DNA from: Anaerolineae bacterium
Lineage (GTDB): Bacteria; Chloroflexota; Anaerolineae; Aggregatilineales; UBA3940
DNA: 35,544 bases
NCBI GenBank assembly: GCA_016926255.1
Contig: JAFGOY010000062.1
Span: 1-35,544, forward strand
Direction: 5' to 3'
In this document: piece after piece, positions 1-35,544 of the stretch
Layout: every line of letters starts with the position of its first letter
Numbering within the stretch: position 1 is the stretch's first letter
Notes under the pieces: model-generated
What the model was told of the DNA's origin: nothing
The model's database searches: none
The model's input: only the letters and a program-made list of their open reading frames with translations
Program-made: the position numbers and the translations under genes

Positions 1-3000
1 CCACCGGTGATGAGATAGGCGGCGTCGTGCGAAATGGTCAGGAGGGGCAATTCCTGCCGGGTGTCTCCGGCTTCCTGTAAGGTGATCACCACTTTGCCGG
101 TATGTTTGGCCTGCGCCATGAAGCGGAAGGCATCGACTGCCTGATGGATCGGGAACGGATGGTGCGGAAGCGGCTCGATCTCGCCTGCCTCGATCATCCC
201 CCGGACAGCGTCGAACATGGCGCGGATCGAATCAGGATCACTTTCGGCCATTTCCAGCAGGTCGAAGACCGCATAGCCGACATCAGGACGGCGGGACTGC
301 ATCTCCTCGTCGCTCAGAATGCCGATCTTGCCCATTTCAATGAAGCGACCATTTTCACCCAGCGCGTCGAGGCTGGCCCCGATGAAATCCCCGGTCAGGC
401 TGTTGAGCGCCACGTCGACGCCCTGCCCGCCGGTCGCTTCGACGATCTGCTGGCCGAAATCCAGCGTGCGCGAGTTCATGATGTGGTCGATACCCTGCTC
501 GCGCAGGAAGTCCCATTTGCCGGGGCTGGCCGTCGCGTAGATTTCGGCCCCGACTCGCTTCGCTAATTGAACCGCCGCCTGCCCAACTCCGCCCGCTGCT
601 GAGTGGATCAGCACCCGCTCGCCCGGCTGGAGGTTCGCCAGCCGGATCAATCCATAATAGGCCGTCAGGAAGGCGATAGGCAGGGTGGCCGCTTCCTGAG
701 GGGTCATTCCCTCCGGCCTGCGATAGACCAGATCGGCGCGGGCGATCACGTGGCTACCCAGACTGCCCAGCGCAAAGCCGGTCAGCACTTCGTCGCCTAC
801 CTGTAAATGACCCACGCCTTCACCGACGGCGGTCACCACGCCGGAACACTCCCCGCCCAGGGGGATGTCCCCCGCGTCGTGAATGCCATAGGCGGCGGTC
901 GCCTCCTGAAGCATCCCCAGCGCGGTGAGCGTGTCGCGGAAGTTCAGCCCGGCGGCCTGCACCTGGATTTCGACTTCACCCGCCGACGGCTCGCGCCGCT
1001 TGACCGGACTGAGATACAAATTGTCGATTCCATAATCGGACAGTTTCAACTGGAAGGACTCGCCGGGGACGATCAACTGGCCCGGCTCCTGGTCGTAGAC
1101 GGTCATACGGGCAGCGTATCGCTGCCCATCACGATAAGCGATCTGGTTTTCGCCGGGCAGCGCGGCAAGCGTGTCGAGAAGCGCAGGGAGATTGTCCACC
1201 CCTCCCGCCGGGTCGAGGTCAACAAGCACGCAGGCGAGTTCAGGGTGTTCGAGCAACGCGACTCGACCCAATCCCCAGAGCGGGGACTGCGCTACCTGCG
1301 GCCCCCCTTCCCCACCGACCGACTGAGCGCCGCAGGTCACAAGGCAGAGGCGGGGCGGGAGAGACAATCCCGCCATCGACTGAATGAGATTCAGCACCCC
1401 ACCGCAGATCAACTGCTGCGACCGCCACAACGCATCCAGGTCGGTTAGCTCACCATACCCCTCGCCCCACAGATAGACCACGCCCTGCCACGACTCTTCG
1501 ACCGCCAGCAGTTGATCGAAATCTTCCCGGCTGGCCGGGTCGATGATGTATGTTCCATCCGCCGATTGCTCGAAGCCTGCGCCGGGGACGGCCACTACAC
1601 AGCGACCGCCCTGCTCCGCGATCCATGTCGCCAACTCGTCGCCGGTTCCACCCTCGCCGCCGAAGATCAGCCAGGGCACGCCCTGCGGATCAAGATCGAC
1701 TCCCGACGGAGGGATCGATTTCCAGGCCAGCTTATAAGCCCAGCGGCGGATGTCGCCGTGAAGCAGGCGCAGCAGGCGGCCCCGGTCGAGGGTTGTGGCC
1801 CGCAGCCCTTCGATGCTGGCGCAGTGTTCGCCCGTGTCATTGAAGAGGTGCAGGTTGGCCGAATCATCTGCCCCCGATTCGACTTTGCTCCACAGCCGGT
1901 CGGGCAGATCGCCCCACACGGCCAGCCGGTCGACGCCCGCCGGGAGCATCAGCCCGTCGCCTGCTTCGGCCAGCGGGTGCAGGGCGGCGTCGCTCAGCGC
2001 GGGATGCATTACATAGGCCGGTTCGACCTGATCGGGGGGCAGAACTACTCGCCCCAGCGCAGCATTGTCGCCGCGCCAGAGTCGATCCATCCCCCGGAAC
2101 GCCGGGCCATAGGTCAACCCCTGATAATTCAGGCGGCGGTAGAACAGATCGACATCCTGCGCGGCGAAGGCCGGGCCAGCCGCCACCGCCTCGAAATCGA
2201 CCGGCGGCAGCGCCTCGATCTCGTCGAGGGGCACAACCTGCCCCGAAGCGTGGCGCAGCCAGGGGGTGTAATCGTCATCCGGGCGGCTGAATATCTCGAA
2301 TGATGCGGTTTCTTCGCCAGTCCGCCGGGTAATCACCACCTGAACCAGCAGCGGGAGATCGCTCAGGTTCAGCATTTGCTCGAAGCGGACATCGCTCAGA
2401 ACCAGAGCCTCTTGCCTGAAGGTCTCCCGCCCGGCGGCGAGAGCGAGTTCGAGGTAACCGGTGGCGGGCATCACCGGAACATCGAAAATACGGTGATCGG
2501 CAAACAGGCCTGGCGTGGTAATCTTCTGCTGGAAGATTCGGACGCTCTCCCCGGCGACGGGCAGGCTTTCGCCCAGCAGCGGGTGATCGGTTGGCGTGAA
2601 ATGGTGTCCGCCCTTCTTCGCTTTTTCCCCGTCGCTGAACCAGTAATCGGTGCGTTCGAAGGGGTAGTTCGGCAGGCTGACCTTTCGCCGGGTATACGGC
2701 GCATCGAAGCCCTGCCAGTCGATGTCCGCCCCACGCAGGTAGAGGGTCATCAACCCGTCAAATATCGTTTGCCAGTTGTCTTTCTTCTGGCGAAGCGACG
2801 GCACGAAAGCGATGTCACGGGCCTCGTCTGCCGGAATGGTGCTGCGGGCCATGCTCAACAGCGACGACTGCGGCCCGATCTCGATCAGCACGTCGCAGCC
2901 CATCGCGTGGATCGTCTCGATACTGTCGGTGAAACGAACCGGCAATCGCGACTGTGTCGTCCAGTAGATCGGCTCTCCGAGTTCCGCACCAATCAGCTTG

Positions 3001-5303
3001 CCGGTAACACTCGAGACCATCGGAATCTGCGGGCCTTGCATTTCTACGTTATCGAATATGCGCTCGTACATCGGTAAGGCGGGGTCCATCAGGTGCGAGT
3101 GGAAGGCATGGGAAACGTCGAGCATCTGCGCCTGGATTCCCCTCTCCTCCAGCGCCGCGCCGATTTCGATCAGCGCATCCTTCAAGCCGGAGACGACGAG
3201 ATTGGTCGGGCTGTTGTAAGCCGCAATCGATACCTGCCCGATGTAGGGAGCGATAATCTCGTCTACTGTTTCCGGGCGAGCTATGACCGCCAGCATCCCA
3301 CCATTGGGCGGCAGGTTCTGAAGCGTTGGACCACGCAGCGCCAGCACGCGCAGGCAGCCTTCGAGGCTGATAGCCCCCGCTGCACAGGCGGCTGCGTATT
3401 CCCCGACACTGTGACCAACGACCACGTCCGGCTCGATGCCCCAGGATCGCCACAAATCGACCAATGCATATTGCAGCGCGAAAATCGCCGGCTGCGCGTA
3501 TTTTGTCTGGTTGATCCTTTGCCCCGCCTCCGGCCCAGCGTTTTCCGGGTAGAGGAGTTCCAGCAAGGGCACGTCCAGAAAATCGACAAGAAGACTGGCA
3601 CAGTAGTCGATGGTCTGGCGGAAACGCGGCGCGGATTGGTAGAGATCGGCGCCCATGCCCACATACTGCGCCCCCTGCCCGCTAAAGAGGAAGGCGATCC
3701 GGGGTTTGTCGCCCCGATGTCCGCTCCTGATATCGCGGACACGCTCCCCGGCAGCATAAGCGGCCAGCTTTTCCGCCGCCTCCGCTGCCGATTCTGCCGC
3801 TAATGCCAGCCGCTCATCGAAGTGCGCCCGACTCGTATTAGCCGTGTAACCGATGTCGGCCAGTGGATGCGATGTGCTGGCAATGTGATCGGCATAAGCA
3901 CCCGCCAGTGTTTGCAGCGCGTTCTCGCTTTTCGCCGAGAGGGTCAGCAGGTGGAGCGGACGCTCGACATCCACCGATGCCGCTGGCTCGTCATCTACCG
4001 GGGCGAATTCTTCCAGCACGATATGGGCATTCGTTCCGCTGAAACCAAAATTGTTGATGCTGACCAGCCGACTCTTCCCCGGCTGCCAGGGCTGCTGCGC
4101 GGTGTTGATTTCGAAGGGCAGACCGTCCCAGTCGATCAGCGGGTTGAGTTCTTCGAAGTGCAGGTGAGGGGGTATTTCCTGATGCTGCAAAGCCAGCAGC
4201 GATTTAATCAGCCCGGCCATCCCCGACGCCGCTTCCATGTGCCCGACGCTGGTTTTCGACGAGCCGATAATGAGCGGGTTGTCGGCGGAACGATCCGGGC
4301 CAAAAACATCAGCCAGCGCCGCCGCTTCGATAGGGTCGCCGACGGCGGTGCCGGTCCCATGCGCCTCGACATAGCCGATATCTGCCGGACTGAGTCCTGC
4401 CGCGTGCAGCGCATCACGGATCACACGCTCCTGGGCCTGCTGGCTGGGAACGGTCAATCCGCTGCTTGGCCCGTCATGGTTGACCGCCGATCCGCGAATG
4501 ACGGCCAGAATCCGGTCGCCATCGGCCAGCGCATCGGCCAGTCGCTTGAGTACTACGATGCCGCAGCCCTCGCTCCGCACGTAGCCGTCGGCGGCCCGGT
4601 CGAAGGCCTTGCAGCGGCCATCGGCGGCCAGCATCCGCGCCTTCGAAAAGGCTATCGACAGCATCGGGCTGAGCATCAGGTTGACACCCCCGACCAGCGC
4701 AGCGTCGCATTCACCCAGATGCAGACTCCGCGCCGCAAGGTGCAGCGCCACCAGCGACGAGGAACAGGCGGTATCGACTGCCAAGTTTGGGCCGGTGAGC
4801 TTCAGGAAGTAAGACAGCCGACCAGCGGCGGTGCTGTGCGAATTCCCTGTCCCGGAGTAGGCGCTGGTGTCTTCGGCTTCCGTTTCGTCGATCATCATCT
4901 GACTGTAATCGAAGCTGCTGATACCGACGAATACACCGGTTTGCCTTTTCGCTAACTGCGCCGGGGTGAGGTTCGCATTCTCGACCGCTTCCCAGGCGAC
5001 TTCAAGCAGCAGCCGCTGCTGAGGATCGAGGCTGGCGGCTTCACGCGGCGAAATCTCGAAGAACTGCGCATCGAAGCCCCGGACCTGGTCGATAAAGCAG
5101 CTGTAAGGCGAATAATACTTACCGGGTATATCCGGGTCGGGATCGTAATACTTCAAATCCCAGCGATCGGGGGGAACTTCGGTCGACGTGTGTTCACCGG
5201 AAGTCAGGACGCGCCAGTAAGCATCAGGGGTGCTGGCTCCACCGGGGAAACGGCAGCCAGCACCGATAATCGCAATGGGGGCGTAGGAGGATGAAAATGT
5301 CAT
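1..5303 (-). CDS. Type I polyketide synthase, KS-AT-DH-ER-KR, partial at its C-terminus
   Basis: This is a modular, highly reducing type I polyketide synthase. At least 1767 residues are visible and the gene continues past the left edge. Translation on the minus strand shows a ketosynthase with active-site Cys180 in DTACSSS. The acyltransferase has Ser632 in GHSVGEY and a HAFH motif, which in this family points to malonyl-CoA. The dehydratase has His937 in [11 protein letters not shown] and a downstream DAALH aspartate motif. A non-catalytic KR-like stretch follows, then an enoylreductase with NFRDTL and the nucleotide-binding [11 protein letters not shown] near residue 1570. The frame leaves the window at YLITGG, the start of a ketoreductase Rossmann fold. 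An ACP is expected beyond but is not visible. The start is an ATG with GGAG about 8 bases upstream. No methyltransferase or loading domain was seen. The upstream glycosyltransferase and exporter suggest a glycosylated, exported product. Confidence 0.95.
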
Positions 5304-5652
5304 ACAATACTCCGATTAGGTCGGTAGAAAATACTATCAGGGTACCTATCAATCTGTGAGTAACGAGTTACCTGGAACCCCCTCCGTCCGACCTCTGGTC
5401 GTCCACCTCCCCCTTGCAAAGGGGAGGACAGAGGTGGGGGTTCGGACAAACATTTTCTTTCTTACCTCAACCGCATATTGCTCTGTAAAGTAAGTTTTTG
5501 AATTACCTGCCAATCCATCCCGGGGCTAAAGCCGCCGGGCTAAAATCGATAAGTCGACCTGCGGTCGACCCCGGAGGGCGAGGACAAGCCTCGCTCCTGA
5601 GAGAGGGGATCAGGGCATAAGTGCCAACAAGTGAAATGTTCAATGATTTTGT
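5304..5652. repeat. Intergenic region with dispersed palindromic repeats
   Basis: I see no gene in these 349 bases. They hold several short inverted repeats. CCTCCCC/GGGGAGG sits around TTGCAAA near 5406-5427, inside a larger imperfect repeat spanning about 5375-5457. A perfect 7-3-7 palindrome, GTCGACC-TGC-GGTCGAC, is at 5553-5569. A perfect 6-5-6 hairpin, GCGAGG-ACAAG-CCTCGC, is at 5578-5594. The arrangement looks like nested dispersed intergenic repeats between the glycosyltransferase and the synthase. No convincing promoter for the synthase was found. Confidence 0.55.
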
Positions 5653-7383
5653 TTACAAAGCAATATGTACTTCATTCAATCGCTCGATGATCGCCTTGCT
5701 GAAAGCTTCCCGACTATAACGCTGTTCGATATCCGCGCAACCCCGGAGCGCTTTCTCGCGGGCTTCTTCCGGGTGTTCGATCACCCGCTTCATCAGGCGG
5801 GCAGCTTCGTCGAGATCAGGGTCGGCCCAGTGTTCGCCCCTGGTAAACGGGCCAACATCTTCTGCCAGTTCCACCAGTCGATACGGCACCGGGTAACTGT
5901 TCTCCGGGGTCATGAAATCCATGTTGCCCGAATAAGCCGTGGCGATCACCGGCTTCCGGTGCAGCATCGCTTCGGACAGCGTTGCGCCATAACCCTCGCT
6001 CCGGTGCAGCGACACATATGCATCGCAGGCGGCAAACAGGGCATCGATCTCCGCACGGCTGGTAGAGCAGTTGATTAACTTTCCACCGACTGATTTTACC
6101 GCAGAGCGTATCTCTGATGCGGCAGCCGGAAATTGATCAAGTCCCTTCGTTTTCAGCACCAGCAGCGACTCGTCGAAGTCAGGGGCGAAGGCCCGCCGGT
6201 AGGCTTCGATGAATCCCTGCGGGTTTTTCCGCTCGACGGTCGAGTAAGGGTCGAAGACGAACAGGAAGATGCGTTTGTCCTCCGGCAGTCCCAGATCGGA
6301 ACGGGACAGGCTGACAGGCGCAGGGCGAGGAATGATGATCGGCATTCTTAAAACAGGAACGGACAATACCGGTTCCAGCGATTCTTTAACAAAATTGCTG
6401 CCGACCCACACTTCGTTATAGATGCGCAGATTGTCCATCAACAGGGGCGGAAAGCGGTTGAGTTCCCACCACAGGAAAGCGATATTATACCGGTTGAGCA
6501 GTTTCTCCTCGCCAAGCAAACGGACGAAATACTGGTTCAACCCACCCAGGTAGATCAGGTTGATGGCGTGCGGGTTGCCTGCCGGGAGCGCCAGTTCGGG
6601 GTAATCTTGCATGCGGCCCGGCACCCCAACCAGGTCGATCTGTGCCACCGGGATCGACTGGCCGGAAAGCGCCTGGATGATATCGCGCGAGACGCGCCCT
6701 ATCCCCGACTCGTCGCGCAGAAAACCAATGACGTTCACCCCCATTTCCGCCTCGTGGATGATCGCCTTACGCTCCTGGCGATCAATCGACAGCGGCAGCA
6801 CATTATGCTCCGAAAAAACATCGGCGACGACATTCACAAATATCTGGCTGATCCCGATTTTCTCCAGCAGGGATAAGAACACCATATACAGACGATAGAG
6901 CGGCCTTTCTTCACGATAGAGGGTGTAGACCCATAACGAAAATCGCCGGTTCAATGATCGCCACAACCGCCGCAGTGGTCGGCGGCGCTGATCGGCCAGT
7001 GCCTGCTCTACTGCTTCGTAAAACACCGGGGCGATCTGCTCCCCCTTCGCCCACTCGATGAACCAGCAGACATATGCCGCCTGGTCGATTCCAAAGAGGT
7101 CGGGAAACCGCTGCTGGCAGTCGGGGCGCAGCCGGTAGACTTCAAGCGCAAGGTTGTTGAACAATGCCGGTTCGCTGCGGCCTCCCGAAATGACGTCGGG
7201 CGCTTCCACCGGGCTTTTCAGCCAGTCGAAAAAGCTGTTCGACCCATCGACGCGATGCGGATCGGGCCAGGTGTGAGTGTAGCCTTTCGTCCGTGACCAT
7301 ATCTGGCGAATCACCGGTGCGACGGGCACGCCATTGCTGAACGAATCAACCTGAGTGGGCCATTCGACACCTGACCGGGTCAT
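5653..7383 (-). CDS. Glycosyltransferase, GT4 family (GT-B fold)
   Basis: This 576-residue protein transfers a sugar from a nucleotide-sugar donor to an unidentified acceptor. The C-terminal half has the GT4 signature: SLHRSEGYGATLSEAML, followed by KPVIATAYSGNMDF. The glutamates of this loop bind the donor in the family. The DPYSTVERKNP segment resembles the interdomain region of GT4 enzymes. The first 190 or so residues do not match a domain I recognise and make the protein longer than a typical GT4 enzyme. Its ATG overlaps the stop of the upstream ABC exporter by 4 bases (ATGA), so translation is probably coupled. The position between an exporter and a polyketide synthase suggests that it glycosylates the polyketide or its lipid carrier. 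The acceptor is inference. Confidence 0.85.
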   Translation of the reverse strand: MTRSGVEWPTQVDSFSNGVPVAPVIRQIWSRTKGYTHTWPDPHRVDGSNSFFDWLKSPVEAPDVISGGRSEPALFNNLALEVYRLRPDCQQRFPDLFGIDQAAYVCWFIEWAKGEQIAPVFYEAVEQALADQRRRPLRRLWRSLNRRFSLWVYTLYREERPLYRLYMVFLSLLEKIGISQIFVNVVADVFSEHNVLPLSIDRQERKAIIHEAEMGVNVIGFLRDESGIGRVSRDIIQALSGQSIPVAQIDLVGVPGRMQDYPELALPAGNPHAINLIYLGGLNQYFVRLLGEEKLLNRYNIAFLWWELNRFPPLLMDNLRIYNEVWVGSNFVKESLEPVLSVPVLRMPIIIPRPAPVSLSRSDLGLPEDKRIFLFVFDPYSTVERKNPQGFIEAYRRAFAPDFDESLLVLKTKGLDQFPAAASEIRSAVKSVGGKLINCSTSRAEIDALFAACDAYVSLHRSEGYGATLSEAMLHRKPVIATAYSGNMDFMTPENSYPVPYRLVELAEDVGPFTRGEHWADPDLDEAARLMKRVIEHPEEAREKALRGCADIEQRYSREAFSKAIIERLNEVHIAL

Positions 7384-9224
7384 GCTTTGTATCCTTCGGC
7401 CTGTATCGTGAAGAGGTGGGCATAGAGTCCCCGGCGGGCGATCAACTCGTCGTGACTACCAAGTTCGGTCAGTTCCCCCTCGTTGATCACCGCGATCCGG
7501 TCTGCCATGCGCACGGTGCTGAAACGGTGGGAAATCAGGATCGCGATTTTGCCTTCGGTTAGCTGGCGGAAATGCTGGAAGGTGTGATATTCCTGCTCGG
7601 CGTCCAGCGCGGCGGTCGGCTCGTCAAGGATGAGGATCGACGCATCGCGCATAAACGCCCGGCTCAGGGCAACTTTCTGCCACTGACCTAAACTCAATTC
7701 CTGCCCATCCGCAAACCACTTCCCCAGCACGGTATCGTAGCCATTGGGCAGTGACTCGATGCTCTCATGCGCGCCGCCTTTGCGGGCCGCCTCGACGATC
7801 CTTTCACGGTCGGAGAGCGCGTCGATCTGTCCTACCCCGATATTCTCCGCCGCCGTCAGATGATAATGCACATAATCCTGAAAGATCACGCCGATCTGTT
7901 TGTGCCACTCGTCCGGGTCGAGCGCCCGGAGATCGACTCCGTCGATCAATATCTGCCCCTCGGTCGGGTCGTAGAGCCGGGTCAGCAGCTTGATCAGCGT
8001 CGTCTTGCCTGCCCCGTTCAATCCGACCAGCGCCAGCTTTTCGCCGGGGTGGATGCTCAGGTCGATGTTGCGGAGCGCCCACTCCTTCTGGTTCGGGTAG
8101 CGAAACGACACGCCGCGAAATTCGATATAGGACTGGATGACGGCGGGGGTCGGCTGTGGCTGCGTCGGGGATTGAACCTTCGGCTCGATGGCCAGAAAAA
8201 CAAAGAGATTATCAACGAACAGGCTGTGCTCGTGAAGCTGGAGGAACATCCGCAGCATGTCCTGGGTGATGTAGTGCGACTGCTCGAAGACTTCGAGGTA
8301 AAGCACCGCCTCACCGAAACTGATCGACTGGTCGATGGCCCGGTAGATGATCCAGCCGATGGCCCCCAGATAACCAACCACACCCAGCGTTCCCCACAAC
8401 AGGCTGATCGCACTGCGCTTTTTGGCCAGCTTCATATCGGCGCGGAACAGCGGCCAGAACTCGTCGAGATACTGCTGGATGAACCAGCCGCCGATGCCAA
8501 ACAGCTTGATCTCCTTGACGTAGCGGTCTACGGTAAGCTGTTCTTTGAAGTAGATCAGGCGGCGGCGTTCGGGGGCCTGCCCGCTCAACAGGCGGAAATT
8601 CAACTGGCCGTAGTGACTCTGCAAAGCGAAGCTGGGCACGGTCGCAAAGAAGAAGATCGCCACCAGCCAGGGGCTGAATCGAACCAGCAGGAACAGGAAT
8701 GCCAGGAAGGTCATGCCGGTTTGCAGAAGCTGGAAACACAACGTCACGACGTTCATCGCCCGCTGATCGGCCTCGGATTGGGCGTTCTGCAATTTATCGT
8801 AGAACTGCGAGTCCTCGAAATGGCCCAGGTCAAGGGTCAGGGCCTTGTTCATGATCAGCTTGTTGATGTGGAGACTGAGCCGGGCGCTGAGGTGTTTCTC
8901 GACGAGGTTGCGTCCTTGCATCCCGGCGTTGAACACGAACTGGAAGCAGAAGATCAGGGCCAGCATGGGAATCAGAACTTCGAGGCCCGCCCAGGCCGTG
9001 ACTCCCTCCGCGACGAAATTCACCACGCGGTCGATCATCAGCTTCTTCGTCCAGGCGATGGCGGGCGGTACCATGCCGACGATCAGCGCCAGCAGGGCCA
9101 TCACCACCGACCCTCTGGGGCTGGCCTGCCAGATCAGTTTTAAGGCTCGTGGTAAATTTCCGTACGATTGTTTGAGTCGCTGCCGCCAGTCTGGTGCTTC
9201 AGTCAAAGGGATGCGCCACCTCAA
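7380..9224 (-). CDS. ABC exporter, fused permease and ATPase (MsbA-like half transporter)
   Basis: This 614-residue protein is a type IV ABC exporter half. Its N-terminal region of about 330 residues has several hydrophobic segments, and an ATPase domain follows. The ATPase has Walker [10 protein letters not shown], a slightly divergent signature [14 protein letters not shown] (usually LSGGQ), Walker [12 protein letters not shown] and the H-loop ISHRFST. It would act as a dimer in the cytoplasmic membrane. The start is a TTG that overlaps the upstream TGA by 4 bases (TTGA). No in-frame ATG lies near it, and the overlap fits the pattern of this operon. The next gene is joined by the same 4-base overlap. 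Export of the glycosylated polyketide is the natural guess from context, but the cargo cannot be read from the sequence. Confidence 0.92.
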
Positions 9225-10789
9225 CTATCCGGGTTTGACTGTTTCTTCGACAGCCCCTGCATCTGTGCGCGGGTACGCATCATTTCCATGATCTGATCGC
9301 GGGTCATCGCAGAAGAAGAAATCATCTCGGTGAAGTCCTCACGGCTCAGGCGCATGGTGACCAGTTCTGCATCACCCCCGGCGCGGATCGTCGCGCTGCG
9401 CGTACCGCCTTCCATCAACCCGGCTTCTCCGAAGAACTCTCCGGCTTCCAGCTTCCTGACTTCCGCGTCCTGCCCGCCGGGCTGGTGCATCAGCACCTCG
9501 GCTGTTCCCTGGACGACAATATAGAAAGCATCGGCAGGATCGTCCTGCCGGAAGACGACTTCACCGGGGCTGAAGGTCACCGCCTTAGCCGCCAACAGCA
9601 AATTCCGGAACTCGATCGTCCGCAGATTTGGCAGCGCCTCGCCAACCTGAATCTCCATCGCACGTTTGCGCATCAGGTGCAGCAGTTGATCACGGGTCAG
9701 GTCAGAATTAGAAACGAGGTTGGTGAAGTGTTCGCGGTCGAGCTGCATGGCGACCAATTCGCCGTCATCAGGGACACGGACGGTGGCGGTGCGCGTACCG
9801 CCTTCCATCAAGCCCATTTCGCCAAAATACTGCCCGGTTTCCAGCCGCCCAACCTTGACCTCTTTCCCGCTGGGATGGTCAATATAGACGTTCGCCTCCC
9901 CCCGGATGATGATATAAAAGAAGTCTGCCGGGTCGCCCTGCCGGACGATGACCTCGCCGGGGCCATACTGCACCGGCTCCAACTGGGACGATACCTGCGC
10001 CAGTTCCTGCTGGGTCATCAGGGGGAGCGCCTCGGCGACATACTGGTCGGCGATTTCACCGTCGTTGATGAACACCACGCGGGGGATGCGCCCCGCCAGT
10101 TCGCGGTCGTGGGTGACGACCAGCACGGTCTTCCCCTGTGATACCAGGGTCTCGAACAACTGGAAGATCGAATCGGCGGTCTTGGAGTCGAGGCTGCCGG
10201 TCGGTTCGTCACCGACCAGCACGTCGGGATCGTTCGCCAGCGCGCGGGCTATCGCCACCCGCTGCTGCTGCCCGCCGGAAATCGCCGCCGGGAACTTGTG
10301 GGCCTGATCCGCCAGATCGACGATCTCCAATAACTGCAAGGCCCGCTCTTTGCGCTCATGAGGGGGATAGGTCTGGCGCAGTTCCATCGGCAGCATGACG
10401 TTTTCCAGCACGGTCAGCGTGGGCAGAAGCTGGAAGAACTGGAAGATCACCCCCAGGCTGCGCCCGCGCCACGCCGCCATCTGGTCTTCGTTGAGAGTGT
10501 GGATCGGGACATTGCCGATGATGACTTCGCCGAGCGTGGGGCGGTCGATGCCGGTGATCATGTTGATCAACGTGGATTTGCCGCTCCCTGATTTCCCGAT
10601 CACGGCGACGAATTCACCCGCGTTGACGGTCAGATCGACGTTCTTGAGCGCGGTGAACCCTCCGGCGGGTGTCTCGTAGACTTTGAGCACCTGACGGAGT
10701 TCAATGAGTGTCCGTGGCTCCAAACCTGTCAAGGAGTTGCCCTGTGGAATGGTCGCAGCAGTGGATCTGGTTTTTCTGGACACGCGCAC
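9221..10789 (-). CDS. LolD/MacB-type ABC ATPase fused to two cyclic-nucleotide-binding domains
   Basis: The N-terminal 250 or so residues form a MacB/LolD-type ATPase. It has Walker [10 protein letters not shown], signature [15 protein letters not shown], Walker [13 protein letters not shown] and H-loop VVTHD. Two cNMP-binding domains follow. Each keeps a full phosphate-binding cassette, [17 protein letters not shown] and [17 protein letters not shown], including the Arg expected to bind the phosphate. No transmembrane segment and no FtsX-like permease partner is visible in the window. The start is uncertain. An in-frame ATG at 10909 lies upstream of a TATAAT box at 10842-10847, so I prefer the GTG at 10789 or 10783. 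The gene leads the exporter and glycosyltransferase operon. Its ATPase may be gated by cAMP, cGMP or a related ligand, which is inference from the domains. Confidence 0.88.
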
Positions 10790-10911
10790 ACTCTCGCTTT
10801 CTATACTTACATCCCTTAGATTATTTCCGTACAATCTACCTATTATAATGGGCCGACTCGGTTGGAAATGCAATCGACATATATAATAGCATACGTTGAA
10901 GGCAAACACCG
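10790..10911. promoter_or_regulatory. Divergent promoter region for the ABC/PKS operon and the phosphopantetheinyl transferase
   Basis: Two TATAAT hexamers lie back to back. One is on the minus strand at 10842-10847, facing the ABC operon. The other is on the plus strand at 10882-10887, facing the transferase. Neither has a strong -35 box at 17 bases, so the assignment rests mostly on the perfect -10 boxes and the divergent gene layout. Shared control would link carrier-protein activation to the biosynthesis operon. Confidence 0.42.
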
Positions 10912-11634
10912 ATGGATGAGATCACGCCGCTCACAGAAGGAGATATCCATATCTGGCAGGCGGATGCCGCCGGGCTTGCGCCGCAGCAGATGGAACTATC
11001 GGCGCTGCTCTCGCCTGACGAAGAGGCGCGGGCACGGGCGTTCCACACCGATCGACAGCGCGATCACTACATCTGCCGTCGGGGTTTGCTGCGGCATCTC
11101 CTCGGCGCGTACGCCGGGCGCGATCCGCAAGCGCTGAGATTCGACTATGGGCCGTATGGTAAACCCGCCCTCACCGAAGACTCTTCCCTGTCGTTCAGTG
11201 TGTCGCATTCCGGCGACCTGCTGGTGATGACCTTTACACTCAACCAGCCGGTGGGTGTGGATGTCGAGCAGATTCGCCCGGTCGAAAACCTCGACACGCT
11301 GGCCCGGCGCACGCTCACCGCTGACGAGTACCGGCACTTTCTGTCGCTGCTGCCCGACCTGCGCCTGAACGTCTTCTTTGCTTACTGGACTGTGAAAGAG
11401 GCGATCATGAAAGCCTCAGGGCGAGGGCTGAACCTGCCCGCAGCCCAGATCGGCATCGAGTGGGTGGCGAATGGATCGCCCCGACTGGCCTGCATCGCAG
11501 GTGATCCGGCGGCGTCCTCACGCTGGCATCTTCGACAGATAGCCCTCGGCCCGGAGTACGCGGCGGCGCTGGCCGTCGATGGGCAGGTGGCGCAGGTGAC
11601 GGTATATCGCTGGCCTGACCACGTGGATATTTGA
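10912..11634 (+). CDS. 4'-phosphopantetheinyl transferase (Sfp/HetI type)
   Basis: This 240-residue enzyme would move the phosphopantetheine arm of coenzyme A onto a serine of acyl or peptidyl carrier proteins. The magnesium-binding and catalytic motifs of the Sfp group are present: [10 protein letters not shown] near the middle and [19 protein letters not shown] downstream. The SVSHSGDLL segment matches the conserved SxSHS motif. The length is typical of Sfp-type enzymes and exceeds AcpS. It is transcribed divergently from the ABC, glycosyltransferase and PKS genes and most likely activates the PKS carrier domain beyond the left edge. The ATG at 10912 has only a weak GA-rich ribosome site. 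Confidence 0.92.
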
Positions 11635-11707
11635 AGTATGCTGTCAACAGTAACATGAAACACACGTAGAGCGATTCGACATAGCTGTCCACCGCCCTAT
11701 CTAAACA

Positions 11708-11747
11708 AAAATGACCCTGTCCGAGCGATCTCTTGCGGGGTCATTTT
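11708..11747. terminator. Bidirectional terminator between the transferase and tetR
   Basis: A perfect 10-bp stem, AAAATGACCC with GGGTCATTTT, encloses a 20-base loop. It is A-rich on one side and T-rich on the other, so it can end both the plus-strand transferase and the minus-strand tetR transcript. A competing pair, CCCTGTC (11715-11721) with GACAGGG (11753-11759), shares bases with it. Confidence 0.75.
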
Positions 11748-11782
11748 GTTCCGACAGGGCAGCAGTATACAGAGCCTCTCTA

Positions 11783-12415
11783 CTACGCCAGATTGGAGGA
11801 ACTGAGGAAATCATGTTGAACGCCGGGGACAACAGATTGCATATGACAAACCAGCATCTCCCGCAGTGTCATTCGAGACAGAAGACTGCCGGGAATCTGG
11901 TTGCCAAGCAGCAGAAAGATGAAGCCATGTATCGCCGCCCACAGGCTGACGGCGAGCAGCTCGACGTCGTCTGATTCGATTAGCCCGGCCTGCTGGCAGT
12001 CGAAGACGAGATCGGTGACCAGCTTGAGGCTCTTTTTTGACTGTTCAACGTATTCGGGATAATTGGCTTCCTGCTCGACAATGCCCGAAAAGGTCACCTT
12101 GAAGTGATCGGGCCTGTCGGTGGCAAATTGCAGATAGGCCCAGGCGACTTCGATTAATCGCCGGGCCGGGTCGTCGGGGCAGCCTGCGGCGGCTTCGGCC
12201 AGCGCCTGATAAAGTCTGGCATATCCTTCGGTGGCAATCGCGGCGATGAGCGCCTGCTTATCGGCAAAGTGGGCATAAGGAGCAGTGTGACTGACTCCCA
12301 CCCGGCGGGCCACTTTGCGCAGGCTTAATGCCTGCACACCCTCCTTCGAAAGAATGTCGACCCCCGCCTCGATCAGGGCGTTTTTCAAGTCTCCATGATG
12401 GTATTGATCGCTCAT
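11783..12415 (-). CDS. TetR-family transcriptional repressor
   Basis: The protein has 210 residues from the chosen ATG. The N-terminal helix-turn-helix is typical of TetR: ALSLRKVARRVGVSHTAPYAHFADKQALIAAIA. The C-terminal ligand domain resembles the WHG-type TetR C-terminal region in length and hydrophobic pattern. A longer frame starting at 12445 would include the promoter, so MSDQYHHGDL at 12415 is preferred. No clear ribosome site precedes this ATG. The predicted transcription start is within a base or two of the codon, so the message may be leaderless. It lies divergent to the MFS, aldolase, aminotransferase and kinase operon. Two palindromes in the shared promoter are its probable operators. 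The inducer is unknown but is probably a substrate or intermediate of that operon. Confidence 0.93.
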   Translation of the reverse strand: MSDQYHHGDLKNALIEAGVDILSKEGVQALSLRKVARRVGVSHTAPYAHFADKQALIAAIATEGYARLYQALAEAAAGCPDDPARRLIEVAWAYLQFATDRPDHFKVTFSGIVEQEANYPEYVEQSKKSLKLVTDLVFDCQQAGLIESDDVELLAVSLWAAIHGFIFLLLGNQIPGSLLSRMTLREMLVCHMQSVVPGVQHDFLSSSNLA

Positions 12416-12422
12416 AAAAGGT

Positions 12423-12451
12423 ATGTTAACACACAATCTTGACACTGTAAA
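12423..12451 (-). promoter_or_regulatory. Predicted tetR promoter
   Basis: On the minus strand, TTTACA (12446-12451) and TAACAT (12423-12428) are separated by exactly 17 bases. The -35 box lies inside the first operator palindrome, which would give autorepression. The expected start point falls next to the ATG at 12415. Confidence 0.55.
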
Positions 12452-12454
12452 GAT
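12436..12454. promoter_or_regulatory. TetR operator, copy 1
   Basis: The 19-bp near-palindrome ATCTTGACACTGTAAAGAT has 8 of 9 paired positions matching. It covers the -35 boxes of both divergent promoters. The second copy is centred 33 bp away, three helical turns, so two repressor dimers would bind the same face of the DNA. Confidence 0.7.
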
Positions 12455-12467
12455 GCTCTGCTATGAT
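12439..12467 (+). promoter_or_regulatory. Sigma-70-type promoter of the MFS/aldolase/aminotransferase/kinase operon
   Basis: A perfect -35 TTGACA (12439-12444) and a -10 TATGAT (12462-12467) are separated by 17 bases. One operator palindrome covers the -35 box and the other sits just after the -10 box, the usual arrangement for repression. Confidence 0.8.
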
Positions 12468-12468
12468 A

Positions 12469-12487
12469 ATCTTACCAGTGTAAAGAT
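12469..12487. promoter_or_regulatory. TetR operator, copy 2
   Basis: ATCTTACCAGTGTAAAGAT repeats the copy-1 consensus, with 7 of 9 paired positions matching. It overlaps the expected transcription start of the operon. Confidence 0.65.
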
Positions 12488-12509
12488 ACGCAAAAAAGGC
12501 GGCATCAGC

Positions 12510-13751
12510 ATGGACAATCACAAAGACAACACAGGCTTCCGCGTCTACGGCTACCGGTGGGTGGTCCTGGGCGCTTTTATGTTCATCAACCTGACCATCC
12601 AGATACTATGGATCAGCTATGCGCCGATCACCGGGCCAGCCGCGAGTTACTACGGGGTCACCGACCTGCAGATCGGCTTTCTGGCGATGAGCTTTATGAT
12701 CGCCTTCGTCCCGCTGTCGATCCCCGTCTCGTGGATCATCGACACCTACGGTTTCCGGGTGGCGGTGAGCATCGGCGCGATGCTGATGGGAATATTCGGC
12801 CTGATGCGCGGGCTGGTCGGGGACAGTTATTCGCTCGTCCTGATCAGCACTATCGGGGTGGCCGCCGCACAGCCTTTCCTGCTCAATGCGTGGACGACTG
12901 TACCGGCTAAATGGTTTGCCCCGGAAGAACGGGCCACCGCCGTCGGGCTGGTCACGCTGGCGAACCTGATCGGGACGGCACTGGGGATGGTGCTCACGCC
13001 GATCCTGCTGGAGCAGATGGCTATCCCAACCATCCAGCTGATCTACGGTGGGGCGACGGCCCTCTCGTCGGTCTTGTTCATCGTGCTGGCAAGGGAAAAG
13101 CCGCCGACGCCGCCCTGCCCGGAAGGGATGGAAGTACGCGCCCTGATGCTCGATGGTCTCAAGCATGCCCTGAAGATCAAATCGTTCTGGTTCTATTTGC
13201 TCGTCTCGTTCATCGGGATGGGTATCTTCAACGGGATCACCACCTGGGTGGAGAACATCATCCGCCCGCGTGGGTTCACCCCCACCGACGCGGGAACGCT
13301 CGGCGCGCTGATGCTGGCGGGCGGGCTGGTCGGGGCGGTGATCATGCCCACGCTTTCCGATAAGCTGCGCAAGCGCAAGCCCTTCCTGCTGATCGGGATC
13401 ACGCTGGCGATTCCCGGTCTGCTGGGGGTCACCTTTGCGACGAGCTACTGGCTGCTGCTCGTCTCGGCGTTCCTGATGGGCTTCTTCCTGGTCAGCACCA
13501 GCCCGATCGGGATGCAGTACGCGGCGGAGATCACCTACCCTACCCCCGAAGGGACATCGAACGGGCTGATCCAGCTTTTCGGTCAGGGGGCGGTGGTCTT
13601 CGTTTACATCATGGAAGCGATGAAGGGACGTGACGGATCGTTTACGCCGTCGCTGTTGTTTGCCGCCGGGCTGATGGTTGTCAGTGCAATCCTCATCACT
13701 CAACTCAAAGAATCGCACGTCGAACAAGTGAATACAGAAGGGAATCTATGA
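12510..13751 (+). CDS. MFS transporter, FLVCR/DIRC2-like
   Basis: This 413-residue membrane protein has about 12 hydrophobic segments and the major facilitator layout. The N-terminal YRWVVLGAFMFINL, then WISYAPITGPAASYYGV, resembles the FLVCR branch, whose animal members move heme or choline. The substrate here cannot be read from that resemblance. The ATG at 12510 follows an AAAAAAGGCGG ribosome site. A longer frame from 12423 would run through the promoter and operators and was rejected. It is first in the operon, and its TGA overlaps the aldolase ATG by 4 bases. It probably imports the compound degraded by the next three enzymes. A decayed sugar-binding-protein tail after the kinase suggests that an ABC system once did this job. 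Confidence 0.88.
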   Translation: MDNHKDNTGFRVYGYRWVVLGAFMFINLTIQILWISYAPITGPAASYYGVTDLQIGFLAMSFMIAFVPLSIPVSWIIDTYGFRVAVSIGAMLMGIFGLMRGLVGDSYSLVLISTIGVAAAQPFLLNAWTTVPAKWFAPEERATAVGLVTLANLIGTALGMVLTPILLEQMAIPTIQLIYGGATALSSVLFIVLAREKPPTPPCPEGMEVRALMLDGLKHALKIKSFWFYLLVSFIGMGIFNGITTWVENIIRPRGFTPTDAGTLGALMLAGGLVGAVIMPTLSDKLRKRKPFLLIGITLAIPGLLGVTFATSYWLLLVSAFLMGFFLVSTSPIGMQYAAEITYPTPEGTSNGLIQLFGQGAVVFVYIMEAMKGRDGSFTPSLLFAAGLMVVSAILITQLKESHVEQVNTEGNL

Positions 13752-14440
13752 ATCGCTACGAATCGATCCGGCAGCAGGTCGCCGATTATGGCAAGAAGCT
13801 GGTTCACGAGGGCTATCTCAAGGGAACCGGGGGGAACGTATCGATCAGAGTGCCCGGCGAAGCGGCGCTGGCGATCACGCCCTCGAACCGGGACTACCTG
13901 ACCCTCACCCCCGACGACATCTGCGTCTACACCTTCGACCAGGAAAAGATCGCAGGCGATCTGAAGCCTTCCATCGAAATGGGGCTGCACATCGCCGTGT
14001 ATCAGAATCGCCCCGACGTGGGCTGCGTGATGCACACCCATCAGGATTTTGCCAGCGCGCTTGCGATTCTAAAGAAGCCGCTGCCCGCCCTGTTCGATGA
14101 ACAGGTGCGCTTTTTAGGGCGTTCGGTCGAGATCATCCCTTATGCGCCTTCGGGCACGGGGATGCTCGCCAAACAGGTCAGGAGGATGGTGAACAATCAT
14201 CACAATGCCTACATCATGAAGAATCACGGGGTGTTGTGCATGGGGCCAACCGCCGAGAGGGCCTATCACAACGTGCTGCTGCTGGAAAAGGCCGCCACTG
14301 CCTATTTGCTGGCCCTGTTCAGCGGCCAGAAAGTAAACACGATACCGCTGTCCATCCGTGAGATCGCCTTTCAGAAGCTGCGCAGCGAACAGAAGAAGAT
14401 AAAAAAACAACTCGACGAATTGAATGAGAAGGATGCTTGA
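13748..14440 (+). CDS. Class II aldolase/adducin-family protein (fuculose- or ribulose-phosphate type)
   Basis: This 230-residue protein belongs to the zinc-dependent class II aldolase and 4-epimerase family. The glycine-rich phosphate-binding start GTGGNVSIR is at residues 27-34. Glu77 in PSIEMGLH is the likely acid/base. Zinc ligands are His96 and His98 in MHTHQD and His160 in KNHGV. Family members cleave or epimerise sugar phosphates such as fuculose-1-phosphate or ribulose-5-phosphate. The 4-base overlap with the transporter and near-contact with the aminotransferase place it firmly in the operon. The FGGY kinase two genes downstream could make its phosphorylated substrate. Whether it is an aldolase, an epimerase or a decarboxylating relative cannot be decided. 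Confidence 0.9.
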   Translation: MNRYESIRQQVADYGKKLVHEGYLKGTGGNVSIRVPGEAALAITPSNRDYLTLTPDDICVYTFDQEKIAGDLKPSIEMGLHIAVYQNRPDVGCVMHTHQDFASALAILKKPLPALFDEQVRFLGRSVEIIPYAPSGTGMLAKQVRRMVNNHHNAYIMKNHGVLCMGPTAERAYHNVLLLEKAATAYLLALFSGQKVNTIPLSIREIAFQKLRSEQKKIKKQLDELNEKDA

Positions 14441-15894
14441 TGTCCGAGAACCAGTACGCCATATCTGAATATCACGACGCAGATGAAATCAACGCCCGGC
14501 TAAAAGAACTGGTCGGCCAGCCGCTGCACCCCATCCGCCGCGACAAAATGGAGGAATACCTCCGCTATTTCGATACAAAGTGCAGCCGCTCGAAGGCGAT
14601 GACCGACGAAGCCAAGACGATCATACCCGGCGGCGTGCAGCACAACCTCGCTTTCAATTACCCGTTCCCTCTGGCCGTCAGGAAGGTCGAGGGCGCTTAC
14701 ATGTGGGACGAGGACGACAACAAGTACATCGACTTCCTGCAGGCGGGCGGCCCGACCGTGCTGGGCAGCAATTACCCGCCGGTGCGCGACAAGGTGCTCG
14801 AACTGGTGCGGGAATGCGGCCCGGTAACCGGACTGTTCCACGAGTTCGAACTGAAGCTGGCACAGAAGGTTCAGGAGCACATGCCCGGCATCGAAATGTT
14901 CCGCATGCTGGGGTCGGGAACCGAATCGGTGATGGCGGCGATCCGCGCGGCACGAACCTTTACCGGCAAGAAGAAGGTGATCAAGGTCGGTGGGGCGTAT
15001 CACGGGTGGAGCGATCAAATGGTCTACGGCCTGCACATCCCCGGCACGCGCACCTTCGAGGCGAAGGGCATCCCCGGATCGGCGAGCAGGCACACCCAGG
15101 AATTCTATCCCAACGACCTGGGGCAGCTTCACCGCAGGCTGATCGCCAACCGGCTGCGGGGCGGCACCGCCGCCGTGATCGTCGAGCCGCTTGGCCCGGA
15201 GAGCGGCACCCGCCCGGTGCCCTTCGATTTCAATCAGCAGGTGCGTGAATTGTGTGACCGGTTCGGGGCGCTGCTGATCTTCGACGAGGTGGTGACCGGT
15301 TTCCGCGTGGGAATGGGCGGCGCACAGGGCTACTTCGGCGTGACACCCGACCTGACCATCTTCGGCAAGTGCATTACCGGCGGCTACCCGATGGCGGGCG
15401 GCGTCGGCGGACGGAAAGAAGTCATGCAGCGGTTCGCGCCGGGGATCGGCGGGACGGGCGAGCGGGCCTATATCGGCGGGACGTTATCGGCCAACCCGAT
15501 GAGCTGTGCGGCGGGCTACTACGCCATCGAGGAGATGGAACGCACCAACGCGGCAATATTGGCGGGTCGAGCCGGTGACCGGCTGACCAGAGGCTTGAAG
15601 GAGATCATCGAGCGGCTGGGGCTGCCTTTTGTGGCCTACAACCAGGGATCGATTGTCCACCTCGAAACCGGTGCGGTGATGCTGCTGGATGTCAGGAACC
15701 CGGTCAAGCTGCTCAAAGAATTGAAGCCCCGCAAGCACATGATGGAAGAAATGGGCGCGGCGTATATGTCGCAGGGGGTGGTGACACTGGCCGGAAGCCG
15801 GATTTATACCAGCATGGCCGATACCGATGAGATCATCGACGAGGCCCTCAACCGTTTCGAAACTGTTCTCTCAAGTGTCGAAGGCATTGCCTGA
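14440..15894 (+). CDS. Class III aminotransferase, glutamate-1-semialdehyde aminomutase-like
   Basis: This 484-residue PLP enzyme has the class III fold. PLP-contact motifs include GSGTESVMAAIRAAR and GGAYHGWSDQM. The aspartate region is IFDEVVTGFRVG, and the Schiff-base lysine is in IFGKCITGGYPM. The overall pattern resembles glutamate-1-semialdehyde 2,1-aminomutase, but the protein is longer than HemL and has an extra N-terminal segment of about 45 residues. The operon context argues for a catabolic role on an amino sugar, amino alcohol or omega-amino acid rather than heme synthesis. The ATG at 14440 overlaps the aldolase stop by one base (TGATG), which is preferable to the TTG three bases earlier. 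The substrate is unknown. Confidence 0.9.
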   Translation: MSENQYAISEYHDADEINARLKELVGQPLHPIRRDKMEEYLRYFDTKCSRSKAMTDEAKTIIPGGVQHNLAFNYPFPLAVRKVEGAYMWDEDDNKYIDFLQAGGPTVLGSNYPPVRDKVLELVRECGPVTGLFHEFELKLAQKVQEHMPGIEMFRMLGSGTESVMAAIRAARTFTGKKKVIKVGGAYHGWSDQMVYGLHIPGTRTFEAKGIPGSASRHTQEFYPNDLGQLHRRLIANRLRGGTAAVIVEPLGPESGTRPVPFDFNQQVRELCDRFGALLIFDEVVTGFRVGMGGAQGYFGVTPDLTIFGKCITGGYPMAGGVGGRKEVMQRFAPGIGGTGERAYIGGTLSANPMSCAAGYYAIEEMERTNAAILAGRAGDRLTRGLKEIIERLGLPFVAYNQGSIVHLETGAVMLLDVRNPVKLLKELKPRKHMMEEMGAAYMSQGVVTLAGSRIYTSMADTDEIIDEALNRFETVLSSVEGIA

Positions 15895-15912
15895 CGGCAA
15901 AAGGAAAGCCCA

Positions 15913-17514
15913 ATGGACGACAACTCGCTATTCATCCTGGTACATGATGTCGGCACGACCGGCAATAAGTCCTGCCTGTACCGCATGGGGGATCGACTCG
16001 AACTGGTCGATTCGGCGTTGGAGGAATATCCGCTCTATGTGATGGACAACGGCGGCATCGAGCAGGATCCGGACGAATGGTGGGGGGCGATCAGGAAGGC
16101 GACTCGAACCCTCCTGGAACGGACAAAGGTTACGCCGGAGAGCATCAGGGCGATGGCCTTCTGCGCCCAGATGCAGGGCTTCATCCCGGTCGATCAAAAC
16201 GGCGAGGCGCTCTACCGGGCGATGAGCTACATGGACAACCGGGGCACGGAGCAAATCAAACGTTACCTGCACAGCGGGGCGATCCGGATCGAGGGGATGA
16301 ACGCCGTCAGGCTGCTCTCGTCGCTGCGGCTGACCGGCGGCGTATCGGCATCGGTGAAAGACCCGGTCTGGAAATACCTCTGGCTGCGTGACAACGAGCC
16401 GGAAATTTTCGCCGCGATGGACAAATGGATGGACGTCAAGGATTACCTGGTGCTGCGCAGCACCGGACAGTTTACCTTCGGCTACGATTCTGCCCATGCG
16501 ACCTTCCTGTTCGATACACGCCCCGGTAAGCTGCGCTGGCACGAAGGCTTGTGCCGCACCTATGACGTCGATATTGATCACCTGCCGCCAGTCATCCGTG
16601 CGACCGATCAGGCGGGGGCGCTGACATCGAAGGCGGCGGCGGAACTCGGATTGCCCGAAGGTCTGCCGGTTTTTGGCGGTGGCGGCGACCTGTCGATGAT
16701 CACGCTGGGGGCGGGCTGCTTCGACAGTGACACGGTTCACATCTACATCGGGACGTCGGGCTGGGTGGTCGCCACCGTCGACAGGCGCATGACGGATATC
16801 GACGGGATGGTCGCCTCGATCCTCGGCGCGGTGCCGGGCAAATACAACTACATCTCCGAGCAGGAGACGTCGGGGCGATGCCTGCAATGGGTGCGCGATC
16901 ACCTGGTGCTGGACGAGATCGGGGTGTACCTTGAAAGCCAGACGATCAGCGACAAACAGGAAGAGTATCGTTCGCTATACGATTATCTGAGCAAAGTCGT
17001 AGAGACCGTCGAACCCGGTTCCGGGGGAGTCCTTTTTGCGCCCTGGCTGCACGGCAATCGATCCCCATTCGAAGACCCGTATGCGCGGGGGATGTTCTTC
17101 AACATCAGCCTGGAAACCGGCAAGAGCGAACTGCTCCGATCCGTCCTGGAGGGCGACGCCTATCACAAGCGCTGGATGCTGGAAACCATCGAGAAGAAAG
17201 TGCCCCGCGCCGATACCCTCCGGCTGGTGGGCGGCGGTGCCCGGTCGAATGCCTGGGCGCAGATTCTGGCCGATGTGACCGGGCGGACGATTGAGACGGT
17301 CAAACACCCGGAGAATGCCGGGGCAACCGGGGCCGCGCTGACCTGCGGTGTGGGGCTGGGACTGTTCTCGTTCGCCGACGCGGGCGACATGGTCGGGATC
17401 GATAGAACGTTCAGGCCGCGCCCGGAGAATCAAGCCGTCTACGACAGGTTGTATGCCGTATTCCGTCGGCTCTACCCGCAAAACCGGCGGCTGTTCCAGG
17501 CACTCAACCGGTGA
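15913..17514 (+). CDS. FGGY-family carbohydrate kinase (xylulokinase-like)
   Basis: This 533-residue kinase phosphorylates a sugar or polyol with ATP. The N-terminal phosphate loop HDVGTTGNKSCLY and the conserved EQDPDEWW are FGGY hallmarks. Asp259 in GGGGDLSMITLGAG is the likely catalytic base. The C-terminal adenosine-binding stretch LRLVGGGARSNAWAQILADVTG is intact. The length is near that of xylulokinase. The GGGGDLS context differs from the usual GGxDQ form, so the substrate may not be xylulose. AAAGGAAA lies about 8 bases before the ATG. It follows the aminotransferase by 18 bases and closes the intact part of the operon. It would feed a phosphorylated ketose to the class II aldolase. 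Confidence 0.92.
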   Translation: MDDNSLFILVHDVGTTGNKSCLYRMGDRLELVDSALEEYPLYVMDNGGIEQDPDEWWGAIRKATRTLLERTKVTPESIRAMAFCAQMQGFIPVDQNGEALYRAMSYMDNRGTEQIKRYLHSGAIRIEGMNAVRLLSSLRLTGGVSASVKDPVWKYLWLRDNEPEIFAAMDKWMDVKDYLVLRSTGQFTFGYDSAHATFLFDTRPGKLRWHEGLCRTYDVDIDHLPPVIRATDQAGALTSKAAAELGLPEGLPVFGGGGDLSMITLGAGCFDSDTVHIYIGTSGWVVATVDRRMTDIDGMVASILGAVPGKYNYISEQETSGRCLQWVRDHLVLDEIGVYLESQTISDKQEEYRSLYDYLSKVVETVEPGSGGVLFAPWLHGNRSPFEDPYARGMFFNISLETGKSELLRSVLEGDAYHKRWMLETIEKKVPRADTLRLVGGGARSNAWAQILADVTGRTIETVKHPENAGATGAALTCGVGLGLFSFADAGDMVGIDRTFRPRPENQAVYDRLYAVFRRLYPQNRRLFQALNR

Positions 17515-17527
17515 CGGACTCTCGCGG

Positions 17528-17689
17528 GTCATTTTAAATCAATCAGACGCCTTCTCCCCCGAATGGTACGGCGACAAGCTTCTCGATCTTGCTCTCAAGA
17601 TTTTGCAGGGCAAGCCCGTCCCGCCAGCAGTCTACACGGAGCATGTCTTCATCGACCAGGAGAACATCAACATCTACTACCCGGACTGA
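17528..17689 (+). pseudogene. Relic of a sugar ABC transporter substrate-binding protein (C-terminal 54 codons)
   Basis: One frame after the kinase stop reads FSPEWYGDKLLDLALKIL, then GKPVPPAVYTEHVF and ends INIYYPD with a stop. This is the characteristic C-terminal end of LacI-like periplasmic sugar-binding proteins, which usually end in a similar PPAVYxxHVxITxxNxxxYYP pattern. The remaining 250 or more residues, the signal peptide and a start codon are absent. The homology starts abruptly about 13 bases after the kinase stop, which looks like a deletion junction. Confidence 0.75.
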
Positions 17690-17731
17690 TAGCAGGAATC
17701 GATCAGTAAACATAATCTATTGAACTTAAGC

Positions 17732-17764
17732 CCCCGCCAGGATCGTCTGGCAGGGGTCTTTTTT
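17732..17764 (+). terminator. Rho-independent terminator after the kinase operon
   Basis: CCCCGCCAG pairs with CTGGC(A)GGGG across a 6-base loop with one bulged A. The run TCTTTTTT follows, a strong intrinsic terminator. It probably once ended the transport/catabolism operon after the binding-protein gene. Confidence 0.85.
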
Positions 17765-17768
17765 CATC

Positions 17769-17801
17769 CGATAGGGCAGCGGGGAGACATGTCGAACCGC
17801 T
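17769..17801 (+). repeat. Terminator-linked repeat tail, copy B
   Basis: CGATAGGGCAGCGGGGAG is identical at 22754-22771. Both copies continue into a 5-bp stem, AGCGG with CCGCT, around a 14-base loop, directly after a GCCAGG-type terminator. Confidence 0.6.
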
Positions 17802-17888
17802 TTTTATTTTCCGAGGATGTGATTGCCAGTATACTGGAACTGGACAGGATGAGGAAGTTGATAAAGCAATATTTGTTGGAGAACAAAA

Positions 17889-20507
17889 ATGTCCCAACCT
17901 TTGCTGGCTACCAAATTAAACCCTCCTGCTAACCCACCACATTCTATCAGGCGAAACCGTCTCACCGACCAACTCGACACACACCTGATTGAAAAGGATA
18001 AATTTCAGCGCAAATTGTCGCTGGTATCAGCCCCCGCAGGATATGGAAAGACCACACTGATTGTTGAATGGTTAAATACGATCGACATCCCATCTGCCTG
18101 GTTGTCACTTGAAAGCGGTGATAACGATCCAATCCGCTTTGTTTCGTATCTGGCTGCCGCGTTACAGCAGATCGATCCGACCATGGGGAATGCGATAGAT
18201 AGTCTTCTCCAGAGCGGTCATCCCCCTCCAGCGGAAGTGCTGTTCAATCACCTGATCCACGAGATTGCCGCCCACCCTACCCCATTTGTCCTTGTTCTCG
18301 ATGATTATCACGAAATTGCTAACCCGGAGATTCACCAGGCGGTTGCTTTTCTGTTAGAACATCAACCGCAACAAATGCATCTGGTACTCCTTACCCGCGA
18401 GGACCCATCGTTTCCACTGGCGCGACTTCGATCGAGGGATCAGGTGGTCGATATTCGCCAGGACGGGCTGCGATTCACAGTCGACGAGGTGACGCAGTAT
18501 CTGAGCGACCGATTGCAGATCGAACTCTCTGATGAAGATATCGAGACCCTGCAAAAGCGGATCGAAGGCTGGCCGGTTGGGCTGCAGCTGACAAGCCTGC
18601 TGCTGCAGGGAGAAACCGATATCCATAAATTGTTGTCGTCACTTACCGGGAGCAGCCGGTATATCATGGATTACCTGATCGAAGAAGTGCTGGAGCAGCA
18701 ATCGGCTGAAGTGGAGCGTTTCCTGCTGCAAACCTCCATCCTTGACCGGTTCTGTGTCCCGCTGTGCGATGCAGTGACCAACGGTAGCGATGGTCAGAAG
18801 GTGCTTCAATATCTTGAGCAGGCCAATCTCTTTCTGGTGCCGCTGGATCACAGGCGGGAGTGGTATCGATACCACCGGCTGTTTGCGGATTTACTGCGTC
18901 ACAGGCTCAGAATGCGCGACTCTTCCGGGGTGGCAGAACTGTATAACCGGGCAAGTGACTGGTTTGAATCTGGGGACATGCTGGTCGAGTCAATCGATTA
19001 TGCGCTGGCGGCTGAAAACTGGGAGCGGGCAGGGCGGCTGCTTCTGGAAATCAGTCGAGACATGCTGACGCGGGGGGAGATTACGTCGCTCCAGAACTGG
19101 TACAAACAGTTCCCGGAGGATTCTCTCAGAGAGACCCCGGAATTGTGTGTGGAAGCGGCATGGCCCTTCGTGCTGGGGGGACAGTTCGATCAGGCCGAGA
19201 CTCTTGTTGCGTTTGCACAGCCCTACATCGCCGGGGACGAGCAGTTAAAGATACAGGTGGTGACTGTTCAAGCGTACGTTGCCTGGCAGCGGGGGAATAT
19301 TCAGCAGGCAATCGAGTGGTCATCGGAAGTGCTCGCTTATGGGGACACGATCGATGTGGGTATACAGTGCCTGCTGGGGTTGAACCTGGGGATGGCCTAC
19401 TGGCATCAGGGGCGGATGGCTGAGACTGAACAATTTTTGCAGGTGGCTTTGCAGGCGGCACAACAGGTTAACAATCAGTATGTACTTTTTGCGGCACGGC
19501 TCTTTCAGGCGAGGGTGTTTGCCGTCAGGGCGGAGCTGGTGGCAGCGAACCAGATACTGAACGAACTGGCAGCAATTGAAGTTCAGATGCCAATCATGGC
19601 ACTGGTGCATCAGGATATCGGGTATATCCACTATGAGTGGAACGATCTGGAGAAGGCGGCATACCATTTCGAGGTGAGCCGGGAAGTCAGTGAGAGAACC
19701 GGCAATAATGACTTCCTGACGGCGGCTCACCTGGGAATGGCCCGATTGAAACTCGGTCAGGGGAATATTCAGAGTGCCGAAGACGCCGCGCGTTCGGCGT
19801 ATAATCTGGCTCAGGAGTATGGACTATCGCCGCAGCTAACGGCGCGGATCATTGCCTGTCTGGCGCAGGTGATGATCGCGCAGGGCGCACTGACCGAAGC
19901 CGCGACCTGGATCGGTCAGATGCCGGTACCCGCTGACCCTCATCCTTTCTACCGGTTCATGAACATGATCCCCGGCTGGCTCATGCTGGCAGAGGGGAAT
20001 CGAGAGCCGGCAGCCACTCATTTCGCCGGGCAGGTCAAACAGGCTGAACAGATGGGCTGGCAGTACGGGATCATCGTGGGGCGGATTTATCAGGCATTGG
20101 CGGCGGAGAGTATCGAAGAAGGCAGTGATTTTCTAACCGAGGCCCTGGAAACGGCACATTCGGAAGGAATGGTTCGATCATTCATCGATGCGGGACAGGG
20201 ATTTGTCCCGATGCTTCATCATGTGGCGCAGCAGGGGATTTATCCGGCATTTGTCGGGCAAATTCTCACTGGGCTGCAAGCCGATCGGGCTGTGCCGGTT
20301 GGGGATGGCCTGCTCGATCCGCTGAGCGACCGCGAGATCGAAGTATTGAATTTGCTGGTAGCAGGCCTCACCAATCCCGAAATAGCCGATCAATTGATTG
20401 TCAGCCTGGGGACGGTCAAGACACACGTCCACAATATCTACAGCAAGCTCGGCGTGCGGAATCGCGCTGAGGCGATTGCTCGCGCCACGGAACTAAACCT
20501 CCTGTAA
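17889..20507 (+). CDS. MalT-like LuxR-family regulator (STAND ATPase, TPR, LuxR HTH)
   Basis: This 872-residue regulator has the MalT architecture. Walker [11 protein letters not shown] is at residues 48-57 and a Walker B-like [10 protein letters not shown] lies near 140. A winged-helix region and long helical TPR-type repeats fill the middle. The C-terminal LuxR helix-turn-helix is [22 protein letters not shown], then [14 protein letters not shown]. In this class, ligand and ATP binding drive multimerisation and transcription activation. The ATG has GGAG about 9 bases upstream. The next genes, a 41-residue membrane peptide and an apolipoprotein N-acyltransferase-like protein, are the nearest likely targets, but the ligand and regulon are unknown. 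Confidence 0.93.
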
Positions 20508-20644
20508 TTCCAAATAAACCCTATAAATCTATCCATCGGTCGATGACACATTCAGGGGTTGACCTGTATCCTGATAACTGTAATTGATATTCGTTCGGTG
20601 GGTGAAAATTCCCCGCCATCATTTAAGAAAGAGGAGTGTAGATC

Positions 20645-20770
20645 ATGGATATGTGGTTAGTATTTTTCTGGACGGGCCCGATTGGACTTGGTGTATTCCT
20701 GGCATCGTTGGGTGTGTTGTTCTGGGGCATCAACCAGGCCCGGCGGCAGGAACACGACGAAAAAGGTTAA
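20645..20770 (+). CDS. Predicted 41-residue single-pass membrane peptide
   Basis: An ATG is preceded by AAAGAGGAG at an ideal distance. It opens a frame of 41 codons: MDMWLVFFWTGPIGLGVF, a further hydrophobic stretch, then a charged tail QARRQEHDEKG. One transmembrane helix is likely, with positive residues after it suggesting a cytoplasmic C-terminus. I do not recognise the family. It lies between the MalT-like regulator and the acyltransferase-like gene, on the same strand. The strong ribosome site and clean topology support a real gene. Similarity elsewhere is untested. Confidence 0.6.
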   Translation: MDMWLVFFWTGPIGLGVFLASLGVLFWGINQARRQEHDEKG

Positions 20771-20782
20771 TAAACCACAGCC

Positions 20783-20823
20783 GACCGAGGGGGAGTGTGT
20801 GAACAAACCATACTCCCCTCGTC
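20783..20823 (+). terminator. Hairpin after the small membrane peptide
   Basis: GACCGAGGGGGAGTGTG and CATACTCCCCTCGTC form a long GC-rich hairpin with one bulge and a wobble. No T-run follows, so it could be a weak terminator, a processing site or an mRNA-stabilising structure before the acyltransferase-like gene. Confidence 0.4.
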
Positions 20824-20906
20824 ATTCCGACATGCTAATACGATTGAACTTATCACAAGTCAATGAATCGAAATGAACAAGAGAAAAAACAAAAGGAGAG
20901 ATTAAG

Positions 20907-22430
20907 ATGGCAACACTGATGAAAAAGGAAGTTAAAAAGGAAAAACTGGATACAGCGCTTGTTTTGCGCATTGGATTGGCGGTGGGATTGTCGGCGGTTA
21001 GCGGGATCATGCTGCTGTTTGCTTTTCAGCCCTATGGTCTGTGGCCGCTGGCCTGGATCGGGTTTGTGCCTTATCTAATAGCGCAGCACCGAATCCTTCC
21101 ACGGCGTCTGTCGGCGTTGGGGCCAGCAGTCGCACAGGGTGTCTGGCTTGGGCCTTTCTTTATGCGTTTCTTTGGGGTCGAGGCCCCCTGGATTTTGCAG
21201 TACCTGGGTGTGATCATTGCTCTGGTCAACTTGGCGGCAGGTGGCGGTGAGCGGGTATTCCATGAGCGCACGGGGTATCGGTGGTTTGTGCTGCAAGGGG
21301 TATTCAACTGGGTTGGGTTTGAAATGATCCGCGGGCTGATCCCGGTGACGAACACAACGGCGTTTATGGCGAATACAATGGCTCTTCAACCCTGGATCAT
21401 CCAGCCTATTGGGATATTCAGTATCTACGGGTTAAACCTGCTGGTGATGCTCTTCAACTTTGCAGTGGCCTACATTATTATTTCCGTGCTGGACAAGCCG
21501 CGGCAGCCGGACGGCGCAGCGGCAGCAATAATGCGCCCGGCGACGGTTTGGATGGTTGGCGCGATCGCGGCGACAGCCCTTTGGGTTGGTGGAAGCCTGC
21601 TGATGCTCAACAGTGCGCCGCAGAACCCGGAGACGGTTCGGGTTGCGACTTTGCAGCCGTACTTCGAAACACCAGGACATTTTGTAGATGCGGAGCAGCA
21701 GAAAGAACGACTCCAGATTATTTCGGAGCAAGCGCGTGAGGCGGCAGCACAAAACGCAGAAGTCATCCTGACGCCTGAACTGGCCTTCGGTTTCGATCCG
21801 CAGGTTGAATACACAGACGAGCTCAAGGCACTGGCAGCCGAAACGGGTGCTTATATCTTTGTTAATTACGGAGTGGATACCGGTGAAGGGTGGCGGAACG
21901 AGGCTGTACTGCTTTCACCTGAGGGCGAGTTCGGGGAGGTCTACGGCAAGAATCACGTGTTCCCTGGCGAACCGCGGATTATCACCGCAGGAGTTTATCC
22001 TGTGAATGAAACGCCGGTGGGGCGGCTGGCGAGCATTATCTGCCACGATGCGAATTTTACCGACTCAGCACGGCATCTGGCACGCAACGGCGCACAGTTG
22101 GTGAGTGTCGGATCGTTTGAGTGGTCTGGGTTCTCAGAGCACAAGTACACTCATGCGATAATGCGCGCTGTTGAAAACCGAGTTGCCGTAATCAAGGCCG
22201 ACTCATCGTACAGCTCCGCGATCATCGACCCCTATGGGCGGATTATCCAGCTCAGTGTCCTGACATTGGGTGGTCAGCAAATCCTGGTTGATGATGTGCC
22301 GCTCGGAACGGGGCAAACAGTGACATCACGGTTGGGTGATTGGTTGGGGTGGGCGGCGCTGGCAGGGCTGATTGGATTTACTGTATATATGTCAGTCGAA
22401 AAGCGGAATGCAAAACAGGCTACATCATAG
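20907..22430 (+). CDS. Apolipoprotein N-acyltransferase-like protein (nitrilase superfamily)
   Basis: This 507-residue protein has an N-terminal membrane part of about 240 residues with six or so hydrophobic segments, then a nitrilase-fold domain. The catalytic triad is visible: Glu291 in LTPELAF, Lys348 in VYGKNHVFPGE and Cys379 in SIICHDANF. This is the arrangement of Lnt, which N-acylates the terminal cysteine of lipoproteins. Residues after the cysteine (VSVGSFEWSGFSEHKYTHAIMRAVENRVAVIKAD) also fit Lnt. The start follows AAAAGGAGAG. If the host is a single-membrane bacterium, a classical Lnt role would be unusual. It may acylate lipoproteins of another kind or act as an amidase. Confidence 0.85.
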   Translation: MATLMKKEVKKEKLDTALVLRIGLAVGLSAVSGIMLLFAFQPYGLWPLAWIGFVPYLIAQHRILPRRLSALGPAVAQGVWLGPFFMRFFGVEAPWILQYLGVIIALVNLAAGGGERVFHERTGYRWFVLQGVFNWVGFEMIRGLIPVTNTTAFMANTMALQPWIIQPIGIFSIYGLNLLVMLFNFAVAYIIISVLDKPRQPDGAAAAIMRPATVWMVGAIAATALWVGGSLLMLNSAPQNPETVRVATLQPYFETPGHFVDAEQQKERLQIISEQAREAAAQNAEVILTPELAFGFDPQVEYTDELKALAAETGAYIFVNYGVDTGEGWRNEAVLLSPEGEFGEVYGKNHVFPGEPRIITAGVYPVNETPVGRLASIICHDANFTDSARHLARNGAQLVSVGSFEWSGFSEHKYTHAIMRAVENRVAVIKADSSYSSAIIDPYGRIIQLSVLTLGGQQILVDDVPLGTGQTVTSRLGDWLGWAALAGLIGFTVYMSVEKRNAKQATS

Positions 22431-22451
22431 ACTCTTTTACAGGAATTGAAT

Positions 22452-22691
22452 ATGCGGCACGTGACGATAAGAATAAAAGGACAACTTGACGCAGACTGGT
22501 CAGACTGGTTCGGTGGTTTGCAACTAACGCACCTGAACGACAATGAAAGCCTGCTCACTGGTGAGATAAAAGATCAGCCGGAATTGTACGGGGTGCTATC
22601 AAAGGTGCGCGATCTGGGTCTGGAACTTGTATCGGTCGACGTCAGGGGTCATCCTGAATCCGATCAGGTCAGTACAAACAAAAACAGTTAA
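22452..22691 (+). CDS. Small protein of unknown function (79 residues)
   Basis: The frame starts at an ATG preceded by AGGA and runs 79 codons. The N-terminal RHVTIRIKGQLDADWSDWFGGLQLTH, then LTGEIKDQPELYGVLSKVRDLGLELVSVD, predicts alternating strands and a helix in one compact domain. I recall similar short proteins with GQLDxxWSDWF and LxGxxxDQxxLxGxLxKxRDLGL patterns in several phyla, without an assigned function. No catalytic residues or membrane segment is seen. It is 21 bases downstream of the acyltransferase-like gene and probably shares its transcript. A strong terminator follows. Confidence 0.75.
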   Translation: MRHVTIRIKGQLDADWSDWFGGLQLTHLNDNESLLTGEIKDQPELYGVLSKVRDLGLELVSVDVRGHPESDQVSTNKNS

Positions 22692-22718
22692 TGGGTAATC
22701 AGTAGTTCGTAAAGAAAA

Positions 22719-22753
22719 CCCCGCCAGGAACAATTCTGGCGGGGTCACTTTTT
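22719..22753 (+). terminator. Rho-independent terminator after the 79-residue gene
   Basis: CCCCGCCAG pairs perfectly with CTGGCGGGG across an 8-base loop, and CACTTTTT follows. It closes the transcription unit of the acyltransferase-like and 79-residue genes. Confidence 0.85.
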
Positions 22754-22786
22754 CGATAGGGCAGCGGGGAGTTGAGCCGAACCGCT
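22754..22786 (+). repeat. Terminator-linked repeat tail, copy C
   Basis: The first 18 bases are identical to copy B at 17769-17786. The AGCGG/CCGCT stem and 14-base loop are also conserved. The 180 bases from here to the LysR gene hold no other gene that I can support. Confidence 0.6.
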
Positions 22787-22967
22787 CATCGAGCCAGTTG
22801 GCAAGCGATTTTTATCCAATCGGGAAGACTGGTATGATTCCAAGTACCTGCAAAGATTTCTCGATACCCACTTTCCAGGAGTACCGGCTATCACTGCACC
22901 CGTGTACCAGATTAAATGAATGGTAGACAATACATAAGACAGGTCTTCGAAATGAGGATGAATAGCC

Positions 22968-23900
22968 ATGCTTGACATCACAAGGTTGAACACGTTTGTG
23001 TGTGCAGCCGAAACTCTGAGCTTTTCAGAAGCTGGTAAAAGGCTGCACCTTGCTCAGTCAACGATCAGCCATCACATAAAGACTCTGGAAAAGAACCTGG
23101 GAGTAGACCTGTTCGAACGTTCTGGATCGGGCATAAAGCTGACCGAAGCCGGTCGGCTGCTGCTGCCCCATGCCCGGAAGTTGATCCACCAGTCGATAGA
23201 TATCAGGGAGATGATGGGATCCCTTCAACAACGCATAGTGGGGCATCTCAGAATCGCGTGCAGCACCACTGCCGGAAAGTATGTCCTGCCTCAGCTTGCC
23301 GCACGTTTTCGCGAACGAAACCCCCTGATCTCGGTCAGCATCCCCGCCTGCTCCCCCGAAAACGCCATCCAGCGCCTGGTTGATGGGGAGTCGAACCTGG
23401 CCGTCGTTAGCTACGAAGTCTCTGGTGAAGGGCTTGAGCACCAGGAATTTGCCACTGACTCGATAATTTTGATCGTCCCTGCCGGTCATCTCTGGGCCCG
23501 GCGATCGTCGATTGACCCGGAAGAACTGATCGAGGAACGCATCGTGATGCGCTCGCCGGGTTCCGGGACGCGCAGGGTGCTGCTGGCCGAGTTAGCCAAA
23601 CATGATATCGGGATAGATGATCTCAACATTTTTCTTGAACTTGGGAATGCTGAAGCGATTGTCAGAACGGTGGCCGAGGGATACGGCGTGTCGTTTGTCT
23701 CGCGGCTGGCAACCGAATGTCTGTTGGCCCGCAGGGAAGTTGTGGAAGTGCTGGTAAATGACTTCGATCTGCACCGCAAGATTTACATGGTGCGCCGCAC
23801 TATCGATGCCCCGAACCGGGCACAGGATGCCTTCTGGCGATTCATCCACGATCCGGCGAACGCCGATCTTCTTCGTATGCTGGGAAGCCGTGAACACTAA
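22968..23900 (+). CDS. LysR-family transcriptional regulator (CysL/CbbR-like)
   Basis: This 310-residue regulator has the LysR winged helix-turn-helix at the N-terminus: ETLSFSEAGKRLHLAQSTISHHIKTLEKNLGVDLFER. The periplasmic-binding-like effector domain follows. Features such as GHLRIACSTTAGKYVLPQLAARF and the later SPGSGTRR and EAIVRTVAEGYGVSFVSR are typical of the CysL, CbbR and CysB group. Those proteins often control sulfur or carbon assimilation. A GAGGAT ribosome site precedes the ATG. It converges on the minus-strand sulfur operon, so a role in sulfur control is plausible but is inference from position and subfamily. Its own target promoter is not evident. Confidence 0.92.
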   Translation: MLDITRLNTFVCAAETLSFSEAGKRLHLAQSTISHHIKTLEKNLGVDLFERSGSGIKLTEAGRLLLPHARKLIHQSIDIREMMGSLQQRIVGHLRIACSTTAGKYVLPQLAARFRERNPLISVSIPACSPENAIQRLVDGESNLAVVSYEVSGEGLEHQEFATDSIILIVPAGHLWARRSSIDPEELIEERIVMRSPGSGTRRVLLAELAKHDIGIDDLNIFLELGNAEAIVRTVAEGYGVSFVSRLATECLLARREVVEVLVNDFDLHRKIYMVRRTIDAPNRAQDAFWRFIHDPANADLLRMLGSREH

Positions 23901-23922
23901 TTAAGCGGGTCTACCCAGGCCA

Positions 23923-23958
23923 GAAAAGCATCAGCGCCCTTCGATCTGAAGGGCGCTG
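23923..23958 (-). terminator. Terminator of the sulfur operon
   Basis: A perfect 11-bp stem, CAGCGCCCTTC with GAAGGGCGCTG, has a 5-base loop. Read on the minus strand it is followed by ATGCTTTTC, so it best serves the minus-strand operon ending at dsrE. It may also stop the converging lysR transcript. Confidence 0.7.
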
Positions 23959-23988
23959 AGTGTGTCTCGGAAAGTTGTTCCCGACTTA

Positions 23989-24351
23989 TTAGAAGGTGAA
24001 GGTCATCGTCGCGCCATCGGCTTCCATCAGGAAGGGCGGCAGCGGTTCGACCACGATGCGCTCATCACGCCGGTCTTCAGCATTGATACCTTTGTTTTCC
24101 AACGCGAGCAGGCACAGAGTCACTCTTTCAGCAGACTCGATGAGTGTGTCCCACAGATCAACCGGGTTGGGCAGCCCTTTGGGGGTGCCGAGCTTCTCCA
24201 GCTCACCCTTGAGCGACCAGCGAGCGCCCGCCGGGCAGAAGAAGTAGTAAACTTCGTAATCAAGGGCAATCCCCGAAGTAGCAAAGATCAGGGATGGCAT
24301 GATGCTCGCCGGAGTGTCGCCGTTGCAAACAATTACCATTTTTTCAGCCAT
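23989..24351 (-). CDS. DsrE-family sulfur-carrier-like protein
   Basis: This 120-residue protein has the DsrE/F fold pattern: an N-terminal strand MVIVCNGD, helix SIMPSLIFATSGIAL, strand YEVYYFFCPAG, and a late VTLCLLALENKGI. Cysteines are at 9, 39 and 80, and the one in the VTLC strand sits where DsrE proteins carry a persulfide-accepting cysteine. DsrE-type proteins exchange sulfane sulfur with TusA partners, and a TusA is encoded at the other end of this operon. A clear AAGGAGAA ribosome site precedes the ATG. It is the last gene before the terminator. Confidence 0.85.
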   Translation of the reverse strand: MAEKMVIVCNGDTPASIMPSLIFATSGIALDYEVYYFFCPAGARWSLKGELEKLGTPKGLPNPVDLWDTLIESAERVTLCLLALENKGINAEDRRDERIVVEPLPPFLMEADGATMTFTF

Positions 24352-24389
24352 ATTATTTCTCCTTGTTCATGTGATAGATAGTTCTACAA

Positions 24390-24527
24390 TCAATCGGTTC
24401 CAGCAGACGCCAGAACCTGTTCGGCTTGGCGCTGAAGAGCCTTCTGTTTCACAGCCTCGAAGTAAATCGCCAGCGGGCGATATGCCAGCCAGCTTCACGT
24501 TCCGATTCCCGTCTCAATAGCCAGCAT
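24390..24527 (-). pseudogene. Broken duplicate of the qmoC-like C-terminal end
   Basis: The minus-strand frame reads MLAIETGIGT, stop, SWLAYRPLAIYFEAVKQK and so on to a stop. It aligns without gaps to the end of the QmoC-like gene at 25113 (MLVIEVPFGKWAHLAYRPLAIYFQRVKE). The in-frame TGA falls exactly where the intact gene has Trp (TGG). The rest of the gene, including all iron-sulfur and most membrane segments, is missing. It is a remnant of a duplication of the operon end, left between the cyclic-nucleotide-domain gene and dsrE. Confidence 0.8.
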
Positions 24528-24608
24528 ACATTGGCCAGGGATGGGATGCGGTGCGACTCTGCTGCGTGCCGCTACATTCTCTTTATCCCTGTACAACCGC
24601 TTCTCCAG

Positions 24609-25067
24609 CTAAGGGCCAACTAGGCTGGCAAAGCGAATATGCATATTCTTCATCCGCGTGCGCATAATCTGCGCGAGGCGGTACATCAGTATGCAGCCAG
24701 CTTCACGATCTTCTTCCATCAGATCTCGGATGTAGGCGGCGTTAAACTTGACCAGGCGTGTGTCTTTGGCGGCGATGGCACAGAAAGAGTAGAGATGCGG
24801 CACAACCAGCGCTGACCAGCCAATTGTGTCACCTTCTACACTTAATGTTGAGAGATGGGCGTGATGGATACGCTCCGAGTCGTGGGCCATTTTGAGTTCG
24901 ATAGAACCACTCAAAATGAGGTAGATGAAATCTGCTGCGTCACCTTCATGAAAGAGCCACTCGTCAGTTTTAAGCGTAATTTCCTCGCCTTCCATTGCCA
25001 GGTCTCTGAAATACTTATCCAGCCCGACGAACAACGGAAAACGGCGCAATATTTCGATAGAAATCAT
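24609..25067 (-). CDS. Single-domain cyclic-nucleotide-binding (CRP-like sensor) protein
   Basis: This 152-residue protein has one cyclic-nucleotide-binding fold: LKTDEWLFHEGDAADFIYLILSGSIEL, then GDTIGWSALVVPHLYSFCAIA. No helix-turn-helix follows, so it is not a complete CRP. The phosphate-binding cassette lacks the usual FGE and the Arg-x-Ala motif, so cAMP binding as in CRP is unlikely. It may sense another ligand or a protein partner. The ATG follows a strong AGGAGG site. It is embedded in the operon directly after the qmoC-like gene, suggesting a regulatory or structural link with the membrane complex. Confidence 0.85.
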   Translation of the reverse strand: MISIEILRRFPLFVGLDKYFRDLAMEGEEITLKTDEWLFHEGDAADFIYLILSGSIELKMAHDSERIHHAHLSTLSVEGDTIGWSALVVPHLYSFCAIAAKDTRLVKFNAAYIRDLMEEDREAGCILMYRLAQIMRTRMKNMHIRFASLVGP

Positions 25068-25112
25068 CTCATACCTCCTATGTACATTCCACGCCCTGAG
25101 ATTAAAGATTGC

Positions 25113-26252
25113 TCAGGCACCAGATGAGGCCAGGCGCTCCTTCCTGGCTTGCTGTTCCACTGCAAGCTCTTTTACTCTCTGGAAATAGATTGCCAGGGGA
25201 CGATAAGCCAGATGTGCCCATTTCCCAAACGGCACTTCGATCACCAGCATGGGGACCATCATCGAAAGATGGATAACATAGATGGTGTAGGTAGCCAGAG
25301 GCAGGCCAAGATAGCGGAACAGATGCACCAGGATACCGGTCACCGCACCGATCAGAAGCAAGATCGGGAAGAGCCAGTCACTCAGGTGAGAGAACCGATG
25401 CATCTGGCGAATCTTCTTGAAGCGTCCCCACAATGCCGCCCCCGCGCCATAGATCAGCGCGATTGTCGCGTAGTAGCCCACCCAGCGCTGGGGATGCCAG
25501 AACGGATAGATATTGTCCGTCTGGAACCAGGGCAGGAGGAACAGGATCAGCACCAGCATCGTGACGTACCCGCTGACCAGGATCAGGTGGTTGATCCAGG
25601 GACGTTTTTCATCGCACTTCGAGAAGCGCTCCTGGGTAACAAAGTTATAGGCCAGCTGCCATGCCTCGGTGATGTAGAGCACGAGCGGAACCTGTGCATC
25701 GGTTCCCTTCCGGATGATGAAGTGATGCATACGGGCGACGTTGGTCAGCAGGAAGAACGACAGGAGACCGGCCATGACCCAGTCGAGGAGATGGATCATA
25801 TCGACCGGGGCAAAGGTGTTCAATTCTACCTGCCCGGTGACCATCGGGCCGTGAAAGACGATGAACGCCAGTACGACCAGCACCGCGGTGATCAGCACCG
25901 AAATCACTTCCCACGCTGGCGAGGTATAAAACAGGCGGCCAAGCCCTGTCCAGTCATACTGTGCGGTGAGCCAGCGCCGCAGGGTCATCTGCGCTTCGGC
26001 GGGTTCGGCCTCGCGCGGACACGTTGCCGAGCAGTCGCCGCAGTAGTAGCACAGCCAGGGATCGGGACTGTGGAGGATGTCCTCCTTCAATCCGACCTGT
26101 ATCCGGCGGATGTTGTTGCGCGGGAACGGCGTTTCGTCGGTGCTCAATGGGCAGACCGCCGTACAGTTGCCGCAGTTGAAGCAGGCTTCGATAGGTACGT
26201 CGCCAAACTGCTTCAGTTCATTCAGCAGACCGGGATCGACACGTTTGCTCAT
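25113..26252 (-). CDS. QmoC-like protein: two [4Fe-4S] clusters fused to a cytochrome b-type membrane domain
   Basis: This 379-residue protein combines HdrC- and HdrE-like parts, as in QmoC. Two [4Fe-4S] motifs are visible: Cys24, 27, 30 and 34 in CFNCGNCTAVCP, and Cys68, 71, 74 and 78 in CYYCGDCSATCP. About five or six membrane helices follow, with paired histidines (for example RMHHFI and IHLSMMVP) that could hold heme b and exchange electrons with quinones. The ATG at 26252 follows GGGAGGTG and overlaps the upstream stop by 4 bases. A longer frame from 26348 lacks support. In Qmo complexes this subunit passes electrons between the quinone pool and the flavin subunits encoded just upstream. 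The direction here is unknown. Confidence 0.9.
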   Translation of the reverse strand: MSKRVDPGLLNELKQFGDVPIEACFNCGNCTAVCPLSTDETPFPRNNIRRIQVGLKEDILHSPDPWLCYYCGDCSATCPREAEPAEAQMTLRRWLTAQYDWTGLGRLFYTSPAWEVISVLITAVLVVLAFIVFHGPMVTGQVELNTFAPVDMIHLLDWVMAGLLSFFLLTNVARMHHFIIRKGTDAQVPLVLYITEAWQLAYNFVTQERFSKCDEKRPWINHLILVSGYVTMLVLILFLLPWFQTDNIYPFWHPQRWVGYYATIALIYGAGAALWGRFKKIRQMHRFSHLSDWLFPILLLIGAVTGILVHLFRYLGLPLATYTIYVIHLSMMVPMLVIEVPFGKWAHLAYRPLAIYFQRVKELAVEQQARKERLASSGA

Positions 26253-26548
26253 GAGGCACCTCCCTTTACCTTCTGATACTGGTAATACTCGCCATCCATC
26301 CCTACCTCGGCGACCAGATCGTATTTTTTCAGGGCAGTGATATGCCACAGCACCTCATGAGAGGACACTCCTGACAGTTCGGCGATCTCCGGCACTGTCC
26401 GGGGTTCGTCACCCATTGCCTTGAAGATTTCTTTTCGAACAGCATTGTGCTCCTTGAGAAGCGCCTGAGTCCGATCTACGGTATCTCTGTACTGCTCGCG
26501 GAGTTGTTTGAGTAATTGTGCGCGTGTTTTTTTGTCTTCGGTACTCAT
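26249..26548 (-). CDS. Small winged-helix protein within the Qmo-like operon
   Basis: This 99-residue protein has an N-terminal charged coiled stretch and then a winged helix-turn-helix: EIFKAMGDEPRTVPEIAELSGVSSHEVLWHITALKKYDLV, ending in a short beta wing. It resembles ArsR-like DNA-binding folds but has no obvious metal-binding cysteines. It overlaps the upstream QmoB-like gene by 4 bases and the downstream qmoC-like gene by 4 bases, so it is tightly co-translated with the complex. A DNA-binding regulator is the simplest reading. A structural role with the complex is possible given the strict coupling. Confidence 0.8.
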   Translation of the reverse strand: MSTEDKKTRAQLLKQLREQYRDTVDRTQALLKEHNAVRKEIFKAMGDEPRTVPEIAELSGVSSHEVLWHITALKKYDLVAEVGMDGEYYQYQKVKGGAS

Positions 26549-28587
26549 CGAGCTGCCTCCAGGGTTGGAAGTTCGCCGACTATGGCGTCGATCATCGCCT
26601 CATACTGCGCCAGGGTCCATCCCTGAACGTCAATCGCAAGGTTGGGGCAGGCGCTCACACAGACCCCGCAGCCGACACAGTTGGCCGGTGTGACCACCGC
26701 CCTCTGTACTTCGGCCCCGTTGACGGTGACCGTCTCCAGGGCAATCGCGTCTTCGTAGCAACAGACCTCGACGCACGCGCCTGTGCCATCACACAGATCG
26801 TGATTGACGACCGCGACAAAGGGTTCCAGTTCGACCTCCCCCGTGCCGAGAAGCACGGAGACCTTCGCAGCGGCAGCCGATGCAGCGGCGCTGCTTTCCT
26901 GGATATTCATCGGCCCCTGCGCGGTACCGGCCAGCACGATCCCCGGCACAGCCGTTTCGACGGGGCGCAGCTTGGGATGGACTTCGGCCAGGAAGCTGTC
27001 GCTGCCCTTTGAGATTTTCAACATGCTGATGATGTCATCAATCGCTCTGGGCTTGACACCCACAGCGAGCACCACCAGATCGACCGGCACTTCGATCTCT
27101 TCGCCCCAGGTCAGGTAATCGTTGAGGGTCAGCAGCGGCTGATCGCCGTTTTCCCTGTTGACTGTCGGGCGCTCCTCGTTATGGAAACGCAGGAAGCGCA
27201 CCGCCTGATGTGAGGCTTTGATATACAGGTCTTCATGCCCACGCCCGTAGGTTCGGATATCCTCGTAGGCATCGTAGACGTTGATGTCAGGATAACGATC
27301 CTTGACCACATTCAGCGTGTGGAGCAGGGCTGAACAGCAGATGCGAGAGCAGTATTCGTTGAGACTGCCGTCTTCATGCGGCTCGTGGATTCCGTCGACC
27401 TCGCGGCTGCCCACACAGTGGATCGCCGCTATATTCTTTACCCGGCGGCCATTCCACTCCAGGGGAGCATCGCCGTTGAGGGCCAGCAGGCGGATGAACT
27501 GCGGGAGGGTGATCACTTCCGGCAGTATGCCGTATCCGTATTCACCTTCGCGCGGTTCGTAGAGATCGAAACCGGTGGCGACGACAATCGCGCCGACCGT
27601 CAGGTCGATCGTTTCCGGCCTGTTTTCCAGGACGACCGGTTTGCCGTCGAGGGTCAGTTCCAGCCGACCATCAGGGCAGTTGGCCCAATCGACTGCCGGG
27701 GTCGATGGATAGCAACCATCGTAAGCCCGGTAGATCACCTTGCGGGTCGTCAGACCGTAGTTGAATTCGTCGGGGACTTCGATTTCGCAGGCCGCCATCG
27801 CCGCATCCGCGATATCCTCACTCACGCCGCGCTGATCCTGGCGGATCGTGGCATGGAAATCGCCGACATAACCATGCAGGCCAACCAGCTCGGCCTGAGT
27901 GTAAATCGTGATATTGGGATGTTCGACAACCCTGTCGATCAATCCGCCCAGTGCTTCACGAGCGGGTTCATCTACCGGGAAGGTTGTTTCAAGCTGGGCC
28001 ATCCGCCCGCCGATGAAGGGCGTTTTCTCGATCAGGCTGGCTTTGATCCCGCGCCGGGCAATATCGAGTGCCGCACGCAGGCCCGCGACCCCGCCGCCGA
28101 TGATCAGCGCGTGCTTTTCGGCATCGAGCTTGATCGACTCCAGGGGTTCGAGCATCCGCGACTTGGCGATGCCCGCCGAAAGCAGGCGGATCGCCTTTTC
28201 ACTCGCGCCTTCAGGATCATTGTGATGCACCCAGCTGTCCTGCTCTCGAATGCCGACGTGGTGATAGAGATAGGGGTTCAGCCCGGCCCGTGTGACTGCT
28301 CCCCGGAAGGTCGTTTCATGCAGCGAAGGGGCACAGGCCCCGACGATTACGCGGTTGACGCCATGTTCTTTGATGTCCTGCTCGATCAACGCCTGCCCCG
28401 CGTCTGAACACATCGACATATCGGTGCGGGAGATGACGACATTGGGCAGCTTGCTGACCGCCTCGGCGACCTTTTCACAATCGACGACTTCGCTGATATT
28501 GCCCCCGCAGTAGCAGGTATAGACGGCAATGCGGGGTTCTTCCTGGCCTTCGGAAGGTGGAGTCTGGTTTTGTTCGATTTCAGACAT
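26545..28587 (-). CDS. HdrA/QmoB-like flavin and iron-sulfur oxidoreductase subunit
   Basis: This 680-residue HdrA-family subunit has an N-terminal cysteine segment, TCYCGGNISE. FAD-binding LIIGGGVAGLRAALDIA lies near residues 161-177, with further flavin motifs later. A C-terminal double ferredoxin follows. The second cluster is canonical (Cys637, 640, 643 and 647). The first reads CDGTGACVEVCC, with Thr602 where the second cysteine is expected and an extra Cys610, so the cluster may be altered. In Hdr and Qmo complexes HdrA-type subunits hold FAD for electron transfer or bifurcation. The ATG at 28587 follows AAGGAATTGG and overlaps the upstream stop by 8 bases. A longer frame from 28758 adds an implausible N-terminus. 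Confidence 0.92.
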   Translation of the reverse strand: MSEIEQNQTPPSEGQEEPRIAVYTCYCGGNISEVVDCEKVAEAVSKLPNVVISRTDMSMCSDAGQALIEQDIKEHGVNRVIVGACAPSLHETTFRGAVTRAGLNPYLYHHVGIREQDSWVHHNDPEGASEKAIRLLSAGIAKSRMLEPLESIKLDAEKHALIIGGGVAGLRAALDIARRGIKASLIEKTPFIGGRMAQLETTFPVDEPAREALGGLIDRVVEHPNITIYTQAELVGLHGYVGDFHATIRQDQRGVSEDIADAAMAACEIEVPDEFNYGLTTRKVIYRAYDGCYPSTPAVDWANCPDGRLELTLDGKPVVLENRPETIDLTVGAIVVATGFDLYEPREGEYGYGILPEVITLPQFIRLLALNGDAPLEWNGRRVKNIAAIHCVGSREVDGIHEPHEDGSLNEYCSRICCSALLHTLNVVKDRYPDINVYDAYEDIRTYGRGHEDLYIKASHQAVRFLRFHNEERPTVNRENGDQPLLTLNDYLTWGEEIEVPVDLVVLAVGVKPRAIDDIISMLKISKGSDSFLAEVHPKLRPVETAVPGIVLAGTAQGPMNIQESSAAASAAAAKVSVLLGTGEVELEPFVAVVNHDLCDGTGACVEVCCYEDAIALETVTVNGAEVQRAVVTPANCVGCGVCVSACPNLAIDVQGWTLAQYEAMIDAIVGELPTLEAAR

Positions 28588-29917
28588 GGGCCAATTCCTT
28601 TTTGCCTTTGCTCTCGGATACCGCGACGCGGCTATTGTGTGCTTCGATATAGGCCGCCGCCTCTGAAGCGGCGGCACCGGACAGCACGATGCTGTCGACG
28701 ATATCCATCGGGCCAGCCGCCACCCCGGTGACAAAGATGCCGGGGCGCGCGGTTTCACTGGGCGAGATATTCGGCGAGGGAACAGTTACAAAACCATCAT
28801 CGGCAGCCGGAACCCCGTAAAGCGAACCGGGATTGTAGCCGGGCAGCAGCCCGACCGAGAGCACAACCAGGTCATGGGTGCGCTCGACGATCTTCGAGCC
28901 TTCGTCGAGCATTTCGACGCGCACAACCGGGTTTTTATTCTCGTCTTCGGTAATCTGGGCGACTTTGCCCTTGACGAACTCGATCCCCATCGCTCTGGCG
29001 GTCTGGTAGAACTGTTCATAGCCTTTGCCAAAGGTGCGGATATCCATGTAGTAAATGGTGATATCCGCAAGGGGCAGCGCGCCGGAGAGCAGCATTGCCT
29101 GCTTGATGGCGTACATACAGCACACCCGCGAGCAGTATTCGATGCCGAGGGTGGCATCACGCGAACCGGCACATTGCACATAGGCAATCGAGTCGGGTTC
29201 TTTACCGTCGCCGGGGCGGAGTACGTGCCCGTAGGGGCCGGTGGGAGCCAACAGGCGTTCCATCATCAGCCCGTCGATCACGTTGTCGAACTGCCCCGCG
29301 CCGTATTCCTTTTTGGCGTCTTTCGGGGTGACCTCGAATCCGGTCGCCAGGACGATCGCCGTTGTCTCAATCTCGAAATGCCTGGCGGTCTGTGTGAAGT
29401 CGATGCAGCCGTGCGGGCAGACTTTTTCACACTTGCCGCAGAGAATGCAGTTTTCGATATCGAGCGTGGCGACCTGCGGGACGGCGGTCGAGAATGGAAC
29501 GCGTACCGCCCGGTAAGCCCCCATCCCCCGGTCAAAATCGGAGGGAAGGTCAATCGGACAGGCATATTCGCATTCGCGGCAGCCGGTGCAGTCTTCTTCG
29601 ATGACGTAACGTGGTTTCTTCTCGACCAGCGCCGTGTAGCCGCCGCCGTTTTCTTCGAGTGCCTGCACTTCGCAGTAGGTAAGAAGTTGAATATTTTCGT
29701 GGTGGGCGACCGCCGACATTTTAGGGGTGGTGATGCAGCTGCAGCAGTCGAGGGTCGGGAAGACCTTACTGAGCGCGATCATCTTGCCGCCGATGCTGGC
29801 TTCTTTCTCGACCAGCGCGACCTGGTATCCCTGGTCGGCAAGGTCAAGCGCCGCCTGCATTCCGGCAATCCCCCCACCGACGATCAGTGAATCCACCTGG
29901 AGTTTTTCTAAAGCCAT
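28580..29917 (-). CDS. QmoA/HdrA-like flavoprotein with two [4Fe-4S] clusters
   Basis: This 445-residue flavoprotein has the FAD-binding GGGIAGMQAALDLA (residues 14-27). The HdrA-type CCSCITTPKM segment is at 58-67. Two [4Fe-4S] motifs follow: Cys110, 113, 116 and 120, and Cys157, 160, 163 and 167. The second half carries more FAD-contact regions (ATGFEV, YVQCAGSRD). It resembles QmoA, which pairs with QmoB and QmoC in sulfate reducers to pass electrons between quinones and APS reductase. No APS reductase or dissimilatory sulfite reductase is in this window, so its partner is uncertain. A ribosome site (AAGGATATCC) precedes the ATG. It is 18 bases after the MvhD-like gene. Confidence 0.92.
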   Translation of the reverse strand: MALEKLQVDSLIVGGGIAGMQAALDLADQGYQVALVEKEASIGGKMIALSKVFPTLDCCSCITTPKMSAVAHHENIQLLTYCEVQALEENGGGYTALVEKKPRYVIEEDCTGCRECEYACPIDLPSDFDRGMGAYRAVRVPFSTAVPQVATLDIENCILCGKCEKVCPHGCIDFTQTARHFEIETTAIVLATGFEVTPKDAKKEYGAGQFDNVIDGLMMERLLAPTGPYGHVLRPGDGKEPDSIAYVQCAGSRDATLGIEYCSRVCCMYAIKQAMLLSGALPLADITIYYMDIRTFGKGYEQFYQTARAMGIEFVKGKVAQITEDENKNPVVRVEMLDEGSKIVERTHDLVVLSVGLLPGYNPGSLYGVPAADDGFVTVPSPNISPSETARPGIFVTGVAAGPMDIVDSIVLSGAAASEAAAYIEAHNSRVAVSESKGKKELAHV

Positions 29918-29935
29918 AGGATATCCTTCTTCGGA

Positions 29936-30379
29936 CTAAGCGGGACTTTCGTTCAGCGCGGCCTGCAATTCGCCGGACACCAGCCCAATCTCTTCAAGAA
30001 GGTCGTGCATATTGTTGACCTCTTTCAGGTATGGGCGCGTACATACTGTGCAGATAGCGGCAAGCCGGAGCCGCCGGGTATCAATGCCTTCTTCTTTCAT
30101 GATCGGGTAGACACGGTTGATGATCTCGGCGGTTCGTTCTGCACCACCCTTATACGGGCAGTCAGTGCCGCTGTACATCACGATGATGGCATCAATACCA
30201 CGCTTGAAAGCACGCAGATAGAAGTCTTCCGGGAACATTGCCGGGCAGACGACGGGCAGTACATAGACGTTTGAGGGGTAATCGACATGTAACTGCCCGA
30301 CCGAGTCTGCACCTGCATAGCCGCCGGATAACGTCGCCAGAATGAGGATTTTTGGCTTCGCGGTTGATCCTGCGGTCAT
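29936..30379 (-). CDS. MvhD-like (hydrogenase iron-sulfur subunit) electron-transfer protein
   Basis: From the ATG at 30379 the protein has 147 residues. It shows the MvhD/FlpD pattern: LPVVCPAMFPEDFYLRAFKRG, then IVMYSGTDCPYKGGAERTAE, and RLRLAAICTVC near the end. Cysteines at 45, 74, 110 and 113 could bind a [2Fe-2S] cluster. MvhD-type proteins pass electrons from hydrogenase or formate dehydrogenase to HdrA. None of those enzymes is encoded nearby, so here it may be a stand-alone adapter to the flavin subunits. GGAAAA lies about 8 bases before the ATG. A longer frame from 30598 was rejected because it overlaps tusA almost entirely. Confidence 0.85.
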   Translation of the reverse strand: MTAGSTAKPKILILATLSGGYAGADSVGQLHVDYPSNVYVLPVVCPAMFPEDFYLRAFKRGIDAIIVMYSGTDCPYKGGAERTAEIINRVYPIMKEEGIDTRRLRLAAICTVCTRPYLKEVNNMHDLLEEIGLVSGELQAALNESPA

Positions 30380-30389
30380 GGATGTTTTC

Positions 30390-30644
30390 CTATTTTGAAC
30401 GCTTGATGAATAGTCTGTCGTAGCCTTCAGCCTCAAGGTGGCCGAGGTAGTCGTGGCCGACTTTCTGCGACCACCTGGGGATATCTTCCTTGGTTCGCGG
30501 ATCGCCCGACCAGATTTCAAGCACTTCGCCAACCTTGATCGCGCCGATGCCCTTTTTCGCTTCCAGCAGGGGGCCGGGGCAGGCACTACCGCGAGCATCT
30601 ACAACCTTTGCTGCTTCAACTGCATTCAGATCAACATCAGACAT
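30390..30644 (-). CDS. tusA: TusA-family sulfur carrier
   Basis: This 84-residue protein has the TusA signature, VVDARGSACPGPLLEAKKGI, with the sulfur-accepting Cys22 in CPGP. TusA proteins carry persulfide sulfur between sulfurtransferases and downstream acceptors. They are also part of sulfur-oxidation loci together with DsrE and Hdr-like proteins. The ATG follows AAGGAGAAAG. It is second in the operon after arsR, and the DsrE-family gene is last, so both ends of a sulfur relay are encoded with the Qmo/Hdr-like complex. The gene symbol is assigned on the family motif. A tRNA thiolation role is less likely given the context. Confidence 0.9.
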   Translation of the reverse strand: MSDVDLNAVEAAKVVDARGSACPGPLLEAKKGIGAIKVGEVLEIWSGDPRTKEDIPRWSQKVGHDYLGHLEAEGYDRLFIKRSK

Positions 30645-30656
30645 TTGACTTTCTCC

Positions 30657-30995
30657 TTATGACTCATCATTTGTGTCAATGGGTTTCCGTTTATAGTTGT
30701 GGATTTGTTTTCCTGCTTCCAACAACTGTGGACATAAATCATTTGACGGATCGTGCTGGTATTCGTAATAGACCGTGCTCCCTTCACGCTTTGAGGTGAG
30801 GAGGCCTTTGTCTTTCATCAGGCGGAGATGCTGCGAGGTATTTTGCAGCGAGGTGTCGATAGCCTCGGCGACTTCGCTGACTGACAGAGGACGTTCGATT
30901 AATGCCCACAGAATCAGTATTCGTCTGGTGTTGCTAAACACTTTGCACTGATCGGCCTGCCTCCTTGCCAGTTCAAATGCCTCTGCACCTAACAT
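30657..30995 (-). CDS. ArsR-family repressor at the head of the sulfur operon
   Basis: This 112-residue ArsR/SmtB-type protein has the winged-helix region SVSEVAEAIDTSLQNTSQHLRLMKDKGLL and a beta wing rich in tyrosines (STVYYEYQ). Cysteines at 17 and 88 could act as a thiol pair, as in persulfide sensors of the SqrR/BigR group, though their positions differ from those proteins. It is 12 bases before tusA, so it likely controls its own operon. A promoter and inverted repeat directly upstream would suit autorepression. Sulfide, polysulfide or a metal are candidate inducers. This is inference. Confidence 0.88.
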   Translation of the reverse strand: MLGAEAFELARRQADQCKVFSNTRRILILWALIERPLSVSEVAEAIDTSLQNTSQHLRLMKDKGLLTSKREGSTVYYEYQHDPSNDLCPQLLEAGKQIHNYKRKPIDTNDES

Positions 30996-31024
30996 GGATG
31001 ACGTGCTCCGTCAACAGCTCAACG

Positions 31025-31061
31025 ATTGAACCATTCAATGAAACAATTAATTGCTTAACAA
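31025..31061 (-). promoter_or_regulatory. Candidate promoter and ArsR operator of the sulfur operon
   Basis: On the minus strand, TTGTTA (31056-31061) and TTGAAT (31033-31038) are 17 bases apart. The -10 box overlaps the inverted repeat ATTGAA-CCA-TTCAAT at 31025-31039. Both boxes match the consensus at only 4 of 6 positions, so the call is tentative. Confidence 0.45.
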
Positions 31062-31256
31062 GTTGACTATACTTCTATAAACAAGACCGGTGAAGTGGCG
31101 TTTGTCAGGCAGACCATTCTTGTTTTCTATATGTTGGTATCGAATTTGCCGATAGCAGGGATTGTGGGGAATGCAGAAAATGCGACTCGAAGCATATAAT
31201 GGGAAGCATAAGATGAGGTGAGTCGAAAAACCAGGCCTGAATTGGCGGAGAGTTGC

Positions 31257-31281
31257 ACAAAAAAAGACCCCGAAGGGTCTT
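31257..31281 (-). terminator. Terminator after the recombinase relic
   Basis: On the minus strand, AAGACCC pairs with GGGTCTT around a TTCG tetraloop and continues into a run of T residues. It would have ended the recombinase gene located upstream on that strand. The 195 bases between this hairpin and the sulfur operon promoter hold nothing I can support. Confidence 0.75.
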
Positions 31282-31357
31282 GAGTAAGGTAGAGGCGAGC
31301 CAGTTGAACCGCTCTGCATGTCTAGAAGGCAACTGCCGACAGTATACATAGCTCCTC
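31282..31357. repeat. Divergent copy of the terminator-linked repeat
   Basis: This stretch contains AGTTGAACCGCTC, similar to copy C (AGTTGAGCCGAACCGCTC). It also contains CAGTATACATAGCTCCTCT, similar to the sequence after the terminator at 11708 (CAGTATACAGAGCCTCTCT). It sits next to a terminator like the other copies. A degraded tRNA-like 3' end on the minus strand is possible. Confidence 0.4.
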
Positions 31358-31378
31358 TGCAATGGCAAGTCTGATCTA

Positions 31379-32059
31379 TCATCCCACCGTATCTTGCGAT
31401 AGCGTCTGCAATTCGGTCGCGTAGCCACGATCGGCAAAACTCATACTAAGGTATTCACTCATTGAACCTTGATTCTGATCTGAAGCAATTCCGCTGCTGG
31501 TCAATTCTTTCAAGCTGGCAAGGTAGGCAAATGGCGCGTTCAACTGGACGTCTTGAACATCTCCCTCAGCGTCGACAACGACCTTCTTAAAAAAAAACAT
31601 CTTTAGAAGCTGGGCTTACTTCCTTCTGTTGAGTCGAGCAAACAGGATCGGCGCACCGGACAGTAATGCAATGGCCGCCTCAAGATCGTCGATGTAGACG
31701 ACGGCCTCCTGTTGTAACTGTTCAATCGTTTTGTGTTTGTGCTTCAGCTTCGACTGCCACTCCTGCAGCAGTTCATCATAGGTTTCCTGGCTGAGTTGTT
31801 TTTGAAGGAACAGGCGAGCCAGATCGGCTTCCTCTGCTTGCAATAGTGAAATCTGGTGTTGAAGCCTGGCGATTTCCTCATCTCGATCGGGGCCATTGAT
31901 CTCAGCAATATGCTGGCAATAGAGCTTTCTGACCGATGACAATGAGTTGGGCGGAATGATGATTTCTTACAGATGTTGGGCGATCTGTTTTTCAATTACC
32001 TCACATGGAATATGCAGTTTTGAGCCATCGATTCCTGCGCGGGTCATATAGTATGAGTA
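31379..32059 (-). pseudogene. Serine recombinase relic with two in-frame stops
   Basis: One minus-strand frame can be read through two TAA codons (31967-31969 and 31616-31618). It gives YSYYMTRAGIDGSKLHIPCE, then a coiled stretch EEADLARLFLQKQLSQETYD, then LLKMFFFKKVVVDAEGDVQD. This matches the zinc-ribbon, coiled-coil and end region of large serine recombinases. The catalytic serine domain is missing. Both stops fall where Gln (CAA or CAG) would fit, in QHL-stop-EIIIPP and RRK-stop-AQLLK, with no frameshift. It looks like an old integrase or resolvase gene decaying by point mutation after loss of its 5' half. Confidence 0.72.
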
Positions 32060-32124
32060 GGCTTTCGACACCAACACCATCACTTGGGGACTACTGCTAT
32101 AATGTAGGTGTAAAGGAGCGACCT

Positions 32125-32601
32125 ATGACTGTTATCGTGTTTAACGGGTAGATAACTGCCTCAGGTAGACTTGAAGCCGATCTTCCACCCGGGCTGCCAT
32201 CCGGCAAGGTGCGAATCACAATCCAGATCGAAGAAACCTGGACAGATGAAGAACTGGCCGACTTGCTGCGTCCGGGGCCTTCACTCACTGGCAGTGAGAT
32301 CGTCGTTTCCGGTGTCAGGCTGGATGACCAAACGATGCGGCTCAGTGTGTCGGATAATGGGGCCGGGTTTACCCCCGCACGTCTGGCAAAAATCCGTGCG
32401 GAGATCAGCGATTACTCGCAGGCGCTGCGTTTCAAAGACAGTGGCTTTGGTCTGGACAACGTCAATAAGCGCGTTCGATTGTACTACGGTGAGGAGCACA
32501 AGCTGGAGATAGAAAGTGTTCACGGGGAACATACAAGTGTATCGCTGGTCATTCCGATTCTGGGCAAGAATAATAATGGCCGGGCCGTTGTCTCGCCGTA
32601 G
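32125..32601 (+). pseudogene. Chimeric relic: antitoxin-like N-terminus joined to a histidine-kinase ATPase end
   Basis: After AAAGGAG, an ATG opens MTVIVFNG and then a TAG stop. The same frame continues ITASGRLEADLPPGLPSGKV, then WTDEELADLLRPGPSLTGSEIV, a pattern I associate with small antitoxin-like proteins. Near codon 62 it switches to MRLSVSDNGAGFTPARLAKI and FGLDNVNKRVRLYYGEEHK, then VSLVIPI. These are the N, G1 and G2 boxes of a YesM/LytS-type histidine-kinase ATPase. The sensor, dimerisation and phospho-acceptor histidine parts are missing. The region from 32209 could be translated from a GTG as 130 residues, but it would not be a working kinase. Confidence 0.6.
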
Positions 32602-32669
32602 TGGTTTTTTCGAGCCTTCCTGTCGTCATGACCGGCGCGCAGGGCGATTCAAACCGAATTGAACACGAA

Positions 32670-32689
32670 GGAACAGAGTAATCTGTTCC
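32670..32689. promoter_or_regulatory. Perfect 8-4-8 inverted repeat in the leader of the sugar transporter operon
   Basis: GGAACAGA-GTAA-TCTGTTCC lies in the 290-base gap before the ABC ATPase gene. It could be an operator for a sugar-responsive regulator or a hairpin. No other gene or convincing promoter was seen between 32602 and 32891. Confidence 0.45.
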
Positions 32690-32891
32690 AGATGACACAG
32701 TCTTTTTGATTCAACCGCCCAGGTTCGATTGCACTGTTTATGCACTGCTGAATTGACTCCCCGCCCGAAGCCCCATACGATAGATTTGAATGCGCCCAAA
32801 AAAAATCACAGCACGGAACGATGTTATTACGCCAATACACAACACGGATGGGATCGCCTTTTCAGTTCGACGGTCAATCTAGCACTGTCAT

Positions 32892-34391
32892 ATGAATCAA
32901 ATACTGCTCGAAACACACGGGATCAGCAAGTCTTTTCCTGGCGAACACGCTCTCAAGGATATCAACTTCGATATTCAACCAGGAGAAGTTCATATTCTGC
33001 TGGGTGAAAACGGTGCGGGGAAATCGACGCTGATCAACATATTGAGTGGGGTCTACCCGCCTGATACCGGCCACCTGCTTTTTAAGGGGCAGGAAGTCGT
33101 CTTTACCTGTCCTGCCGATGCCCAGCAGGTGGGGATCAGCGCGATTTTTCAGGAACCAAACCTGATTCCGTATATGTCGGTGGCCGAAAATATTTTCCTG
33201 GGCAACGAACCCGGCAGGGGAATGAACCAGATCATCGACAAGACCCGGCTGGTCGACCGCACCCTGGAATTGATCGACGAGTTAAACCTGGCCCTCGATC
33301 CGGAGACGGAGGTATCGGAGTTATCGCTGGCTGAAAAGCAGATGGTCGCGGTCTTACGCACAATCAACCAATCGGCAGATCTGGTGATCATGGATGAGCC
33401 GAGTGCGATGCTGACCAACCGCGAGACATCCCAGTTGCACAGCGTGATTAGGCGGATGCGGTCACAGGGAGCCGCCGTTCTCTATGTGACCCACCATCTC
33501 TCCGAGGCGATGCAGATCGGCAACCGGGCCACCATTCTTCGCGACGGTCGCAAGATCGCAACGGTCGCCATCGACGCCACCAGCCAGCACGACCTGATCC
33601 GGTTGATCACCGGGCACAAAAACGCGACCCGCCGATCATCAATCCACCGTCCGCACCGGATGGAGCGGGAGGTTCTTCGCCTGGAAAACGTCTCGACGGC
33701 AACCGGCATCGACAACGTATCTTTCAGCCTCCACGCCGGTGAAATCCTGGGGATCACCGGGCTGATCGGAGCGGGCGGCACGCGGCTTTTCGAAACGGTT
33801 TTCGGCGTGGAACCTCTGCTGGGCGGCGAGATTTACCTGGATGGCAACCCGGTGACCATCGACTCGCCGCAGGTCGCGACCAGGCTTGGCATTGGCTGGC
33901 TGACAGAAGAACGGCGCGAGCAGGGGCTGGTTCTGGAGATGGACGCCCAGAACAATATGACACTTGCCGTCCTCAGAAAGCTCGGCATTGGCCCGATCCT
34001 CAACCTGGATGAAGAAGGCAGCATTGTCGCCCACTACGCGCAGCGATTGGGGATTAAAGTGAGCAGTCTCACCCGGCGAACCCGTGAACTCTCCGGAGGA
34101 ACGCAGCAAAAAGTCATTCTCTCGCGCTGGCTGGCAAGCAGCAGCCGGGTTCTGCTCATCGATCAGCCAACGCGCGGTCTTGATATTCAGGCTCGCGGGG
34201 AACTCTATGATCTGCTCAACGATCTTGCCCGCCGGGGCATCGGGATCATCGTCATCAGCTCGAACATTGACGAGATATTGAACCTGTCGGATCGCATCAT
34301 CATCTTACGGAAAGGACGCATCATTGACATTCTATCGAAGGCGGAGGCAAACCCGTATCTAATTACAGCACTGTCCAGCGAAGGTGTATGA
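32892..34391 (+). CDS. Sugar ABC transporter ATPase (RbsA/XylG/MglA type, two ATPase domains)
   Basis: This 499-residue protein has two ATPase domains in tandem, as in RbsA and MglA. Domain 1 has Walker A LLGENGAGKST and Walker B LVIMDEPSAML, with a divergent signature LSLAEKQMVAVLR. Domain 2 has a degenerate Walker A (GLIGAGGTRLFE), a canonical signature LSGGTQQKVILSRWL, and a Walker B LLIDQPTRGLD, where Gln replaces the catalytic Glu. One working and one degenerate ATP site is normal in this family. The start ATG lacks a clear ribosome site. The permease ATG overlaps the stop of this gene. It would power import of a ribose-, xylose- or galactose-like sugar. Confidence 0.93.
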   Translation: MNQILLETHGISKSFPGEHALKDINFDIQPGEVHILLGENGAGKSTLINILSGVYPPDTGHLLFKGQEVVFTCPADAQQVGISAIFQEPNLIPYMSVAENIFLGNEPGRGMNQIIDKTRLVDRTLELIDELNLALDPETEVSELSLAEKQMVAVLRTINQSADLVIMDEPSAMLTNRETSQLHSVIRRMRSQGAAVLYVTHHLSEAMQIGNRATILRDGRKIATVAIDATSQHDLIRLITGHKNATRRSSIHRPHRMEREVLRLENVSTATGIDNVSFSLHAGEILGITGLIGAGGTRLFETVFGVEPLLGGEIYLDGNPVTIDSPQVATRLGIGWLTEERREQGLVLEMDAQNNMTLAVLRKLGIGPILNLDEEGSIVAHYAQRLGIKVSSLTRRTRELSGGTQQKVILSRWLASSSRVLLIDQPTRGLDIQARGELYDLLNDLARRGIGIIVISSNIDEILNLSDRIIILRKGRIIDILSKAEANPYLITALSSEGV

Positions 34392-35544
34392 TGATTTTCA
34401 AGAAGGCTTCTGGCTATTATGAACAGGTAAAGGCCGTTTTTCAGGACTACCGGGATAGACAGGCCTTCAACCAGGCGGGGGCACTGATAGGTTTACTGGC
34501 GCTGCTGCTGTTCTTCTGGATTTTCGCTCCGGCGTTCAGGCAGATCGAGAACGTGGTGCTGCTGGCCCGCACGGCATCGATTGCAATGGGGATCGTTGCC
34601 ATTGGGCAGACGGTTGTCCTGATCTCCGGCGGCATCGATCTGTCTGTTGGGTCGATTGTCGCTTTCACCAGCGTCGTCTCAGCGCGCCTGATGATCTATG
34701 GCTTCGGGCCAATCCCCCCACTGACGGGCACGCAGAGCTACCTGGCAATCCTGATCGGCTGGCTCACCGGCCTGCTGATCGGGGCGGCCCAGGGATGGCT
34801 GATCACCAAAACCAACATTCCACCGTTTATCGCTACACTGGGGACGATGGTTTCGCTGCGCGGCATCTCGGTCGGGTTGTCGGGCGGCTATACGATCAGC
34901 GGCCTGCCGGAAGAATTTCAGTGGATTGCCAACAGCAGCATCGGCATCGTCCCGGTTTCCCTGCTAATCATGCTGGGAATTTACGCCGCCACTGCCTATT
35001 TCCTCTCGAATACCAAACCGGGCCGCTACTGCTATGCCATCGGAGGCAACCAGACCGCCGCCCGGCTGTCAGGCGTTAAGATCGACCGCTACAAGCCGCT
35101 CTACTATGCTTACAGCGGACTGCTGGCAGCAGTGGCAGGCACCCTGTTGAGTGCCTATATTGACGGTGCAACCTTCACCAACGGCGAGGGCTACCAGTTT
35201 TCGTCGATTGCCTCGGCGATTATGGGCGGAACCAGCCTTTCCGGCGGCGTGGGCAGCATATGGGGGACGTTGATCGGGGTAATGATTCTCACGATTGTCC
35301 CCAATGGTATGGTCATGCTCGACGCGCCATACTGGGGCCGCGATGTGGTGACGGGGATCGTCATTTTGATCGCGGTGCTGCTCGACGTGAACCGCCAGAA
35401 GGCACGCAGGGCCGCCAAGCCCCGGCTCGATATCGGCCAGTCAACTTTTTCGGGGAGCTACCTCAACCGGATACTCGGCCAGTTGAGCCTGCTGATCATA
35501 CAAAACACCGGCTGCACGATCTACCGGCTTTTTCTCGCCGACCG
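34388..35544 (+). CDS. Sugar ABC transporter permease (RbsC type), partial
   Basis: The frame starts at an ATG overlapping the stop of the ATPase gene (ATGA) and runs off the right edge after about 385 residues. It shows RbsC features: SGGIDLSVGSIVAF near residue 80, IPPFIATLGTM near 143, GGNQTAARLSGVKID near 218 and SAIMGGTSLSGGVGSIWG near 275. There are eight or more hydrophobic helices. The usual end of the family is near LLDVNRQKARR, about residue 340. Here at least 45 more residues follow, with another hydrophobic stretch (LGQLSLLII), so a C-terminal extension or fusion is likely. No binding-protein gene is visible in this part of the window. Confidence 0.92.
   Translation, partial: MMIFKKASGYYEQVKAVFQDYRDRQAFNQAGALIGLLALLLFFWIFAPAFRQIENVVLLARTASIAMGIVAIGQTVVLISGGIDLSVGSIVAFTSVVSARLMIYGFGPIPPLTGTQSYLAILIGWLTGLLIGAAQGWLITKTNIPPFIATLGTMVSLRGISVGLSGGYTISGLPEEFQWIANSSIGIVPVSLLIMLGIYAATAYFLSNTKPGRYCYAIGGNQTAARLSGVKIDRYKPLYYAYSGLLAAVAGTLLSAYIDGATFTNGEGYQFSSIASAIMGGTSLSGGVGSIWGTLIGVMILTIVPNGMVMLDAPYWGRDVVTGIVILIAVLLDVNRQKARRAAKPRLDIGQSTFSGSYLNRILGQLSLLIIQNTGCTIYRLFLAD

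Follow-up and report, generated by a model that had tools for sequence, protein, structure and literature searches.

A short open frame directly behind a carbohydrate kinase gene very probably represents the last ~55 codons of a lost DeoR-DeoRC-Peripla_BP_4 regulator, joined to the end of the kinase gene by a recent deletion. The window, which is the whole stretch of DNA analyzed, is one complete contig (G000:C10; 35,544 bases) from a 4.6-Mb draft genome, G000, that is assembled in 82 contigs and rated 96% complete. Its principal features are the following.

11783 to 12445, minus strand: TetR-family regulator, divergent from the operon, with 60% identity to its counterpart beside the operon in G026
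12423 to 13751, plus strand: MFS carrier at the operon head
13748 to 14440, plus strand: class II aldolase-type protein of the operon
14437 to 15894, plus strand: class-III aminotransferase-like protein of the operon
15913 to 17514, plus strand: FGGY carbohydrate kinase, intact, last gene of the operon
17512 to 17522, plus strand: probable deletion junction, with 7 bases between the kinase stop codon (17512-17514) and the first codon that resembles the regulator
17522 to 17689, plus strand: probable C-terminal remnant of the hybrid regulator, 55 codons and a stop
about 17731 to 17764, plus strand: intrinsic-terminator-like hairpin with a U tract, 3' of the remnant (fold of 17720-17770: -21.1 kcal/mol, z -3.9)
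32892 to 35544, plus strand: RbsA/RbsC-type ATPase and permease, the permease gene being cut by the contig end

Positions 17528-17689 of the plus strand translate as VILNQSDAFSPEWYGDKLLDLALKILQGKPVPPAVYTEHVFIDQENINIYYPD*, which comprises 53 residues and a stop codon at 17687-17689. An earlier note on this DNA had described these residues as the C-terminal tail of a sugar-binding fold behind the kinase, and the tail is real, with matches far beyond chance. Tblastn searches with the regulators of three relatives (G001, G051 and G107) push the match six bases further 5', to 17522; homology is firm from about 17540 and probable from 17522. The remnant sits right after the kinase stop codon. Only the tail is left, with neither a signal peptide nor a full binding domain, and because just this tail remains, Pfam and NCBIfam assign it no family at E <= 1. 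The hairpin that follows is absent from the output of a simple terminator scan. It opens a repeat (17732-17834) that continues into a conserved stretch of ~30 bases, includes part of a palindrome in some copies, and recurs at 22719-22786 on the plus strand and on contigs C76, C7, C26 and C13; eight more copies are present in the genome at E < 0.01.

By its sequence, the remnant comes from a gene that has been truncated and that encoded a sugar-binding fold of the LacI/Peripla_BP_4 kind. Most likely, this fold was a sensor within a DeoR-type regulator of transcription, and not the binding protein of an importer. When the remnant was queried against 121 genomes (its own and 120 relatives), 64 of them matched at E <= 1. 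Fourteen loci in relatives match at E 2.7e-18 to 3e-13, with 53-67% identity. All 14 foreign matches with E < 1e-12 fall in open frames of 568-682 residues, far above binding-protein length, and the weaker matches are a mix of long frames (566-609 residues) and frames of 350-425 residues. Every one of the nine long proteins scanned carries HTH_DeoR, DeoRC and Peripla_BP_4 domains, in that order. Matches also occur in 19 plasmid records (E 1e-5 to 7e-3), and the annotated ones among them are substrate-binding proteins.

Comparison with 74 foreign tails, 49 from regulators and 25 from binding proteins, points in the same direction. The top 38 of these tails in local alignment score all belong to regulators, and the best one shares 37 of 53 residues with the remnant (70%). 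The remnant scores 91.3 bits against a profile of regulator tails and 67.1 bits against one of binding-protein tails, a difference of 24.2 bits for the regulator. In a leave-one-out control, the regulator profile was favored by 47 of the 49 regulator tails and by none of the 25 binding-protein tails, for which the highest regulator-minus-binding-protein value was -0.4. A tree of 75 tails, built on only 68 columns, places the remnant nearest the regulators without deciding the question. It is improbable that the remnant is the tail of an exported binding protein whose ABC importer once supplied the operon, before the MFS carrier took its place. Binding-protein tails are the next-best relatives of the remnant (38-56% identical; for example, 21 of 40 residues), and an AU test on the short-tail tree rejects grouping neither with binding proteins (p 0.448) nor with regulators (p 0.701). 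However, the profile test stands 24 bits in favor of regulators, beyond the best value of any binding-protein tail. The earlier note had called the sequence a relic of a LacI-like sugar-binding protein; the truncation and the fold hold, whereas the parent was most likely a regulator.

The likeness between these protein types is one of fold. RhaS and RbsB-type exported binding proteins (TIGR02637, PF13407) have the same fold as the remnant and occur in clusters with intact regulators but, unlike the parent family of the remnant, lack a DNA-binding part. LacI-family regulators are cytosolic and possess a sensor resembling a sugar-binding protein. They share this sensor with the remnant's parent, and one example is encoded on contig C3 of the same genome; the parent family differs from them in its DeoR-type DNA-binding part and its additional DeoRC domain.

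The gene surroundings also bear on an exchange of transporters. Positions 11783-17514 constitute a module conserved in Anaerolineae (TetR, MFS, class II aldolase, class-III aminotransferase-like protein and FGGY kinase), and the named relatives with the same operon are Anaerolineae/Chloroflexi assemblies. The kinase is complete: alignments with its close orthologues span residues 6/7-532 of 533. Clostridia commonly have kinases that are ~50% identical to it, in some cases with the aldolase and aminotransferase genes divergent from the kinase gene. Eight close kinase loci were compared (G015, G026, G031, G035, G040, L101, L106 and L181; kinase identity 66-72%). A relative of the MFS carrier (72-77% identity) lies beside the operon in six of them. 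The hybrid regulator and the ATPase/permease type of the window were detected at none of the eight; in three of these loci (G035, L106 and L181), the available flank is short or covers one side only, L181 being a 4.6-kb piece. In G035, the ~8 kb upstream revealed no MFS gene, and a contig end cuts off the other side of the kinase. The TetR gene adjoins the operon in all three loci scanned. A Pfam scan of 23 flanking frames from four loci revealed an importer in a single locus, L105, and of a different type (SBP_bac_1 and two BPD_transp_1, with a LacI gene). The earlier note was correct about the MFS gene at the operon head and the ATPase and permease at the right edge, but its proposal that an ABC importer gave way to the MFS carrier is not supported by the close kinase loci. 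These sequences give no hint that an RbsABC-type importer system once included the operon, its MFS carrier or its TetR gene. An ABC importer may nevertheless have stood here, as a neighboring unit, because the relatives of the lost regulator mostly have a divergent one.

The rest of the regulator appears to be gone. The G001 regulator, used as a query in the window's own genome, retrieves the remnant at E 1.5e-15 and otherwise a single match at noise level (E 0.34); HTH_DeoR and DeoRC parts were found by this query neither at the remnant nor elsewhere in the genome, and the sequence is therefore a remnant and not a member of the hybrid regulator family. The remnant itself, as a query, finds itself alone at E <= 10, so that no binding protein of its own genome resembles it in that search. 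Among the eight same-family genomes listed, one (G001) has a match to the remnant. The alignment of the remnant contains a two-residue insertion near the junction, and repeats of 18 bases or more that might have caused a deletion are absent within 17000-18000. Two other rearrangements were considered and rejected. One is an inversion of the stretch from the remnant to the right-edge transporter, which would place the head of the regulator at 30.6-32.9 kb; tblastn with 13 regulators and five binding proteins gave weak short matches only in that interval (E 0.14-0.91). The other is an insertion of the kinase operon into the regulator gene, which was dismissed as no front part of the regulator was found.

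An assembly error could mimic a deletion if the contig joined the kinase operon to a stretch that begins, in the organism, with an intact regulator. The draft state of the assembly, with its 82 contigs, and the lack of decay in the tail would agree with such an error, which is nevertheless hardly likely. The tetranucleotide signatures left and right of the junction are alike (r 0.924), and both resemble that of contig C3 (r 0.909 for the left side and 0.934 for the right), against values of 0.859 or less for stretches of other genomes; by composition, the contig does not look chimeric. Moreover, the downstream flank carries the repeat present on further contigs of the same genome, and no further part of the regulator turned up in the assembly, whose rated completeness is 96%.

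The state of the tail provides an indication of when the deletion took place. The 44-residue core of the remnant outscores 38 of the 49 functional tails and matches all 12 columns conserved at 85% or more, and no deviations occur at bases common to 80% of the 39 tails (out of 49) that were used. Differences from the G001 gene number 7, 5 and 27 by codon position, a pattern similar to that between the functional genes of G001 and G051 (11, 5 and 27). Because the tail shows no decay, the deletion looks recent, and a recent truncation is favored over a tail still under selection. Absence of decay would also fit a retained function, and the coding-type substitution pattern and fully conserved core could be expected of a functional element, for instance a small peptide or the tail end of a kinase fusion produced by frameshifting. 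Such an element is nonetheless very improbable. No ATG or GTG lies in frame within the remnant, and the sole common in-frame start is an internal TTG at residue 26; as an independent short gene, the remnant has no usable start and is not conserved. Its frame also differs from that of the kinase, which has its own stop codon. Conservation in relatives as an independent short gene, raised in the earlier note, was not observed: every match at E <= 1e-5, bar the window itself, lies in an open frame of at least 350 residues.

A recent deletion reaching into the regulator gene would accommodate these findings as follows. Downstream of the kinase operon and in the same orientation, the ancestor would have had a gene for a regulator of ~550 residues, composed of a DeoR-type DNA-binding domain, a DeoRC sensor (by family, of the sugar-phosphate type) and a Peripla_BP_4 sensor (by family, of the free-sugar type). 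This regulator would have been akin to those that, in related Anaerolineae, mostly lie head-to-head with an RbsABC-type importer and that, in G001, reside within an L-rhamnose cluster. A single deletion would then have brought the final ~55 regulator codons up against the 3' end of the kinase gene, removing the remainder and anything between, and a neighboring importer may have been lost along with it. The terminator-like hairpin would have been kept behind the remnant and may now end the kinase transcript, whereas the remnant, lacking a usable start, should yield no protein. No intact copy of the gene was seen at this place, there being no same-genus genome among the relatives listed; for this reason, the deletion is one that we infer.

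Toward its right edge, the window holds a sugar ABC transporter for which the earlier note had seen no binding-protein gene. None is visible, as stated, but the absence is accounted for by the contig end, which falls inside the permease gene. Before this transporter, positions 32209-32601 (plus strand) encode an HATPase_c domain (36.6 bits; cut-off 26.4) and look like a second truncated gene, resembling a sensor histidine kinase at its C-terminus. The large minus-strand frames 7380-9224 and 9221-10909 match ABC ATPases of other loci, and 10912-11634 encodes a HetI-like phosphopantetheinyl transferase, below its cut-off; by these matches, 7380-11634 is possibly part of a secondary-metabolite cluster. 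No RNA family reaches its gathering score anywhere in the window.

Pathway genes for rhamnose were sought elsewhere in the window's genome. An L-rhamnose isomerase (RhaI) query gave one 18-bit match, and a second isomerase query, which had no positive control, gave none. A RhaB query found a kinase of 55% identity on contig C3, adjoining an L-fucose isomerase (above cut-off), a LacI regulator, an RbsABC-type importer and an RbsD/FucU protein. Judging by these neighbors, this is probably a fucose cluster. A rhamnose system may have been lost from this genome.

The intact relatives of the lost gene encode regulators of ~550 residues that combine a DeoR helix-turn-helix, a DeoRC sensor and a Peripla_BP_4 domain. 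The G001 regulator finds matches at E <= 1e-70 in 50 of 396 genomes (one of them partial), and by this measure the hybrid family is common in Anaerolineae. Among 40 regulator loci chosen from the stronger matches, an importer gene lies divergent to the regulator within 1.2 kb in 26 and at 1.2-4 kb in three more (29 of 40 within 4 kb). The importer is on the same strand in one locus, and none was found on the 5' side in ten, of which L230 has just 215 bases of flank. In L224 and L225, which are also among the ten, the importer is on the 3' side, behind a same-strand pair of rhamnulokinase-like gene and hybrid regulator (L224:6206-9565, L225:4990-8339); this order matches that of kinase and remnant in the window, with a different kinase. 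The G001 cluster includes RhaI and RhaS above NCBIfam cut-offs, together with a rhamnulokinase, an aldolase and a mutarotase below them. A RhaS-like gene is present in 15 of the 40 loci, scoring under the RhaS cut-off in two, and others pair with a second binding protein and with an isomerase whose substrate is uncertain. At E 1e-12, the 40 loci showed no standout match of their own to the kinase, aminotransferase or MFS gene of the window, in a search that dropped weaker matches under rhamnulokinases; a 30% match to the aldolase occurs in L223, and one of 24% to the MFS carrier (E 1.1e-12) in L088.

In the G001 regulator (L086:12590-14233), the sensor part is 41-42% identical to the binding proteins divergent from the regulators of G051, G107 and G032 (L087:13318-14202, L088:10806-11696 and L089:6844-7734), as if the regulator had captured a copy of its neighbor. 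Full-length hybrids were not seen on plasmids, where none of 29 matching records reaches 80% coverage, and solved structures match the hybrid by single domains only. Judged from titles and abstract openings, no description of a DeoR/binding-protein fusion was found in the literature. RhaR of Chloroflexus aurantiacus is a DeoR-family regulator of an L-rhamnose operon; in a binding assay, L-rhamnulose, but not L-rhamnose, made it leave its DNA (Rodionova et al., 2013; PMC3870299). It is like the G001 regulator in its DeoR type, rhamnose context and phylum, although the term "sugar-binding" is absent from the main text of that paper; the two are set side by side by description and not by sequence, and the window, unlike C. 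aurantiacus with its RhaR, retains the tail alone.

The remnant itself is a case of ordinary gene loss. It corrects the tempting story of an importer exchanged for an MFS carrier, and it cautions against reading a C-terminal scrap of a sugar-binding fold as part of a transporter before its parent has been checked. Of greater interest is a by-product, the dual-sensor regulator family. Its members combine two sugar sensors with a single DNA-binding part, and the family is frequent in the class. More tentatively, it may form an undescribed, widespread Anaerolineae family in which a DeoR repressor with a sensor of the phosphorylated-sugar type captured the binding protein of a neighboring importer as a free-sugar sensor, thereby bringing the importer under two signals; in the window, this gene would have been lost very recently, and the operon end rebuilt from its tail and terminator. 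The domain content of the intact family suggests such two-signal control and, with the family widespread and its two sensors in place, two-input control of sugar uptake is directly testable.
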